Part shown: positions 1 through 64,000 of the stretch, one piece after another | Numbering within the stretch: the first letter of the stretch is position 1 | Layout: each line of letters begins with the position of its first letter | Source: Erythrobacter sp. F6033 | GTDB lineage: Bacteria; Pseudomonadota; Alphaproteobacteria; Sphingomonadales; Sphingomonadaceae | Length of the DNA stretch: 64,000 nt | NCBI RefSeq assembly: GCF_023016005.1 | Contig: NZ_JALKAZ010000001.1 | Coordinates: 2,386,001 to 2,450,000 of the forward strand | Direction: 5' to 3' | Translations under genes and position numbers: made by a program | Notes under the pieces: generated by a model | The model's input: only the letters and a program-made list of their open reading frames with translations | Databases searched by the model: none | Told to the model about the DNA's origin: nothing

Positions 1-3000
1 GCGCGAACGATCAGCCTCAGCGTGTCGGCATCCACAGGACGTTCGATGATCGCGAGACCACGCGCATCCATCCGGATCCAGTCCGGCAGCGGTGTGCCAT
101 CACGGGTGAGGAGCTGATATTCAATGATCCGCGGAGCCTCATCGCTGCCGATATCGCGCATTTCGACATAAACGACGCGGTCACGAACAATGCTTTCGAT
201 CATCACCTGATCATTGCCGGTATCAAGCTGGCGAACGGAGAAGCCGGTAAGGCTCTCGACCTGGAAATCGCCAAAGCGCGGATCGAACAGGCGGTCCACA
301 CCAAAGCGCAGATCGCGGATATGATCGATATGAGCGACAACATCATCAATCGGATGTCCGCTTGGATCAAATCCGCCAATACCGTTGAGAGACCGCAGAT
401 TGTTCACCGCGTTGAGCAGAGGCATATCAACGTTGAGACTGCCTGTTCCGCCCAATGAACGGAAATCATTGACCGTATCGAGGATTATGAGCGGAGTGCT
501 GATAAAGCTATCGGTCTGATCAAGCACCCGGTCGACAAGATAGGCATCCGGAATACCCGGTGCTGGCTCATCGCCCAACAGGAAGTTCAGATCGGCGCTC
601 GCTTCGACCACTGTGATCGTCACAAAGCTCTCGACAAAACCGCCTTCGCCATCGGAGATGATGTAGCGGATTGTCGCTTCGCCAAAGAAGCCGGGAGGCG
701 CGCTGTATGTCAGCGTGCCATCAGGATTGATAATCACCGTGCCAGCATCGACGCTGGCAAATATCACTTCGAGCGGATCACCGTCCGGGTCACTGGCATT
801 GTCCAGCACATTGATGATTGTATCCGTGCCGCCAATGACTTGAACGGCTTCGGGTTCATCAACTGGCGCTTCGTTGGTGTTGATCACCTCGACTGTTACG
901 GTCGCCGTCGACGTACCGCCATTTCCATCACTGATCGTGTAAGTGATCGTGTCCGTGCCGAAGAAATCGGGGTTCGGCACATAGGTGATCGTGCCATCGG
1001 GATTGATCGTCACCGTGCCGCTATTCGCACTGGCATCTGTCACAGTCAGCGGATCGCCGTCTGCATCCGTGTCATTGACGAGCACCGGAATGGTGACCTG
1101 ACTGTCCTCAAGCACGCTGGTGATGTCATCCACTGCAACAGGCGGATCGTTGACCGGATTGACGGTGACTGTCGATGTCACTGTGTCAAACCCGCCCATA
1201 CCATCGCTGATCTGATAGGTGATCGTGTCGGTCCCGTTGAAATCGGGGTTCGGCGTGTAAGTGATCGTGCCATCAGGATTGATCGTGACCATGCCGTTTG
1301 GCGCATTGGCTGATACGACTGTCAGCGGATCACCATCGACGTCATTGTCGTTGGCTAAAACAGGGATCGTGATCGGCGTGTCTTCGTCAGTCGTGGCAGG
1401 ATCAGGCTCGCCCACCGGCGGATCGTTCACCGCAGCAATTGTGACATCAACCGTGGCTGTTGCTGTGCCGCCATTGCCATCATCTATCGTGTAGGTGATG
1501 GTGGTTGGGCCGTTAAAGTTCGGATCCGGAACGAAAGTGATCGTGCCATCGGGATTGATTGTGACCGTCCCGTTAGGCGAAGTTGCCTCGGTTATTGTCA
1601 GTGGATCGCCATCGGGATCGCTGTCGTTGGCTAGGACTGGAATAGTCAGCGGCTGATCTTCCGTACCGGCGGCGCTGTCATCGATAGCGACAGGCACATC
1701 GTTCACCGGATCGACCGTAATCGTCAGCGTAGCTGTATCCGTACCGCCCATCCCGTCGCTGACGGTGTAAGTGATCACATCCGTGCCGTTGAAATTCGGA
1801 TCGGGCGTATAGGTCACCGTGCCATCGGGATTGATCACAACCGTGCCGTTTGGCGCGGTCGCGTCGGTCACTGTCAACGCATCACCATCGGCATCGCTAT
1901 CATTCGCGAGGATAGGAACGGTGACAGGGGTGTCTTCCGGTGTTGTCGCGTTGTCATTGACCGCTACTGGCGGATCGTTGACCGGAGCTACATTGACCGT
2001 AACTGTCGTTGTCGCCGTACCGCCCATACCGTCATCTATTGTGTAAGTGATTGTGGTCGGCCCGTTGAAGTCGGGGTTCGGTGCGAACGTAATCGTGCCG
2101 TCCGGGTTGATCGTAACGGTGCCATCTGGCGATGTCGCATCGGTAACCGTCAATGGATCGCCATCGACGTCAATGTCATTGCCCAGAACAGGAATGGTGA
2201 CCGGAGTGTCCTCATCCGTGGTCGCCGTATCCGGCGTTGCAACTGGAGGATCATTCACGGGCGCAATGATAACGGTGATGGTTGCGGTGTCGGTGCCGCC
2301 ATTACCGTCATCAATCGTGTAAGTGATCGTATCGGTGCCGTTGAAGTCCGGATCGGGCGTATAGGTCACCGTGCCATCCGCATTGATCGTAACAGACCCG
2401 TTCGGCGCAGTTGCATCCGTTACCGTCAAGGTGTCGCCATCCACATCACTGTCATTGCCGAGCAGCGGGATAGTAACCGGCGCATCCTCATCGGTCGTCG
2501 CGCTGTCATCGACAGCAACCGGCGGATCATTCGCTGGGTCCACCGTTACCGTCACGGTAGCAGTTGCCGTGCCGCCATTGCCGTCGCTGATCTGATAGGT
2601 GATCGTGTCTGTGCCGTTGAAATTGGCATCCGGTGTGTAGTCAATGGTGCCGTCTGGCAGGATCGTGACAGTACCGTTTGCAGCAGACGCGCTTACCACG
2701 CTGATCGTATCGCCGTCGGGATCGCTGTCATTGGCGAGCACATCAATGTTGATAGATGTGTCCTCTGTCGTCGAAGCCGTGTCATCCACCGCGACCGGAG
2801 GTGGGTTGGTGACAGTCCAAGCAAATGTGGTCGAAACGGTGCCGCCATTGCCATCATCAGCGGTAACGGTGACGGAATAGACACCGTCGCCCAGAACGCC
2901 GCCTTGCGAGGCCGCTGGATCAATCGTGCCGGAAATAACGCCAGTGCTGGGATCAATGGTCAGCCCGGCGGGCAGGCCGGTCGCATCGAATGCAAGGGTA

Positions 3001-6000
3001 TCGCCATCCACATCGCTGAAGTTGCCAGAAGTCGGCACGCTAACAGCTGCGCTATCGACATTGTCGCGCGAGGGCAGCGGAGTGACGACCGGATCATCGT
3101 TCACAGGTCCGACCGTGACAGTAACAGTCGCCGTCGAGGTGCCGCCATTGCCATCCGAGATCTCATAAGTGATGGTGTCGGTGCCGTTAAAGTCAGCATC
3201 TGGCGTATATGTGACAGTCCCATCCGCCTCGATCACAACTGTGCCATTGCCGGCGCTGGCCTGCGTTACGGTAAGCGGATCGCCATCGGGATCGCTGTCA
3301 TTGGCGAGCACGGGGATGTTGACTGGTGTGTCTTCATCGGTGGTCGCGTTGTCATTCACAGCCAGCGGTGCAGGGTTGCTTATGGTCCATGTGAATGTCG
3401 TATCCACCATGCCGCCATTGCCGTCATCCGCAGTGACTGTGACCTGATAGATGCCATCGCCATTCGGCCCGCCTTGCGAGGCGGCAGGGTCAATCGTTCC
3501 GGTAACATTGCCAGCTGCATCAATGCTGAGCCCGGTCGGTAGGCCGGTGGCCGTAAATGTCAGCAAATCACCATCTGAATCGGCAAAGCCCGGCGAAAGG
3601 TCGAGTGCGATCACATCGGCATCGTCATTACCGATAGCGGGCAGAGCAGGCGCTGTTGGGACGTCATTCTCTGCACCGACAGTCACCGTGACAATGGCAG
3701 TGGAGGTGCCGCCCTGACCATCATCAACCTGATAGGTGATCGTGTCTGTGCCGTTAAAATTCGCGTCCGGCGTATATTCAAGCGTTCCGTCCGGGTTGAT
3801 TACAACCGTGCCGTTAGGCGCGCTTGCAGAAACGACGGTGAGATCATCGCCGTCAGGGTCAACATCATTGCCGAGTACATCAATCGCAGGGATCGGCGTA
3901 TCTTCTGTGGTAGATGCAGTGTCATCTGTAGCGGTCGGGCCGGGGTTGGTCACAGTCCACACGAATGTCACATCGGTTGTGCCGCCATTGCCATCATCGG
4001 CAGTAATCGTGGTCTGATAAACGCCGCCATTCACCTGGCTTGCATCCGCATCGATTGTGCCCGTAACTTGTCCAGTGACCGGATCAATCGAAAGGCCTGC
4101 GGGCAGGTTTGTTGCGCTGAAGCTCAGCGTGTCGCCTTCCGGATCAGAGAACAGCGCGCCTGCATCAATGGTGATTGCATCGCCATCTGCATCATCCCGG
4201 TTTGGCAGAGTCGCTGCGTCTGGCGCATCGTTTTCCGGCGCGATCACGATTGTTGCGATCGCAGTGGCTGGATCGCCGTTCGCGTCTTCAATCGTGTAGG
4301 TCACGGTCGCCGTGCCGTTAAAGTCCTGATCGGGCGTAAATGTGATTGTACCATCGGGATTCACAACAGCCGTACCGTTGGTCGCCTGCGCATCTATGAT
4401 GACGATTGGTGTCGTGGCATTACCATCCGGATCAATATCATTGGTCAGCACATCGAGCACTTGCGGCGTGTCTTCGGTGCCGGTGTAACTGTCATTGACT
4501 GCGGTTGGCGGCTGGTTGTTGATCGTCCAGGTAAAGGTCGTATCGACCGTGCCGCCATTGCCGTCGCTTACAGTCACAGTCACGGTGTAGACGCCGTCAC
4601 CAAGAGGTCCGCCGGTGGAGGCCGTGGCATCAGTAGTGCCAGTGACTTCGCCGGTGGCTGGATCAATCGACAAGCCTGCGGGCAACCCGACCGCGCTGAA
4701 TGTAAGCGCGTCATTCTCCGCATCGCTGAATGCGGAAGCGAGCGGCACATTGATGACTTCGTTATTGCCATCGGTCAGATCCGGCAGGCCGACAGTTTCG
4801 GGCGCGTCGTTCAGCGGATTAACCGCGATCGTAACAGTCGAAGTCGCTGTGCCGCCTTCGCCATCACTGACCGTGTAGATCACCGTGTCGGTGCCATTAA
4901 AATTGGGATCAGGCGTGTAGGTGACAGTGCCATCTGCATTGATCAGCACAGAACCGTTCGCCGCGTCCGCAGCAATGACAGTCAGAGTATCGCCATCGGG
5001 ATCGCTGTCATTCGTCAGCACATTGACCGTGACAGGTGCGTCTTCGTTCGTTGAAGCCGTATCCGGCGCAGCGCTTGGCCCCGGATTGCCGACAGTCCAG
5101 ACGAATGTCGATGTGACCGTGCCGCCATTTCCATCATCCGCCGTAATAGTGACAGTGTAGAGACCATTGCTGTTCGGCCCGCCTTGCGAGGCGGATGGGT
5201 CCAGCGTGCCTGTGATCAGACCATTGGCGTCGATTGACAGTCCGGCAGGTAGGCCAGTGGCCGTAAAGGTCAGCGCATCGCCATCGACATCATCAAAATT
5301 GCCTGACACATCCAGTGAAATGACATCGGCATCCTGATCGGTTTGATTGGTAAGCTGCGGATCAGCCACAGGATCATCGTTCACCGGATTGACCGTAACG
5401 GTGACGCTGGCGGTGCTCGTGCCGCCTTCGCCATCGCTGATCTGATACGTGATTGTATCGGTGCCGTTGAAATCGGGGTTCGGTGTGTAGGTAACCGTGC
5501 CATCGGCTTCGATCACAACGCTCCCATTTGGCGCGGTTGCAGAGGTCACGGTCAGCGGATCACCATCGGGATCGCTATCATTTGCCAGAACCGGAATGTT
5601 TACCGGCGTATCCTCATTGGTCGACGCCGCATCATCTGCCGCGACAGGCGGCGGATTGGTGACTGTCCAGGCAAAGCTGGTGGTAACCGTACCGCCATTG
5701 CCATCATCCGCCGTGACCGAAACCGTATAGATACCGTCGCCAGCCGGGCCGCCTTGCGAAGCGGATGGATCAATCGTGCCGGAGATATTGCCGTTTGCAT
5801 CAATGCTGAGTCCGGCGGGCAGTCCGCTCGCGCTGAACGTCAATGTGTCGCCATCCAGATCGCTGAAATTACCAGCAACCGGTACATTCACCGCCGCGCT
5901 ATCAACATTGGCAAGGTTTGGAAGCGGTGTGCCGACGACCGGATCATCATTCACCGGATCGACCGTTACCGTGACAGTCGCAGTCGAGGTGCCGCCATTA

Positions 6001-9000
6001 CCGTCGCTGATCGTGTAAGTGATCGTGTCAGTGCCGTTGAAATCGGCATTCGGCGTGTATGTGACCGTACCATCCGCCTCGATCACAACCGTACCGTTTG
6101 GCGCGGTGGCCGAAGTGACCGTCAACGGATCTCCGTCAGGATCGCTGTCATTGGCGAGCACTGGAATGTTGACCCGCGTGTCTTCATCGGTCGCCGCGCT
6201 GTCATCCACGGCAACAGGTGGCGGGTTCGTTACCGTCCATGCGAAGGTGGTTGAAACAGTGCCGCCATTGCCGTCGTCGGCTGTAACAGTGACGTTGTAG
6301 ACGCCGCCTGTACCGCCTTGGCTGGCATCTACAGCAATAGTGCCGGTAATCTCGCCAGTAGCGGGATCGATAGAAAGACCCGCTGGCAGACCGCTGGCGC
6401 TGAAGGTGAGCGTATCGCCATCCAAATCGCTGAAGTTGCCCGCCGTCGGCAGCGACACATTCGCGCTGTCGATATTGTCTTGCGGCGCAATCGGCGTGGC
6501 GACCGGATCATCATTCACCGGATCGACTGTGATGGTGACAGTTGCGGTGGAGGTGCCGCCATTGCCATCGCTGATCGTGTAAGTGATCGTATCGGTGCCG
6601 TTGAAGTTCGGGTTCGGTGTGTAAGTGACCGTTCCATCGGCCTCGATCACAACCGTGCCATTGCCCGCATCCGCAGCCGTGACGGTCAGTGGATCACCGT
6701 CGGGATCACTATCATTGGCGAGCACAGGGATGTTGACCGGCGTATCTTCATCGGTCGCCGCAGTGTCATCCACGGCTTCTGGCGGTGGGTTGTTCACCGT
6801 CCAGATGAATGTCGTATCGACCGTACCGCCATTGCCATCATCGGCTGTCACGGTGACGGAATAGACCCCATCGCCCGCTGGGCCGCCTTGCGAAGCGTCT
6901 GGATCAAGCGTGCCAGTAACATTGCCATCGGCATCAATGCTGAGACCGGGCGGCAGGCCAGTGGCGCTAAACGTCAGGTCATCGCCGTCTACATCAGAGA
7001 AATTGCCGCTGACATCGAGCGTGACCGGCGTGCTGTCATCATTGGTTTGCGGCGCGATTGGGGCAGCCACAGGATCATCATTGACCGGGTTCACTGTGAT
7101 GGTTGCGGTGGAAGTTGAGAACCCGCCATTGCCATCACTGATGGTGTAAGTGATTGTATCCGTACCGTTAAAGTCCGGGTTTGGCGTGTAATCGACACTG
7201 CCGTCCGGGTTGATCACAACCGTACCATTGGCCGCTGTCGCAGCAGTCACAGTCAGCGCATCACCATCGGCATCGGTGTCATTGGCGATCAGCGGCACAT
7301 TGACAGGCGTGTCCTCATCGGTGGTCGCCGCATCAGGGTTTGCAACCGGCGGATCGTTGATCGGGTTGACCGTAACGGTGACGGTCGCGGTGTCCGTGCC
7401 GCCATTGCCATCCGAAATCTCGTATGAAATCGTGGTTGTGCCGTTGAAGTTCGGGTTCGGCGTGAATTCCAGCGTGCCATCTGGATTGATCGTGACTGTA
7501 CCATCCGGCGAGGCCGCGGTCGTGACGGTCAGATCATTGCCATCAACATCGCTGTCATTGCCCAGCACGCCGATGGTGACCGGCGTGTCTTCATCGGTGG
7601 TGACCGCATCATCGACAGCCACCGGATCATCGTTGATCGGATTAACAGTGACGATAACCGCAGCGGTCGAGACGCCGCCATTGCCATCATCGATCGTGTA
7701 AGTGACCGTGTCTTCGCCATTGAAATCGGGATTTGGCGTATAGGTCAGCGTGCCATCGGCCTCGATCACTACTGTACCATTCGGCGCGCTCGCGCTGGTT
7801 ACGGTCAGCGGATCGCCATCGGGATCATTGTCATTGCCGAGCACATCGACATTGACGCTGCTGTCTTCATCAACGCTCGCATTGTCATTGACGGCAGTTG
7901 GTGCGGGGTTGGTGACGGTCCAGACGAAGTCTTGCGAGACGGTGCCGCCGTTTCCGTCATCCGCCGTCAGCGTGACGGTGTATGGGCTGCCCTGGCTTGC
8001 ATCGATGTCGAGTGTGCCCGAAATAATGCCGGTCGCCGGATCAATCGAAAGACCTGGCGGCAGGCCTGCCGCCGTGATCGTAAGATCATCGCCGTCGATG
8101 TCGCTGAAGAAGCTCTCCGTTGCGATGGAAACCGACTGATTGTCTTCATTGGTGACGTCAGGAATATCGACCGCCACGGGCGCGTCGTTTTCGGCAGTAA
8201 CCGTTACAACCAATGTCGCGGTCGCTATCCCGCCCTGCCCATCGCTGACCGTGTATGTGACCGTCGCATCGCCGTTAAAATCATCGTTGGGCGTGAAGGT
8301 AACGGTGCCATCTGCATTGACAACAACTGAGCCATTGTCCGCGCTCGCGCTGGTAATGGTCAGAGGATCGCCATCAGGGTCGCTGTCATTGGCCAGAACC
8401 GCCACGGTAACCGGCGTATCTTCCGGCGTGGTCGCGGCGTCATTTTGCGCAATCGGCGGGATATTCTGCACCGAATAGACGAATGTCGTGCTGACCTCTT
8501 CACCGGACGGGTCGGTCGCAGTCACAGTCACGACGAACGGGCCGTTTTGCGAGCTATCCGAGGCCAAAGTACCAGAAATGACGCCCGTATCAGGATCAAT
8601 CGAGAGCGCAGGCGGCAGGCCTTCTGCGCTAAACGTCAGGACATCGCCATCGACATCGTTAAACGCGCTAGCGGTTGGGATGGAAACAACCTGGCTGTCT
8701 TCACCGTTCTGATTGGGCAGTCCGACAGTCGTCGGCCCATCATTGACCGGAGTGACGGTTACATCGACGCTGGCCGATGAGACCCCGCCTTCGCCATCAT
8801 CAATAGTGTAGACGATGGTATCCGTACCGTTGAAATCTGGATTTGGCGTGTAGACCAATGTGCCATCGGCATTAATTGTGACCGTGCCATTGCCCGCTTT
8901 GGCCTCAATTGCCGTCAGATCATCTCCGTCTGGATCGACATCGTTGGCCAGCACAGGAATATTGACAGGGGTGTCTTCGTCAGTGGTTGCCGTATCATTG

Positions 9001-12000
9001 CTAGCGACAGGCGCGGGGTTGCTGACATCCCAATTGAATGTCTGGGAAACGGTGCCGCCTCGCCCATCGTCAGCCGTCACGGTAATGCTGTAGCTGCCAC
9101 CGTTCACCTGGCTCGCGCTGTTATCAATTGTTCCAGTGATAACGCCCGTATCAGGATCAATCGTCAGACCCGCAGGCAGGCCGTTCGCCGTAAAGCTGAG
9201 CGCATCGCCGTCCGGATCGGCAAAGCCGCCTGCGACGGGAAGATTGATATCTTGGGCGTCAAGATTGGTCTGATCGCCAATCGATCCGCTTGTGACAGGT
9301 ATGTCATTGATGTCGTTGACCACCACGGTGACCGTCGCAATCGACGTACCGCCATTGCCATCCGAAATCTCGTAAGTGATCGTGTCCGTGCCGTTGAAGC
9401 CCGGATTTGGCGTGTAGGTAACTGTGCCATCAGCGTTGATGGCCGTGGTCCCGTTTTGCGCATCAGCCGAAGTCACCGTCAGCGGATCGCCGTCCGGATC
9501 ACTGTCATTGCCAAGCACATCGATGGTGACCGCCACGTCCTCATCGGTAGAGGCGTTATCGTTCACCGCCTCTGGCGCAGGGTTCGCGACATTGAATGTG
9601 ATTGTCTCTGTGGTGGTGCCGCCATTGCCATCATCAACAGTGATGGTCGCGGTATAGACACCGCCACCCGTTTGGCTGGCATCAGGCGTGATCGTGCCAG
9701 AGATGACGCCTGTATCGGGATCAATCGTCAGGCCCGGCGGCAGATCAGTCGCGCTAAAGGTAAGCGTGTCTCCGTCGACGTCGCTGAATGCACCCGCAAC
9801 CGGCACAGAGACTGTCTCACTATCGACCGCATCGACTGGTGGGATCTGAACTGAATCCGGATCATCGTTGACCGGATTCACCGTAACCGTGACGGTCGCC
9901 TCAGACGTGCCGCCTTCGCCATCGCTGATCCTGTAGCTGATCGTAGCCGTTCCACTGAAATTCGCGGGCGGCGTATAGCTGATCTGATTACCAACCAACG
10001 TTGCCTGCCCGACAGAGGCAAATGCCGAAATCAGAGTGATAACATCACCATCAGGATCGCTGTCATTCGGCAGTACGTCTATGATAATAGGCGTATCTTC
10101 ATCGGTGCTGGCGGTATCATCAGCGGCGACAGGGGCAGGGTTGGTGACAGTCCAGGTGAAGTCCTGATCCACAGACAGACCGCCCGGATCAGATGCAGTG
10201 ACCACCACATTATAGACGCCGCCGGTGCCGCCCTGGCTGGCTGAATTATCGATTGTTCCAGTGATCTCACCGGTCATCGCATTGATTGTGAGACCTGTTG
10301 GAAGGCCGGTCGCGCTAAATGTAAGTGCGCCGCCTTCGGGGTCCGAGAACGCTCCAGAGACATCGACTGAAACACCGCTATCGGCATCAACATTTGTTTG
10401 CGGCGGAAGCGCGCCCGCGACAGGCGCGTCATCGACAGGCACAACATTGATGGTCGAAATTGCCGTGTTGGAATCCGATTGCCCATCGTTCACCGTGACT
10501 TCGATGGTGCGCGGCGTCGTGTCTGGAGTATCGCTGGTATTGTTGAATTCTATGGCTTGAATAGCAGCAGCGTAATCCGCCTCGCTCGCCGATCCGGTCA
10601 GCGTGATTTCAGTGCCATTGTTGGTATATGTTATGCCGCCGGGGAGTGTCCCGGTGGCCGCGTTGGAGCCATTCACCAGCAGCTCGTCACCGGGCATCGC
10701 GTTGGTCAGAGTGATGCGGCCTGATTCCATATTTACATCGTCAGTATCCGACACAAATGCATCGGTATCAGCGATGGAAATAGGCGGACCGTTTTCCGTA
10801 AATGTGTCTTCGAAGCTGGTGTCACGCTCAATCGTGAAAATCTGGAAATCGTCGAAGATCGGCGGCGCGCCAGATGCATCGTAGATATATACGCGGACCT
10901 GATAATTGGTGCCGGGCTGCAGCGTGAAATCATCCGCGATATCGTTGACGGTCGGATCGTAAACCGGCCCTCCAGCCTGTGTCGCCTCGAAATCGCGCGT
11001 CAGGACAGTCGAGGTGGCAAAGTTGTCCGTCGAGATTTCAACTGCGATTTTGTACGTGCCGCTGGCATCCCAATCGGCGTTATATAGACCTGAAATGACC
11101 GTATCTGGAGAGATATCGCCGGCAGTGGTGAAACGGTATTCGAAATAATCATCGGCAGCTTTCGCCGCTTCAAAAGTCGCCTCATCCGCACCCGATACGA
11201 CCACGCGAGTATTGCTGTAACTGGCGGAAATACCGGGGCCGACAATCTCTGGCTCGCCGCTCGCAACAGTGCCATTGTCAAACCGCCCGGCATTTGTCGT
11301 GTTGGCCGGATTGTTGTGCTCCCAACCGACCGCAGTCCCTTCGGACTCCGGACCATTCAGATCAACAAAGGGCGGAATAATCACTTCGGCGACATTGATC
11401 GTCAAAGTGGCCGTATCTGTGCCGCCCTGCCCATCGCTGATCGTGTAAGTTACGGTCGCTGGTCCGGTGAAACCATCATTGGCTACAAAGTTGATCGAGC
11501 CGTCCGGATTGATCGTGACCGTGCCGTCAGGCGAAGTCGCCGATGTGACAGACAGTGTGCCGCCATCGGGATCGCTGTCATTGGCCAGAACATTCACGTT
11601 AACCGGCGTTGTTCCATCGGTGGATGCGGTGTCATCGACCGCGACGGGAGGGTCGTTTTGCTCGGTTACGAACAGATTGACGGTCGCCGTACTCGTGCCG
11701 CCTTCACCATCGCTGATAGTGTAGGTTATGACCTCGGGCCCGCTGTAATCGGCATTCGGCGTATATGTGATCGTGCCGTCTGCGTTGATGACTACGCTGC
11801 CATTCGGCGCAGTGGCCGAAACGACGCGGATATCGTCGCCATCGGGGTCTTGGTCATTGGCCAAGACATCAAACGTGATCGGCGTGTCTTCGAGAGTAGA
11901 GCCGCCGTCATTGTTGGCCTGAGGCGCAGGATTGGTGACAGTCCAGCTGAAATTCTGGGTCGCTGTTAGACCGCCAGTATCAGTAGCAGTCACAGAGACA

Positions 12001-14705
12001 TTATACACTCCGCCAGAGCCGCCCTGGCTAGCTGAGTTATCGATAGTGCCCGTTATAAAACCGGTGCTTGGGTCAATTGATAAGCCTGGCGGCAAGCCAG
12101 TTGCCGTGAAGGTCAATCCGTTTGGGTCTTCAACATCGCTGAAGCCGCTGGCCGCGTTTACGAAAATGCCCTGTTGCGCGTCGACATGAGCCTGCGGAGG
12201 CAAATTGCCATTGGTCGTTGGGTTATCGTTAACCGCATCGATGACAATCGGAACGGTGGCAGTAGAGGTCCCGCCGCGCCCGTCGCTGATCGTGTATGTG
12301 ATCGTGTCGGTACCGCTGAACTCGGCATTTGGTGTGTAATCCAAAGTACCATCAGCGTTAATCGTGACGGTCCCATTGCTGGCATTGGCGCTGATCACGC
12401 TCAACGTGTCGCCATCCCCATCAGAATCATTCCCAAGTACGTCGAGGTTTGTAATCGACGTGTCTTCATCAATCGTCTGTTGAGGGTCATTCACCGCTGT
12501 GGGCGGATCGTTGACCTCGACGACCTTGATGGTTGAGGTCGCGACGTTCGAATTGAGCGCTGCGTTCTGGAAACTGATATTGATAGTGCGATCAGTCTCG
12601 CTGGGCCGCTCACCTGCACTCGTGAATGTGATCGCTTTTAAAGCGTTCTGATACTGTGCAGCGTTCGCCGCGCCGGTCAGAATGATCTCGGTTGCAGTCC
12701 GAGTATAGGTAATTCCGCCGTTCAAACTTCCTATCGCCGCGTCGGAGCCGTTCACCAGCAAGCTATCGCCGGTCTCAGGGTTCGTCAGCGTAACCGTAAC
12801 GCCCTCAACGGAGCCGTCGGGGTTGGTGATCCGGACGTCATTGTCCACGATCGAAACGGCAGAGCCATTCTCGACGAATGTGCCCATATAGCCGGAGCCG
12901 TTGGCGGTGCTGTTGTTATTGTCGAGATCAAGGCGCGGAATAGAAACCGTCGTGCCGCCAGTACCGAGATTAAAATCGGCATCACCATCGTGGCCAAAGA
13001 ACGCACCTGTAAACCCGGGTGCGAGATTATATTCGATTGTGAAACTGTTGGTATCGAGCCAGTTGAAGCGTGCGGCTGATGGCACCCCACTGTTTTCGTT
13101 GGCCGAGCCTGACGCAGTAACTTCACCCGGCACTGAGGTATCGAACAAAACGCGCGATCCATTGGCAGCCTGGAATGATGACAGCGTGTCAGTATCAATA
13201 ACCAGATATTCGCGGGTTTCCGGTCCTCCATTTCCATCAATATCCGCAACGGTAAAATTAATATCAATGTTGGCGGGAGCGCCCGTTGCCGTGAAAAAAA
13301 TATCCCAGCGGATCTCCGCAGTGCCCGTTCCCCCGGAGCCGTTCTTGCGCAGGAACACACCGAAATCATCACCCGATGTTCTGAATTCGACACTCTCTCC
13401 AGCAGAGATAGCAGTTATAGTTGCTCGTACGCTGATAGACTGGCCGTTAACGGTAGCGACATTCGACCAAACAGCCGAAGAACCGGCCGCTGTCAGGCGA
13501 GTATTGTCCGCCACCTGAACGCCATTTTCGTTGAATGAATCATGTCCCGTCGCAACAAGTGCGACCGGCGCGAGCAACCCTTCCCATTCACGCGCTACAA
13601 GCGACGCGGTTTCGATCACACCCAAACGATTCTCGAGGGTCCAGTCACCACCGCGAGCAATACTGCCAGTGTCATCGATTGATGCGGCGATATCGGCGCC
13701 TGTTATAAGCGCCAGATTGTCGAGCAGGCGCTGCCCGTCTTCTCCGGCGCCAGTGTCGCAACCGTAAAGAAGGATATCACCGCCTTCACCGAGTTTGGAA
13801 CCGATGGAAGCGAACGCCGATGACAGCTCACCAGTAAGCGACGCGGAGTCAATTCGGGTATCACCCAGCCAGAACATTCCGTTCTCGCCATGGCTGACAA
13901 TATGAATTGCGCCAATATCGGATTCGCCAGCAAGGGCCGACAGAACTTGATCGACACCGTCACTGTTGCCATCGATCAGGACGATCGTCCCACGACCCTC
14001 CCAGGTTTCGACAAGCTCCTGATAGTTCTCGACGCTCGTGTCGATAAATATGAAGTCATTGGCGCCGCTGGAATCCCCTATAGGCGGCGCAAGATTATCG
14101 CCGGTCAAATCAATAGGGACGCGGTCATATTGATACACATCAGCGGACTGATGCTGTTCGCCAGAAGGGGCGAACGCCAACGGGTCCAACGCGATTGCGC
14201 TTACTTCTTGGCCCTCCGCACGGCTCAGTCCTGAAACCGCAGCATTTCCGCCAAAAAGTACGGAAAAATCCTCTATGATGCCGATGGACGAGCGTTCTCC
14301 CGGCAGACCGAGTCCAAGCCCATCAGCGAGCACCTGCTCCTTGGAAACACCAGGGAAGCCCTGAACAGGCGGTTCGTCGCTATTTGCTGCGTCAGCAGCG
14401 ACGCCGTCATCACCTTCGCCGTCATCGCTTTGGCCATCATCGCGCTGAGCTGCGTGTACGAGCTCCGCATCAGCCGACGAATTATCTGACGCGTCGGGGT
14501 TGCTGCCCACAACAACGCTGCGCGAAACATCAAACGCACCCAAGGCCAGTGGAGAAATCGCCGAATGCTCGAACGAAAACGTTTCTTGCAGTGGAGCACT
14601 TTGCGCCAAATCAGCCGATGCAGCGGTAACCACCGCCGCCCCATCAAACATCATTCGCGGTTCGAGCGGGATCAAATGAATTTTAAGGGGCTTCTTTTCC
14701 AGCAT
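1..14705 (-). CDS. Giant secreted cadherin/Ig-like repeat adhesin with DUF4347 (3' end off window)
   Basis: At least 4,901 codons stay open from an ATG at 14705 to the left edge, where the frame is still coding. The ATG is the first after an in-frame TAG and has an AGGTGGGA box upstream. The N-terminus carries the LEPR-type motif (LEPRMMFDGAA, about residue 15). A DUF4347 domain follows at roughly residues 210-355, with the blocks IVLIDGNSDGVDQVLSAL, IHIVSHGENG and LLYGCDTGAGEDGQ. The rest is mostly tandem beta-sandwich modules of two kinds, described separately. The last ~200 visible residues (below about 600) are not modular. Proteins of this build are usually exported by type I secretion and act as surface adhesins; the C-terminal secretion signal would lie outside the window, so the export route is inferred. 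Family identity is firm; ligand and length are unknown. Confidence 0.9.
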   Translation of the reverse strand, partial: MLEKKPLKIHLIPLEPRMMFDGAAVVTAASADLAQSAPLQETFSFEHSAISPLALGAFDVSRSVVVGSNPDASDNSSADAELVHAAQRDDGQSDDGEGDDGVAADAANSDEPPVQGFPGVSKEQVLADGLGLGLPGERSSIGIIEDFSVLFGGNAAVSGLSRAEGQEVSAIALDPLAFAPSGEQHQSADVYQYDRVPIDLTGDNLAPPIGDSSGANDFIFIDTSVENYQELVETWEGRGTIVLIDGNSDGVDQVLSALAGESDIGAIHIVSHGENGMFWLGDTRIDSASLTGELSSAFASIGSKLGEGGDILLYGCDTGAGEDGQRLLDNLALITGADIAASIDDTGSIARGGDWTLENRLGVIETASLVAREWEGLLAPVALVATGHDSFNENGVQVADNTRLTAAGSSAVWSNVATVNGQSISVRATITAISAGESVEFRTSGDDFGVFLRKNGSGGTGTAEIRWDIFFTATGAPANIDINFTVADIDGNGGPETREYLVIDTDTLSSFQAANGSRVLFDTSVPGEVTASGSANENSGVPSAARFNWLDTNSFTIEYNLAPGFTGAFFGHDGDADFNLGTGGTTVSIPRLDLDNNNSTANGSGYMGTFVENGSAVSIVDNDVRITNPDGSVEGVTVTLTNPETGDSLLVNGSDAAIGSLNGGITYTRTATEIILTGAANAAQYQNALKAITFTSAGERPSETDRTINISFQNAALNSNVATSTIKVVEVNDPPTAVNDPQQTIDEDTSITNLDVLGNDSDGDGDTLSVISANASNGTVTINADGTLDYTPNAEFSGTDTITYTISDGRGGTSTATVPIVIDAVNDNPTTNGNLPPQAHVDAQQGIFVNAASGFSDVEDPNGLTFTATGLPPGLSIDPSTGFITGTIDNSASQGGSGGVYNVSVTATDTGGLTATQNFSWTVTNPAPQANNDGGSTLEDTPITFDVLANDQDPDGDDIRVVSATAPNGSVVINADGTITYTPNADYSGPEVITYTISDGEGGTSTATVNLFVTEQNDPPVAVDDTASTDGTTPVNVNVLANDSDPDGGTLSVTSATSPDGTVTINPDGSINFVANDGFTGPATVTYTISDGQGGTDTATLTINVAEVIIPPFVDLNGPESEGTAVGWEHNNPANTTNAGRFDNGTVASGEPEIVGPGISASYSNTRVVVSGADEATFEAAKAADDYFEYRFTTAGDISPDTVISGLYNADWDASGTYKIAVEISTDNFATSTVLTRDFEATQAGGPVYDPTVNDIADDFTLQPGTNYQVRVYIYDASGAPPIFDDFQIFTIERDTSFEDTFTENGPPISIADTDAFVSDTDDVNMESGRITLTNAMPGDELLVNGSNAATGTLPGGITYTNNGTEITLTGSASEADYAAAIQAIEFNNTSDTPDTTPRTIEVTVNDGQSDSNTAISTINVVPVDDAPVAGALPPQTNVDADSGVSVDVSGAFSDPEGGALTFSATGLPTGLTINAMTGEITGTIDNSASQGGTGGVYNVVVTASDPGGLSVDQDFTWTVTNPAPVAADDTASTDEDTPIIIDVLPNDSDPDGDVITLISAFASVGQATLVGNQISYTPPANFSGTATISYRISDGEGGTSEATVTVTVNPVNDDPDSVQIPPVDAVDSETVSVPVAGAFSDVDGDTLTFSATDLPPGLTIDPDTGVISGTITPDASQTGGGVYTATITVDDGNGGTTTETITFNVANPAPEAVNDNASTDEDVAVTIDVLGNDSDPDGDPLTVTSADAQNGTTAINADGTVTYTPNPGFNGTDTITYEISDGNGGTSIATVTVVVNDINDIPVTSGSIGDQTNLDAQDINLPVAGGFADPDGDALSFTANGLPAGLTIDPDTGVITGTIDNSASQVNGGSYSITVTADDGRGGTVSQTFNWDVSNPAPVASNDTATTDEDTPVNIPVLANDVDPDGDDLTAIEAKAGNGTVTINADGTLVYTPNPDFNGTDTIVYTIDDGEGGVSSASVDVTVTPVNDGPTTVGLPNQNGEDSQVVSIPTASAFNDVDGDVLTFSAEGLPPALSIDPDTGVISGTLASDSSQNGPFVVTVTATDPSGEEVSTTFVYSVQNIPPIAQNDAATTPEDTPVTVAVLANDSDPDGDPLTITSASADNGSVVVNADGTVTFTPNDDFNGDATVTYTVSDGQGGIATATLVVTVTAENDAPVAVDIPDVTNEDNQSVSIATESFFSDIDGDDLTITAAGLPPGLSIDPATGIISGTLDIDASQGSPYTVTLTADDGNGGTVSQDFVWTVTNPAPTAVNDNASVDEDSSVNVDVLGNDNDPDGDPLTVTSASAPNGTVVIEADGTLTYTPNPDFNGEDTVTYTIDDGNGGVSTAAVIVTVNPINDDPVAVDDAVTTDEDTPVTIGVLGNDSDVDGNDLTVTTAASPDGTVTINPDGTLEFTPNPNFNGTTTISYEISDGNGGTDTATVTVTVNPINDPPVANPDAATTDEDTPVNVPLIANDTDADGDALTVTAATAANGTVVINPDGSVDYTPNPDFNGTDTITYTISDGNGGFSTSTATITVNPVNDDPVAAPIAPQTNDDSTPVTLDVSGNFSDVDGDDLTFSATGLPPGLSIDADGNVTGTLDPDASQGGPAGDGVYSVTVTADDGNGGTVDTTFIWTVNNPPPEAVDDTAATDEDTPVNIPVLANDSDPDGDPLTVTAADAGNGTVVIEADGTVTYTPNPNFNGTDTITYTISDGNGGTSTATVTITVDPVNDDPVATPIAPQDNIDSANVSLPTAGNFSDLDGDTLTFSASGLPAGLSIDPATGEITGTIAVDASQGGTGGVYNVTVTADDGNGGTVSTTFAWTVTNPPPVAVDDSAATDEDTRVNIPVLANDSDPDGDPLTVTSATAPNGTVVIEADGTVTYTPNADFNGTDTITYTISDGNGGTSTATVTVTVDPVNDDPVVGTPLPNLANVDSAAVNVPVAGNFSDLDGDTLTFSASGLPAGLSIDANGNISGTIDPSASQGGPAGDGIYTVSVTADDGNGGTVTTSFAWTVTNPPPVAADDAASTNEDTPVNIPVLANDSDPDGDPLTVTSATAPNGSVVIEADGTVTYTPNPDFNGTDTITYQISDGEGGTSTASVTVTVNPVNDDPVADPQLTNQTDQDADVISLDVSGNFDDVDGDALTFTATGLPAGLSIDANGLITGTLDPSASQGGPNSNGLYTVTITADDGNGGTVTSTFVWTVGNPGPSAAPDTASTNEDAPVTVNVLTNDSDPDGDTLTVIAADAANGSVLINADGTVTYTPDPNFNGTDTVIYTVSDGEGGTATSTVTIAVNPLNDAPETVGLPDLTDGNNEVINVPLASAFSDAENDALTFSAVGLPAGLSIDPATGEVTGTTDATASTGGPLGDGVYTVTVTVSDGNGGTVDTTFTWTINNQPPTAVNDSYTGTEDTPQVLDVLTNDIDPDGNATTPIVIIDAQATNGTAVVNPDGTITFTPDQDFNGTATVTYTIEDANGDPATAIATIVIAPENDAPDAATLPNRDDADGDAITIDAGALFSDPEGDTLSFSATNLPAGLSIDPVTGQVTGTIDADASQVNGGVYQTTITADDGNGGTTDVTFVWTVTNPGPTATDDTASTTEDTPIPAIDVLGNDVDPDGDDLTVVSASAPNGTVVINPDGTLEYTPDANFNGTDTITYQVDDGQGGTSTAIVTVTVGAENDVPTAPALPAIGNDDADVIALDLSPGFADSDGDLLTFTATGLPTGLSIDAAGNVTGTIDPAASQGGPNGDGIYQVTVTADDGNGGMVDTTFTWTISNPAPLAVNDNATTDEDTPVNIPVLANDSDPDGDPLTVTQASAGNGTVVIEADGTVTYTPDADFNGTDTITYEISDGNGGTSTATVTVTVGPVNDDPVVTPLPSRDNVDSAAVSVPTSGNFSDVDGDTLAFDATGLPAGLTIDPSTGVISGTIDPAASQGGVLGDGVYSVTVTADDGNGGTVSTTFAWTVTNPPPVAVDDTASTTEDTSINIDVLANDSDPDGDTISVVSASAANGTVTILPDGTIDYTPDANFNGTDTITYQISDGNGGTATATVTVTVDPANDPPVAVDDSATTDEDAPVTIPLLGNDSDVDGDTLTVTDATAPNGSVTINADGTVTYTPDPDFNGTDTITYTIDDGNGGTDTATITVIIAPVNDPPVATPDTATTDEDTPVTIPVLGNDIDVDGDPLTVTDATSPDGTVTINPDGTITFAPNPDFNGPTTITYTIDDGMGGTATTTVTVNVAPVNDPPVAVNDNATTPEDTPVTVPILANDSDADGDALTVTDATAPNGTVVINPDGTVTYTPDPNFNGTDVITYTVSDGMGGTDTATLTITVDPVNDVPVAIDDSAAGTEDQPLTIPVLANDSDPDGDPLTITEATSPNGTVTINPDGTITFVPDPNFNGPTTITYTIDDGNGGTATATVDVTIAAVNDPPVGEPDPATTDEDTPITIPVLANDNDVDGDPLTVVSANAPNGMVTINPDGTITYTPNPDFNGTDTITYQISDGMGGFDTVTSTVTVNPVNDPPVAVDDITSVLEDSQVTIPVLVNDTDADGDPLTVTDASANSGTVTINPDGTITYVPNPDFFGTDTITYTISDGNGGTSTATVTVEVINTNEAPVDEPEAVQVIGGTDTIINVLDNASDPDGDPLEVIFASVDAGTVIINPDGTLTYSAPPGFFGEATIRYIISDGEGGFVESFVTITVVEASADLNFLLGDEPAPGIPDAYLVDRVLDQTDSFISTPLIILDTVNDFRSLGGTGSLNVDMPLLNAVNNLRSLNGIGGFDPSGHPIDDVVAHIDHIRDLRFGVDRLFDPRFGDFQVESLTGFSVRQLDTGNDQVMIESIVRDRVVYVEMRDIGSDEAPRIIEYQLLTRDGTPLPDWIRMDARGLAIIERPVDADTLRLIVR
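640..12500 (-). repeat. Tandem array of ~25 bacterial-Ig and ~14 He_PIG-like modules inside the adhesin gene
   Basis: Two module types recur. Type A (Big_9/cadherin-like, PF17963 style) reads like DEDTPVTIPVLANDSDPDGD, then GTVTINPDGTITYTPNPDFN and DTITYTISDGNGG. Type B (He_PIG style) reads like FSDVDGDTLTFSATGLPPGL then SIDPATGVISGTI. At DNA level the type A core recurs about every 275 bp where A modules are alone (cores near 1270, 1545, 1820, 2095, 2370, 2650) and about every 570 bp where A and B alternate (2650, 3220, 3790, 4350, 4935, 5510, 6070, 6640, 7210, then again 7755-9990). Two further segments (about 10440-10780 and 12530-12830) share another domain with GDELLVNGS/GDSLLVNGS blocks. 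Counts are by eye. Confidence 0.85.
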
Positions 14706-15240
14706 TCGCGACCGATCCCACCTGATTTTTAGCTAAGGGTCAATTAAGTACGTGGAGCTAAAACCCTTTGCCAACAAACTACAAATTGCGACATCTTGAG
14801 CAAATGATCTCTCGACCGCATACAAAATGCTATAACTAAACCCCTTAACAGACATCGCCCGGTCGTTTTTTTAGAACGCCTCGCCCACGTCTTGAGTAAT
14901 TTGCAACAATGTATTGATCTTGGAGAGAAACATTTCCAAAGCCACTGCTTTTAGTCTGTACGTTAGGTAAATGCCGCAAACTCCGGCAACCGAGAGCGGG
15001 ATGAAGAACGTTGCAGCTTATGGAATTCAATCACCAAATGAGCCGAAGAACCTGAGGCATTTCTGGCGCGGCCAACGCAGAAAAACACACGTACAGAGGC
15101 GCATTTGATCGCATAGGTACGCGTTGCCCCCCCTACCAATAGATGCAGAGAGATTTGAGGGAGCCCTTAGCCCGCTAGCGACAATGCCTATCGGCGAGAG
15201 GCTCGGCATGGGTAGCCTTCAGGTGCTCAATTTTGTCAAA
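14706..15240. other. Non-coding stretch between adhesin and integrase relic
   Basis: No credible gene is visible; short open frames lack ribosome sites and protein-like composition. The part nearest 14705 must contain the adhesin promoter but no convincing -35/-10 pair could be fixed. A C-run near 15127-15133 in the context AGGTACGCGTTGCCCC loosely resembles a site near 38490. Confidence 0.6.
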
Positions 15241-15256
15241 CTTAGGTCTGAAAATA

Positions 15257-15316
15257 GGGCGCAAATCCGATATCGCACGAAATGCGGCGCACCGCCTGCT
15301 TCCTATATGCTTCCAG
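15257..15316 (+). repeat. 60-nt element-end repeat, copy A, with paired TGCTTCC heptamers
   Basis: This 60-nt stretch matches 32471-32530 at 54 of 60 positions without gaps. It ends in TGCTTCC-TATA-TGCTTCC (15297-15314), two direct heptamers 11 nt apart, about one helical turn. The same heptamer pair lies upstream of the intact integrase at 32771-32788. Position next to two related integrases suggests integrase arm-type sites (inference). Confidence 0.7.
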
Positions 15317-15355
15317 ATCGAGCCTCCAAACCGGCACTGGTAACGGGAGGTCAAA

Positions 15356-16051
15356 TTGGCAAAACTCACGAAACGGCAAATCGAAGCTCTAGAACCAACC
15401 GAGAAAGACTTTTTTCGTCTGGGACACTGAGTTGTCAGGTCTAGGTATCCGTTTGCTTCCAACAGGCCGCAAGCAGTTTGTCTTGCAGTACCGTTTTGGG
15501 AAGAATTCTAAACGGATGAGGCTGGGGTGGTTCGGTGCACTCACCCGCAAGATCAAGCCCGCTGACTGGCACTCGAAGCGCTGGTCAAAATCAGGCGCGA
15601 TGTAGAGCCGCAGGTAGAGAAACACGAGCGCAGAGAAACCGTGACCGTCAATGAGCTCGCCAAGTGCTTCGACGAAGAGCGCATCACAGTCCGACTGAAG
15701 GCCAGCACGGCGAAGGAGTATCGCCGCAACCTTGAGCTTTTCATCCTCCCGGCGATTGGGCGTCTGCGCGTAATCGATGTGACCCTCGCTGATATCGCCA
15801 AGTACCATCACAACTGGCGCCACCGTCCCTACCAAGCCAATCGGAACATCGAGATTATCTCGAAGATGTTCAACCTAGCTGAGCTCTGGGGCCTTCGGTC
15901 CGACGGCACGAACCCGCACAAACACATCAAGAAGTATCCGGAGAAGAAACGAGAACGCTACTTCTCTGCCGCCGAGCTTCAAGCCATCGGTCGAGTCCTC
16001 GGAGAGATGGAGGAAGAGCGCATCGATCAGCAGTTGAGGAAGGACAACTAA
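15356..16051 (+). pseudogene. Tyrosine integrase relic: two frameshifts, catalytic domain deleted
   Basis: This is a decayed copy of the integrase at 32830-33993. It keeps the same leader (GGAGGTCAAA) but the ATG has become TTG. An extra T in a T-run near 15412 shifts the frame and a loss near 15564 restores it, so the second half again reads in the original frame (LALEALVKIRRDVEPQ, then the core-binding domain through GEMEEERI). After ERI the relic jumps directly to a version of the parent's C-terminal tail: IDQQLRKDN against INEQLKKQV. The whole catalytic domain (R, HxxR, H, Y) is therefore missing. It cannot recombine DNA. The 120-codon piece from an ATG at 15641 is still open and could give an arm/core-binding fragment, but no ribosome site supports that. 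Confidence 0.85.
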
Positions 16052-16270
16052 TGCCAGTTGGTCCCGTTCAAATACTGGGATGATTAGGAAGGCCGCTATG
16101 TGCCCCAATATCGGCTATTCAAACGACCTTTCCCTCCCTGAAAAGCAGGTATTCCCCGAGGCGGCATCGTCAATGCAACTGCACTGTAAAATCCAAATAG
16201 GTAAACCAGTAATCCGGCGTTTGGATTATCCTTTTAAGTTCCGTTTTTGAGCAAATAATGAGGCGCAACC

Positions 16271-19200
16271 TCAATCAATCTCGAAGACATTGTCGTCCGA
16301 ATTGCGATCAATATACTTATTATATGGATCGACCCCCACGAATGCCGGTTGCTTTGTTGTGACGATGCGCACTTCCTGCGAACCATCTTTGATCGCCTGG
16401 CGCTCCATCAAAAGTACGTTGGAATTGTCGAATGCACCCAATCCTGGTCGGGCAGTGAACGCGCCAACTTCAATCTGGTCCGATAGCGGAGCCTTGGTCT
16501 CAACACCTTGTCCATCGGCATAGAATTTCGCCGCTGCGATATTTATGGTCGTTTCCCAATTACCATCAGGCAATTCACGGGTCTCCGCCTCTTCGACTTT
16601 TAGGTCATACAAAGTGATTTTGCGAAGCAAATCTTCGACCAGTTGGCGTTCCTCGTCATTGCGGGCGAGGCTTTCGAAACCCTCAACCAGATCGGTCGAA
16701 ATCGCATAAGGCGCGCCCTTGAAACGATACCGGTCGAGCAATTCAGATAGCATCGCATTGACGCGCTCTTCGCCGAGCCGATCCTGCAAGAGATACATCA
16801 CCACTGCGCCTTTACGGTAATGGATGTAGCCCTGATTTTCGACCTTCACGAGCGGCAGTTCTTCAATGACTTCGCTGCCGCGCGAGGTGAGGTAATTGTC
16901 GAGCTCGTACTTGAGGAAGCGCCGCATTTGGTCTTCTCCGTAGATCTCTTTCATCACCATCATGGCGGAATATTGCGCCATGGTTTCGACCATGATCGTA
17001 CCGCCCTGTTGATCGGCGCTGATGATCTGGTGAGCCCAATATTGGTGACCCACTTCGTGAGCGACGACATAGGTTACTGCGTCGATATCGCCCTCATCGG
17101 CGTAATCCGCGACAAAGCCGATGCTTTCAGAGTAGGGCATCGTTCCAGCAAAGGCCTGAGCGAAACTCGCATAGCCGGGGAATTCAATAATTCGTGCATG
17201 CGGGAATTGATACGGACCGAAATTCGCGCGGTAATAGGCGAGTGATTTCTCGAGCGCATCAAGCATCCGTTCGACATTGGTGTCGTGCGCTGCATGGTAG
17301 TAAACTTGCAGCTCAACACCGTCGACTTCGCGTTTTGCAATTTCGTAGTCAGCGGACTGGATCGAGAAGAATGACAGGATCGGATTTTCCGAAACGAATC
17401 GCGCTGTGCGCCGGTCACCATCGATTTGATCCGACACACGCACACCGGGCGCGATGGGCGTTTGCCCTGCATCCGTGGTGATCGTGATATCAGCTGTGAC
17501 CCAATCCGCGCCAACATAATTGCGCTGCCGCGTGAATTCATCACCCAGCGGAGCAGGACGCAGTTCGGCAGGCAGTCCGTATTCGCGTCGAGTTGCGCGA
17601 TCTTGCAACAGGCCCGAACGGTTCATGCCGATTTGCGGGGCAAATTCGGAGTTATTCAGGAACGTCCCGTTTTTGACGAGACGGGTGTCATTGCCGCGCG
17701 CACGAATGCCGCGTTGCCATCGGCGAACCTCGAATGTGAGCTGTGTGGTTGCGCCCGGCGCCAACGGTTCGTCAAAACGGTATATGCGATATTTAAACTC
17801 CTCATCATCCGTTTCGAGCGCCGCACCAGCGACCTGAATATCGATGATTTCGGCATTTTCATCCGGCAAGCGCACGTGGAGCACTTCGATGGTTTCATCG
17901 GTATCATTGGCGATTGCATAATGTCCGCTGGCCTCCATTCGGGTCTCTTGCGGGAACAGATCAACTTTGATCTCGACCTCGGTCACCGCAGGCTGAATCA
18001 GCGTTTCGTATTGCAGATACTTTTTTTCATAGGCCGCAAGTTGCGCATCACCTGCGTCGCTCGTGCGATATTGCTCGACCCGGTTCATCTGGTTGAACAG
18101 ATACCCACCTGAAACAAACGCGGTGAGCAGGCCTGCGGCAAGGACACCGCCAGCGGGCGATTTCAAGCTTGCTGGCATGCGTTTTAGCCGCGGGGCAAGG
18201 GCCGCATCGGCGCCGCGTCTCCACAGCAGATGGGCCAGCACTGCAAGCACCAGAGCAACCGCGCCCCAATACAGCCTGAGGCCCCAGCCGAGTGCGTTGC
18301 CGACATCATTGCCGTTCAAATCAGACACCGGATTGCCGCCTGTCGATCCATAGAGATACAGCGGGTGCTGGAACCCGAGATTGGACAACACAGTCTGGGC
18401 GACGATGTAGATCACCATGATGCCCCAACCGACGAATTTATTCGGGCTAAGCGCTTGAACAAAGACGGCTAAAATGGCGAGGATCAGCATGTCGACAGAC
18501 AGCGGCAATATGTACCATTCAAAGAACTTGCCAAACTCGGGCGTAACGCCGCGCAGAGTTTGAACCAGCATTGCGGATACTACACTTGCAAGGATCGCGG
18601 TGAATAGCACGATCGCAACGGCGATCGTTTTCGGCACCATATAGCTCCAACCGGGGACCGATGTTGAATCGATCAGCTCGTGCATTTTGCGATCACGGTC
18701 GCGCCAGACTAGCTCCCCCGCATAATAGATCGCGATGATGACAGGGATGATGCCAAAGCCGCCCAGCAGGATCGGAATGACAGTGAATGTCAGCGGCCGA
18801 CTCGGCGTACCGTAGAGGTCATTGCCCAGGAACAGACCGCCGGTCGAGTTGAAAAGACCAATCAGTACCAGCACGAAAAACGCCGGATGCTTGACCACTT
18901 GTGCCACTTCAAAACGGGTGCGGGTCACAAGGCGCGCCCAAGCGCTTTGGCCCGGACGGAGCGCGGGCAGCTCGCCCACAATGCGCGGCTCAGTCTCGCT
19001 TAGCTTCGCCTGCTTTTTCGCTTCCTTGCGCAGCTTGCGCTTGGAGACGCCTTTTTCAGCGAAACTGAAACGCCAATAGGCAAGGGCAAGCATTAGTAGT
19101 GCAAAGCCGGTCCAGAGAAGGCGGTTCGCCAGAATAGCTCCGCCGAATGCGGGTATCGTGGTGTTCGATTCCGAAGCTGTCCAATACTGGGTTTCGTTGG

Positions 19201-19849
19201 AGAGCGCGCCAAGGCCGAATGGTTCAAACAAAGCCGCGATGTCCTGCAGGTCAGGTCGCCCCTGAACCGTCGCGATCAGGATCGTCCAAAGCACAAGAAA
19301 CACAACAACCGCGACATAGGTGTACATCATTGAGCGCGTCATGGTCGCCACGGCGAAGAACAGTGCGGACACCATGAACATGCCAGGAAGGGCGAAGAGG
19401 AAATACGCGCTGGCGTAGTAGGAAAGCTTGTTGGGGCCGACCGTTTCGGGATCGACCCACGGCATGAGCGACCCGAGCCAGATTGCCAAGGGCACAGTTG
19501 CAAACGCCACAGCCGAAGCCAAAAACGCTCCGGTGAATCGGCCGAGCAAATAGTCGAATTTGCGCACCTGTGTTGAACGGACCATTGGCCCAAAACCGCT
19601 TTCATCATCGCGCACGATCACATTCGCGACGAAGGCCGTCGACACGAACATAAAGAACAGCGTGAGGATCAAATGCGTTTGTATAATCGCAAGCGGGCTG
19701 TTGGCGTTGATATTGCCGCCACTGCCGATCTGGATATCGTCGCTGGTGGCAGCGCCAAAAGTCAGCAGAAAGAAAATAACAGCTGCGACCCAGAAAACGG
19801 GATTGCGCAGCTGATAGCGGAGCTCAAATGCGGTGATTTTACCGAACAT
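16271..19849 (-). CDS. ABC-2 permease fused to M1-family (gluzincin) metallopeptidase
   Basis: 1,192 residues. The N-terminal half is a membrane permease (ELRYQLRNPVFWVAAVIFFLL at the start, then many hydrophobic segments to about residue 610, in two permease-like blocks). The C-terminal half is an M1 peptidase with zinc motif HEVGH (near residue 928) and the downstream glutamate in MVETMAQYSA. The ATG at 19849 is preferred to an upstream one because TGAGGGG precedes it and it lies 10 bp after the stop of the ABC ATPase gene. The peptidase domain most likely faces the periplasm. Such fusions are a known family in Proteobacteria and Bacteroidetes; substrate unknown. The ATPase and this protein probably form one transporter. 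Confidence 0.88.
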   Translation of the reverse strand: MFGKITAFELRYQLRNPVFWVAAVIFFLLTFGAATSDDIQIGSGGNINANSPLAIIQTHLILTLFFMFVSTAFVANVIVRDDESGFGPMVRSTQVRKFDYLLGRFTGAFLASAVAFATVPLAIWLGSLMPWVDPETVGPNKLSYYASAYFLFALPGMFMVSALFFAVATMTRSMMYTYVAVVVFLVLWTILIATVQGRPDLQDIAALFEPFGLGALSNETQYWTASESNTTIPAFGGAILANRLLWTGFALLMLALAYWRFSFAEKGVSKRKLRKEAKKQAKLSETEPRIVGELPALRPGQSAWARLVTRTRFEVAQVVKHPAFFVLVLIGLFNSTGGLFLGNDLYGTPSRPLTFTVIPILLGGFGIIPVIIAIYYAGELVWRDRDRKMHELIDSTSVPGWSYMVPKTIAVAIVLFTAILASVVSAMLVQTLRGVTPEFGKFFEWYILPLSVDMLILAILAVFVQALSPNKFVGWGIMVIYIVAQTVLSNLGFQHPLYLYGSTGGNPVSDLNGNDVGNALGWGLRLYWGAVALVLAVLAHLLWRRGADAALAPRLKRMPASLKSPAGGVLAAGLLTAFVSGGYLFNQMNRVEQYRTSDAGDAQLAAYEKKYLQYETLIQPAVTEVEIKVDLFPQETRMEASGHYAIANDTDETIEVLHVRLPDENAEIIDIQVAGAALETDDEEFKYRIYRFDEPLAPGATTQLTFEVRRWQRGIRARGNDTRLVKNGTFLNNSEFAPQIGMNRSGLLQDRATRREYGLPAELRPAPLGDEFTRQRNYVGADWVTADITITTDAGQTPIAPGVRVSDQIDGDRRTARFVSENPILSFFSIQSADYEIAKREVDGVELQVYYHAAHDTNVERMLDALEKSLAYYRANFGPYQFPHARIIEFPGYASFAQAFAGTMPYSESIGFVADYADEGDIDAVTYVVAHEVGHQYWAHQIISADQQGGTIMVETMAQYSAMMVMKEIYGEDQMRRFLKYELDNYLTSRGSEVIEELPLVKVENQGYIHYRKGAVVMYLLQDRLGEERVNAMLSELLDRYRFKGAPYAISTDLVEGFESLARNDEERQLVEDLLRKITLYDLKVEEAETRELPDGNWETTINIAAAKFYADGQGVETKAPLSDQIEVGAFTARPGLGAFDNSNVLLMERQAIKDGSQEVRIVTTKQPAFVGVDPYNKYIDRNSDDNVFEID

Positions 19850-19859
19850 GTCGATCCCC

Positions 19860-20759
19860 TCAGGCTGCAGCGGCAGATGAAGGAGCCGCGCGGCGTGAAT
19901 GCGCAAGGGTAGAGAAATAGACATCCTCTAGCCCGCCATCGACATTCTCAAATCCGTCATTCGGATCTGTGTCTGACAGGATATGAACGATAGTCTGGCC
20001 AGCGAATAGGCGGGTCGAGATTACTTCGTATTTTTCCTGAAGAGCGACCAAGTCTGCGCGCTCGATAGTCTTTGCCCAGACGGTGCCGCGCGCTTTTTCG
20101 ATCAATGATTTTGGCGCGCCTTCAAGCTTGATTTCACCCTGAACGATGACGGCCATATTGGGACAAAGATCGGCGACATCTTCGACGATATGCGTTGATA
20201 GGATCACGACAACATTCTCGCCAATCTCTGCGAGCAGGTTGAGAAACCGGTTGCGTTCTTCGGGATCAAGCCCGGCTGTTGGTTCATCGACAATGATAAG
20301 CTGAGGATTGCCGATCAATGCCTGCGCAATGCCAAAGCGTTGACGCATGCCGCCGGAAAAGCCAGCAATCGCTTTTTTGCGAACATCCCAAAGATTTGTT
20401 TGTGCAAGAAGAGTTTCGACAGTGTCTTTGCGTTCCGCGGAGGAGGCGACGCCTTTAAGAACGGCCATGTGGTCCAGCATGTCATAAGCGGAGACGCGCG
20501 GGTAAACACCAAAATCCTGTGGCAGATAGCCAAGTGTTTCGCGCAGATGATCGGGGTTCCGCAAAATATCGATGTCGCCGAACGTGATGGAGCCATCGGT
20601 TGGGGTCTGCAGGGTTGCGACTGTCCGCATCAGAGTACTCTTGCCAGCGCCATTGGGGCCGAGCAGCCCGAACATCCCCTTTGGTATGGTCAACGACACA
20701 TCGTTCAGAGCACGTGTGCCGTTAGCGTAGACATGGGTGACGCTTTTAAGTTCGAGCAT
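19860..20759 (-). CDS. ABC transporter ATP-binding protein
   Basis: 299 residues. Walker A is GPNGAGKST, the Q-loop LPQDFG, the signature FSGGMRQR, Walker B LIIVDEP, and the switch histidine STHIVED. The ATG at 20759 has GGAGGGA upstream; an upstream in-frame ATG at 20888 is rejected because the added 43 residues do not look like ABC protein. It is the first gene of a two-gene unit with the permease-peptidase 10 bp downstream. It energises that permease; the cargo cannot be read from sequence. Confidence 0.92.
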   Translation of the reverse strand: MLELKSVTHVYANGTRALNDVSLTIPKGMFGLLGPNGAGKSTLMRTVATLQTPTDGSITFGDIDILRNPDHLRETLGYLPQDFGVYPRVSAYDMLDHMAVLKGVASSAERKDTVETLLAQTNLWDVRKKAIAGFSGGMRQRFGIAQALIGNPQLIIVDEPTAGLDPEERNRFLNLLAEIGENVVVILSTHIVEDVADLCPNMAVIVQGEIKLEGAPKSLIEKARGTVWAKTIERADLVALQEKYEVISTRLFAGQTIVHILSDTDPNDGFENVDGGLEDVYFSTLAHSRRAAPSSAAAA

Positions 20760-21027
20760 GAGAAGTCCCTCCGTTACCTTCAGGGGTAGCAAGGTGTGGT
20801 ATGCCGGTAAAGCACCCCTGTCGATCAGAATAGACTCTTGGTCTGAGAGACAGCTCCTTTGTCGGCTGCGCCTAGGAGGGATGGCCAATGGCAGCTTTCT
20901 GCCTGTCGGCTATCACGACCAGACAGTCCGCTTCCGGCCCAATTCCAAGCATAACTACCTACTGTATCTTTTGCTCAAAATGCACTTCGTGTTCGATGAC
21001 TGACAGCGCCCAACAGGTGATGCGGCA

Positions 21028-22743
21028 TCATGGTCGTAGACGCGCGATCTCGTCTAACACAATGTCGAAGTGCGTCAGGTATAGATACTCTCCGGCATCC
21101 TTGACTTTGCGTAGCCGCGTTTGAGTTGCCAATTCCAAATACCTATCAAATGCGCGCTCGGGGAAATCGATGAAGTCATCTTCGACAATCACAGTGGTCG
21201 GCACCACTGAATTGCGGGCGTCATCGGCCCAGTCGTGGTGGATGGTCCGCATCTCAGCCACGAATGTGTCGACACCCTGCTGGGAGATGCAATGATAGCT
21301 TCGTGAGACGGTTTCGATGATTTCCGGATCGTCCAGAGATTTGATATCCCTCGGGCGTTCACGGTTCATGCCCCGCGCAAAGGTGAGTTCGCGCCCGGTA
21401 TCCATCAGCACTTTACCCAAGCGTGCGAGATACGGCACCACTTTGGGCAAATGGATCGAGGATTTCACTATGTTACGATAGCGCGGTCGGATACTTTCCA
21501 AGAACCCATCATCCCATAGCGGCACGCACCTTAGCAGCAACATCCCGGATACAAGCTCAGGGTGTCGCAAGGCAAAACGTTGCGCGAAGCAAGCAGCCCA
21601 TCCACTGACGATTACAAACGGACCAATCCCCAAGTGCTCGGACAGGCTTTTCAGATCGGCAGCAGCGTTGTCGAGAGCGACATCCAAATTTTGCTGCGGA
21701 TTGGGATCTGAATTGCCGTAACCGGCGCGGATCGGAGTGATGAAGCGAAGGCCAGCCAAAACCGCTTGGCGCGCAGCGCTGCGCGATAGCCCAACATCGG
21801 TGATCAGCGAGTGCAGGAACATAACAGGGAAGCCGTTCGGATGGCCCTGTTCGAAAAACTCGAATCGTCGGCCGTCTGCCAGCGTCATGCTGCCTTTTCT
21901 CAAAAGCGAGCCATCTTCAGTTCCATCTTGGGGTAACCCAAGGCCATCTCGCCGGACGCCGCCCAAGCGGGCAGAGATACCCGACAAAATCCCCACCAAG
22001 TCCGATATGTTCCGCGTATCGGTTTTCTTAAGCAAATTCTTGATCTGCGTCCTAACCGTATGGATTGAAGCGCCCCTGTCTTCGGCTACCTCGGCCGGGG
22101 ACATTCCGCCGGCCAGCTTCTTAGCGACATCTGCTTCGGCAGAACTGAGATCATAAGTTTCCCGAATCGAGGAGAACGCCTCTGGTGCAAAGCTTGTGTT
22201 GATGCGTGAGACCAGAAAATGCTCGTCACCGTCCTGCTCAAGCGCGACGGGTGTGACGAACAGGCAGTTCTTTCGAACAGAGCCCAGCAGGTGGGAATGG
22301 ACAAATAATGGCGCGCGCGACGTTGCAGAATTGCCCGTTTTGATCCAGCTTTGCAGCCGAAGCACCGCATCAGTATCCAGTTCCAGATCAAACACCGAAC
22401 CGCGATCATCAATCATAGCGCAAGCGCGGTCATTAGCGGCGACTATTGCGCCTTTTGCATTCATTATAAACGTTTCGCCGGGGTCTCCTTCGACAAGATT
22501 CTTCGCGGTCAGTCTCGAAGGCTCAGAGTGGTCGACGCGCTTCAGAATATCGAGCGCGAGCATAATGTGCGTATCGATCTGCTGCTGATCCAGCTCGGCG
22601 GACGGATCAGCGCGGTAAGTGTCGAGATACGACTCCCAGAAAGTCTCGAATGACACCAGTTGCTCCGGCTCTAACGTCGCAGCGTAAGTCTTCTCGATCA
22701 GCTTGATCGCATCGAAGACATGGTCCTCGTCGTTGGTGCTCAT
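21028..22743 (-). CDS. LuxR-type regulator with C-terminal alpha/beta-hydrolase-like domain (paralog 1)
   Basis: 571 residues. Residues ~85-190 look PAS-like (ETFIMNAKGAIVAANDRACA). A LuxR/GerE helix-turn-helix follows at ~197-250 (LSSAEADVAKKLAGGMSPAE, then HTVRTQIKNLLKKT). From ~285 an alpha/beta-hydrolase fold follows (MTLADGRRFEFFEQG, RAGYGNSDP, RFALRHPELVSGMLLL). The nucleophile elbow, normally GxSxG, reads VSGWAACFA, and where the catalytic histidine is expected near the C-terminus there is DAGEYLYLTHF, so the triad looks lost. It is divergent to the secreted-protein operon starting at 22956. Likely a ligand-sensing or protein-interaction regulator (inference). A paralog lies at 30207-31946. 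Confidence 0.85.
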   Translation of the reverse strand: MSTNDEDHVFDAIKLIEKTYAATLEPEQLVSFETFWESYLDTYRADPSAELDQQQIDTHIMLALDILKRVDHSEPSRLTAKNLVEGDPGETFIMNAKGAIVAANDRACAMIDDRGSVFDLELDTDAVLRLQSWIKTGNSATSRAPLFVHSHLLGSVRKNCLFVTPVALEQDGDEHFLVSRINTSFAPEAFSSIRETYDLSSAEADVAKKLAGGMSPAEVAEDRGASIHTVRTQIKNLLKKTDTRNISDLVGILSGISARLGGVRRDGLGLPQDGTEDGSLLRKGSMTLADGRRFEFFEQGHPNGFPVMFLHSLITDVGLSRSAARQAVLAGLRFITPIRAGYGNSDPNPQQNLDVALDNAAADLKSLSEHLGIGPFVIVSGWAACFAQRFALRHPELVSGMLLLRCVPLWDDGFLESIRPRYRNIVKSSIHLPKVVPYLARLGKVLMDTGRELTFARGMNRERPRDIKSLDDPEIIETVSRSYHCISQQGVDTFVAEMRTIHHDWADDARNSVVPTTVIVEDDFIDFPERAFDRYLELATQTRLRKVKDAGEYLYLTHFDIVLDEIARLRP

Positions 22744-22902
22744 GCTTTAAATCCCTAATCGAACTCGGCCATCAACTAGTCAGACAGATCGTTGAAAGTC
22801 GAAGGATAATTACGCTCCAGATCAGGAAATTGCACCGCCATACCCAATTGTGGTGATGCGCAATTTGAAGCTCGGGTCGATGAATACGGTCACGATGAAC
22901 TG

Positions 22903-22934
22903 CCCCACTACCGGTCTTCAAACCAGTGGTGGGG
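22903..22934 (+). promoter_or_regulatory. 13-bp hairpin in the leader of the secreted-protein operon
   Basis: CCCCACTACCGGT (22903-22915) pairs with ACCAGTGGTGGGG (22922-22934) through 13 base pairs, two of them G-U, around a 6-nt loop CTTCAA. It ends 21 nt before the ATG at 22956 and just before the GGAG box. No U-run follows, so it is not a standard terminator. It could control translation or stability, or mark DNA binding. Confidence 0.55.
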
Positions 22935-22955
22935 ACCGATACGGAGAACCGACCG

Positions 22956-24008
22956 ATGACACACCCGCCGAGCGAATTTGCTTCGCACACCTTTCCATCA
23001 GATGACAGGTGCGCCACCCATCAACTAGCAAGAAACATCCTATTCGCGATATTCGCTCTGGCTGCGGTGCTGCTAGTCAATCCGGCCGAAGCCGCAGAGG
23101 CGGTAGAAGCCAACTGGACGGGCACATGGGATAGCCAGCACGGCGAACTGCGCCTCGTCCAGGAAGGCAAGCGGGTTTACGGCGATTACGCCAATCGCGG
23201 CTATTTCGAAGGGCGCGTTTCGCAAGATGGTAACCGGCTTCGCGGAACATTCCAATATAACAGCCGCCGAAGCCGCAGCGGCTATATCGAATTTATCCGC
23301 AGTGGTGACAGCTTTACCGGCGGATGGAGTTGGGCGAAGGATGGCCCTGTATCCCATACGCGCGGCAATTGGAGCGGTAGTTTCAAAAACGGCGATTACC
23401 CCGCGCTTGTCTATGCCGTGGGGAAAAGCGAATATTGGGCCGATTTCTGGCGCGGCTCCAACATGGGTCTCGCCTGGGTCAATGACGGCGTGTTTCAAAC
23501 GCAGCAGCCAGTCTTTGCCGGCGAGAACGCGCCTTACGATCCCGATACAGGCATTCGGGGTGATGAATGGACCGGTACGTTCGACACCAATTATGGTGAA
23601 TTGCGTTTGATCCAGAATGGCCGGCGAGTGTTCGGCGAATATGCCAAGCGCGGTTATTTCGAAGGCTGCGTGCATGATGGCGGCGCCACCATGCGTGGCA
23701 CGTTCCAATATTTCAGCCCGCGCCGCAATCACGGTTTTGTCGAATTCCGTACCGACGGAGACGGTTTCGAGGGGACGTGGACCTGGACCAAGAGCGGCGT
23801 CCCTTCAACTGCCAGCAAGATCAACTGGCGCGGTGCCCGCACCAGCCTCGAAGTGCGCGAGGATGTCTATATTCGCGCCAATGAAATGGGCTTTGCCGAC
23901 ATGTGGAGCACCATCGATGACAGCCAGCGCCGCTGGGTTCTGGGCAGCGATTATTACGACAGCTGCGACCCGCCAGAGGTCGATTACGAGGGCAACGAGG
24001 AGTTTTGA
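22956..24008 (+). CDS. Exported protein with two WTGTW-type beta repeats, function unknown
   Basis: 350 residues. The ATG at 22956 has an ACGGAG box and is preferred to a GTG 30 bp upstream. A hydrophobic export segment (ILFAIFALAAVLLVNPAEAA) is followed by two homologous units at ~53-130 and ~204-281. Each begins WTGTW/WTGTF and includes GELRL(V/I)Q, a (Y/F)G(D/E)YA(N/K)RGYFEG block and RGTFQY. The spacing suggests an internal duplication of a small all-beta domain. I do not recognise a named family. The next gene starts 53 bp downstream and its mature protein also opens with WQGTW, so the products may share a fold or partner. Confidence 0.75.
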   Translation: MTHPPSEFASHTFPSDDRCATHQLARNILFAIFALAAVLLVNPAEAAEAVEANWTGTWDSQHGELRLVQEGKRVYGDYANRGYFEGRVSQDGNRLRGTFQYNSRRSRSGYIEFIRSGDSFTGGWSWAKDGPVSHTRGNWSGSFKNGDYPALVYAVGKSEYWADFWRGSNMGLAWVNDGVFQTQQPVFAGENAPYDPDTGIRGDEWTGTFDTNYGELRLIQNGRRVFGEYAKRGYFEGCVHDGGATMRGTFQYFSPRRNHGFVEFRTDGDGFEGTWTWTKSGVPSTASKINWRGARTSLEVREDVYIRANEMGFADMWSTIDDSQRRWVLGSDYYDSCDPPEVDYEGNEEF

Positions 24009-24061
24009 GCCTCACCCTCTTCCGCAATTTCTCACCTCTCATACGAAACGGAGCAAATCCG

Positions 24062-25816
24062 ATGACACTTGCACGCACACTATTGAAAACCGCCGCCATC
24101 GGCGCGGCATTGATGACCAGCACCAGCGCCTTTGCCCAATGGCAGGGCACGTGGGAGATCAACGGCACTCGGACCGGGCTGATCCAATCTGGCGATTATG
24201 TGACGGGACAGATGGTTTCCGGCGACATCATCCAAGGCGTGTTGAGCCCCGACAAAAAAGTTCTGCGCGGTGTGCACAAGAAATCTGGTCGCAAATATAC
24301 GATCGAACTCAAACTGTCCGCGGCGAATAAGTTTAGGGGCGGGGTTTTCCAGATCGCCAATGGCTATCCCATCAATCCGCAATTGGCGATGCGATGGAAC
24401 GGCACGGCGACACGGCAGACATCTGCTGGTGCGGCGCGAGAGGCGGCCAAGCAATCGTTCCTGAATGAACAAAGCTCTGCTGTGCGCAACTGGATCAACG
24501 GTGTGGAGAATATGCGCGGCTCAAGCGTTGCGGTTGCGGCCCCCGCTAGCCAAAGCGCCAATGCTGCCGTCCAACAGGCACCTGCCACCGTCGACACCGG
24601 GGTTCAAGGCACTTGGAACATCACGATTAAAGGCACGCAATACGGACCCTTTGAAAGCCGGAATCAGGCCTTCGCCTTTAGCACGCCGGACCGCAATGGC
24701 GTGGTCACTGGCACGTCGATTGGGCGCAATAATGTGATCTTTATTGGCCGTGTTCAATCGGGCAGCAATCGCAAGCTGCACGGCATCTGGATGGAGGCGA
24801 AACGCGGCGTTGCAACGGGACGTTGGGGGTTGATGGAAGTTCGCACCAGCGGCGAACCGGCAACCGCGATGCAAGCGCGTTTTTCCATCGGCTATCGCAA
24901 GCCTAGCGGCGCTTGGGTTGGCCGCGCACCCGGTCAGCCCGGCATGGTCGGATCAGGCCCAAAGCTCCATAGCAACCCAATACGTCTGCTCGGCGTCAGC
25001 CAAGCGCAAGCACAATGGCGCAACCTGCTCGCAAAAAAGAGCCCATTCCCAGCCATTCACGGTCTTTGGCCCACGAGGGAGATTGACGCGGCGATCCAAC
25101 CGTGGATCAGGGGCGAGACCGAAGTTGCGCGCTTTGGCGGGACGCAACTGGTCGATCCATGTGTGGCAAAGTGCATGGGAAAGGAGCCACAGCAACTTAC
25201 CTTGTTTGGGGCCAATATTGAAGGCCGAAAAAACCGAGAAAGGGTTCTGGAATTTAGTGGTTTTGTGAACACCTCAGCGTCACTGCTGCAAAATGGCAAA
25301 GCTATCCGCCTCCCTGCAAACGGCAGCACCAAGATATTTGATCGCACACGCGAAAATGCTGTGAAGTTCAACGACAAAGGGCGCGGTGATATTGATTTGT
25401 TCGTATCGCCACCGCGCCAAATCGAAATGTTTTGCGACAGGAATACCAATTTTCGACTTGGACGAGCGGGCTTCCCCTTGCCTGAAGCCGCATGGTCGGA
25501 TCCTCTTACCGAAATACGGATCAGCTACTCGGGAAGTGTGATTGAATGGGGGGCTATTCGCAACGCAACTAGAAGATTGACGCCTAGAAAATCTGCGAAC
25601 TTTGATTGGAGCCAAATCGATTTTACCCCCTATGGTTGGCATAGAGACTTCAAAAAGCAGTGGTCAGAGTTGAACCGTTTCGTCTCGAAGTACGAAATTG
25701 ACCCCGAAAAGCTGAACGACGAGATCCCTTGCTATCGGACTGAGGCGGCATTTGCCGAGCCAAATGGCAAACGCGACCTCACATTCTACTTGCGCACGGA
25801 TGTTCAGGTCCGCTGA
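24062..25816 (+). CDS. Exported protein of unknown function, N-terminal WQGTW domain
   Basis: 584 residues. A signal peptide (LLKTAAIGAALMTSTSAFAQ) is followed at once by WQGTWEINGTRTGLIQSGDY, like the repeats of the upstream protein. A second such unit may start near QGTWNITIKGTQYGPFESR. The C-terminal ~270 residues include CVAKCMG and other cysteines and do not match a family I know. The ATG at 24062 follows CGGAG and is preferred to an in-frame start 57 bp upstream that would bury the signal peptide. Second gene of a same-strand set of four secreted proteins. Confidence 0.75.
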   Translation: MTLARTLLKTAAIGAALMTSTSAFAQWQGTWEINGTRTGLIQSGDYVTGQMVSGDIIQGVLSPDKKVLRGVHKKSGRKYTIELKLSAANKFRGGVFQIANGYPINPQLAMRWNGTATRQTSAGAAREAAKQSFLNEQSSAVRNWINGVENMRGSSVAVAAPASQSANAAVQQAPATVDTGVQGTWNITIKGTQYGPFESRNQAFAFSTPDRNGVVTGTSIGRNNVIFIGRVQSGSNRKLHGIWMEAKRGVATGRWGLMEVRTSGEPATAMQARFSIGYRKPSGAWVGRAPGQPGMVGSGPKLHSNPIRLLGVSQAQAQWRNLLAKKSPFPAIHGLWPTREIDAAIQPWIRGETEVARFGGTQLVDPCVAKCMGKEPQQLTLFGANIEGRKNRERVLEFSGFVNTSASLLQNGKAIRLPANGSTKIFDRTRENAVKFNDKGRGDIDLFVSPPRQIEMFCDRNTNFRLGRAGFPLPEAAWSDPLTEIRISYSGSVIEWGAIRNATRRLTPRKSANFDWSQIDFTPYGWHRDFKKQWSELNRFVSKYEIDPEKLNDEIPCYRTEAAFAEPNGKRDLTFYLRTDVQVR

Positions 25817-25855
25817 TTCAGCGTCGCCAAATTCCACATTTAAGGAGAGAAACGA

Positions 25856-26323
25856 ATGCGTTTTCTCACGCTACACGGATACCTGAAACCTACCTGCATC
25901 GCGCTGCTGGCAACCAGCCTTGCCGCGTGCGGCGGCTCAGAACCTTCCGCCGCTAATATGGTCAACGATGCCAGCGATATGGCGGCAGGGGTTGAAAGCG
26001 CTTCTGCTGAGCTGTCGCAGGAGATGAAAGCGGCTGCGGCCGCACCGGGCGATATGCCGTGCGAGTTGCCCCAAATGCCCGATGCCAGCTCTGCGCAGCC
26101 TATGGCTGGCGAAGGCGAAACTTTCACCACTGGCCAAACGCCCGAAGTCGCCGCTGCATTCTACATCGCAGCAGCCGAGGCTCGCGGTAGCAGCGCCGCC
26201 GCCGCAGGGCCGCGGGGCCTTGCCGCAATCCAGCTAACTCTCGGCGATGCAGGCAACTGCACCGTGTTCGCGCAAGCGCAGATGAGCGGCGGCACCAACA
26301 TCCAAATCACGAAGCAACAATAA
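25856..26323 (+). CDS. Small alanine-rich lipoprotein, function unknown
   Basis: 155 residues. AAGGAGAG precedes the ATG. The signal peptide ends in a lipobox, SLAACGG, so it is probably a lipidated envelope protein. The mature part is rich in Ala, Ser and Met, with a PCELPQ segment and a Cys near the C-terminus (GDAGNCTVF) that could form a disulfide. No family recognised. It is 40 bp after the 584-residue secreted protein and 23 bp before the PAN-domain gene, so an operon is likely. Confidence 0.75.
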   Translation: MRFLTLHGYLKPTCIALLATSLAACGGSEPSAANMVNDASDMAAGVESASAELSQEMKAAAAAPGDMPCELPQMPDASSAQPMAGEGETFTTGQTPEVAAAFYIAAAEARGSSAAAAGPRGLAAIQLTLGDAGNCTVFAQAQMSGGTNIQITKQQ

Positions 26324-26346
26324 TTACCCTCAAAAAGGAGGACACC

Positions 26347-27216
26347 ATGCGTAAGCTTGTACTCATTTGCTTGAGCCTGATCGGCCTAGGCCTAGGTGGC
26401 GCAGTTGTCGCGCAAACCATTGGCAGCGTATCAAACGGCTATATCGAAGAAGGCGATTTATACCGGCCAGGCAATCTCATCAAAACCATCACGATGAGCA
26501 ATCGCGGGCAGGACGAAACAACGTGCCGTAAGGCGTGCGATGGTGACGGCAATTGCAAAGCCTATAGCTACGTCCAAGAATCGTCTAATCGCAAACCGTT
26601 ATGCTACTTACGGCTAGCGGCAATACCTGTGCAGGCGCGGCGCAATCATGGTTATGCCAAGGTTGTCTCGGGCACAAAGCTCAGTTTTCTACGCGATGAC
26701 CTCGGTATCAATAGTTATCCCGGTCGAACGATAGATGGCGCCGTTGAGAAAGGCTCCTTCAAGATCGCGAACGAAGATCCAATGGCCTGTGTTGACGCGT
26801 GCTGGCGCGATGGGACGTGTTCGAGCTATACCTTCAAGCCTGCTACGCGGTTTCCCAAATCCGCTCCGGCGCAATGCACATTGCACACAAAGGGTGGGAG
26901 TTTGAGCCTGAAAACGGTGCCGGGCATTCTCTCCGGCAGCAAAAGCAGGATGAGCGTGCCACGGGCATCGCGGTTACCAGATCGGTCAAACACGACGCCA
27001 AAACCGCGTGCGACGTTTGAGCCGCGCCCCAAGCCTGTGATCGAGCGGCCCAAAGGTCAGACAATCACTATCCCTGATCAGAACTCGAACGATGGCGCAT
27101 TGTCGGACGATGATGATGCAAAGTTCCCCGGCGAAATGCTTTCGCCGGATGATCAAGGGGTCGAGAAGGGCGATGATGACGAGCAGTTTCCAGGGGAAAT
27201 GCTGCAACCCGAATAA
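26347..27216 (+). CDS. Exported protein with two PAN/Apple-like domains
   Basis: 289 residues. The ribosome site is AAGGAGG. A signal peptide (LICLSLIGLGLGGAVVAQ) is followed by two cysteine-rich PAN_4-like units: TCRKACDGDGNCKAYSY ending in LCYLR (about 55-100) and ACVDACWRDGTCSSYTF ending in CTLHTK (about 145-185). PAN domains bind proteins or glycans. The acidic C-terminus carries a short duplicated motif, DDDAKFPGEML and DDDEQFPGEML. Last gene of the secreted-protein operon; a strong terminator follows. Confidence 0.8.
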   Translation: MRKLVLICLSLIGLGLGGAVVAQTIGSVSNGYIEEGDLYRPGNLIKTITMSNRGQDETTCRKACDGDGNCKAYSYVQESSNRKPLCYLRLAAIPVQARRNHGYAKVVSGTKLSFLRDDLGINSYPGRTIDGAVEKGSFKIANEDPMACVDACWRDGTCSSYTFKPATRFPKSAPAQCTLHTKGGSLSLKTVPGILSGSKSRMSVPRASRLPDRSNTTPKPRATFEPRPKPVIERPKGQTITIPDQNSNDGALSDDDDAKFPGEMLSPDDQGVEKGDDDEQFPGEMLQPE

Positions 27217-27245
27217 CGCTTTGGCCGTCAGATAGGTTTGACCAG

Positions 27246-27274
27246 AAAGGGCGCGGCGCAAGCTGCGTCCTTTT
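27246..27274 (+). terminator. Rho-independent terminator after the secreted-protein operon
   Basis: Twelve consecutive pairs (two G-U) run from 27246-27257 to 27262-27273 around a GCAA tetraloop, with AAAGG at the foot and CCTTTT at the end. It lies 30 bp after the PAN-protein stop. Confidence 0.75.
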
Positions 27275-27369
27275 GCGGTTTAGGATCATGCGATTGAGAA
27301 TGGCTCAGCTGTTCGTTGATCCGGCGTGCGATCTGACCAAGCCCGGCAGGTGTGAAAAACCTGCCAGTT

Positions 27370-30096
27370 TCAGAATCCGATGCTTACACCGACGCGTCCA
27401 GCTGTCTTGCCGCGTTTGTTGAAACCGGTGGCAACCCCGGCGTTGACCGCAACATTCTCGCTCACCAGCGCGCCGATATTGAACGAGCCCGCATGCGCGC
27501 CGTCATAGGTACCGATGTTGGCGCTGAGCGAGAAGCTTTGCTCGGGGAGGAAGGTTGTGCCTCCCATCGCTACGGCCACTGCGGTGGAACTGGCGATTTC
27601 TTCATTCATGATCGCAAGCTCACCTTCGACAAGGTCAAGCCGCCCCTCGACTGCGCCGACGCGGTTCGACAGTTGGTCGAATTGGGTCTGCGTGACCTGC
27701 GCGATCGAGGGAACCACCGCTGGACTTAGCTCGACGCTCCGCGAATAGGCCGAAGTCGCGACGCGACGCCTGCCTGCATCGATGTCTGCGTTCTCCGGCG
27801 GTGCGGGGATGTCCTGGTTCTCGTCAAGCATCGCAACTTGCGCGGGACGCTCCATCGTGGTGCGGGCTGCATCAGCCGTCATCACCCCTTCGCCCGGCAC
27901 GCCCGCAGGCCCACCATCAACCGAGGTTGGTGTGACCTGAGTCTCGGAAGAAGGCGACTGCGGTGCAATTGCGACATCTGGAGCCGACGGCTGAATGGAT
28001 GCAGCCGATGCAGACGCGTTAGAAGCCGCAGGGACGCTGATCTGTTGGCCAGCGGACGAAGATGTTGCGCCCGACATGTCGGCAAATCCCAGGTTCCCAT
28101 CACCATCAACTGTGACATAAAATAGCGAGCCCGATTGCGCAGCGTTGGAAGCCGATGTCGGCAGGCCCGGTATTGTAACAGTCACTGGGCCAGTGGCACC
28201 AAAGCCGCTGCCGTCCTGACCTAGCACGATCTGGTTGATGCGTGTGGTTGCGGCGCCAGCGCCCAGCGCAAAGGAAGCGGCGTGCGATGCTGCTGAACCC
28301 GTCCCGATGGCCGAGGAGAAGTCTGCTGCAGCATTGGCTCCGGACCCGAGCGCTAGAGATGATCCACCACCAGCGTTTGCAAACGAACCGAGCGCAGTTG
28401 AGTTGACACCGCTAGCACTGGAGATTGCTCCAAGCGCGTAGGCAAGCGGGCCAGTGGCCTTTGCATCCGGACCGATGGCTGTCGAGTAATCGCCAGTCGC
28501 TTCAGAACCCTCATCATCGGCATCAATCGGACCGTCCCCGCCAATCGCGATAGCGCCAATGCTGGAAGCAGTGGTGCGCCTGCCTATGGCGATTGAGCTC
28601 TCTTCATCTGCTCGGCTATTGGAGCCAAGGGCAATCGCGTTGTTGCCTAACGCAAAAGCTTCCTTGCCAAGGGCGGTGGATTCCACGCCTTCCCCCAAGG
28701 AGTTCCATCCGACCGCAGTGGCCCCGCTGCCCCTCGTTTCCGCGGACGCACCGACCGCCAAGGTGTTGCTGAACGCTGACGTGGCCAAGTGCCCGATCAC
28801 GACCGAATTCCCGCCCGCAGCATTAGCATCGGCGCCGATGGCTACGGCGCGGGCGCCCGTTGCCTGAGCCCCTGCGTAGTCGCTGTCTTGCCCGTCAGCT
28901 CCGATCGCAATCGCACCTATGTTGGTTGCATCGGAGGCGGCGCCAAGTGCGATCGACTGTTCCGCTAAAGCATCTGCAGACCAGCCCACAGCCGTAGCCT
29001 CGTTGCCTAATACAGCGCGCGCAGCGGCGCCGACAGCCGTCGTACGATCCCCTAAGGCGGAGGAGAATGTACCCAGCGAAGTGGCGGCCAAGCCTGGTGC
29101 GAGCGCATTGTAACCGAAGGCCGATGAGTCGCCCCCGGTCGCATCGGACAAGGCCCCAACGGCTGTTCCAAATCCGACGGCGGTTTCGGCGCGGTCCCCG
29201 ATGGCCACGCTGCGAACTCCAGCAGAAGTCGTATCGCTTCCAAGAGCGACCGAAGCGAGGCCGGTCGCCTGCGCGCCATCTGCGCCGGTATCACTGCCAT
29301 CGCCTCCTATGGCGATCGCTCCGTCCGCGGTGGCATCGCTCGAAGCGCCGAAGGCAAGCGAGTTGAGACTTGTCGCCGATGCCAGTTGACCAAGTGCCAA
29401 AGCTGATGTTCCTGTCGCGAAAGCATCGCTGCCAATCGCAAGCGCGCCCGTCGTGGCAGCCGCGTCCTGCCCGATTGCAACTGCACTCGCAGCCGCTTGT
29501 GCTCCCACAGTGCTGGCGTCACCATCGCCGCCTATCGCAATACCGCCGGCCCCAGTCGATGATGCTGCGTTGCCAATAGCCACGCCATTTGATTCAGAGG
29601 CGCCAGCGCTTGAACCCACAACCACTGCGGCCAATCCGCTCGAGAAAGAGTCGCTGCCAATCGCAATCGCACTATCGGCAGTGGATTGTGCACCGTTGCC
29701 GCCTGTGTCGGCTCCGTCGCCGCCGATTGCTATGCTGCCCTGCCCGGTAGCGTCGGCGGAGAATCCGATTGAAACCGAGTGTTCACCATTGGCATTTGCC
29801 GCGTAGCCCAGCGCCACAGCAGCGATCGATTTGGCATCGCTTTCGGCACCCAGCGCTGTTGTGAAATCCGCTTCGGCTTCGGCGTTGAAGCCGCAAGCGA
29901 GTCGTCCATTGCCATCGTTAGAATTCGCGTTTCCGTCGTCGTCGGTTCCCGCATCAACGACACCATTATTGTCGCGATCCAGCAGGCAGTCCTCCGCTTG
30001 CACTGGGGAGGATGTCAGCGCCGCGCCGCAGGTCAATGCGGCTGCTCCAACCAACAGTGAATGACGAAATTGATCGGGCTTTGTGACGCTACGCAT
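27370..30096 (-). CDS. Trimeric autotransporter adhesin (YadA/Hia type)
   Basis: 908 residues. The ATG at 30096 is chosen because CAGGAGG precedes it and a signal peptide follows at once (SLLVGAAALTCGAALTSSPVQA). Next come many ~14-residue head repeats of the YadA-head type (ALGYAANANGEHSVSIGFSA, SIAIGGDG), interspersed with GGDG blocks, to about residue 640. A low-complexity Ser/Pro/Ala linker follows, then a coiled-coil stalk (QFDQLSNRVGAVEGRLDLVE). The C-terminal ~75 residues are a YadA anchor strand set ending in GRVGVSIGF with a terminal Phe. It is a self-translocating trimeric surface adhesin. It is divergent to the paralog-2 LuxR regulator with 110 bp between starts. Confidence 0.92.
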   Translation of the reverse strand: MRSVTKPDQFRHSLLVGAAALTCGAALTSSPVQAEDCLLDRDNNGVVDAGTDDDGNANSNDGNGRLACGFNAEAEADFTTALGAESDAKSIAAVALGYAANANGEHSVSIGFSADATGQGSIAIGGDGADTGGNGAQSTADSAIAIGSDSFSSGLAAVVVGSSAGASESNGVAIGNAASSTGAGGIAIGGDGDASTVGAQAAASAVAIGQDAAATTGALAIGSDAFATGTSALALGQLASATSLNSLAFGASSDATADGAIAIGGDGSDTGADGAQATGLASVALGSDTTSAGVRSVAIGDRAETAVGFGTAVGALSDATGGDSSAFGYNALAPGLAATSLGTFSSALGDRTTAVGAAARAVLGNEATAVGWSADALAEQSIALGAASDATNIGAIAIGADGQDSDYAGAQATGARAVAIGADANAAGGNSVVIGHLATSAFSNTLAVGASAETRGSGATAVGWNSLGEGVESTALGKEAFALGNNAIALGSNSRADEESSIAIGRRTTASSIGAIAIGGDGPIDADDEGSEATGDYSTAIGPDAKATGPLAYALGAISSASGVNSTALGSFANAGGGSSLALGSGANAAADFSSAIGTGSAASHAASFALGAGAATTRINQIVLGQDGSGFGATGPVTVTIPGLPTSASNAAQSGSLFYVTVDGDGNLGFADMSGATSSSAGQQISVPAASNASASAASIQPSAPDVAIAPQSPSSETQVTPTSVDGGPAGVPGEGVMTADAARTTMERPAQVAMLDENQDIPAPPENADIDAGRRRVATSAYSRSVELSPAVVPSIAQVTQTQFDQLSNRVGAVEGRLDLVEGELAIMNEEIASSTAVAVAMGGTTFLPEQSFSLSANIGTYDGAHAGSFNIGALVSENVAVNAGVATGFNKRGKTAGRVGVSIGF

Positions 30097-30153
30097 GCTT
30101 TTTCCTCCTGGCGTTCTTTCGGAAGGATGGATGGCGAGAGCCGCGTTTTCTGT

Positions 30154-30173
30154 CATATCCCAGCTGGGGTATG
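30154..30173. promoter_or_regulatory. 20-bp near-perfect palindrome between adhesin and LuxR-hydrolase gene
   Basis: The two 10-nt halves, CATATCCCAG and CTGGGGTATG, are reverse complements at 9 of 10 positions. The site lies in the divergent region, 58 bp from the autotransporter start and 33 bp from the regulator start. LuxR-family proteins bind dimeric sites of about this size, so it is a candidate operator for the adjacent regulator (inference). Confidence 0.5.
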
Positions 30174-30206
30174 CGGGGCTTTGCATGGTGCTATATCTCG
30201 CAAGCG

Positions 30207-31946
30207 ATGGCTGACACCGAACGCGAACTCGATCTTGAAATCGTCTCGGCCTCCTGGCGTTCGCTCAGCGACGTCGAGGCTTACGATTCGATGATGAATG
30301 CTTGGGAGCGCAAGTTTTCAGCGACGCGCAATGAGCCTCGCGTTCCGATGATCGATGGCGTGCTTAGACGCCAGCTCGCCTCAATCGAAGAGCTCTTGCT
30401 CGAAGATCGGGCGGCAGTTCGGATTGAGGACCCTCTCGAGGCCGCAGTCTCACAAACTCCCGCACCGGCAATGGTTCTCTCTCCTGATGGCCTTGTCACC
30501 GCACTCAATGAAGGCGCATCAGAATACTTCGGGATACAGCACGGCCTTAGAGCTGGGACTGACTGGGTTCGCGATGATTCATTGGCCGATTTCCGCGCGG
30601 TCCGCGAGAGCGGACTGGGGAAAGGCAATGTCGATTACGCAATTATCCGAACAATCGTAGGCGACAGTGAAGGTTCGCTGGCCGAAGTCTATCAGCTCAA
30701 ATCCTCAGAGGCCGTGTCACCCTTTACCGTGGTACGCTCCTTAGAGCTCGAATGGCTGCCGGGGGTGACGAAGGCGCTCAAAAAGGTCTTTGCGTTCACT
30801 CAGGCCGAAGCGGATATAAGCCGCCTGCTGTTCGTCCATCGGGATTTGCGGTCGGTCGCTGATCAGCGAGGAGTAACCCTTGAGACTTTGCGCACGCAGG
30901 TGAAACGCATTCTGGGCAAGGCAGAGGTCCATTCCAAAGCTGAGCTAATCCGGCTGTTCGCGTTGCTGTGCGCGCGCGCCGCCTTTCAACAGGAGCGCAC
31001 CGATCTTACCTGGTCAGATCCGCTCGGTCGTGAGAAGCTGCTCACGCGGCGCGATGGCCGCAAACTTGCGTATAGCTGGATGGGGGCAGAAAACGGACGC
31101 CCGATATTGTTCGTTGCGGGTCAAACATCGTTTTCGTTCCTGCCCGAGGCCATGTGCCGCGAGCTTGAGGAGCGCGAGATAAAGCTCATCTCGCCCTCGC
31201 TTCCAGGGCATGGCAACACTGATCCGGTTACGCATCATGACCAGCTTGTCGATGGATGCGACGCAATCGAAGAATTGTGCGAAGCGCTGAATCTGAACTC
31301 GATTCCGGCGATCACTAGCCGCGGTGGGCAATTCTATCTGATCTATCTCGCGCTGACACGGCCCGACCTGGTGTCCTCACTACTATGTGTAAGTCTTCCG
31401 TGGAGCATATCGCCAAATCGTCGGGAAAGCCTTCCGTGGATGCAGCACACCTTCTTCAAGCTTGCGCTGGAAGCGCCCGCTGCATTCGATGTCGTCTGCA
31501 GGTTAGGATACCGGATGGTCAAGCAGCGCGGACCCGACTTCTACCTGACACGTGGTTACAACGATTCCGGCGTGGATGGCGAGACGATTGCACATCCCGA
31601 GATCAAGCCGCTTTTGCGCGCCGCAATCCGGCATGTTGTCGCGCAGGGCTATATGGCGTTCAAACGCGAGCAGGAAATGTGCGCAAAAAGTCCGATTTCG
31701 GAATGGGTGAGCAAGCTTCAGGTTCCGATCCACTGGCTCGTGCCAGGGCAAATCGGATCAATTGATGATAGCGACCTTGCTCATATCCGTGGGCTCAATT
31801 CGTTGATTTCGGTCGAGGTTGTTCCGGGCGCTGGTGAGCTGCTGCCGTATCAGTTGCCAGAGCTGTTTGTCGAGCGCGTCAGCGAGATGGTGAACGAAGA
31901 CCCAGCAAGCACGCTCGCGATGCACGATCCAACCCGCCGCAGTTGA
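30207..31946 (+). CDS. LuxR-type regulator with C-terminal alpha/beta-hydrolase-like domain (paralog 2)
   Basis: 579 residues from the ATG at 30207 (an in-frame ATG lies 36 bp upstream; neither has a strong ribosome site). Same order as the protein at 21028-22743: a PAS-like part at ~80-180 (PAPAMVLSPDGLVTALNEGA), a LuxR HTH at ~196-250 (FTQAEADISRLLFVHRDLRS, then LRTQVKRILGKAEV), then an alpha/beta-hydrolase fold (LPGHGNTDP). Here the elbow keeps a serine (ITSRGGQF), but the catalytic-histidine region reads GAGELLPYQ, with Glu where GH is usual, so hydrolysis is doubtful. It likely regulates the divergent autotransporter. It could be a quorum- or metabolite-sensing regulator; no ligand can be named. 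Confidence 0.83.
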   Translation: MADTERELDLEIVSASWRSLSDVEAYDSMMNAWERKFSATRNEPRVPMIDGVLRRQLASIEELLLEDRAAVRIEDPLEAAVSQTPAPAMVLSPDGLVTALNEGASEYFGIQHGLRAGTDWVRDDSLADFRAVRESGLGKGNVDYAIIRTIVGDSEGSLAEVYQLKSSEAVSPFTVVRSLELEWLPGVTKALKKVFAFTQAEADISRLLFVHRDLRSVADQRGVTLETLRTQVKRILGKAEVHSKAELIRLFALLCARAAFQQERTDLTWSDPLGREKLLTRRDGRKLAYSWMGAENGRPILFVAGQTSFSFLPEAMCRELEEREIKLISPSLPGHGNTDPVTHHDQLVDGCDAIEELCEALNLNSIPAITSRGGQFYLIYLALTRPDLVSSLLCVSLPWSISPNRRESLPWMQHTFFKLALEAPAAFDVVCRLGYRMVKQRGPDFYLTRGYNDSGVDGETIAHPEIKPLLRAAIRHVVAQGYMAFKREQEMCAKSPISEWVSKLQVPIHWLVPGQIGSIDDSDLAHIRGLNSLISVEVVPGAGELLPYQLPELFVERVSEMVNEDPASTLAMHDPTRRS

Positions 31947-32039
31947 ACGAACCACTGTCGTCTATCTGCTAGGAAGCCTCCGAACCGAAGAGCAATTGCT
32001 TCAACCTAGGCGTGCACACTGGCACGTGCTCTAACGTCG

Positions 32040-32390
32040 CGAATGGTCGACCTCGGAGTTCGAGGCACACAAACAAGCTGTCACGCGCTTCTGCAGCGAT
32101 TTCAAGTTGAACCGACCTCCCGATCTTGCGCTACGTGATTGCTGCACGCTTTCGAATATCAGAACCGCTGACTAAGTCGCCAATCTTCAGCTCGACGAGG
32201 TTGCACCCTCTTAGTTTGCTGTCGATCGTCAGATCGAAGAACCGACGATCTCGAATAGGTCATTCACGAACGAGGAAGAAACGGACGGCCCAAATTTGAT
32301 CCTGATTTAGTGGCCGCTTGGGACGACCTTTGCTCCGAAGCTCCAAGGCACTCGGCTATGAGCAGCAGGGTCAAAGTGTGAGTGAGTCAA
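32040..32390 (-). pseudogene. Decayed inverted copy of the small tyrosine recombinase
   Basis: Read on the minus strand from 32390, this matches the gene at 34129-34761: THSHFDPAAHSRVPWSFGAK against TYSHFDPAAQNRVPWNFGAK, then IWAVRFFLVRE, DSKLRGCNLVELKIGDLVSG and RKIGRSVQLEIAA. It has a one-base loss after PSGH, a TGA within the RE-PIRDR block and a TAG in the RAAIT-RK block. Similarity fades below 32040, before the catalytic HxxR, H and Y. The upstream region to about 32490 also matches the inverse of 34020-34128. Confidence 0.8.
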
Positions 32391-32470
32391 TATCATTCTA
32401 CCAGGCAGGAATGACCGCAAGGGATGTCCGCTTTCAGCAGCTAAATCTGGGATGGCTAAGTCTCGGATTG

Positions 32471-32530
32471 GGGCGCAAATCGGACATCGCACAAAATACC
32501 GCGCACCGCTTGCTTCCTATATGCTTCCAG
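32471..32530 (+). repeat. 60-nt element-end repeat, copy B, with paired TGCTTCC heptamers
   Basis: Ungapped match to 15257-15316 at 54 of 60 positions, ending in TGCTTCC-TATA-TGCTTCC (32511-32528). It sits immediately left of a strong hairpin and the tRNA fragment. Confidence 0.7.
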
Positions 32531-32536
32531 CTCAAA

Positions 32537-32576
32537 TTCAAAAAGGCCCCGCTGGTAACAGCGAGGCCTTTTTGAA
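32537..32576 (-). terminator. Strong bidirectional terminator hairpin next to the tRNA fragment
   Basis: TTCAAAAAGGCC pairs perfectly with GGCCTTTTTGAA (12 bp). After one C-A mismatch, CGCTG pairs with CAGCG around a GTAA loop. A-runs and T-runs on both sides make it usable from either strand. On the minus strand it lies 18 bp after the CCA end of the tRNA fragment, where the original tRNA gene's terminator would be expected. Confidence 0.8.
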
Positions 32577-32593
32577 TGAATTCAATGCGACGG

Positions 32594-32638
32594 TGGTTGC
32601 GGGAGTTGGATTTGAACCAACGACCTTCAGGTTATGAG
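32594..32638 (-). other. tRNA (CAT anticodon) 3' fragment, probable attachment site of the integrase
   Basis: On the minus strand this reads from an anticodon loop CTCATAA through the anticodon 3' stem CCTGA, a complete T-arm (GTTGG, TTCAAAT, CCAAC), the acceptor strand TCCCGCA and a final ACCA. The sequence 5' of the loop cannot form the other stem strands (GATAGCC stands where TCAGG is needed), so only the 3' part is present. Tyrosine integrases commonly recombine in anticodon loops and leave such displaced 3' fragments. The intact integrase begins 192 bp away. Best match is elongator tRNA-Met, or a CAT-anticodon tRNA-Ile. Confidence 0.75.
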
Positions 32639-32770
32639 GGCTATCCCCTGCGTCTACGCCTGAACGCGCAGGCCTACTCTTAATCCCTTATTTTCAGCGT
32701 GTTACGTTGACTGTGAGCGCGACTTGCGACTGTGTGTCTACGCACGGTTTCGCTACGGTTCGCTCCTGCC

Positions 32771-32788
32771 TGCTTCCTATTTGCTTCC
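32771..32788 (+). repeat. Paired TGCTTCC heptamers upstream of the intact integrase
   Basis: TGCTTCC-TATT-TGCTTCC, 42 bp before the integrase ATG. This is the third occurrence of the pair seen at 15297-15314 and 32511-32528. Candidate arm-type or regulatory sites (inference). Confidence 0.55.
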
Positions 32789-32829
32789 GGATCGGACCTC
32801 GAAATCGGCACTGGTAACAGGAGGTCAAA

Positions 32830-33993
32830 ATGGCAAAACTTACGAAGCGTCAAATCGATGCGCTTGAACCAACCGAGAAGGACTACTTCGTCTGGGACAC
32901 TGAGCTCTCGGGGCTAGGTATCCGTGTCTTTCCAACTGGACGCAAGCAATTCGTCTTGCAGTATCGATACGGAAAGATCTCACGAAGAATGAGCCTTGGT
33001 CGGTTCGGCGCAGTAACACCTGACCAGGCGCGCGGATTGGCGTTGGAAGCCTTGGTGAAGATCAGACAAGATGTAGATCCGCAGCGTGAAAAGCAGGAGC
33101 GCAGGCAAGCTGTGACCGTCCACGAGCTCGCCCTGCGGTTCGATGAAGAACATATTGCAGTTCGACTGAAAGCAAGCACAGCGAAGGAATATCGGCGCAA
33201 CTTAGACTTGTTCATTCTCCCGGCAATCGGGCGCCTTCGCGTGATCGATGTGACGCGTGCAGACATAGCCAAGTATCATCACGACTGGCGTCACCGGCCC
33301 TACCAAGCAAACCGGAACATCGAGATCATCTCTAAAATGTTCAACCTCGCTGAGCTTTGGGGCCTTCGGCCTGATGGAACCAATCCGCGCAAACACATCA
33401 AGAAGTATCCAGAAAAGAAACGCGAGCGCTACTTCTCAGCAGCAGAGCTGCAAGCCATTGGTCGGGTGCTTGGAGAGATGGAAGAGGAGCGGATCGAGCT
33501 GCCGTCAGCGATTGCCGCCGTCCGCCTTTTGCTCTTCACAGGCTGTCGGCTAGGCGAAATCTTGACGCTTCGGTGGGAGCACGTGGATATGGCAGAGCAT
33601 GCCTTACGCTTACCGGACTCTAAGACTGGGGCGAAAGTCGTTCATCTTGGATCAGCGGCACTCGACGTCCTGCAGTCCATTGAGAGACTTGAGAACAACG
33701 AGTTCGTTATCGCTGGTCGCAACCCTGGTGCCCATCTTACGGATCTCCAGCCGTTCTGGCAGCGACTACGGGGTCGTGCGGGGCTCAAGAATGCCCGTAT
33801 CCATGACCTTCGCCACACATTCGCATCGGTCGCGGTGAGTAACGGTCAAAGCCTGCAAATGATCGGCAAGCTTCTTGGGCACACCCAAGTCCAGACAACA
33901 GCACGCTACGCGCATCTTGCCAACCAGCCAGTCTTGCAGGCTGCAAATGATGTGTCGGCAATTATCAATGAACAACTGAAAAAGCAGGTTTAG
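32830..33993 (+). CDS. Tyrosine-type site-specific integrase (P4/DUF4102-like)
   Basis: 387 residues, with ACAGGAGG before the ATG. The N-terminus is an arm-binding domain (DALEPTEKDYFVWDTELSGL), the middle a SAM-like core-binding domain (KASTAKEYRRNLDLFILPAI), and the C-terminus the catalytic domain. The catalytic set is visible: R in FTGCRLGE, HDLR, the H in GHTQ, and Y in TARYAHL. It is complete and probably active. It points away from the tRNA fragment at 32594-32638, typical for an integrase at an element end. A decayed relative lies at 15356-16051. Confidence 0.95.
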   Translation: MAKLTKRQIDALEPTEKDYFVWDTELSGLGIRVFPTGRKQFVLQYRYGKISRRMSLGRFGAVTPDQARGLALEALVKIRQDVDPQREKQERRQAVTVHELALRFDEEHIAVRLKASTAKEYRRNLDLFILPAIGRLRVIDVTRADIAKYHHDWRHRPYQANRNIEIISKMFNLAELWGLRPDGTNPRKHIKKYPEKKRERYFSAAELQAIGRVLGEMEEERIELPSAIAAVRLLLFTGCRLGEILTLRWEHVDMAEHALRLPDSKTGAKVVHLGSAALDVLQSIERLENNEFVIAGRNPGAHLTDLQPFWQRLRGRAGLKNARIHDLRHTFASVAVSNGQSLQMIGKLLGHTQVQTTARYAHLANQPVLQAANDVSAIINEQLKKQV

Positions 33994-34128
33994 AGCCCAT
34001 TGGTCCCTATTCTCTTCCGAGACCGCTGGGCCGTCCGCTTTGCGCCCCAGTTTAAGACGTAGCCATTCCAAATCTTAGTTCCCGAAAGCGGACATTCTCT
34101 GAGGCCATTCCGGCCAAGGAGAATAACA

Positions 34129-34761
34129 ATGACCTACTCACACTTCGATCCCGCTGCGCAGAACAGGGTGCCATGGAACTTTGGAGCGAAGATAGGCCCC
34201 AAACGGCCCTTCAATCAAAAACAGATTTGGGCCATCCGTTTCTTCCTAGATCGGGAGGAGCGCATTCGAGATCGCGCGCTGTTTGACTTGGCTATCGATA
34301 GCAAGCTGCGAGGCTGTGATCTGGTTGAGCTGAAAATCGGCGACTTGGTAAGTGGGCCAGAGATCAGAACGCGAGCAACAATTAGCCAGCGCAAGACAGG
34401 TCGGCCAGTTCAGTTTGAGATTGCGTCAGACGCGCGTGCAAGCCTGTTCGCCTGGCTGGAGCTTAGAGGAGGTGACGTCGAGGACTTCGTCTTCCCGAGC
34501 CGAGTTGATCAAACCCGTCACTTGAGCACACGACAATACGCTCGGCTTGTCGATGAGTGGGTTGAGGCGATTGGCCTACGACCCGAAGAATACGGGACAC
34601 ATTCGCTTCGCCGAACCAAGGCTTCAATCATCTACAAAGCCACAGGCAACGTCCGGGCAATCCAAATTCTCCTCGGTCATTCCAAGATCGAGAATACGGT
34701 TCGATACTTAGGCGTCGACATAGAAGACGCTCTGACGCTTGCGGAAAAAACAGAGATCTGA
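34129..34761 (+). CDS. Short tyrosine recombinase (catalytic domain only)
   Basis: 210 residues, with AAGGAGAA before the ATG. It has an R in DSKLRGCDL, HSLRRTKAS, GHSKIENTVRY, so R, HxxR, H and Y are all present. It lacks a long arm/core-binding region, which is usual for this class of short integrase-like proteins in Proteobacteria. It is 135 bp after the larger integrase and has a decayed inverted copy at 32040-32390. Its target is unknown. Confidence 0.88.
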   Translation: MTYSHFDPAAQNRVPWNFGAKIGPKRPFNQKQIWAIRFFLDREERIRDRALFDLAIDSKLRGCDLVELKIGDLVSGPEIRTRATISQRKTGRPVQFEIASDARASLFAWLELRGGDVEDFVFPSRVDQTRHLSTRQYARLVDEWVEAIGLRPEEYGTHSLRRTKASIIYKATGNVRAIQILLGHSKIENTVRYLGVDIEDALTLAEKTEI

Positions 34762-34777
34762 CCGAATGGTGGGCGCC

Positions 34778-34888
34778 AGCTTCGAGCGGGCTGGCGTCCA
34801 CTCCTGGGAGGGAATGCGACCCGCAGAGATTGCCTGTCACCTAGAGATAGGAAGGGCCAGCGTCGACCGGTACATCGATGGAGTATAG
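34778..34888 (+). pseudogene. Fragment of a serine resolvase/invertase C-terminal HTH
   Basis: One frame reads SFERAGVHSWEGM then RPAEIACHLEIGRASVDRYI, closely matching the end of Tn3-type resolvases (EGM-PAEIARHLGIGRASVYR). No catalytic domain precedes it; the open part starts just after the recombinase stop. It is a remnant of another mobile element. Confidence 0.6.
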
Positions 34889-34989
34889 AGCGATGTTGGA
34901 ATCCGTTAAGGGTTGTTTCGTTTATTTCGTCTATTGCACTTATTTCGACTGTGAGTTATATAGACCCAAACACCGTGAGGAGAACTGCC

Positions 34990-35475
34990 ATGGCAGCATT
35001 AGCTGTAGACATGAGTGAACTGGACCAGCCTAGCGCCGAAGACATTGACGCTGCGCGTGTGGCTGCTCGCGCATTTTCCAAGCTGGATCAAAGTAAGGCG
35101 ATTAGTTTCAAGCCTGAATCGGAGGACATTACCGAACCAATCACAATTCCTGCCAACATATTTCGAACCATCATCACGATGCTGGTCGAGATGGGTAATG
35201 GTAATGCAGTTGCGGTGGTGCCGGTGAGCGCTGAGCTTACGACACAACAGGCAGCAGACCTATTGAATGTCTCTCGCCCACACTTGGTGAAGCTCCTGAA
35301 GGAAGAGCAACTGCCATACCGAATGGTTGGCACGCACAGAAAACTGCTCGGCAAAGATGTTCTGAATTATCGGGACAAGATTGTGGCAGAGCGGCGCGCG
35401 GCTCTCACGAAGATGGCCGAGTTGGACGAAGAACTAGGCCTCATAGACGACGAACGCGTCGGGGAAGAGAGCTGA
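34990..35475 (+). CDS. Antitoxin-like HTH protein paired with a PIN toxin
   Basis: 161 residues. The ATG at 34990 follows GAGGAGAA and is preferred to a GTG at 34951. The C-terminal half carries an excisionase/MerR-like HTH (LTTQQAADLLNVSRPHLVKL, then PYRMVGTHRKLL). This layout is typical of antitoxins encoded just upstream of COG1569-like PIN proteins. The PIN gene starts 4 bp after its stop. It probably neutralises the toxin and represses their promoter; AT-rich DNA with TTATTTCG repeats lies upstream. Confidence 0.82.
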   Translation: MAALAVDMSELDQPSAEDIDAARVAARAFSKLDQSKAISFKPESEDITEPITIPANIFRTIITMLVEMGNGNAVAVVPVSAELTTQQAADLLNVSRPHLVKLLKEEQLPYRMVGTHRKLLGKDVLNYRDKIVAERRAALTKMAELDEELGLIDDERVGEES

Positions 35476-35478
35476 CCG

Positions 35479-36054
35479 ATGCTAGTGGGGCGCTATTCTG
35501 CACTCCTGGACACAAATGTTTTGCATCCTGCGTTCCTGCGGGGGGCACTTCTTTGGTTTGCGGACGAGCGCCTCCTGAGACCAGTTTGGTCCAAAGACAT
35601 ACTAGCTGAGTGGCGGCGGAGCGTGCTTCGCCGTCACAAGGACTTGGACGAAGATAAGCTCCTGGAGCTTCAATCGATCTTCACAAGACAATTCCCTGAT
35701 GCTGAAGTAACCAACTATCAGAGCTTCATCGATGGCCTTGAACTACATGACCCCAATGATCGTCACGTTCTGGCCGCCGCAATTGTTGGGCGATGCAATG
35801 GAATCGTCACAGCGAACCTCAAAGACTTTCCGCAAGCAACCTTAGACAAGTATGGTCTAGAAGCGGTACATCCAGACACATTTATTGTAAATATCATAGA
35901 CTTGGATCAGGACAAGGCCCTTGGCGCGTGCAGGCGCCATAGGCAAGCAATGACGAAATCCAAACCCACGGTAGAACAATTTCTTGAAAGATATGAGGCC
36001 GCCGGTCTCATCCAAGCTCACCAGCGGCTGAGCAAACATAAGGAGCTACTATAA
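35479..36054 (+). CDS. PIN-domain toxin (putative RNase)
   Basis: 191 residues. The PIN fold is shown by ALLDTNVLHP at the N-terminus (metal-binding Asp 11), a central Glu/Asp-rich stretch, and LHDPNDRHVLAAAIVGRCNGIVTANLKDF. Members cleave RNA and act as toxins in type II systems. Only 3 bp separate it from the antitoxin-like gene. The C-terminal extension (RQAMTKSKPTVEQFLERYEA) is common in this subgroup. It probably stabilises the element that carries it. Confidence 0.87.
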   Translation: MLVGRYSALLDTNVLHPAFLRGALLWFADERLLRPVWSKDILAEWRRSVLRRHKDLDEDKLLELQSIFTRQFPDAEVTNYQSFIDGLELHDPNDRHVLAAAIVGRCNGIVTANLKDFPQATLDKYGLEAVHPDTFIVNIIDLDQDKALGACRRHRQAMTKSKPTVEQFLERYEAAGLIQAHQRLSKHKELL

Positions 36055-36058
36055 TTCG

Positions 36059-36086
36059 GGGGGCACGGCGTGCAGGCCATGCCCCC
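36059..36086 (+). terminator. Possible terminator after the toxin gene
   Basis: GGGGGCA (36059-36065) pairs with TGCCCCC (36080-36086) over a 14-nt loop, 5 bp after the PIN stop. No T-run follows, so termination is uncertain. Confidence 0.35.
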
Positions 36087-36234
36087 CTACTAATCCTCGT
36101 GCAGATCGCAGCCCCTGTGCGGGACGCTCTACATCAAAGGCAGCACCGTGGTATTAGCACGGCTTTGGTTAAGCGCAAATGAGGGCTGCTCCATCAGCGG
36201 ATCAACATCCGCCAACTAAGAAGTGGAAGCAGTA

Positions 36235-36372
36235 ATGGCAAAGGCCAAAGTACCAACCCAAACCTCCCATCGCAGTTCGCGCACGGGGCGCTTCGTAACC
36301 GAGCGGTATGCGAACCGTCATCCGAGCACGACTGAGCGTGAACGGATCAAGCACCCCGAACGGGGCAACTGA
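36235..36372 (+). CDS. Small basic protein (RSSRTGRFVT family)
   Basis: 45 residues: it contains SHRSSRTGRFVTERYANRHP followed by STTEREXIK-like residues. The motif R-S-x-x-T-G-R-F-V-T with a later HPxTT is a recurrent tiny protein family on phages, plasmids and islands; function unknown. GGAAGC lies upstream of the ATG. It is a good candidate for a real gene missed by length filters. Confidence 0.65.
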   Translation: MAKAKVPTQTSHRSSRTGRFVTERYANRHPSTTERERIKHPERGN

Positions 36373-36507
36373 TCCTGGAGCATTAGAATGGGCGAGGCGC
36401 GTCCAAATCCAACGTCACGTCTCCCCATTCGACCAATATTGTAATGTCAATAATCAAAGACATCAGGAGTTACCCTGGTGGTCTTGGCAATAAGGCACGG
36501 AAATAGC

Positions 36508-37944
36508 ATGACAAAAAACATTCTGATCTTCGCCGACGGCACCGGCCAAATCGGAGGAATGCGCCCGGATCAAAAGCTATCGAACGTGTACAAGATGTAC
36601 CGTGCGATGCGGCCCGGCCCTTCCTCACCGATCCCTACCTCAAGGCAAGTCGCATATTACGACCCAGGCTTGGGCGCAGGCGAACAGTCCGGCTCAACGT
36701 GGGGCCGAGTGCAGAGGATTCTTGAGCAGGCAGTCGGGGTCGGAATCGAAGAAAACATGATCGACTGTTATGCAAAGATACTCTCACACTACAAAAGTGG
36801 TGATCGGATCATCCTAATCGGCTTCTCACGCGGTGCTTACACCGTTCGTGCATTGGCAAACGTGATGAACCTGTGCGGTATACCAACACAATTGCCAGAC
36901 GGCTTGCCTCTACCAAAGTCTGGTCCGATGCTGCGCGCGATCGCTCGCGAGGCAGTAAATGAAGTTTACAGCCACGGGACCGGAAAACCTCGGGGCCACG
37001 AGCAGTACATGCCGGAACGCGAAACCAAAGGAAAGCGCTTCCGCGCCAAATACGGTAGCCAGCCAGAGCATGGCGAGGATGTGCAAGGCAACGTCCAGCC
37101 GCACTTCATCGGAGTCTTCGATACGGTGGCCGCACTCCAAAATTCGGCGGTAACCTGGATCTTTCGAGTGACCTTCTGGAGTTTGCTCATGGCTGCGGCC
37201 GCAGCATTCTTTTGGGATTGGGCTACACTGACGAAAGCTATTCTGGTCGGCGGTGTTGTGGGCACAGCGGTCTTCTACATTCGCACATTCCTATCTCAGA
37301 TTCGATTTTACGAGCCTAATCCTGACCACCCGTTGAAATGGTGGAACCCGACGCACTGGCCAGCTCTTTATAGGCACACACATCGCGCATATTGGGACAA
37401 GAAGAACTACGATCGCTGGCTTGACGGCGATGTGGGGTTCGCGCGTCACGCACTTTCGATCGACGAAAATCGCGCTGATTTTCCACGCGTTAAGTGGGCT
37501 TCACAAAGCGAAGTGGCGAAGAACGCCGATAAGGAACCGCGCTGGCTCGACCAGGTGTGGTTTGCGGGATGCCATAGCGATGTTGGCGGAAGCTATGCAG
37601 AAGACGAGTCTCGGCTGAGTGACATTGCATTGGGCTGGATGGTGGAGGAGCTGAAGGCCTGCGTACCTGACATTCAGATCAACGAAGGCCAACTGGTAAG
37701 GAACCCCGACCCTCTCGGCCTTCAGCACGAGGAAGCGTCTATGCTTCAATTCGGACCGATCAATATCCCTTGGAAAGTTGCCCCGCGAGAGGTGGAAGAG
37801 CAATTCCGCCTTCATCCTTCTGTGTTGAATCGCCTCGAGGCAACAACTGCCCCGCATCCGAATTGCACAGCTTCATATCGTCCACCACAATTGGCAAAGC
37901 ACCCTCAGGCCGCAGCGTTTTATTGCCCCGACGATCAAAGCTAA
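36508..37944 (+). CDS. DUF2235 protein (Tle1-like alpha/beta hydrolase) with two membrane segments
   Basis: 478 residues from the ATG at 36508 (a GTG start 30 bp upstream is also possible). It has the DUF2235 hallmarks: NILIFADGTGQ at the start, YYDPGLG, the nucleophile elbow IGFSRGAY, FDTVAAL, and WFAGCHSDVGGSY near the C-terminus. A hydrophobic stretch (about residues 220-265) could be a membrane hairpin. The family includes type VI phospholipase effectors and uncharacterised lone proteins. No type VI genes or immunity gene are visible nearby, so a secreted-effector role is unsupported. It sits in the mobile zone. Confidence 0.85.
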   Translation: MTKNILIFADGTGQIGGMRPDQKLSNVYKMYRAMRPGPSSPIPTSRQVAYYDPGLGAGEQSGSTWGRVQRILEQAVGVGIEENMIDCYAKILSHYKSGDRIILIGFSRGAYTVRALANVMNLCGIPTQLPDGLPLPKSGPMLRAIAREAVNEVYSHGTGKPRGHEQYMPERETKGKRFRAKYGSQPEHGEDVQGNVQPHFIGVFDTVAALQNSAVTWIFRVTFWSLLMAAAAAFFWDWATLTKAILVGGVVGTAVFYIRTFLSQIRFYEPNPDHPLKWWNPTHWPALYRHTHRAYWDKKNYDRWLDGDVGFARHALSIDENRADFPRVKWASQSEVAKNADKEPRWLDQVWFAGCHSDVGGSYAEDESRLSDIALGWMVEELKACVPDIQINEGQLVRNPDPLGLQHEEASMLQFGPINIPWKVAPREVEEQFRLHPSVLNRLEATTAPHPNCTASYRPPQLAKHPQAAAFYCPDDQS

Positions 37945-38192
37945 AGAGCCCCACCGTGGTGCAGCCGTTGGCGCCTCAATCCTCGCTGGTTCCATTCTAG
38001 GAGGTACAAACGATTTGGGGTTCAATCCGCGGGGTAGGATCGTGAGAGTACTGGCCCAACGAAGAGAACCTGAAAAATCGTCAAAAGGGGCTCGTCGGAG
38101 TCGTAGTAATTTTGAAGCAGCAGGATTGGGAACGGTGCCGCTTGCCACTAGGTAATCAAATGGAGTGAGTGATTAACTGATTGTAATACGGT

Positions 38193-38273
38193 AGTTTGGC
38201 AGCTCAGCTGGATAGAGCGCTTCCCTCCGAAAACAGAGACCACAAGCTCAAATCCTGTCCGATATGGCAGCCA
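38193..38273 (+). pseudogene. Degenerate tRNA-Arg (CCG)
   Basis: The D-arm (GCTCAGCTGGATAGAGC, 38202-38218), anticodon 5' strand CTTCC and loop CTCCGAA (anticodon CCG) match a normal alphaproteobacterial tRNA-Arg exactly. The anticodon 3' strand is AACAG where GGAAG is needed, the T-loop starts CTC rather than TTC, the T-stem has one mismatch and the acceptor strands pair poorly. The 5' half is preserved and the 3' half ruined, so it is unlikely to function. Confidence 0.6.
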
Positions 38274-38610
38274 GGAAGAACTGCGGGAATTCCCCACTTT
38301 GACGATCCGCACTGACAGAATGATTGAATATGAGGAGGTGGATTCTGCCCGGAGAAAACTCCTTCTGTTCTCTGAGCATTTCTTCAAAAAGCCGACAGTC
38401 CGCTCTCGGCCCAAGGCCAGCCAGAACTCTCACAGCTAAGACTTACGCACTACAGCGAATTGTTGCGTATCATCTCGCATGCCCAGGTACGCTTACCCCC
38501 CCCTAGGAATTTCAACCATGCAAGTTTTTTCGCACCCCGCCGGTGTCCAATTGAGAAGGCCTAAGGTTTTGACCTCCCCCCTCCCCATGAGTGTTGAGAG
38601 TGCCGAGAGG

Positions 38611-38633
38611 GCGCGCATGCATGCGCATGCGCG
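38611..38633. repeat. 23-nt alternating purine-pyrimidine palindromic tract
   Basis: The tract is G-C and A-T alternations only (GCGCGCATGCATGC followed by GCATGCGCG), with GCGCATGCATGCGC as an exact palindrome. Such DNA can adopt Z-form or cruciform structure; biological role not shown. Confidence 0.6.
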
Positions 38634-38794
38634 GAACCGGAGTGTCTCTATTCTTATGATCGATGCGCCTTGGAAGGCCTGCGCCGCTCCGCTAGTTGGA
38701 TGGCTCCCGCGTCACAGGCCTTCCTAAGCAACGGTTTGAACTTGCTCTATCTGCCTGATGATCCTTGGTGAGGTCAGAGCGGAGGGCATAGGAC

Positions 38795-38825
38795 GACCAA
38801 CCCCCGCCAACTGGCCGGGTTGGTC
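38795..38825. repeat. Inverted repeat in the gene-poor stretch
   Basis: GACCAACCC (38795-38803) pairs with GGGTTGGTC (38817-38825). The loop itself contains GCCAACTGGC, which can form a small inner hairpin. No T-run follows. It may be a recombination or structural remnant. Confidence 0.45.
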
Positions 38826-39080
38826 CTCCCCTAGTGCGTATCAGTTGCTCCTCGGAGCCGGCCGTCGCATTCGGGCGCGAGTGATGCCGGCACCGGCCCA
38901 CACACTTAGCAGCTGCTTACGAAACTATGTGCCATTCCGGAGGTCCCCGCTCTGCCTTTCGGACTCGGGTTTCCACTGTGACCTCACCCCATTTGGTAGC
39001 GGAAATCGTTGGGCGCACCCCCAAACGTATCAAACCAAACGAATGCGCCAGCCGCGGCAAAGCCGCGAGTGCGAATTCGA

Positions 39081-39281
39081 TCAGAAGTGTGCGGGGTCGA
39101 CTGACGACCAATCGTGCTCAGCGCGCTCGATCACACTGATGTGATATCGGACCCGATTGCCAATTCGTGTGAAGGTCGGACCAATACCTTTGTCACGCCA
39201 ACCCTCTAGCGTACGAGGGCTTATTCGCCAGCGGTCCGCCAACTCATTGGTGGTGAAGAACGTTCTTGGCTCTTTCGCCAT
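39081..39281 (-). CDS. AlpA/excisionase-like HTH DNA-binding protein
   Basis: 66 residues. FFTTNELADRWRISPRTLEG then WRDKGIGPTFTRIGNRVRYH is a typical HTH_17/AlpA domain with its wing. GAGG precedes the ATG by 9 nt. An inverted repeat TCAGCCTC/GAGGCTGA (39286-39293 and 39305-39312) lies right at its start and could be an autoregulatory site. Such small proteins switch integrase or excision genes in P4-like elements. Confidence 0.8.
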   Translation of the reverse strand: MAKEPRTFFTTNELADRWRISPRTLEGWRDKGIGPTFTRIGNRVRYHISVIERAEHDWSSVDPAHF

Positions 39282-39390
39282 GATTTCAGCCTCTTTTGAT
39301 AAGTGAGGCTGAGAGGATTTAAGCAGATCCAGATCGATTAAGAGGAAGGAAAGTGGCTAAAGGCTTAAAAGTCTCCTCACCCTTTTTGTC

Positions 39391-39966
39391 TCAACTTAGC
39401 GGAGGCCGGTTCCTAAACTTGTGCTCAGCAGGAAATTCCCGACGCCAGGTCTCGTTAAACATGTTGGTCGAAATTCCACCTATGGTCGAAAGTTCAGATT
39501 TAGTTTTCTCAAGCATATCTGCTCGAGTGATCTTCGCATCAGGATTTGCTTCGCACCAATCTTTCATAAAGCGCTTAACTGCGGTTCTTTTAGCCTGTAG
39601 CGGAGGATCGGCGACAGTCTTTGGCCGCTGTTCAACCAATATGCCACTAAACCCGACCCTTCCTTCATCGCCGTAGCCAAGCTCGTTGAACCAGATATTG
39701 TACCATGAAGTGAGCCAATGCTCCGGCTCGATTTCTTCAAACGCTGACCTTTGGCCCCATCGGCCAAGCGCTACCAGATCGCCTGTTCGTAAATGTTGAA
39801 TCACTCGATCAAACAGATGGTCGGCAAGCTCGTGAGGTACGTCGGGAAAACGACCGTTTCGATCAAGCATGATCGGCTTTGGTTTCTCCCTCCATTCAGA
39901 AAACTCGGCCCATTCTTGAGCATCTGAATACCATTCCACGGCGTCAGGGAGGAGCGTACGCATCAT
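39391..39966 (-). CDS. Hypothetical protein near the element end
   Basis: 191 residues, starting at either of two adjacent ATG codons (39966, 39963), with a weak ribosome site. It is rich in Trp and charged residues (VEWYSDAQEWAEFSEWREKP, LTSWYNIWFNELGYGDEG) and ends in a helical, basic section (RFMKDWCEANPDAKITRADM). No family recognised. Same strand as, and 109 bp upstream of, the AlpA-like gene, so they may be co-transcribed. Confidence 0.6.
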   Translation of the reverse strand: MMRTLLPDAVEWYSDAQEWAEFSEWREKPKPIMLDRNGRFPDVPHELADHLFDRVIQHLRTGDLVALGRWGQRSAFEEIEPEHWLTSWYNIWFNELGYGDEGRVGFSGILVEQRPKTVADPPLQAKRTAVKRFMKDWCEANPDAKITRADMLEKTKSELSTIGGISTNMFNETWRREFPAEHKFRNRPPLS

Positions 39967-40128
39967 TGCTCAAAGCTACGCATCGCAATAAAGTAATCAA
40001 GCTTTCAACCTTCAAACCTATATCGCCAGTTTCTGTTGTCGCTGCAGCAAATTGCTTCAGCTCCGCCTCGATCTCCGACCAACAATTGCGGACGGTCAGA
40101 ATAGGCCTTTCCGCTGTGCTCCCAACAA

Positions 40129-40162
40129 AAAAGCGGCCCAACATTGCTGCCGAGCCGCTTTT
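40129..40162 (-). terminator. Rho-independent terminator of the TonB receptor operon
   Basis: On the minus strand AAAAGCGGC pairs with GCCGCTTTT (40154-40162 with 40129-40137), and the downstream side extends to six T. It lies 22 bp after the receptor stop codon at 40184. Confidence 0.8.
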
Positions 40163-40183
40163 CATCCCTGGGAGAGGAAATCG

Positions 40184-43100
40184 TTAGAAGGTGAAACGAA
40201 GACCGAAGCGATAGATGCGACCGGTGTTCGCCACCAAGAGTGTCCGATCATTGGGAGCACCTCCAAGTGAAAGGTCTTCTCCCGCAATGGCGTTAGGCAC
40301 AGCTTGGTCAGCTTCCAGAACAGCGTAGTCGCGACGAACAGAATCCAGCAAGTTCACTGCCTGGAAATTGAACGCGAGATAGTCAGTGATCTGCAAACCG
40401 CCCGATACATCGAGTGAATCAACGCCCTCGCTGTAACGGCGTGTTCCGCCCAGCTCAGGAGCAGACGAGCGAAGGAAGTCAGAGCGAGTGTTATAAGCAA
40501 CGCGAAGCTGCACACCGTCCTTCTCGTAGAAACCAGTCACGTTGAAGGTATGCCGCGACGTGTTCGGCAAAGGTGCAGCACGGAACGTGGTGTCATTGCC
40601 GAGAACGTCGGTGATCGTCTGCTCTTCAACCTCTGAATCTGCGTAGGTGTAGTTGGCGATGAAGCCAAGACCGCTAAGCAACCCAGGAAGGTATGTGAAG
40701 TTGTGCTGCAGCGAGACCTCAGCACCGCGAACAAAGGCATTGGCCGCGTTGATAGGACGGTTGAACTGCACAAGTTCGCATTCACGCAGCATGTTCGGAT
40801 CTGAGAGTGACAGATCAAGCACGCGGTTTGGCAAACACTGGTCCAAAGGCTGAGCGTTTGGTGTGAACGGAAGCAGCAGGCTTGATGCCGACGGTTCGAA
40901 ACCGCTGTTCGGGTCAAACACACCGTTGCCGTCGAACAGCAGGTTACGGAAATCGCGAATGTAGAACGTTTCAGACGCAGTACGTTCAGCATCCTTGATG
41001 TTCTTGTTGTAGAGAGCGACAGAGAACAGCGAGTTTTTGTCGAAATACCATTCAACCGAAAGATCTAGGTTGTCCGAAAGGAACGGCCTCAGCTGCGGGT
41101 TGCCCGAGCTTGCGAACGAGTTCGCAAAAGTGTTCTCATTGAAGAGGAAGTTCGGACGCAGACGGTCGATGTTTGGCCGCGCCATTGTCCGCGACGCAGC
41201 GAAACGGATAACCAGATCTTCTGCGGCCAGCCAATTGACGTTCAATGATGGCAAGAAGTTATCGTAACTGAAGGTGTCAGATGCATCGACTGCTTCGAGA
41301 TCAACAAACCCAGGATCATTACGGTCCAGAAGGTCCGCGCCGAGCACGTTTACGATCGCAGCCTGTGCTTCCGCCAGAGTCGCCGTGTTGTTGGGATCGC
41401 CAGCTCCGAAGAAGCCGAAGAATTCAAGGTTTTCAGGACGATTGGCGAATTGCAAGAAGCTTGGTGAAGGCAGTGAACCACCAGCAACATCGACGTTCGT
41501 CTTGACCCAACGCGCGCCGATATCACCAAAGACTCGACCGTTTGCCAGTTCGAAGTTCGCCAGCAAGTATCCGCCGTAAACCTCAAGACCCAGATCACGG
41601 AAATCACGGCCATCAGGCGAAGTTATGCCTGCATCGCCGCGTTCCGCCTGAAGCGCAGTCCGAAGCAAAAACGGATCAAATTGAACGATACCATCGGTGA
41701 TGCTGTCGCGCGGCAAGCCGATACGCTCACCAAATCCATTTGTAAGCGCTTGGCCACCGGTTACGAATGGACGAATGTCTGCGCGCGGCGTCGAGAAGTC
41801 GAACCGGCTTAGGAAGCTGTTCGTCTGACGTTGAACGCGATTACGATCTTCCCATTTGAAACCAGCTTCAATCGTCGTGAATGGGCCGATATCTGCATCC
41901 CAATCGACATCGAAGAAAAGCGAGGATGCGGTGTCGTCAATTGCACGGTCACGTGAGTTGATCGAACCGATATCAAACTCAAAAGCATCATCGATAATCG
42001 CGAGATCAGGGTTGGCTTCGTTGGTACCGCCCAGAGTACGGTTTGCCACCGTGTCGCTCAGGAAAATACTGCAAATCTGTCCGGGGATACAATCAAAACC
42101 CTTGGTCAACCCAGGACGCTGGCGGAAACCGTTGAAGGAGTTGTTATCAGGCGTTTGCGGGTTTGGACCGCCTGCCTGGTTTTCGATTTGTGCCGTTGCA
42201 AAGATATAGTCGTTGTCACGCCCTTTACTGTCGGAATGACCGCCAGAGAAATTGAAAGTGAAATCACCAGCCTCGTGCTCGATATTGAACCCGAGTACGA
42301 ATGTTTCCTCATCAATGTCTTCGAATTCAGTGACCGGCCGAATGTATCCTGGGTTACGTGCGTTACCCGGGCCAAACCCGTTCGAAGTAGCCCGATAGTT
42401 CAACAGTGTTGAATTTTCGGGATCGTAGAAGTTTTCGGTACCCTGCCAAAGAGGGAAAAACTGTGGCGCAGCACGGATGGCAATTTGATCGTTGCTGCGA
42501 ACACGGTTTGTATGGGTGTACGTCGCGTCGAGCTGAACGTCTGTTCTGCTTGAAGGCTTCCACTGGATCGAGCCAGTCAAGCTGTTGCGAGTGGTCTCAA
42601 AGAATTGCTGCTGATACGCGACTTCGAACGGCAGAAGGACACGCAGTTGGTCTTCGGGATTTGGGCCACTGAATTCAAGTTGGCCTGTCTCGATATTGGT
42701 AATGCCGCCCGTAAGAAGCTCTTGACCTGCTCCGTTCACGAACGGATCCCGAATGTTGTTGGTGGCCTCGTAGCGCGGGATGTTGAGTGCATCGCGTCGA
42801 CCAGAGTTTTTCTCGGAAGTTGCTACGAGAGAGATACCCAGCGTATCGTTTGCAAGCTTCTCGGAGAAAGCTACGTTGAAACGGTAATCACCGCCAAACA
42901 CGTCATCACCGACGTTGAAGCTTTCGTCTGCGAACGGTGAATAGCGGGCTTGAAGATCAATGACCCGGCGATCTTTCCGAACAGCAAGCGGCTTGAATGT
43001 CTTCAGCCGAATTGTAGCGCCGAGACTACCTTCATTGTCGTCCGCACTTGCGGTCTTTGCCACTTCGATACGCGACAAGAGATCCGAGCTGAACGCGCTA

Positions 43101-43558
43101 AAATCGACAGCCTGTCCCGCGCTGCCATTGCGGACATCGCCAGCTGCGTTCGTAACAGTTACGCCGTTTAGAGTGACGTTGTTGAGGTTCGCATCGACAC
43201 CGCGGACGGTAACAGTCGTGCCTTCGCCGTCTGCGCGGTCAATCGAAACACCGGTGACGCGCTGAAGAGCTTCGGCGATGTTCTGGTCTGATGATTTGCC
43301 GATATCCTCGGCGTTGATACCGTCTACGATATTGCCCGATGAGCGCTTCTCTTCGAGAGCGTCCGCCAGCGAACGACGGAAACCGGTAACAACAATCGTG
43401 TTTTCTGTTTCCTCTCCGTCGGCAACAGTCGCCTGTTCTTCATCCGCGCTTTGGGCGTATGCTGGCGCTGCCATGCAGGCCATGGCCGCGACTGACGCAC
43501 CGGCCAGCAAGCTTGCCGCTCGGCCGGGTTTGGTTCCAAGTTTATTGATGGTCCGCAT
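40184..43558 (-). CDS. TonB-dependent outer-membrane receptor for galactan oligosaccharides
   Basis: 1,124 residues. The ATG follows GGGAGAGAA. A signal peptide ends at AAPAYAQ. The TonB box region reads ENTIVVTGFRRSL, followed by a plug domain (NIAEALQRVTGVSIDRADGE, TVRGVDANLNNVTLNG) and a long beta-barrel ending in YRFGLRFTF with terminal Phe. The size and plug resemble the Caulobacter/Xanthomonas-type receptors used for sugar uptake. It is the last gene of a unit with the EF-hand protein and the cycloisomerase-like enolase, 73 bp behind the latter. The substrate, sulfated galactan fragments, is inferred from context. Confidence 0.9.
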   Translation of the reverse strand: MRTINKLGTKPGRAASLLAGASVAAMACMAAPAYAQSADEEQATVADGEETENTIVVTGFRRSLADALEEKRSSGNIVDGINAEDIGKSSDQNIAEALQRVTGVSIDRADGEGTTVTVRGVDANLNNVTLNGVTVTNAAGDVRNGSAGQAVDFSAFSSDLLSRIEVAKTASADDNEGSLGATIRLKTFKPLAVRKDRRVIDLQARYSPFADESFNVGDDVFGGDYRFNVAFSEKLANDTLGISLVATSEKNSGRRDALNIPRYEATNNIRDPFVNGAGQELLTGGITNIETGQLEFSGPNPEDQLRVLLPFEVAYQQQFFETTRNSLTGSIQWKPSSRTDVQLDATYTHTNRVRSNDQIAIRAAPQFFPLWQGTENFYDPENSTLLNYRATSNGFGPGNARNPGYIRPVTEFEDIDEETFVLGFNIEHEAGDFTFNFSGGHSDSKGRDNDYIFATAQIENQAGGPNPQTPDNNSFNGFRQRPGLTKGFDCIPGQICSIFLSDTVANRTLGGTNEANPDLAIIDDAFEFDIGSINSRDRAIDDTASSLFFDVDWDADIGPFTTIEAGFKWEDRNRVQRQTNSFLSRFDFSTPRADIRPFVTGGQALTNGFGERIGLPRDSITDGIVQFDPFLLRTALQAERGDAGITSPDGRDFRDLGLEVYGGYLLANFELANGRVFGDIGARWVKTNVDVAGGSLPSPSFLQFANRPENLEFFGFFGAGDPNNTATLAEAQAAIVNVLGADLLDRNDPGFVDLEAVDASDTFSYDNFLPSLNVNWLAAEDLVIRFAASRTMARPNIDRLRPNFLFNENTFANSFASSGNPQLRPFLSDNLDLSVEWYFDKNSLFSVALYNKNIKDAERTASETFYIRDFRNLLFDGNGVFDPNSGFEPSASSLLLPFTPNAQPLDQCLPNRVLDLSLSDPNMLRECELVQFNRPINAANAFVRGAEVSLQHNFTYLPGLLSGLGFIANYTYADSEVEEQTITDVLGNDTTFRAAPLPNTSRHTFNVTGFYEKDGVQLRVAYNTRSDFLRSSAPELGGTRRYSEGVDSLDVSGGLQITDYLAFNFQAVNLLDSVRRDYAVLEADQAVPNAIAGEDLSLGGAPNDRTLLVANTGRIYRFGLRFTF

Positions 43559-43631
43559 TATTCTCTCCCATTTTTTGTTGGCCTATTTGCAAGGCTCAAT
43601 TTCTTTGGTGCCGCGCGACGCGGCAGTTTCT

Positions 43632-44903
43632 TCAATTGACTTCGAAGTGCTTGATGAATTTCAGGTCTGGATCGACGCCAAGCCCTGGCGCCGTCGGTAT
43701 CGCCACTGTGCCCCCATTTTCAGCGACTTGTTCATTGATGCGAAGGGGCTCCTGAAGGAGCTCCTCGCGGAAACGGTTCGGCGTCGTGTCATATTCGAGC
43801 ATCGGTTGGACCGGATGCGCGGCGCCTGGGAAATCGGGCAGTGCCGCCAGCAGGTGTAGGTTGGTCCCAACCGCCACCGCTGATCCCCAAACGTGATTGA
43901 CGACCGGCACGAAGTGCGCCTGCGCAAGCGCCAAGACCTTTTGGTACTCACTTATCCCGCCAAGGGCGCAAACTTCAGGTTGAAGGATATCGACGCAGCG
44001 CCCCTCAATCAGGTCACGGAAACCCCACCGGGTGAATTCGGCCTCACCGCCTGCGATATTGAGATCAAGCGCTGTACACAGATCACGGTAGCCCTGGCGG
44101 TCTTCAGGCGCGACCGGTTCTTCGAACCAGTAGACACCGAGCTCTTCCAGGGCTCGGCCCAAGGGTATTGCCTCGCGGGTGGTGTATGCGTGATTGGCGT
44201 CGACCATGAGATCAATATCGTCACCGATCGATTTACGCACGGCCTCGACAAGCTGAATATCGCGCTTCGGTCCGAGACCGATCTTCATCTTCATGGCGCC
44301 AAAGCCAGCATCCTTGATGCGGGCGCTCTCTGCTGCAAAACGTTCGGCGAGATCATCCTTGCGCTGCAGCATCATGCCATAGCCATAAGCTGGAATACGC
44401 TCACGGAAGGCCCCACCAAGGAGCTTCCAGACAGGAACCCCCTGAGCTTTACCGGCGATATCCCAAAGCGCGATATCAACCCCTGACAATGATTGGATCG
44501 GCATACCCTTCTGCCCGTGATCACGGAGAAGATTATACACCTTGTGCCAGATAACTTCGCGGTCCAGCGCATCGTCACCAACGATCATAGGGGCAATGAC
44601 CCGCTCGACGATTGTCTTGTTGGCAAAAGCGATTGCGCCGCCGCCAAAGCACTCACCCCAACCGGTAATTCCGGCATCCGTCTGAACTTCCACAAGGTGA
44701 GCGGTGCGCTTCGTGTAATATTGCTGCGAATATCCGAGCTCATCATCGAGATCGTATTGCAGCACATGGCTTTTGATCGCCGTGATACGTATCTTGCCGA
44801 GTGCAACGCGAAGGCTGCGCCCCTGTGCGCTATCATTAGTGTCCGGAGCCACACCAGCTCCATTCATCACACTACCTGTCACATCAGATGTTTGAATTTC
44901 CAA
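43632..44903 (-). CDS. Enolase-superfamily enzyme, probable 3,6-anhydrogalactonate cycloisomerase
   Basis: 423 residues. A TTG start at 44903 is chosen because GGGAGGGGAGG sits 5-15 nt upstream; a longer ATG version would translate the ribosome site itself. The mandelate-racemase fold is shown by acid-base lysines K205 and K207 (MKMKIG), metal ligands D235 (VDANHAY), E261 (FEEPV) and E287 (GGEAEF), and H337 (VNHVWG). This residue set suits a cycloisomerase or dehydratase on a sugar acid. A separate DgoD is present, and an aldehyde dehydrogenase is in the locus, so conversion of 3,6-anhydrogalactonate to 2-keto-3-deoxygalactonate is the best guess. Another acid-sugar dehydratase activity is possible. 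Confidence 0.75.
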   Translation of the reverse strand: MEIQTSDVTGSVMNGAGVAPDTNDSAQGRSLRVALGKIRITAIKSHVLQYDLDDELGYSQQYYTKRTAHLVEVQTDAGITGWGECFGGGAIAFANKTIVERVIAPMIVGDDALDREVIWHKVYNLLRDHGQKGMPIQSLSGVDIALWDIAGKAQGVPVWKLLGGAFRERIPAYGYGMMLQRKDDLAERFAAESARIKDAGFGAMKMKIGLGPKRDIQLVEAVRKSIGDDIDLMVDANHAYTTREAIPLGRALEELGVYWFEEPVAPEDRQGYRDLCTALDLNIAGGEAEFTRWGFRDLIEGRCVDILQPEVCALGGISEYQKVLALAQAHFVPVVNHVWGSAVAVGTNLHLLAALPDFPGAAHPVQPMLEYDTTPNRFREELLQEPLRINEQVAENGGTVAIPTAPGLGVDPDLKFIKHFEVN

Positions 44904-44939
44904 GACAGCCTCCCCTCCCTTCGGCATCAAAGGCAGAAA

Positions 44940-45335
44940 TTACTTCTTGAGCAGAAAAGGAGGCGTCTCTGACGGCGCGAGCGCACCGTTGCGATCTTTG
45001 TCGCGATTACCGAAAATCCAACTGTAGACTTCGACGAGTTCAGCCGCGCTCATCTCGTCATCACTATCGGCGTTGAAGCGTTCGGCAGTTAGGGTTTGAA
45101 AATCACCGCCCGCCACTGTCCACTCGGCGATCGTAATGCGATCATCTTTGTTTACGTCGAAACGACCGTAGTCGCGCTCCGCCATCGCCATCACGAATTC
45201 GTCGAGCGAGAGCGCCCCATCGCCATTCGCGTCAACAGAATCCTTAAAGCCGCCAGTATCGGCCGCCGCAGCGGTCGCGAACCCCAAAGTGATAAGTGCG
45301 CCTGCCTTCAAGAGGCGGCCTGCCCAACTCTGCAT
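44940..45335 (-). CDS. Exported EF-hand protein
   Basis: 131 residues from the ATG at 45335 (GGGAGAGA upstream; a longer start would extend into the leader). After a signal peptide (AGALITLGFATAAAAD) come four EF-hand-like loops: DANGDGALSLDEF, DVNKDDRITIAEW, NADSDDEMSAAEL and DKDRNGALAPSE. It is probably a periplasmic calcium-binding protein. It leads the unit with the cycloisomerase-like enzyme and TonB receptor, and a copy of the shared palindrome lies 65 bp upstream. Sulfated galactans bind calcium, which may explain its presence (inference). Confidence 0.82.
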   Translation of the reverse strand: MQSWAGRLLKAGALITLGFATAAAADTGGFKDSVDANGDGALSLDEFVMAMAERDYGRFDVNKDDRITIAEWTVAGGDFQTLTAERFNADSDDEMSAAELVEVYSWIFGNRDKDRNGALAPSETPPFLLKK

Positions 45336-45399
45336 ATAGTCTCTCCCTACGGGCCGCCGCGCGATTCGCACCACGCTTTCCGACCTGTGCGGACTATAT

Positions 45400-45414
45400 A
45401 AACATCATATGTTT
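45400..45414. promoter_or_regulatory. Galactan-regulon operator, site 1
   Basis: Exact AAACATCATATGTTT: AAACAT and ATGTTT are reverse complements around CAT. On the minus strand it lies between a possible -35 TTGCAA and -10 TTATAT (18-nt spacer), upstream of the EF-hand gene. Occupancy there would block RNA polymerase. Confidence 0.75.
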
Positions 45415-45459
45415 GCTAATTGCAAGCGGCCTTGTGCATTTTCTGGTTGCACCAAAGCA

Positions 45460-46605
45460 TCACCAGTTTGTGAAAGAGCCGTCCGGCCGTGTCATCCTCG
45501 GGGCTTCCCAGAATTTGAAGCTAGCCGCCTCGACTGCCTCTTCATTGACAAGCACACCGTGACCGGGACGGTCAGTGATCTCGAGAGCACAGTTTTCCTC
45601 GTGCGGGGCGTGTTCAAAATAGAGCCCTTCTTCGTCGCCATCGCGCAGCGCATAAGGCGCGACTTCGTACCATCCGCAATTTGGAATCGCGGCGCATATT
45701 TGGAGCGACGCCGCTGTGCAAATAGGCCCAAGCGGATCATGCGGCATGACATCAATGTAGTGCGTTTCGGCCATTGCAGCGACCTTCATCGCTTCGGTGA
45801 TTCCACCGACATTGCACACATCGATCCGCGCATAATTCGTCAGACCTCGCTCAATCAGAGGTGCGAATTGCCACTTGTCTGAGCATTCCTCTCCGATAGC
45901 GAAAGGAACATCCGTCATCTTGCGCAGCGCCTCGTATGCCTCCACCGATTGATACCGGATTGGCTCTTCGAGAAAGTCCAAAGTTCCGGATGGCATTTTT
46001 TGGCAGAACCGGGCCGCTTCTGCGACCGATAGGCGCGAATGAAAATCAATGCCCAGCACAATGTCCGGGCCGATTTCAGACCGCAATTCGGTTAGCACGC
46101 TGGCCGTGTTAGAGACGCTCTTGTCGATATTAACGGTCCCAGCCGCCATATCGCCCGCCGCAGTGCGGATGACTTTCCAGCCATTAGCGATGAATTGATT
46201 CACTTCTTCGATTAAAGTTTCATCATGCGGCTTTATCGATGTGACGAAGCACTGCACTCTGTCACGCTGTTTTCCGCCAAGCAGTGCGTGGATCGGTATA
46301 TTCAGCGCTTTGCCGCGAATGTCCCAAAGCGCGATGTCGATTGCCGACAGTGCAGCGGTTAGAACGCGTCCGCCTTCAAAATATTGCCCGCGATACACTT
46401 CCTGCCAGATTGCGCCGATCCGGCCCGCGTCTTTGCCAATCAAGAACTCGCGAAAATGATCAACCGCGCCGGCGACAGCTTTTTCACGGCTGGACAGGCC
46501 GGATTCGCCCCAGCCCGTGATGCCTTCGTCGGTCTCGACTTTTACAAGACACAGATTTCGATGCCCCACCCAAACTGGGTAAGCCTTCACATCGGTGATC
46601 TTCAA
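45460..46605 (-). CDS. dgoD: D-galactonate dehydratase
   Basis: 381 residues from a TTG start with GAGGAGGGG upstream. The sequence aligns along its length with DgoD (MKITDVKAYPVW..., VKVETDEGITGWGE, IDIALWDIRGKAL). Active-site features are visible: D187 and H189 in GIDFHSR, E213/E214 in LEEPI, E239/E240 in IGEE, and H289 in MPHDPLGP. It dehydrates D-galactonate to 2-keto-3-deoxy-D-galactonate. It is the last gene of the dgoK-dgoA-dgoD unit, 22 bp after dgoA. A related acid-sugar substrate is possible but the aldolase and kinase next to it favour galactonate. Confidence 0.85.
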   Translation of the reverse strand: MKITDVKAYPVWVGHRNLCLVKVETDEGITGWGESGLSSREKAVAGAVDHFREFLIGKDAGRIGAIWQEVYRGQYFEGGRVLTAALSAIDIALWDIRGKALNIPIHALLGGKQRDRVQCFVTSIKPHDETLIEEVNQFIANGWKVIRTAAGDMAAGTVNIDKSVSNTASVLTELRSEIGPDIVLGIDFHSRLSVAEAARFCQKMPSGTLDFLEEPIRYQSVEAYEALRKMTDVPFAIGEECSDKWQFAPLIERGLTNYARIDVCNVGGITEAMKVAAMAETHYIDVMPHDPLGPICTAASLQICAAIPNCGWYEVAPYALRDGDEEGLYFEHAPHEENCALEITDRPGHGVLVNEEAVEAASFKFWEAPRMTRPDGSFTNW

Positions 46606-46626
46606 GAACCCCTCCTCGCAGTCAGT

Positions 46627-47247
46627 TCACATGCCAGTTGCGGCGCGCAAAGCCTCTGCTTTCTGACTTACCGCGTCAACCGTATCGCCTTTGCGATAGA
46701 GTTCGCCTCCGATACCATATCCATCCACGCCCGCCTTGCGCCAGTCCTGAATGGTTTCCGCGCTGACACCGCCAGTCACAACGATCCGCGCATTGGTTGG
46801 AAGCACAGATTTCATCGCTTTGATATGGTCCGATCCATATGTCGAAGCAGGAAACACCTTAAGCCAGTTTGCCCCGGCTTCGATCGCTGCAAAAGCCTCA
46901 GTCGGCGTGGCTACGCCTGGCAAGGAAATCATTCCGGACTTCACAGTTTCGCGCACAACATCTGCGTTGAAATTCGGTGAGACGATGATCCGACCACCCG
47001 CTTCACGCACCAGTTTTACGTGCTCTACCGTAAGAACAGTTCCTGCGCCCGTGATGCAGTCTGCCGGTATCGCATCGGTCAACATTTTGATCGATTTGTA
47101 CGGGTCAGGCGAATTGAGTGGCACCTCGATGCAGCGAAACCCTTTCGAATAAAGCTCCTCACCAATCGCCACGACCTCTTCCGGCTTCACACCGCGAAGG
47201 ATGGCTACCAGCGGGCAGGCTGCGATTGCGTCTTCAATTGTCGTCAT
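46627..47247 (-). CDS. dgoA: 2-dehydro-3-deoxy-6-phosphogalactonate aldolase
   Basis: 206 residues, a class I aldolase of the KDPG/KDPGal family. Schiff-base lysine K130 lies in NWLKVFPAS; E41 (IEVPLNSP) and R18 (ILRGV) are the usual partner residues. VPLNSP rather than the VTLRTP of KDPG aldolase (Eda) favours the DgoA branch. It splits the phosphorylated keto-deoxy acid into pyruvate and glyceraldehyde-3-phosphate. It lies between dgoK (27 bp) and dgoD (21 bp). Confidence 0.87.
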   Translation of the reverse strand: MTTIEDAIAACPLVAILRGVKPEEVVAIGEELYSKGFRCIEVPLNSPDPYKSIKMLTDAIPADCITGAGTVLTVEHVKLVREAGGRIIVSPNFNADVVRETVKSGMISLPGVATPTEAFAAIEAGANWLKVFPASTYGSDHIKAMKSVLPTNARIVVTGGVSAETIQDWRKAGVDGYGIGGELYRKGDTVDAVSQKAEALRAATGM

Positions 47248-47274
47248 GGAGTGCCTTTCGTGAAAACTGCGGCG

Positions 47275-48192
47275 TCACAGCGCCAAGAAACCGGCGTGGA
47301 TTGCATCTATTCCATCAAGTGTGGTGCTCTTGTGACCCAAACGCTCGATCGCCAGCGCGTATTTGCTGCACAGCGACGGATCACCGATCAATTCCACGCC
47401 TTGCTCTGGAACACCATACAAGCTGAGCGCATTTTGCACGCAGGATCCAAGCAGCAATCCGGACATGTAGCTTGGCCCGTCCCCTGCGCCGTCTGGGTTG
47501 GTGAGCGTTCGCGTTCGTGTTGAAAACAGCGAATGCAAAAGCGCGTCGGGATGGTTCAACATCAATTCGACGCCCGCTAGAAAGCTATCCTGATCAAACG
47601 GCTTGGCGAAGATAACGTCCGACTTTGCGACAAGGATCGAATGCTCTTTGAGCAGCGCGAACAATTCGCCTGTGAGCGCAGTGTTGAATGACTCTAATCG
47701 CGAACCCGACATTCTACACCATTTTGTGTGCGTGCCAGGCAGGCAGAACAGGCGATCTTCCTGCGAAGCGTCCGGATTACTGGCGAGCCAGCCGAGCATC
47801 TGCAGCTCCTCACCGCGCATCAGATCAGCCTGCCCCATCGGGTTTTCACAGCGCAGCCCTGGCAGGATCGCCATTTTGTGGCCGCATTGATTGAAACCTT
47901 CGGCATGGGCCGACAATTCGTGCAGCGTCGCGGGGCAATCGACATAGCCCGTTTCGCGCCAGCCAATGTTCGAGCCGACCATCCCGGCCATAACGATATT
48001 AAGTTTGCCGAACTTGCTGGTCCATGGCTCAATCGTTTCAAGCAGGACATCAGCAATCGGTCGGTTCAATTTCGCAATCCCATCGCCATAGGCAATATGA
48101 TCACGATCAGGCGCGCTCACACCTTCTTCAATCAGCATGGCGCGCATTCGGCTGGTTCCCCAGTCAACTCCGATATACGGTTTCGAATACAT
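47275..48192 (-). CDS. dgoK: 2-dehydro-3-deoxygalactonokinase
   Basis: 305 residues with the DgoK start pattern YIGVDWGTSRMRAMLIEEG (ASKHA phosphate-binding loop), VMAGMVGSNIGWRETGYVDC, and LPGTHTKWCRM. It phosphorylates 2-keto-3-deoxygalactonate at O6. It is the first gene of the unit, with GGAG before the ATG. A near match to the regulon palindrome lies 66 bp upstream, shared with the divergent MFS gene. Confidence 0.9.
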   Translation of the reverse strand: MYSKPYIGVDWGTSRMRAMLIEEGVSAPDRDHIAYGDGIAKLNRPIADVLLETIEPWTSKFGKLNIVMAGMVGSNIGWRETGYVDCPATLHELSAHAEGFNQCGHKMAILPGLRCENPMGQADLMRGEELQMLGWLASNPDASQEDRLFCLPGTHTKWCRMSGSRLESFNTALTGELFALLKEHSILVAKSDVIFAKPFDQDSFLAGVELMLNHPDALLHSLFSTRTRTLTNPDGAGDGPSYMSGLLLGSCVQNALSLYGVPEQGVELIGDPSLCSKYALAIERLGHKSTTLDGIDAIHAGFLAL

Positions 48193-48257
48193 CCCCTACT
48201 CCGCCAATGCTGTGTCATTCATGCCGTCATTAACGCGGCCGCACTCAGCCCTACATG

Positions 48258-48272
48258 ATTCATCATATGTTT
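48258..48272. promoter_or_regulatory. Galactan-regulon operator, site 2
   Basis: ATTCATCATATGTTT matches the palindrome at 13 of 15 positions, the left arm being altered. On the minus strand it lies between TTGACC and AATCAT (17-nt spacer), facing dgoK; the MFS gene starts 87 bp away on the other strand. Confidence 0.65.
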
Positions 48273-48358
48273 GCATAGGTCAAATCTATGTGTCATATCG
48301 TCGGACAAATCTGGCGCGGGGAAATTAGCGCCGGGACTATGGAGAGGGATACCACCTG

Positions 48359-49921
48359 ATGCAGGTTTCAACCACGCGGCGCAATGTCACGCGCTATGCC
48401 TTGATCGCCGCCTTTGGTGGTTTTGTTTTCGGCCTTGATGCAGCAAACATTTCCGGAGCGATGCGGTACGTTAGCGCGCTGTTCGGATTGAGTTCGACGC
48501 AAGCTGGCTTGGTTGCATCGGTGCCGTTGGTGGGCGTTATCTTCGCACTGTTTTTCACTGGTATGCTCTGCGACCGCTTCGGTCGTAAGCGCATCCTTCT
48601 CGCCATCGCCTATACCTATTTGGTGTCAGCCGCCCTTTCGGCTTTCGCGCCCAGCTACGAAGTGCTGGTGCTCGGCCGATTTATCGGCGGCGTTGCCTTC
48701 GCATCGCTGACCGTATCGGCGATGTATATTGGCGAGATCGCACCCGCAGACCAACGCGGACGGTTTGTCTCTGTATCGCAATTGTTGATCACGTTGGGCA
48801 GCCTTTTGGCGTTTATCGTGAACTACTTCCTCGTCGGTTGGATTGATGATGTCGCGATGTTCACAGATCAAAACATCTGGCGCTTCATGCTCGGTTTCGA
48901 GATCATCTTTAACGTGATCTGGATTGCGGCGCTCTACACAATCCCAAAGAGCCCGCGGTGGTTGATATCCAAAGGACAAGACATCGAAGCACGCGAGATT
49001 TTCGCCAAAACCCTGCCAGAAGATCAGGTTGCGGCTGTACTCGCCGATGTCGAGCAGTCAGTTGAGAATGAGACCCGAACCGACGTCGTGGTACAGTTGG
49101 GTAAGCTGTTTTCGCGCCCAATGTGGTATGTGCTCGCCGTCGCTTGCATCTATGCGGTTGTGCAGGGGGCAACTGGCATGAATGCCGTGTTGTTCTTCGC
49201 CCCGACCGTATTTGAGCAGGTCGGGATGACCACCGAAGACACATTCTTCCAGACGATGATTTTAGGTTTGGTCGCAGTGCTTGGAACGCTTGTTGCGATT
49301 TCACTGGTGGAGAAGTGGGGCCGCCGCACCCTCACCTTACTTGGGCTTGGCCTTGTGGTGGTGGCGCATACCTCCACCTGGTACGGCTTCAATTCTGCAA
49401 CATACGAGTTGAACGAGGCGTCGATCACACAGATCACGGCTGCAGATCCGGAGTTCGAAACCTCACGTCTCGACGGCCTCGTCGGCAATGTCTACGAAAG
49501 TGATGTCGAGCTTAAGACCGATCTTGCATCGATCTATTCGCTTGAAGAGCTTCCTCTGGTTAGCGGCGCAATCATCGACAGCACGATCACCATTGAACCA
49601 TTCTTTGTTCTGTTCGGCCTGTTCGCTTTCTATGCAGCCTTCAACATGTCGATCGGCCCCATTATGTGGGTGATATTTTCGGAGCTTTTCCCGACATCCG
49701 TGCGCAGCGTGGCCTTACCATTTGTCGCACTGGTACAAACAATTTCGAGTTACGCGATCACTCAGGCTTTTCCTTGGCAACTCGAAAACATGGGATCGGC
49801 GACAACCTTCCTGATTTTCGCGGTGATTGGCGTTATCGGGCTGGTCGCGATGTACTTCCTATTGCCTGAAACCAAGGGCAAGACGATCGAACAGCTTGAG
49901 CAAGAGCTGATACGCACATAG
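48359..49921 (+). CDS. MFS sugar porter
   Basis: 520 residues with sugar-porter signatures: GLDAANISGAM in TM1, DRFGRKR in the first cytoplasmic loop, YIGEIAPADQRGR, IPKSPRWL, EKWGRR and LPETKGKT near the C-terminus. Twelve membrane segments are expected. An unusually long polar insert of about 80 residues (roughly 345-420) interrupts the second half between two membrane segments. It probably imports D-galactose or an anhydro-sugar by proton symport. The SDR gene follows at 36 bp. Confidence 0.88.
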   Translation: MQVSTTRRNVTRYALIAAFGGFVFGLDAANISGAMRYVSALFGLSSTQAGLVASVPLVGVIFALFFTGMLCDRFGRKRILLAIAYTYLVSAALSAFAPSYEVLVLGRFIGGVAFASLTVSAMYIGEIAPADQRGRFVSVSQLLITLGSLLAFIVNYFLVGWIDDVAMFTDQNIWRFMLGFEIIFNVIWIAALYTIPKSPRWLISKGQDIEAREIFAKTLPEDQVAAVLADVEQSVENETRTDVVVQLGKLFSRPMWYVLAVACIYAVVQGATGMNAVLFFAPTVFEQVGMTTEDTFFQTMILGLVAVLGTLVAISLVEKWGRRTLTLLGLGLVVVAHTSTWYGFNSATYELNEASITQITAADPEFETSRLDGLVGNVYESDVELKTDLASIYSLEELPLVSGAIIDSTITIEPFFVLFGLFAFYAAFNMSIGPIMWVIFSELFPTSVRSVALPFVALVQTISSYAITQAFPWQLENMGSATTFLIFAVIGVIGLVAMYFLLPETKGKTIEQLEQELIRT

Positions 49922-49956
49922 CATCAAGCCAAACGAACACACGCGAGAGGGGCGTT

Positions 49957-50736
49957 ATGCGGGGAAGACTGGACAGTCAGGTCGCGATTGTGACTGGCGG
50001 AGCGGACGGCATCGGCAGAGCAATTGCGGAACTCTTCGCGCGCGAAGGTGCTAAAGTGTGCATTGCCGATGTGAACAGGGAACTTGGCGAAGAAGTCAAA
50101 GCAGGTATCTGCGACAAGAGCGGCGATGCCATCTTCGTCGAGACAGATATTGCTGAGCCTGCGTCCATCGCACAGATGGTGGAACAGACCGTCGAGAACT
50201 TGGGTGAGCCCAGCGTGCTCGTCAACAATGCCGGCTTCATTGCATTTACAGACGATCCAGCGGAGGCGACTCCGGAACTGTGGCATAAGATCTTCGCGGT
50301 CAATCTCGAAGGAATGTGGGAATGCAGCCGGGCGGTGTTGCCGTTCATGCGCAAGGCCGGGCGCGGTTCGATCGTCAATTTGGGCTCGGTTCATTCATTC
50401 CAGATCGTGACCGGTCATTTTCCATACGCCGTCACAAAGCATGGCGTCATTGGCCTGACGCGCAGCCTTGCCGTCGAATACGGTCCAGAGAACATTCGCG
50501 TGAACGCGCTGTGCCCTGGCATGGTCGAAACACCGACTGCGTTGCGCGGATGGGAAGAGCTTGATGATCCGGCCGGAGTGCGCAAATGGGTTGGTGATCT
50601 GCACCCACTGAAACGCAGCGCCAGCTGTGAAGAAATGGCCTATCCAGCGCTGTTCCTCGCCTGTGAGGAAAGCAGCTTCATGACTGGCCAATCTCTCGTG
50701 GTCGATGGTGGGCGTTCGGCCTTTTATTCCGACTGA
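49957..50736 (+). CDS. SDR oxidoreductase, probable D-galactose 1-dehydrogenase
   Basis: 259 residues of a classical short-chain dehydrogenase: [11 protein letters not shown] (cofactor), NNAG, a catalytic Ser region NLGSVHSF, and YAVTK. An Asp at the end of strand 2 (CIADVN) favours NAD. A galactonate dehydratase and an SMP-30 lactonase without any other cytoplasmic sugar dehydrogenase in the window make D-galactose the likely substrate. It is co-transcribed with the porter and its end overlaps the convergent sulfatase gene by 13 bp. Confidence 0.75.
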
Positions 50737-52181
50737 GGCGGCACCGTCTTGCGGTCTGGCCTCCAATTCCAAGGCTCCAAATCGCGCCCTGGCTGACGGT
50801 AACGATCCATCCGGTCTGTATCGTATTCTTCAAACTGCTGGTCGAGCGTCCAAAGCGGACGTTCGTGGGTCAATTCCCACTGATGCAGTTTCTGGAACAT
50901 ATCTTTCAGGATTGATGGATTCTCGGGCGACAGATCGCTCTGCTCTTCGGGATCGCGCGCGATATTGAACAATTGCGCAGGTCGATCAGCGAACCGGATG
51001 AGCTTCCAATCGCCACGCCGCATCGCCGCGCGGACATCCTTTTTCCAGAACAATTGTTCGTGCGGGTTCCCCTTTTTCGCGCCGCTCAGATGTGGCCAGA
51101 GGTTGACGCCATCGATGTTCTCAAGCTCGGCCTCGTCCCCTCCAGCCGCGACATGGAAACTTGGCAGCAAATCCATCGTGCTGACCGGGCGATCAAAGGT
51201 GCCGGGGCCAAGCTTTTCAGGCCAGCTGATGACGTAAGGCACACGAATACCGCCTTCGAGATGGTTCGACTTCGTACCCGCAAGCGGCCAGTTGATAGAC
51301 GCATTCTTATCCGTTGGCCCGCCGTTGTCATTCGTGAACACAACAATCGTGTTGTCGAGCTCTCCAGCCTGTTTGATTGCATCAAAGACATTGCCAATCG
51401 CACGGTCCATCGCCCACATCATGGCAGCATAGGTTTTGCGCTTCCCCGTCAAATTAGGGAAACGGGCAAGGTCTTCTTCTGTGGCCTCCATCGGCGTGTG
51501 CGGCGCGTTGAACGAGAGATAGATGAAGAAAGGGGCTTCATCATCGCGTGCGACAAACTTCGCCGCTTCTTCGCCCAGAACATCGGTTACGTAGCCACTG
51601 GGTTCTTCGAAATTGCGGAAACCGCGCTCCATCAGCTCGTCACGCGTGTTGTTCCTGCGGCCATTCTTATAAGGGAAGAAACTGCGCGCACCGCCGCGAA
51701 AGCCGTAGAATTCATCAAATCCGCGGTAGCGCGGGTGAAAGCGATCGGCATTTCCAAGATGCCACTTGCCATACACAGCAGTGCGGTAACCCTGACGCTT
51801 CAAATAATCGGCAATGGTCCATTGATCGAGCGGCAAGCCCATATCATCGCCGAGGAATTTCGAGTTGGGGCTCATATAGCCCGGCACGTTGATTTCCTGA
51901 TAGCCAAAGCGCTGCTGATAACGCCCCGTCATCAATCCCGCACGCGAAGGGCCACAGGTCGGATCGGTCACATAGCCTTGTGTAAAAACGACCCCACGCT
52001 CAGCAAGAGCGTCTAGATTGGGCGTGCGGATATCCTTGCTGCCATGGAACCCAAAATCTTCGTATCCAGCATCATCAGAGAATATCAGCAGAATATTTGG
52101 CTGATCCTCCGCTGAGAGTGGTCCCGAAACAATCAGAGCAAACAGTGCGAGCAGGGTTTGAAAGACGTTGGGCCGGGTCAT
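50724..52181 (-). CDS. Exported S1 sulfatase (Cys-type), paralog 1
   Basis: 485 residues. A Sec signal ([18 protein letters not shown]) precedes the alkaline-phosphatase-type fold: [16 protein letters not shown] (metal Asp pair) and the formylglycine motif [13 protein letters not shown] with C76. Other hallmarks are [20 protein letters not shown] and VVFTNDNGG. It closely resembles the sulfatase at 55438-56889 in layout (GFDEFYGF). It probably removes sulfate esters from galactan oligomers in the periplasm. Subfamily assignment needs a search. It is the last gene of the minus-strand unit. Confidence 0.9.
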
Positions 52182-52214
52182 AGAAATTCCGTCAGGTGGA
52201 GGTTGAGCGAAGGC

Positions 52215-53027
52215 TCAAAGCACCGGGTCTTCGCCTAATTCCAATCGGAGGCGACGAACCGCATCTTCGAGCAGTTTTGAAGTCAATTTTTCGGCTTTAT
52301 CCGGGTCACGCTCTTCGATTGCGTTCGCCAGATCGCGGTGGAACGGGATCGACGCGCCATTCTCGCGCGGATCCTTGTTCGTGATGCGCACGCTGATCAG
52401 GAGCGCCGAATAGGTCACGCCTTCGATGGCAGCCAGAAATTCATTGTGGGCAGCACGCAGGATCGCTTTGTGAAACAGCGCATCGGCGATGATGAAACGC
52501 TCTGTCGATCCCTGTTCTTCTGCCATCCGATCACAGGCGAGTTGAATGCTCTGAATATCTTCTTCAGTTGCGCGTTCGGCGGCCCAGCGCGCAGCCTTTG
52601 GCTCGATGGCTAGCCTAATTTCAGCCAATTGAGCGAGGAAATCTCTGCGCGGCGGGGCGGAAAGGTGCCAAGCCATGACATCATCGTCGAGCAGCTTCCA
52701 GTTGTTGCGTGTTCGCACATGAGTGCCGACCCCGCGCCGAACAGAAAGCATGCCCTTTTCTACCAGAATTTTGACCGCCTCCCGAACAACGACCCGGCTG
52801 ACGGAATAGCGTTCGGCCAGCGAGTTTTCGTCATCGATTAGCTCGCCCGGTTCAAACGTTCCGGCAACGATTCGGCGACCCATTTCACGGGCCATTTGGG
52901 CGGGAAGACTCAAACGGACATTCGCAGTGTCCTTAAGGTCATAATAGACAAGTTCGCTCATGCCACTTGCATTAGACCCAATATCGAGTCTCGCCAAATA
53001 GGTATTACGTTTACTGTCTGCAGACAT
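52215..53027 (-). CDS. GntR/FadR-family regulator, DgoR-like
   Basis: 270 residues. The winged HTH (about 38-110) includes ENSLAERYSVSRVVVREAVK and VGTHVRTRNNWKLLDDDVMAWHL; the FCD ligand domain follows with EIRLAIEPKAARWAAERATE, very like E. coli DgoR. It probably represses the locus until galactonate or a keto-deoxy acid binds. The ATG at 53027 is used; it starts 3 nt after the TGA of the lactonase gene. Start codons at 53033 (TTG) or 52961 are possible. Likely binder of the three palindromes. Confidence 0.83.
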   Translation of the reverse strand: MSADSKRNTYLARLDIGSNASGMSELVYYDLKDTANVRLSLPAQMAREMGRRIVAGTFEPGELIDDENSLAERYSVSRVVVREAVKILVEKGMLSVRRGVGTHVRTRNNWKLLDDDVMAWHLSAPPRRDFLAQLAEIRLAIEPKAARWAAERATEEDIQSIQLACDRMAEEQGSTERFIIADALFHKAILRAAHNEFLAAIEGVTYSALLISVRITNKDPRENGASIPFHRDLANAIEERDPDKAEKLTSKLLEDAVRRLRLELGEDPVL

Positions 53028-53029
53028 GC

Positions 53030-53914
53030 TCAATTGGTCCGGAATACCGGTTCTGCAACTCCGATGACACAGCCAGCAAAGCGCAAGGTCGTGCCATGAA
53101 CGATGCAGTCGGATTCGACATTGGCAAGGCCGATTGCCGCCGTTGTCACGAACATGTCTGTGTAATTCTTGCCGCCAAACGCGGGGCAGGTTGAGCGCGG
53201 CGTTTGTGTTTCGAACCGATCCACGATTTTTCCATCGGGTGAGATCCGGAAAACGGCGCCTCCGTCAAAGATAGCCGCCAGGATGTGGCCTTGTTGATCG
53301 ATGATCGCGCCATCAATCGTGGTGCCGTCTTCCGTAAAGTCGAGGAAGAGCTCCGGCTCGGCAGCCGGCCAACCGTCATCATCCAGAGCAATGCGCCACG
53401 TTTTCTTGGCGGCTGAATCTGTAAAATAGGCCAGCTTGGCGCCATGGTCGAAGCAAATACCGTTTGGAATGGTGATGCTTGGCACCAGGACGTGAAGCTC
53501 GCCGCGATAGTAGCGATAGACAGCGCCCGCGCCTTCTTCGGCGGATTTGCTCATCGTGCCGATCCAGAAACCTCCCCAAGGGTCGGCCCTGCCATCATTG
53601 CTCCGCGTTTCCGGATCGCCTGCTTCGATATCGCATAACCTTTCGGTCGTCCAATCGGCAATCGCAAGACTGTGCAAACCGGTTTCAGTCGCAAGCAACA
53701 ATGTGTCGGCGTCTATCAACGCCAAGGCAGAGACCATTTCGTCAAAACGGTGCTCGCGCTGCCCTTCAACGCCGCTACTCATCACTTTCTGGTTCGGGAT
53801 ATCCACCCAGAACAGCTCTTGTCGATCAGGATGCCACAACGGCCCTTCGCCCAATCCGCAAGCGCGATCATCAAAGACATCCACCACCCTGCACTCACCC
53901 TGTTCGGTCATCAT
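53030..53914 (-). CDS. SMP-30/gluconolactonase-family lactonase, probable galactonolactonase
   Basis: 294 residues of the six-bladed propeller family: GLGEGPLWHPDRQELFWVDI with the metal-binding Glu, SNDGRADPWGGFWIGTM, and PNGICFDHGAKLAYFTDS. No signal peptide, so it is cytoplasmic. It would hydrolyse the lactone made by galactose dehydrogenase. Its ATG overlaps the upstream sulfatase stop in an ATGA arrangement, indicating translational coupling. Confidence 0.85.
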   Translation of the reverse strand: MMTEQGECRVVDVFDDRACGLGEGPLWHPDRQELFWVDIPNQKVMSSGVEGQREHRFDEMVSALALIDADTLLLATETGLHSLAIADWTTERLCDIEAGDPETRSNDGRADPWGGFWIGTMSKSAEEGAGAVYRYYRGELHVLVPSITIPNGICFDHGAKLAYFTDSAAKKTWRIALDDDGWPAAEPELFLDFTEDGTTIDGAIIDQQGHILAAIFDGGAVFRISPDGKIVDRFETQTPRSTCPAFGGKNYTDMFVTTAAIGLANVESDCIVHGTTLRFAGCVIGVAEPVFRTN

Positions 53915-55434
53915 TTGTAAGTCCGCTCGATAAAACTCTGCAGTTTTTTCGCAGACGGATCTTCGATAGCTTCAAGCCGATCGAGCAGACGGCCCCGCAA
54001 TTGACGAACAACATCTGCGTGTTCGCGTGAACTGATAAGGTTTGTCACTTCGCCGGGATCAGTCACCAAATCATACAGCTCGTCTCGGCTGTCGCCCGGG
54101 TTCCAGACATATTTGTGCTCGGGCGTGCGAATGGCACGCAGACCGAACCACGCGCCATTGTACCATTCAAACGCATACAGAGCATCGTCCGGCCCCGTCA
54201 GCGCGCTAGACCCGTCAATCACGCCAGCAAGTGAACGACCGTCGATAGGTTTGGACGGCGTCAGCTTCATCCAGTCAAAGAGAGTCGCAGGAATATCAAT
54301 CAGCGACACATGGCGATTGACGACGCCGGGTTTTGCATCCGGATCGCGCATCAAGAGCGGGATGCGCATTAGCTCGTCATATGCATAGGCGGCCTTGTCA
54401 TAGAGGCCGTGCTCACCAATCATGCTCCCTTGATCGCCCAGAAAAACAATATGAAGATCATCATAGATGCCTTCTTCTTTTGCGGTGCGGATTAAATCGC
54501 CAACAGCGCGGTCGATCATCGCCACGGCGCCGTAATATTTGGCGCGGGATTCACGCCAGTCGGTTTCCGTCATGTGGCCAACATCGTGCCACGGCCAATA
54601 CGCATATTCTTGAGCCAAAGGCTTGTTCTTACGCGCCGCACCGAAATTGCTTGGTAAAGCGATCTCAGCCGGATCGAACATAGAGGCATAGGGTTCTGGC
54701 ACGCGATAGGGCGGATGCGGCTGTTGAAAGCTCACCACTCCCAAAAACGGCTCTCCGCGCCGCGCTGCATTGCGGATCAACTCCTGTCCGTCATGCACTT
54801 TCTCCGCAGCCGGTGTGTCTTCATATCCACCCGCTGTCGTCTGGTAATATTGGTGTTTCTCTCCGCCCGCATCGCGCGCACCGCTGTTGTATCCGCGAAT
54901 GATCTCCAGCCCAGCGTATGGCGTGTAAGGCTTGATACCTGCAGTGACTTCGGCATCAAGTTTTGCAAATTCAGCGCCGCGGATTTGCGGGCCGCGTTCG
55001 CCCAAATGCCACTTACCCACATAGCCGACATAATACCCGCTATCGGCCGCATCCCGCAGGAAGCCGCCCTCTTCCGGATTCATGTCATTGAGACGCGAAG
55101 TCCACAGGCCAAGATTGTCATCAAGCCCGGTGCGGTGTCCCCAGCGTCCGGTGAACAGCGCAGCACGCGATGGCGAGCACAATCCAGTGGTGGTGATTGC
55201 CATATCAAAGCGGGTCGATTCAGCGGCCAGCGCATCGATATTCGGCGTCGGCACAGGCCCACCCCGGTAAGAGAAACTGTCGAACCTCAAATCATCAAAA
55301 AACAGGATGAGGATGTTCGGCTTTTCTTCTTCGGCTGCTTCCTGACTAGTCGCCTCGGCTGACTGGCCATTGGCCAGCGTCGCGCACGATGTGAGAGCAA
55401 AGGCTCCGAGGACAGCAAGGGTGCGGAGCAACAT
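53911..55434 (-). CDS. S1 sulfatase lipoprotein (Cys-type), paralog 2
   Basis: 507 residues. A lipobox (FALTSCATL) predicts a lipidated, membrane-anchored enzyme. The catalytic motif is LCSPSRAALFTGR with C86; metal Asp pair in NILILFFDDLRFD; VGKWHLGERG; and FLGDQGSMIGEHGLYDK. It is clearly a different subfamily from the other two (longer middle section, GDQG...GEHG ending), so it probably attacks another sulfate position. The start lies 3 nt after the upstream sulfatase stop. Confidence 0.9.
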   Translation of the reverse strand: MLLRTLAVLGAFALTSCATLANGQSAEATSQEAAEEEKPNILILFFDDLRFDSFSYRGGPVPTPNIDALAAESTRFDMAITTTGLCSPSRAALFTGRWGHRTGLDDNLGLWTSRLNDMNPEEGGFLRDAADSGYYVGYVGKWHLGERGPQIRGAEFAKLDAEVTAGIKPYTPYAGLEIIRGYNSGARDAGGEKHQYYQTTAGGYEDTPAAEKVHDGQELIRNAARRGEPFLGVVSFQQPHPPYRVPEPYASMFDPAEIALPSNFGAARKNKPLAQEYAYWPWHDVGHMTETDWRESRAKYYGAVAMIDRAVGDLIRTAKEEGIYDDLHIVFLGDQGSMIGEHGLYDKAAYAYDELMRIPLLMRDPDAKPGVVNRHVSLIDIPATLFDWMKLTPSKPIDGRSLAGVIDGSSALTGPDDALYAFEWYNGAWFGLRAIRTPEHKYVWNPGDSRDELYDLVTDPGEVTNLISSREHADVVRQLRGRLLDRLEAIEDPSAKKLQSFIERTYK

Positions 55435-55437
55435 CTA

Positions 55438-56889
55438 TTATGACCCCTGCCATTCATTGAAGATGGAAATCGCGCTTTCGTCTGCCATTTGTGCGTTCCA
55501 ACGTTCCCACGCCTTTTGCAATTCGTCAGAACGCGCCTTTTCGGAGGTCTGCAGGTTTGTCTGCTCGCCCTTGTCGTTTGAAAGGTCGTAGAACATCCGC
55601 CGCCGTTGGTACTCAACCAGCTTATCGCTGCCTTCGACCACACCAAACCGGCCAATGCGCGAATTGTCGCGGGTATTGGCGGGATAACGCCAGAATAGCT
55701 GACGCTTAGGGGCCTGATTGCGCAAATCACCGGCGAGATACGGGATCAGATTGACGCCATCCAATGCGTTTTGGGCAGGTGCGTTCACACCGTTTACGCC
55801 CGCAGCAGTTGCCATAATATCGAGCGAGCTGACCGGATGCTTGTAATCGCCGCCAGCCGGAATCTGGCCGCTCCAACGCATAGCAAACGGAACACGGACC
55901 CCACCTTCGTAAATGTCGCCCTTACCGCCTTTCAACGGCAGATTGATTGATCCGTTGCGAGCGCGCACCAACGGTCCGCCGTTGTCAGAGAGGAAGAACA
56001 CAATCGTGTCTTCAGCCAGGTCAAGTTCGTCCAACTTGTTGAGGACATCGCCAACACCGTCATCGACCGCGCTGATCATCGCCGCATAAGTGCGGCGGCG
56101 CTCATCTTTGATATGCTTGAAGCGATCGAGATATTCCTGCGTCGCGTGCATCGGAGTGTGCGGCGCGTTGTAAGCGAGATAGAGGAAGAATGGCTCATCC
56201 TTTCTCCGCTCCACAAAATCGACCGCCTTTTCCGAAAGCCAGTCGGTCAGGTAACCGCTCGTTTTGACCTGCTCGCGGCCAACCATCAACCAACTTTGAT
56301 AGAGCTGTCCGCCATTCTGCGCCTCGGCCACCGGAATCGGGCGCAGACGGTCGAGGAAATAATTGTGACCACCATTGGTGAAGCCGTAAAATTCATCAAA
56401 GCCCCGCTCCAAAGGATGGAACTGCGGGTGATTGCCCATATGCCATTTGCCAATGATCGCACTCGTATAGCCGGACGGCGCCAGCACATCTGCGATAGTG
56501 CGTTCAGTCAGCGGAAGGCCCGCTTTGGTATCGAGAGGGTTCTCTGATGAGTTGAGGTCATAGCCAAACCGGGATTGGTAACGCCCGGTGAGCAACCCTG
56601 CACGGCTTGGCCCGCATACGGGAAAGCTGACATATCCTTGGTCAAAACGAACGCCTTCATTGGCGATGCGATCGATGTTGGGCGTAGGTATATCGGTACT
56701 GCCGTTGAAGCCAACATCGGCGTAGCCTTGGTCATCGGTAAGGATCACAATGATATTCGGTGCTCGCTCCAACGCCATTGGTTCAGACTGCGCGCTGTTG
56801 TCGGACGCCGCTGCGACAGGCGCAGGAGCCTGCATGGTGCAACCCGCCAGAGCCACGCTTACGGCCGCAAATGCTAATTTTTTGAGCAT
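55438..56889 (-). CDS. S1 sulfatase lipoprotein (Cys-type), paralog 3
   Basis: 483 residues from the ATG at 56889 with GGGAGAG upstream. Lipobox VALAGCTMQ; metal-site NIIVILTDDQGYADVG; formylglycine motif [13 protein letters not shown] with C92; IGKWHMGNHP; YLAYNAPHTP; FFLSDNGG. It is similar to the sulfatase at 50724-52181 but lipid-anchored. Likely periplasmic desulfation of galactan fragments. It follows the aldehyde dehydrogenase gene by 31 bp. Confidence 0.9.
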   Translation of the reverse strand: MLKKLAFAAVSVALAGCTMQAPAPVAAASDNSAQSEPMALERAPNIIVILTDDQGYADVGFNGSTDIPTPNIDRIANEGVRFDQGYVSFPVCGPSRAGLLTGRYQSRFGYDLNSSENPLDTKAGLPLTERTIADVLAPSGYTSAIIGKWHMGNHPQFHPLERGFDEFYGFTNGGHNYFLDRLRPIPVAEAQNGGQLYQSWLMVGREQVKTSGYLTDWLSEKAVDFVERRKDEPFFLYLAYNAPHTPMHATQEYLDRFKHIKDERRRTYAAMISAVDDGVGDVLNKLDELDLAEDTIVFFLSDNGGPLVRARNGSINLPLKGGKGDIYEGGVRVPFAMRWSGQIPAGGDYKHPVSSLDIMATAAGVNGVNAPAQNALDGVNLIPYLAGDLRNQAPKRQLFWRYPANTRDNSRIGRFGVVEGSDKLVEYQRRRMFYDLSNDKGEQTNLQTSEKARSDELQKAWERWNAQMADESAISIFNEWQGS

Positions 56890-56920
56890 CAAGTTCTCTC
56901 CCTTGGCGTTCAGCCAATCC

Positions 56921-58360
56921 CTATGTCGTTATCGCAGTACTGATGCGTTTGATCGCGAAGTAATCATCGAGCGCAAAGTGCGAACAATCCACGCCCACAC
57001 CCGATTGTTTGAAGCCGCCATGCGGAAGTTCGATAGAATATTTGACCCCGTTCACCTGAACCTCGCCAAACCGCAAGGCATCCGCGCACCTTTGCGCCTT
57101 TGCGGCATCCTTGGTGAAGACATAGGCGGTAAGCGCGGCATCGGTGTCATTGGCCGCTGCAATCATTGCCGCTTCCCCAGCGACAGGCTCCATCAGATTT
57201 ACAACAGGTCCGAACACTTCTTCCCGCGCGACCCGCATGTCCTGTCCAACCGAACCCAACACGGTCGGTGCAAAGAAAGCATCACTCGCCACGTTTTCAG
57301 GAATGCAATTGCCAGCGAGAACCTCAGCGCCTTGCAAAGCAGCGTCAGAAACAAGCCCCTCGATACGGGTCCGCGCACCGGCATCGATCAACGGCCCCAT
57401 GCCAATTTCGGCGTCACGATCGAAGCCGACTTTGACAGCATTCGCACGTTCGACGATTTTTGATGCCAACTCTTCTGCGATTTCCGGCTCCGCATAGACC
57501 CTGTTGGGAGTTACGCAGATTTGGCCCGAATTTCCGAATTTGAGTGCCGCTATCGTGTCCGCCGCAAGGTCGAGATCCGCATCGGCAAAAACCAGCGCAG
57601 GCGCGTTGCCGCCGAGTTCCATGGAATATCTCTTAATGCTTGTCGCGCCGGTTCGGATCACATGCTTCCCGGTTTCGGTCGATCCAATCAGAGTCAGGAT
57701 CGCCGGAATGGGCGAGGCCGAAATCTGATCTCCGATTGCTGCATCATCGCCGCCCACAACATTCACCACGCCAGCCGGCAAGCCGATCTCATGGCAAATT
57801 CTACCAACCTCATAGGTCGAAAGCGGGGTCTTGGCCGATGGTTTGATCACAATCGGGCAGCCGGAAGCCATCGCAGGTCCAATTTTGTATGCGAGGTTCA
57901 GCAGCGGAAAATTCCAAGCGAGAAACGCTCCGACCACACCCAGAGGCTCTCTGACTATGCGATGCGTGTGCGTGCCATGCGGATCTTCCAGCGTAGAACT
58001 ATCAAGCTCACGCGCGAGGCCGGCATAATATTCGAGGCTCGATACGAGCATCTCAAAATCTTCGACCGCGCCTGCCCATGGCTTGCCCATTTCAATGTGG
58101 ACCAGATTGGTCAGCACTTCACGTTCGGCAACGACCGCAACGCGAAGACGGTCCATCCAATCAGCCCGCTCAGCTCCAGACAGCTGGGACCAGCCCGGAA
58201 ACGCGGCCTGTGCCGCCTCCAACGCGCGATCTACGTCTGCACGAGTGGAAGCGACAATCGCGCCAGACACGGTGTTGTCGGCAGGATTGATGACATCAAT
58301 TGTTGCATCATGCGAAACCAGTTCGCCTGCGATATATTGCGGGAAAATCCGCGCGCTCAT
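56921..58360 (-). CDS. Aldehyde dehydrogenase, probable 3,6-anhydrogalactose dehydrogenase
   Basis: 479 residues of the NAD(P) aldehyde dehydrogenase family: WNFPLLNLAYKIGPAMASGC, catalytic Glu in MELGGNAP, nucleophile Cys in GQICV, and EEVFGP. GGAGAGGAT precedes the ATG. In red-algal galactan pathways such an enzyme oxidises 3,6-anhydrogalactose to the acid. Co-location with three sulfatases and the cycloisomerase-like enolase supports that. Other aldehydes (for example lactaldehyde) cannot be excluded. First gene of the minus-strand unit, 105 bp from operator site 3. Confidence 0.82.
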   Translation of the reverse strand: MSARIFPQYIAGELVSHDATIDVINPADNTVSGAIVASTRADVDRALEAAQAAFPGWSQLSGAERADWMDRLRVAVVAEREVLTNLVHIEMGKPWAGAVEDFEMLVSSLEYYAGLARELDSSTLEDPHGTHTHRIVREPLGVVGAFLAWNFPLLNLAYKIGPAMASGCPIVIKPSAKTPLSTYEVGRICHEIGLPAGVVNVVGGDDAAIGDQISASPIPAILTLIGSTETGKHVIRTGATSIKRYSMELGGNAPALVFADADLDLAADTIAALKFGNSGQICVTPNRVYAEPEIAEELASKIVERANAVKVGFDRDAEIGMGPLIDAGARTRIEGLVSDAALQGAEVLAGNCIPENVASDAFFAPTVLGSVGQDMRVAREEVFGPVVNLMEPVAGEAAMIAAANDTDAALTAYVFTKDAAKAQRCADALRFGEVQVNGVKYSIELPHGGFKQSGVGVDCSHFALDDYFAIKRISTAITT

Positions 58361-58465
58361 ATCCTCTCCTCTGGCGATCCAACTCGCCGCGTTTATGCGT
58401 TAGCGCCGCTTCGAATTAGTCAAAAACGCATTGACCGAAGTGCAAACGGATAATACGACGTAGCT

Positions 58466-58480
58466 AAACATCATATGTTT
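58466..58480. promoter_or_regulatory. Galactan-regulon operator, site 3
   Basis: Exact AAACATCATATGTTT, in the divergent region between the aldehyde dehydrogenase and the FGE gene. On the minus strand it lies between TTGACT and TAGCTA (17-nt spacer). The FGE start is 60 bp away on the other strand. Confidence 0.75.
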
Positions 58481-58539
58481 GACAGTCAATCCTAAGCGGC
58501 ACGTGTTGTCGACGGAAGATGGCTGAGACGGGGAGAGAA

Positions 58540-59595
58540 ATGCGAACCAAGCGGCTTGCTATACCAACGCCATTGTTGCTGGCGGGTTTCATTGCGGCAG
58601 GGACGCTTGCGGGCTGCACTTCGTCAGAAGAAGGCACTCAATCCCCACCTGACATAGCGAAACGCGAATGCGCTGTCCCAGCTCAATCAGTGGTCCGCGT
58701 CGCTGCGGGGTCTTTTCCGATGGGACAGGAAAATGTCTACCGCGAAGAAGGCCCAATCCGGGAAGTCAGTGTAGATGAATTCTGGATCGATTCGACAGAA
58801 GTCACGAACGCCCAATTCGCCAAATTCACGCAAGCAACTGGATACGTGACGGTGGCGGAAAAGCCGGTTGACCCAGCAGTTTTCGGCGTTCCTGAGAGTC
58901 AGATTCCGCCTGACATGCTTCAGCCCGGGTCCGCCGTATTCACAGAACCCGCATTCGCTTCGACCCGTTACACCGATTGGTGGGAATATCGCCCGGGGGC
59001 AAACTGGAAATTGCCGACCGGAGCAGAAGGGAAGAAAGCCGAACCCAACCGCCCTGTCGTCCACCTCGCCTATGAGGATATGCAAGCTTACGCACGGTGG
59101 CGCGGCGGCCGAATCCCAACCGAGGCGGAGTGGGAATACGCCGCACGGGCGGGCAATGAAAATTACACCGATCAGCCAAGCGAAGCCAATAGCTGGCAAG
59201 GCGCCTTTCCAGTCAAAGACTACGCCGAAGATGGTTTCGCAGGAGTTGCACCTGTCGGTTGTTACGAACCAAACGATTGGGGCCTCTTCGACATGATCGG
59301 CAATGTCTGGGAAGTCACCAGCGATTTTTACGCCCCCGGACACGATCCAGAAGCGCCCAGCACAAACCCTCGCGGCCCATCTGAAAATGCCGCCTATGAT
59401 CCCGGCAATCCCGGCCTGCCATCGCGCGTCATGAAAGGTGGCAGTTATCTTTGCGCACCCAATTATTGTCAGCGTTATCGCCCTGCCGCCCGCCAGGGCA
59501 GAGATCCCGGCCTTGGGGCCAGCAATGTCGGGTTCCGATTGGCCTATGACAGCGAAGATGCCGCCATGCGCCCGATAAACGAGGAAATACAATGA
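58540..59595 (+). CDS. Formylglycine-generating enzyme (sulfatase activator), predicted lipoprotein
   Basis: 351 residues. The ATG at 58540 follows GGGGAGAG; a longer start would cover that box. A signal peptide ends in the lipobox TLAGCTSS. The FGE/SUMF1 domain follows: FPMGQENVYREEGPIREVSV, EVTNAQFAKFT, GGRIPTEAEWEYAAR, NVWEVTSDFY and the catalytic segment GGSYLCAPNYCQRYRPA. The two catalytic cysteines, C305 and C310, keep the 5-residue spacing of human FGE. It should convert the sulfatase Cys to formylglycine, apparently outside the cytoplasm. The next gene overlaps by 4 nt. Confidence 0.88.
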   Translation: MRTKRLAIPTPLLLAGFIAAGTLAGCTSSEEGTQSPPDIAKRECAVPAQSVVRVAAGSFPMGQENVYREEGPIREVSVDEFWIDSTEVTNAQFAKFTQATGYVTVAEKPVDPAVFGVPESQIPPDMLQPGSAVFTEPAFASTRYTDWWEYRPGANWKLPTGAEGKKAEPNRPVVHLAYEDMQAYARWRGGRIPTEAEWEYAARAGNENYTDQPSEANSWQGAFPVKDYAEDGFAGVAPVGCYEPNDWGLFDMIGNVWEVTSDFYAPGHDPEAPSTNPRGPSENAAYDPGNPGLPSRVMKGGSYLCAPNYCQRYRPAARQGRDPGLGASNVGFRLAYDSEDAAMRPINEEIQ

Positions 59596-60599
59596 CCAGC
59601 GACACCGCACAAACCAGCCTCTCGCGTCGCAACCTGCTGGCTGCAGGAGCGGCGCTGCCTTTGGCGACTTCTTTATCCGCTGAGAAACTGGCAGCTGCAG
59701 AACCGGAAAGCCTGAAGGGCCAATCGGTTCTTATCACCGGCTGTTCCAGCGGGTTTGGCAGACAGACCGCGCTCTATTGTGCGTCGCTTGGCGCTAAAGT
59801 CATTGCGACGATGCGCAACCTTCCACGCCTTGAAGCAGATACGCTTCGGGCAGAGGCAGCTTCGAACAAATTGGATTTGCATGTCGTTGAAATCGACGTG
59901 CTTGACGACGCCAGCGTCGCGCAGGGTAGCGAAGAGGCTCGCGACCTCATCGGCGGCGCTCCGGATGTGCTGATCAACAATGCGGGCATCGCAATCGTCG
60001 GGCCGATCGAGGCTCAAGACATCGAGGCGACCAGATTGGCCTATGACACAAACGTCATTGGTTATCAGCGGATGATCCGCTCAGTGCTCCCAGCGATGCG
60101 GGCGCGCGGATCAGGACAGATTATCAATGTATCGTCCGTTTCAGGCCGGATCATTTGGCCGGGACTGGGGCATTATTGCCCTACAAAATTCGCGGTTGAG
60201 GCCTCGTCTGAAACCCTAGCCTACGAAGTGGCTGATCAAGGTGTGGACGTTTCGATTGTGCAGCCGGGCGGTTATCCGACTGATTTCTGGGAAAACCGCG
60301 AAGAATTGACCCTCGCCCTCAAGAACCGCTCCGCACCGGAACACCTCGATGGATACGGCGTGATGAGCGGCAATATGGGCTCTGGCAACATTCCAAACTT
60401 GAGAGGCGATCCAGACGACATCGCCCTTGCTATTGCCGCGCTGATTGCGAGGCCCGCTGGCGAACGCCCGCTTCGCGTGATGGTAAGCGCGGACGGAACA
60501 CCGCAGGTGCAAATCAACGCAGCGAGCCGGGAAACGCACGCAGGTTTCCTCTCACGCGGACGCTTCGCCAAGGCTGCCAAGAAAGTGCTCGGAAACTAG
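59592..60599 (+). CDS. SDR oxidoreductase with Tat signal peptide
   Basis: 335 residues. The N-terminus SLSRRNLLAAGAALPLATSL is a twin-arginine export signal. The SDR core follows: LITGCSSGFGRQTA, INNAG, NVSSVSG and YCPTKFAVEA. Export with a bound nucleotide would explain the Tat route. It overlaps the FGE gene stop (ATGA) and lies before a small acidic protein. It may oxidise or reduce a periplasmic sugar end; substrate unknown. Alternatively the Tat-like segment is not cleaved. Confidence 0.78.
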   Translation: MTSDTAQTSLSRRNLLAAGAALPLATSLSAEKLAAAEPESLKGQSVLITGCSSGFGRQTALYCASLGAKVIATMRNLPRLEADTLRAEAASNKLDLHVVEIDVLDDASVAQGSEEARDLIGGAPDVLINNAGIAIVGPIEAQDIEATRLAYDTNVIGYQRMIRSVLPAMRARGSGQIINVSSVSGRIIWPGLGHYCPTKFAVEASSETLAYEVADQGVDVSIVQPGGYPTDFWENREELTLALKNRSAPEHLDGYGVMSGNMGSGNIPNLRGDPDDIALAIAALIARPAGERPLRVMVSADGTPQVQINAASRETHAGFLSRGRFAKAAKKVLGN

Positions 60600-60601
60600 C
60601 G

Positions 60602-60931
60602 GTGACACACCCGCTCCGCCCTTTTGCGGTGACCGCACTTTTCGCTGGCATCTACCAGCCAGTGGTGGCCCATGAGCCGAGCAGTTACTTCGAAAACACG
60701 GTGCACGACGCTGCGCCAACCCATCTGTTTCCGGACCCTGATTTTCAAGAATTCAAAACGGACGATACCCACCGCCGTATTCAAGCAGCGCTGAACGCTG
60801 CCTCTGCCGAAGATGAGGATGAAGATGAAGATGAAGATAGCGCCATCCGCCGTCCGGAAGACATCCTCTATCGCGAAGATATGCGCGATTTCGAAAGCAA
60901 CCGTCCGGCCCGGCACTGGATCAACGAGTAA
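60602..60931 (+). CDS. Small exported acidic protein
   Basis: 109 residues from a GTG that follows the SDR stop by 2 nt. A short hydrophobic leader (RPFAVTALFAGIYQPVVAHE) suggests export. The centre has an uninterrupted Glu-Asp run (ten residues, AEDEDEDEDEDS) between helical segments. No family recognised. The acidic run could bind calcium or a basic surface. Position in the operon is the main evidence it is real. Confidence 0.65.
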   Translation: MTHPLRPFAVTALFAGIYQPVVAHEPSSYFENTVHDAAPTHLFPDPDFQEFKTDDTHRRIQAALNAASAEDEDEDEDEDSAIRRPEDILYREDMRDFESNRPARHWINE

Positions 60932-60937
60932 ATCGAT

Positions 60938-62836
60938 ATGACGCGTGACACCATCAGACTCCCAGTACAGATTTCAGGTCTCGCACTCGCATGCGCATTG
61001 GCCGGATGCTCCAAGGCACCGTCCCTGCAATCAGCCAGCGCTGCGGCTCCGAATACACTGTTTACCAACGCATCCGACGCGATCCCTTTCGACACGGCCA
61101 ACCGCCGTTTGTGGGGTGCGCCCGTCGTCTCCGATCTGGATGGGGATGGATGGGATGATATCATCATCAACGATCACGGTCATGCCGCATCGGTTTATTG
61201 GAACAATGAAGGCAAATTCTCCAAGCCGGTCGCCATTATCAGTGGTGACGTCCACGGCATCGGCGCCGAAGATTATGATGCCGATGGCAGGATGGATGTG
61301 ATCATTGCCCAAGGTGGCGGCGACGGAGACAATCCGCGTCATCCTGTCCGGTTCATAGTCAACGCCGATAGATCAATCGAAAGAGCTGAAACGTTTTCAT
61401 ATTTCGAGCAAGGTCGTGGCCGGTCGATCAAGTTTCTTGACGCGAACGCCGACGGCGCGCTCGATCTGATTTATACAGGGTTTGCCCCGCGCAACCGTGA
61501 CGATTTGGCCGGGAACGAATTGTATCTGAATTCGGGCGGAAAATTGAATTTCCACGAGCATCTGCCAGAGGCCCGGCACGCGATCAGCTTTCATATGCTG
61601 GTGACCGATTTCGAAGCTGACAGGAAACCCGATCTGCTTGTTTACGGCGCAGCCGACATGATCGCCGCACGCAAAGCCAGCGATGGCAAATTTGTTGATG
61701 TCACCAAGGATGTCCTGGGCCCGCTATCAGAGACACCCAATGTCAGCAGCATCGTTGAACTCGATTTCGACAATGATGGCGATATGGATCTGTTTCTGAC
61801 CCGTTCGGCCAAGAAGTTTGAGAGCGAATCCTATTACGATCCGGACCTGGGCAGCTATGGTTTCTTCGTGTTCCGCAAGGAATTTATGGTCGGCGATTTT
61901 GTGATCGATGGCGATCTGGTGATCGACAACATCCAGGAAAGCTACGCGACGCACGGCATCTATGTCGGCGAGGACAAGCGCGAAGTACAAACCGAAAAGC
62001 CAGACAATCACGCCGGCGGCAAGCTGACACTCAAGCCCGAAGAGGCGCAAGGGTGGCCCGAAGGTGAACTGCGCGGCCTCCACATCGGCTATCTTGGCGA
62101 TGGGAAATGGCGGATCGGCGGAGATGTCCATTCACGATTGGCCGCAGTGGTCCAGAATGTCGTCAAAGCTCCACCCGCGGTCAATCGCGGCCCATTGCCA
62201 GCGCTGCTTCTTGAAAACCGCGACGGGAAATTTGTCGATGTGGCAGAATCTGCAGGCATAGATGAGCCAAAGCAGACGACTGGTGCGGCCGTGGGCGACT
62301 TCAACAATGATGGTTGGATCGACATCGCCTATAGCTATTACGGCAACATGGTTCATCCGGTGGGTCATGTCGTCCTGCTGAACCAGCAGGGGCAAGGTTT
62401 CCGCAAAGCCGGCAATGCTGGCGTCACATCGACAGAGATTGGTGCGATAGGCCATGGCCTATCCGTGATCGATTTTGACAAGGATGGCTTGCTCGATCTG
62501 GTTTTCGGCAATGAACGCGGCCGCTGGCATATGGCCCGCAACACCGGCCTTGGCGCGCAAGACAACGGGCACATCGTTCTTGAAACGGGACGTTCACCCA
62601 AAGACAATGTCGCGATCAGCGCGGCACGCGTCACTTTATCGGCATGCGGATCGACCCAAACCCGGGTGATCGGAACGACCTCGGACGGCTTCCATCACAT
62701 GGCAAGCGGTCAGGTGCATTTCGGCATCGGCACTTGTCCCAAAGCGGACACTATCACTGTCGCGTGGTCCAATGGTGAAAACCAAACACTGCGCGATGTC
62801 GCGCCAAACTCATCCGTCATAGCCGGGCGCAAATGA
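60938..62836 (+). CDS. FG-GAP/VCBS repeat lipoprotein with ASPIC/UnbV C-terminus
   Basis: 632 residues. Lipobox ACALAGCSKA. The chain has repeated calcium-binding FG-GAP type loops: DLDGDGWDDIIIND, DYDADGRMDVIIAQ, DANADGALDLIYTG, DFDNDGDMDLFLTR, DFNNDGWIDIAYSY and DFDKDGLLDLVFGN, forming an integrin-like beta-propeller. The C-terminal ASPIC/UnbV section reads GQVHFGIGTCPKADTITVAW. It is probably a surface glycan- or protein-binding lipoprotein of the utilisation system. The next gene starts 58 bp on. Confidence 0.87.
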   Translation: MTRDTIRLPVQISGLALACALAGCSKAPSLQSASAAAPNTLFTNASDAIPFDTANRRLWGAPVVSDLDGDGWDDIIINDHGHAASVYWNNEGKFSKPVAIISGDVHGIGAEDYDADGRMDVIIAQGGGDGDNPRHPVRFIVNADRSIERAETFSYFEQGRGRSIKFLDANADGALDLIYTGFAPRNRDDLAGNELYLNSGGKLNFHEHLPEARHAISFHMLVTDFEADRKPDLLVYGAADMIAARKASDGKFVDVTKDVLGPLSETPNVSSIVELDFDNDGDMDLFLTRSAKKFESESYYDPDLGSYGFFVFRKEFMVGDFVIDGDLVIDNIQESYATHGIYVGEDKREVQTEKPDNHAGGKLTLKPEEAQGWPEGELRGLHIGYLGDGKWRIGGDVHSRLAAVVQNVVKAPPAVNRGPLPALLLENRDGKFVDVAESAGIDEPKQTTGAAVGDFNNDGWIDIAYSYYGNMVHPVGHVVLLNQQGQGFRKAGNAGVTSTEIGAIGHGLSVIDFDKDGLLDLVFGNERGRWHMARNTGLGAQDNGHIVLETGRSPKDNVAISAARVTLSACGSTQTRVIGTTSDGFHHMASGQVHFGIGTCPKADTITVAWSNGENQTLRDVAPNSSVIAGRK

Positions 62837-62894
62837 CGCAGATTTCCTCCGCCCAAATCGAATGTGCTCGCACCAATTTCTTTGGAGAACCTCA

Positions 62895-64000
62895 ATGACA
62901 CTACGTCCTCTATACGCAGCATCGCTTCTTGCGTTGGCTGCTGGCTGTTCGACAGCGCAAGGGATGCCCTCGCAGGTAGCATCCGCATCCACCGAAACTG
63001 TCGCTGCCAGTGACATGTCCGAAAGCGAAGCCAAAGCGCGCGCGAAAATCGCCACGCTCGAAGGTTTGATGGAAGACGCTCAGGCGCGCGGTATTGACGT
63101 AAAGCGCGAAGAGACGCTCGTCTGGTTTTCCAAGGAGTTTCTGAAATTCGCCAACTGGGACGAGGAAAATCGCGATCAGATCGAAGCAGCGTTCGGCTAT
63201 TATAAAAAGGATTTCGTCGCGCGGAAAAAATATTACGCCGATATCCTCCCGGAATTCGAACGCACCGAAGTTGGCAAAATGCTCGACACCGGCATCGCCG
63301 AACTGAAAGACGTGTTGGCAGGCAAAATTGACCGGCCCGCGGCTAACCCGGTTGATTGGAAAAACATCACCGTCGGCGACAATGCTCTTTACAGCGCAGG
63401 TCGCCCGGTCTTCCTCTATGACTATTTCTCGAAAACAGTCGGCGCACCGCTAACCGATACCCGCGTTTACAACGATCACCTTGGCGCGATCTTCCACGGG
63501 GGCGAGAACCTTTACCCGGTCAACCATGACCGCGCGATCAACACCTATCTGCTTCGTGAAGACGGGACCTATGACCCCGAGCTTTTGCGCGAAGTGACCG
63601 ATATTGATCCGTCCAATGTCGGCTTTCTGTATTTCTGGAACATGGGCTACCCCGACTGGATGGCAGAAAAGGAGCCGCAGATTGGCATGAGCCGATCGCT
63701 GTTCACCGGCTTTGATATCGACAATCCTCTAATCCGGAAAAGCTGGGGCAAAATCGCCCGCGACATGGGCGAGCTGACAAAGGGCAAGAAGGTAACACAG
63801 CTTGGCTTTGTCCTATCAAATGAGCCTCATTACTTCGCCGAGAAGAACCATTGGACTGCGCGCTTTGGCGAAATGCAGCAGATTTCGGACCATACGTTCA
63901 ATTTCTTCCGCCAGTGGTTGACCGAAAAATACGATGGCGACATCGCGGCACTCAACGCAAATTGGGGCAGCAGCTTCACCAATTTTGATAGCGTGGAACT
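62895..64000 (+). CDS. Exported glycoside hydrolase, beta-galactosidase/agarase-like (3' end off window)
   Basis: 368 codons visible, open at the right edge. GGAGA precedes the ATG. A lipobox (ALAAGCSTA) predicts a lipoprotein. After a helical section the sequence enters a clan GH-A-like barrel; SNEPHYFAEKNHW carries an Asn-Glu pair that is the usual acid/base position of such enzymes, and the TEKYDGDIAALNANWGSSF segment resembles GH42/GH50-type galactan hydrolases. The nucleophile would be beyond the edge. Family number cannot be fixed here. It closes the visible sulfatase-FGE operon and supports a galactan substrate. Confidence 0.72.
   Translation, partial: MTLRPLYAASLLALAAGCSTAQGMPSQVASASTETVAASDMSESEAKARAKIATLEGLMEDAQARGIDVKREETLVWFSKEFLKFANWDEENRDQIEAAFGYYKKDFVARKKYYADILPEFERTEVGKMLDTGIAELKDVLAGKIDRPAANPVDWKNITVGDNALYSAGRPVFLYDYFSKTVGAPLTDTRVYNDHLGAIFHGGENLYPVNHDRAINTYLLREDGTYDPELLREVTDIDPSNVGFLYFWNMGYPDWMAEKEPQIGMSRSLFTGFDIDNPLIRKSWGKIARDMGELTKGKKVTQLGFVLSNEPHYFAEKNHWTARFGEMQQISDHTFNFFRQWLTEKYDGDIAALNANWGSSFTNFDSVE

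Follow-up and report, generated by a model that had tools for sequence, protein, structure and literature searches.

We conclude with good confidence that the palindrome AAACAT-N3-ATGTTT, found at promoters of a gene cluster of Erythrobacter sp. F6033, is the predicted operator of the cluster's own GntR protein, which would repress the transcription units together until a pathway intermediate releases it. The protein is very probably the binder of the palindrome, a prediction made because the motif tracks orthologs of GntR, co-occurs with them in genomes, and precedes gntR in a test set of plasmids; probably, it is a repressor of this carrageenan-type cluster. The window that was analyzed comprises 64,000 nucleotides. 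Computation revealed the sites and their conservation, the association with GntR orthologs, and the spacing from -35 elements. The original prediction that a palindrome shared by galactan promoters is read by the cluster GntR gained strong support from co-occurrence, from sites before gntR, from the test set, and from phylogenetic footprinting in three Sphingomonadales genomes. It had spoken of a galactan regulon; the promoters indeed share the palindrome, and the galactan type could be refined.

According to the predicted activities, the cluster is of the carrageenan (3,6-anhydro-D-galactose) type (Table 1). The locus set for 3,6-anhydro-D-galactose is present at the sequence level, i.e., dauA, dauB, dauC, dauD, sulfatases, FGE, the receptor, and a GH167-type enzyme. 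The best solved match of the putative DauA, 6pnu, comes from the Pseudoalteromonas carrageenan paper. The enolase-superfamily protein matched galactarolactone cycloisomerase (4ggb) ahead of DauB (5olc). The same order was obtained for the enolase of ortholog locus L085, so that the identity of the L085 enolase as DauB is less certain. Alteromonadales enolases of about 36% identity were also considered as agar-type cycloisomerases, and this idea was dropped because DauB (5olc) was the top solved match of the one that was tested. The unit described originally as "FGE/hydrolase" does contain the FGE gene, and the rest encodes an SDR protein, an FG-GAP/ASPIC protein, and a GH167-like protein.

Table 1. 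Genes and candidate operators of the cluster (positions in the window).
Feature	Position	Strand	Match or remark
TonB-dependent receptor	40184..43558	-	TIGR01782
Enolase-superfamily gene	43632..44867	-	PDB 4ggb, E 8e-91, then 5olc, E 7e-88; start probably 44867
Fourth candidate operator AAACATCTGATGTGA, degenerate	44879..44893	-	11 nt upstream of the enolase-superfamily ATG (44867)
Small EF-hand protein	44940..45338	-	PF00036
Candidate operator AAACATCATATGTTT, exact	45400..45414	-	before EF-hand gene; conserved island in alignment with two relatives
Galactonate dehydratase-like (dgoD)	45460..46605	-	NF010624, 284 bits, below cut-off 311
Gene between dgoD and dgoK	46627..47247	-	NF006600, above cut-off
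2-keto-3-deoxygalactonokinase (dgoK/dauC)	47275..48192	-	PF05035
Candidate operator, two changes	48258..48272	-	between dgoK (-) and sugar porter (+)
Sugar porter, MFS	48359..49921	+	TIGR00879
SDR dehydrogenase	49957..50736	+	PF13561
Sulfatase	50724..52181	-	PF00884
GntR/FadR-subfamily regulator, proposed binder	52215..52961	-	PF00392 and PF07729; ORF 52215-53033; start probably 52961, at MSELVYYD, by comparison with orthologs
SMP-30/gluconolactonase-like lactonase	53030..53914	-	PF08450
Sulfatase	53911..55434	-	PF00884
Sulfatase	55438..56892	-	PF00884
Aldehyde dehydrogenase, probable 3,6-anhydro-D-galactose dehydrogenase (DauA)	56921..58360	-	PDB 6pnu, E 8e-169
Candidate operator, exact	58466..58480	-	between aldehyde dehydrogenase operon (-) and FGE (+); conserved with Sphingopyxis
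FGE-type sulfatase-modifying factor	58519..59595	+	PF03781
SDR protein	59592..60599	+	PF00106
FG-GAP/ASPIC protein	60938..62836	+	PF13517, PF07593

A window search with up to three mismatches confirmed the copies described originally, i.e., two exact copies of AAACATCATATGTTT (45400 and 58466) and ATTCATCATATGTTT with two changes (48258). None of 100 dinucleotide shuffles of the window attained the six matches observed (palindromic copies were counted on both strands). The genome-wide scan that had been suggested as a check was run on all 3,043,176 bases: AAACATCATATGTTT occurs exactly twice, both times in the cluster, and with up to two mismatches at six places, three in the cluster and three elsewhere, compared with one place for a control pattern. 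Inspection of the ORFs around the three off-cluster places revealed no recognizable galactan genes. In intergenic alignments among the three Sphingomonadales genomes the operators appeared as conserved islands, and at the 48258 site AAACATATGATGAAT is identical in all three, i.e., both changes are kept in the two relatives. The 44879 site is aligned with exact sites in two relatives. Its PWM score was 10.8 and that of the 48258 site 11.7, and each score was reached by 4 of 20 shuffled windows; the PWM was trained on 129 exact and one-mismatch sites, with L054, L064, L073, L076, L050, L051, and the window left out. The 45400 site had been assigned to EF-hand, enolase, and receptor genes together; this assignment stands for the EF-hand gene, while the enolase/receptor unit probably has the 44879 site of its own. 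A good site is lacking at the gntR gene of the window, where the best nearby score, 7.4 bits, falls within the range obtained from shuffled windows.

The motif was exact in 39 of the 42 ortholog loci of the window GntR, and AAACAT with a spacer of 3 was the top inverted repeat in a de novo search of these loci. With all 42 loci included, also near-duplicates, spacer 3 gave 100 copies, and every other spacer between 0 and 8 gave 0-3. Between -250 and +60 of the gntR match the motif was present in 18 of 42 loci; in 50 Markov controls, no 6-mer repeat exceeded 3 loci. The ortholog loci (805,334 bp) contained 100 exact and 39 one-mismatch copies, whereas 28 paralog loci (102,390 bp), in a scan independent of strand, contained neither exact nor one-mismatch copies. 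In 3 of the 42 ortholog loci no site within two mismatches was detected near gntR. Sites before gntR itself were seen in many species, and in the test set, which was unused in motif discovery, an exact site precedes gntR in all four plasmid orthologs. In Tropicimonas (G501), the sole exact copy among the matches listed is outside the gntR locus.

The GntR protein has an N-terminal wHTH domain (PF00392, E 2e-14) and a C-terminal FCD domain (PF07729, E 3e-25), which places it in the FadR subfamily. Its best PDB match is E. coli DgoR (7c7e, E 6e-32, residues 49-263), the repressor of galactonate catabolism from the same subfamily; the two proteins are similar over most of their length, and the metal triad is present. 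D-galactonate as effector, as in DgoR, would agree with this closest solved relative by sequence and with the metal triad D146/H150/H195 and the arginines R102 and R224, which are invariant in all 40 aligned sequences (the window's included; L050, L059, and L073 of the 43 were too short). In the same 40 sequences, however, W181 is replaced by T and T191 by S, and Q173 by L in 39. The exchanges W181A and T191A, like the loss of R102 or R224, abolished galactonate binding by DgoR; the replacement of W181 and T191 thus indicates that galactonate may not be the effector. In addition, a galactonate dehydratase homolog was found in only 9 of 42 loci, compared with dgoK or dgoA in 31 and dauA or dauB in 23; none of these last four genes was found in 7 loci (with our own identity cut-offs and flanks limited to 10 kb). 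The genes common to the loci are only suggestive with regard to the effector. Galactonate is therefore doubtful as inducer and we regard it as rather unlikely, and the most likely effector is 2-keto-3-deoxy-D-galactonate or 3,6-anhydro-D-galactonate.

The half-site ACAT-N3-ATGT deviates from the usual FadR-subfamily form TKGT-N2/3-ACMA. The regulon analysis of this subfamily (PMC4494728) describes proteins with wHTH and FCD domains and a 3-nt center between half-sites, as found here, with TKGT-N3-ACMA as consensus and with known exceptions, e.g., NanR and BioR. At FadR position 28 (R35) most members of the GntR clade have N, and others A, S, T, or G. No recognition code was drawn from this position because readable paralogs lack R as well (12 of 28 paralog rows were on the wrong strand and were excluded from the residue counts). 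The deviating half-site would fit another regulator of galactan clusters, e.g., of the AraC or LacI type, with GntR as a mere neighbor; on the Pseudoalteromonas carrageenovora plasmid an AraC gene adjoins a receptor gene, and the published cluster description, as far as accessible, lists galS. Yet, in the distant genomes L080, L085, and L086 the sole exact copy among the matches listed is just before gntR, and GntR is the sole regulator common to all four plasmid loci among the genes listed. Co-travelling regulators were examined in eight loci, four by Pfam (E-value limit 1e-10, ORFs of at least 130 aa within about 5 kb, one L083 ORF left out) and four by annotation. Pfam detected no other transcription factor near gntR in L080, L083, and L085, genomes with one exact site each, and one response regulator near gntR in L082. 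Binding by another regulator is thus improbable.

On the minus strand a TTG is found 9-11 bases before all three sites, within the -35-like hexamers TTGCAA (45425-45420, 45400 site), TTGACC (48283-48278, 48258 site), and TTGACT (58489-58484, 58466 site), and the 44879 site has TTGGAA at the usual -35 distance. The 48258 site is also accompanied by AATCAT, ending at 48255 on the minus strand. A formal sigma-70 scan reported a promoter at the 48258 site, but none at the 45400 and 58466 sites; with the formal rule passed at one site only, the promoter/terminator scan was discarded as support. Hence, of the originally proposed position between a -35 and a -10 element, the -35 part holds at all three sites, and the -10 part is weaker. 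The same was seen in a larger set (the ortholog loci without the near-duplicate or overlapping L054, L064, L073, and L076, plus the four plasmid loci and the window): 44 of 100 sites had a TTG at offset -10 in either orientation, with a median of 4 per offset, and the -10 was poorly defined. The total of 100 equals that of the exact sites in the 42 loci by coincidence. Of the 100 sites in the larger set 89 are outside ORFs, although ORFs cover 89% of the sequence. Among the 43 loci that have a site before gntR, 24 have an ATG exactly 11 bases after it. The TTG just before the site would put it into the promoter spacer, a classic position for a repressor. An activator or dual regulator would also be compatible with the position, and some sites are more than 100 bp from gene starts; however, the probable location in the spacer and the usually repressing role of sugar-acid regulators of the FadR subfamily make this reading improbable.

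With GntR as repressor, the following circuit can be proposed. Without substrate, a GntR dimer would occupy AAACAT-N3-ATGTTT between the -35 TTG and the -10 and block RNA polymerase. Breakdown of a carrageenan-type galactan would yield an intermediate that is bound by the metal-containing FCD domain, and GntR would be released. The units DauA-sulfatases-lactonase-gntR, FGE, dgoKAD, porter-SDR, EF-hand, and DauB-receptor would be induced jointly, and, as gntR is part of a controlled unit, the circuit would be self-limiting.

Among 396 genomes of the order, the exact motif and the ortholog were found in the same two genomes (that both searches covered the same 396 genomes was judged by equal size and matching first rows, 22 genomes being listed in one of them). 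In another family (147 genomes), the 16 carriers had a mean of 6.5 exact sites and a minimum of 3, and 131 non-carriers a mean of 0.69 (rank test, p 2e-12). The ortholog loci had already revealed twelve of the carriers, and the four new ones have 12 (G552), 8 (G585), 6 (G616), and 7 (G638) sites. A reversed control pattern was also somewhat commoner in carriers (0.88 versus 0.40 per genome, rank test, p 0.007). In 40 genomes (G000 and 39 identified from the ortholog loci; L069 and L070 left out) 190 sites were counted, compared with 23 for the reversed pattern. Three or more exact sites were present in 7 of the 131 non-carriers, of which G615 was examined by its sites, and a looser GntR search in G615, G542, and G544 retrieved distant homologs only. 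That the motif arose by chance or is a mobile repeat without regulatory role could be argued from G615, which has 11 copies, but 10 of these have the center TCC/GGA and lie in a longer integron-like repeat between small ORFs; none of the 100 exact sites in the ortholog loci has this center, so that G615 was rejected as a strong counterexample; as the sites differ in their flanks, sit at promoters, and co-occur with the ortholog, this reading can be practically dismissed.

Comparison with known systems underlines the differences. GntR retains the metal triad and two key arginines of E. coli DgoR, but DgoR binds two closely spaced inverted repeats, while the sites of the window are single. The predicted control in the window also includes sulfatases, a receptor, and anhydrogalactose genes. 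In the accessible parts of the literature on Zobellia galactanivorans, the carrageenan regulon contains the DauA/DauB/DauC/DauD pathway and sulfatases, as does the window cluster, and the positive regulator is the AraC-family protein CgrA. The exact 15-mer was found in no paper of the open-access literature, and of six near forms one occurred among the matches listed, in a maize microRNA paper. As far as the sources were available, topic searches retrieved no operator for GntR of carrageenan clusters among the matches listed, a regulon survey of Proteobacteria did not mention galactonate or carrageenan, and the half-site sequence of E. coli DgoR was not found.

A testable candidate for operator and regulator of carrageenan use in Proteobacteria is thereby available, which matters because carrageenan papers, in the parts seen, name a GntR gene without a site, or another regulator in Zobellia. 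On the basis of the motif, carrageenan regulons can be delineated with nothing but the sequence, and receptor and sulfatase genes remote from gntR can be captured as well. The half-site that departs from the FadR rule offers a natural test of a change in GntR recognition. On balance, we lean towards a distinct FadR-subfamily clade that has spread with carrageenan clusters in Alpha- and Gammaproteobacteria and SAR324, has switched its DNA code (ACAT-N3-ATGT) and ligand pocket (W181T, T191S), senses an acid of the anhydrogalactose pathway, and governs entire galactan regulons, receptor and sulfatase genes among them. The GntR encoded on the carrageenan plasmid of P. carrageenovora is 66% identical to that of the window and carries, in the record as far as accessible, the gene label "Galactonate operon transcriptional repressor" without an operator. 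The plasmid has, according to the same partial source, a corresponding gene set (dauA-D, Gdh, lactonase, SDR), and copies of the same motif precede gntR, the dauA and porter/SDR units, and two TonB receptor genes. Two gntR genes are present in tandem on this plasmid.

The original prediction had placed one palindrome exactly at 45400 and 58466 and with two changes at 48258, and the pattern search of the window bore out all three positions. The number of matches in the window was not reached in any of 100 window shuffles. The proposed genome-wide motif scan was run on the whole 3.04-Mb genome (two contigs), and no exact copies of AAACATCATATGTTT were found besides these two, which both lie in the galactan cluster. 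The sites at 48258 and 44879 were not exceptional by score alone, as each score was reached by 4 of 20 shuffled windows.

Proposed operator copies and a large reading frame, with window positions
Feature	Sequence	Position	Basis or matches
Operator, exact	AAACATCATATGTTT	45400	pattern search of the window
Operator, exact	AAACATCATATGTTT	58466	pattern search of the window
Operator with two changes	ATTCATCATATGTTT	48258	pattern search of the window
Candidate fourth operator, degenerate	AAACATCTGATGTGA	44879	alignment with two relatives
ORF of 2030 aa, past the FG-GAP gene, leaving the window		63014-64000 (L123:15-6107, in a locus extending past the window end)	N-terminal part matches PDB 6ptm and a GH167 glycoside hydrolase (its two matches)

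Four intergenic regions were aligned between the window, its congener G047 and Sphingopyxis jiangsuensis; each alignment comprised three sequences, except that of 58466, which comprised two. The operator and the preceding TTG formed conserved islands in poorly conserved surrounding DNA, with a mean column identity of 55-68% in the four alignments. At 48258 the form AAACATATGATGAAT was identical in all three genomes, which argues that the two changes have been kept rather than having arisen by decay; G047 reads TTTAAC there in place of TTGACC. At 44879 both relatives carry exact copies in place of AAACATCTGATGTGA, with an ATG 11 nt downstream, and we count this site as a candidate fourth, degenerate operator. 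G047 has two exact copies within the corresponding cluster, the same two-change sequence in the gap that separates dgoK from the porter gene, and a third exact copy on a different contig. A Sphingopyxis site ahead of gntR has two mismatches, and the lactonase-gntR gap of the window contains a weak operator-like sequence (52998-53012, 7.4 bits).

The cluster's GntR protein is very probably the binder of the operator, as originally predicted. A protein scan of genome contigs yielded 43 loci, of which 42 contain orthologs (52-89% identity); a distant mycobacterial match was left out. Counting 6-mer inverted repeats without bias, over spacers of 0-12, placed AAACAT-N3-ATGTTT first, with exact copies in 39 of the 42 loci. 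The exact arms occurred 100 times with spacer 3, and 0-3 times with each other spacer from 0 to 8. Between -150 and +60 of the gntR match, the best site had no mismatch in 16 loci, one in 13 and two in 10, while no site within two mismatches was found there in the remaining 3; random stretches of the same loci had such a site in 107 of 2100 cases. None of 28 paralog loci (33-40% identity, about 3.6 kb each) contained an exact or one-mismatch copy. For all four plasmid-borne orthologs, which had no role in motif discovery, an exact site immediately precedes gntR. Of 396 genomes surveyed in the order, two contain the exact 15-mer, and these are also the two with the ortholog (E up to 1e-60); judging by coordinates, the second, G363, is the Sphingopyxis from which ortholog locus L050 comes.

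The family to which Paraglaciecola hydrolytica belongs was represented by 147 genomes. The 16 with an ortholog (carriers), 12 of them known from the 42 loci, had 3-12 sites each, compared to a mean of 0.69 in the 131 others. The four new carriers had 6-12 sites each. Carrier species were assigned to classes from species names, save the four plasmid carriers. Three or more sites were present in 7 of the 131 non-carriers, and the only one with five or more, G615, owes them to an integron-like repeat array with a different centre. On its contig C4 (L142-L144), AAACAT[TCC]ATGTTT occurs 11 times, one copy having TGC, in a longer repeat between small ORFs, resembling integron cassettes. The reversed control pattern was somewhat commoner in carriers (0.88 versus 0.40 per genome), probably reflecting composition.

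At 44 of 100 sites the palindrome is preceded, in either orientation, by a TTG whose first base lies 10 bases upstream of it (median of the other offsets, 4), and T/A-rich sequence lies over the palindrome's end, at the expected place of the -10 element. Of the 43 loci that have a site near gntR, 24 show an ATG at a distance of exactly 11 bases downstream of it (e.g., L080, L082, L083, L125 and L127), and, thus, the gntR mRNA may be leaderless or nearly so. Bound to the palindrome, a GntR dimer would lie across the promoter spacer, and the natural model would be repression that is lifted by a pathway acid, by analogy with sugar-acid regulators of the same subfamily.

The closest solved relative is E. 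coli DgoR, whose alanine mutants of R102, W181, T191 and R224 are reported to have lost galactonate binding. Compared to DgoR, two of these residues are kept and two differ in every one of the 40 sequences aligned, and galactonate dehydratase homologs were detected in only 9 of 42 loci. Therefore, 2-keto-3-deoxygalactonate or 3,6-anhydrogalactonate would be better candidates for the effector than galactonate. PMC4494728 gives TKGT-N3-ACMA, with few exceptions, for FadR-subfamily operators. As a switch, GntR with its operator would be of a common type, but the half-site departs from the subfamily rule, the ligand pocket is altered and the pair is widely distributed along with clusters of carrageenan type. 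For this clade no operator was found by motif string or topic in an open-access library or in passages of a regulon survey. The GntR gene of the P. carrageenovora carrageenan cluster is labelled galactonate operon repressor in its description, and an AraC regulator is described for Zobellia.

The operators are surrounded by genes for a TonB receptor, an enolase-superfamily protein, an EF-hand protein, dgoD-, dgoA- and dgoK-type proteins, a sugar porter, an SDR, three sulfatases, the GntR protein, a lactonase, an aldehyde dehydrogenase and an FGE-type factor. The top match of the aldehyde dehydrogenase was PDB 6pnu, an entry of a Pseudoalteromonas carrageenan paper. The enolase-superfamily protein matched 4ggb, a galactarolactone cycloisomerase, and 5olc nearly equally. 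Together with the matches of the 2030-aa ORF, for which no Pfam match was found, this gene set predicts that the cluster is most likely a carrageenan-type locus. An antiparallel open frame of 1680 aa (L123:976-6018) overlaps the ORF.

Two or more copies of the gntR clade or its relatives, often in tandem, are present in several loci (adjacent in L055, L057, L059, L063, L071, L074, L076 and L124; further copies in L066 and L081), and these could pair as heterodimers or respond to different acids. In 8 of the 42 ortholog loci a second inverted repeat is present, TTGGTT-N2-AACCAA / TTTGGT-N4-ACCAAA, perhaps the target of a further regulator acting in such clusters. The cluster of the window may be a horizontal acquisition. 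About 5 kb ahead of it are two genes for phage-type integrases (32830-34761), preceded by a gene for a YadA-like protein (27370-30186) and followed by one for a Tle1-like lipase-domain protein (36478-37944).
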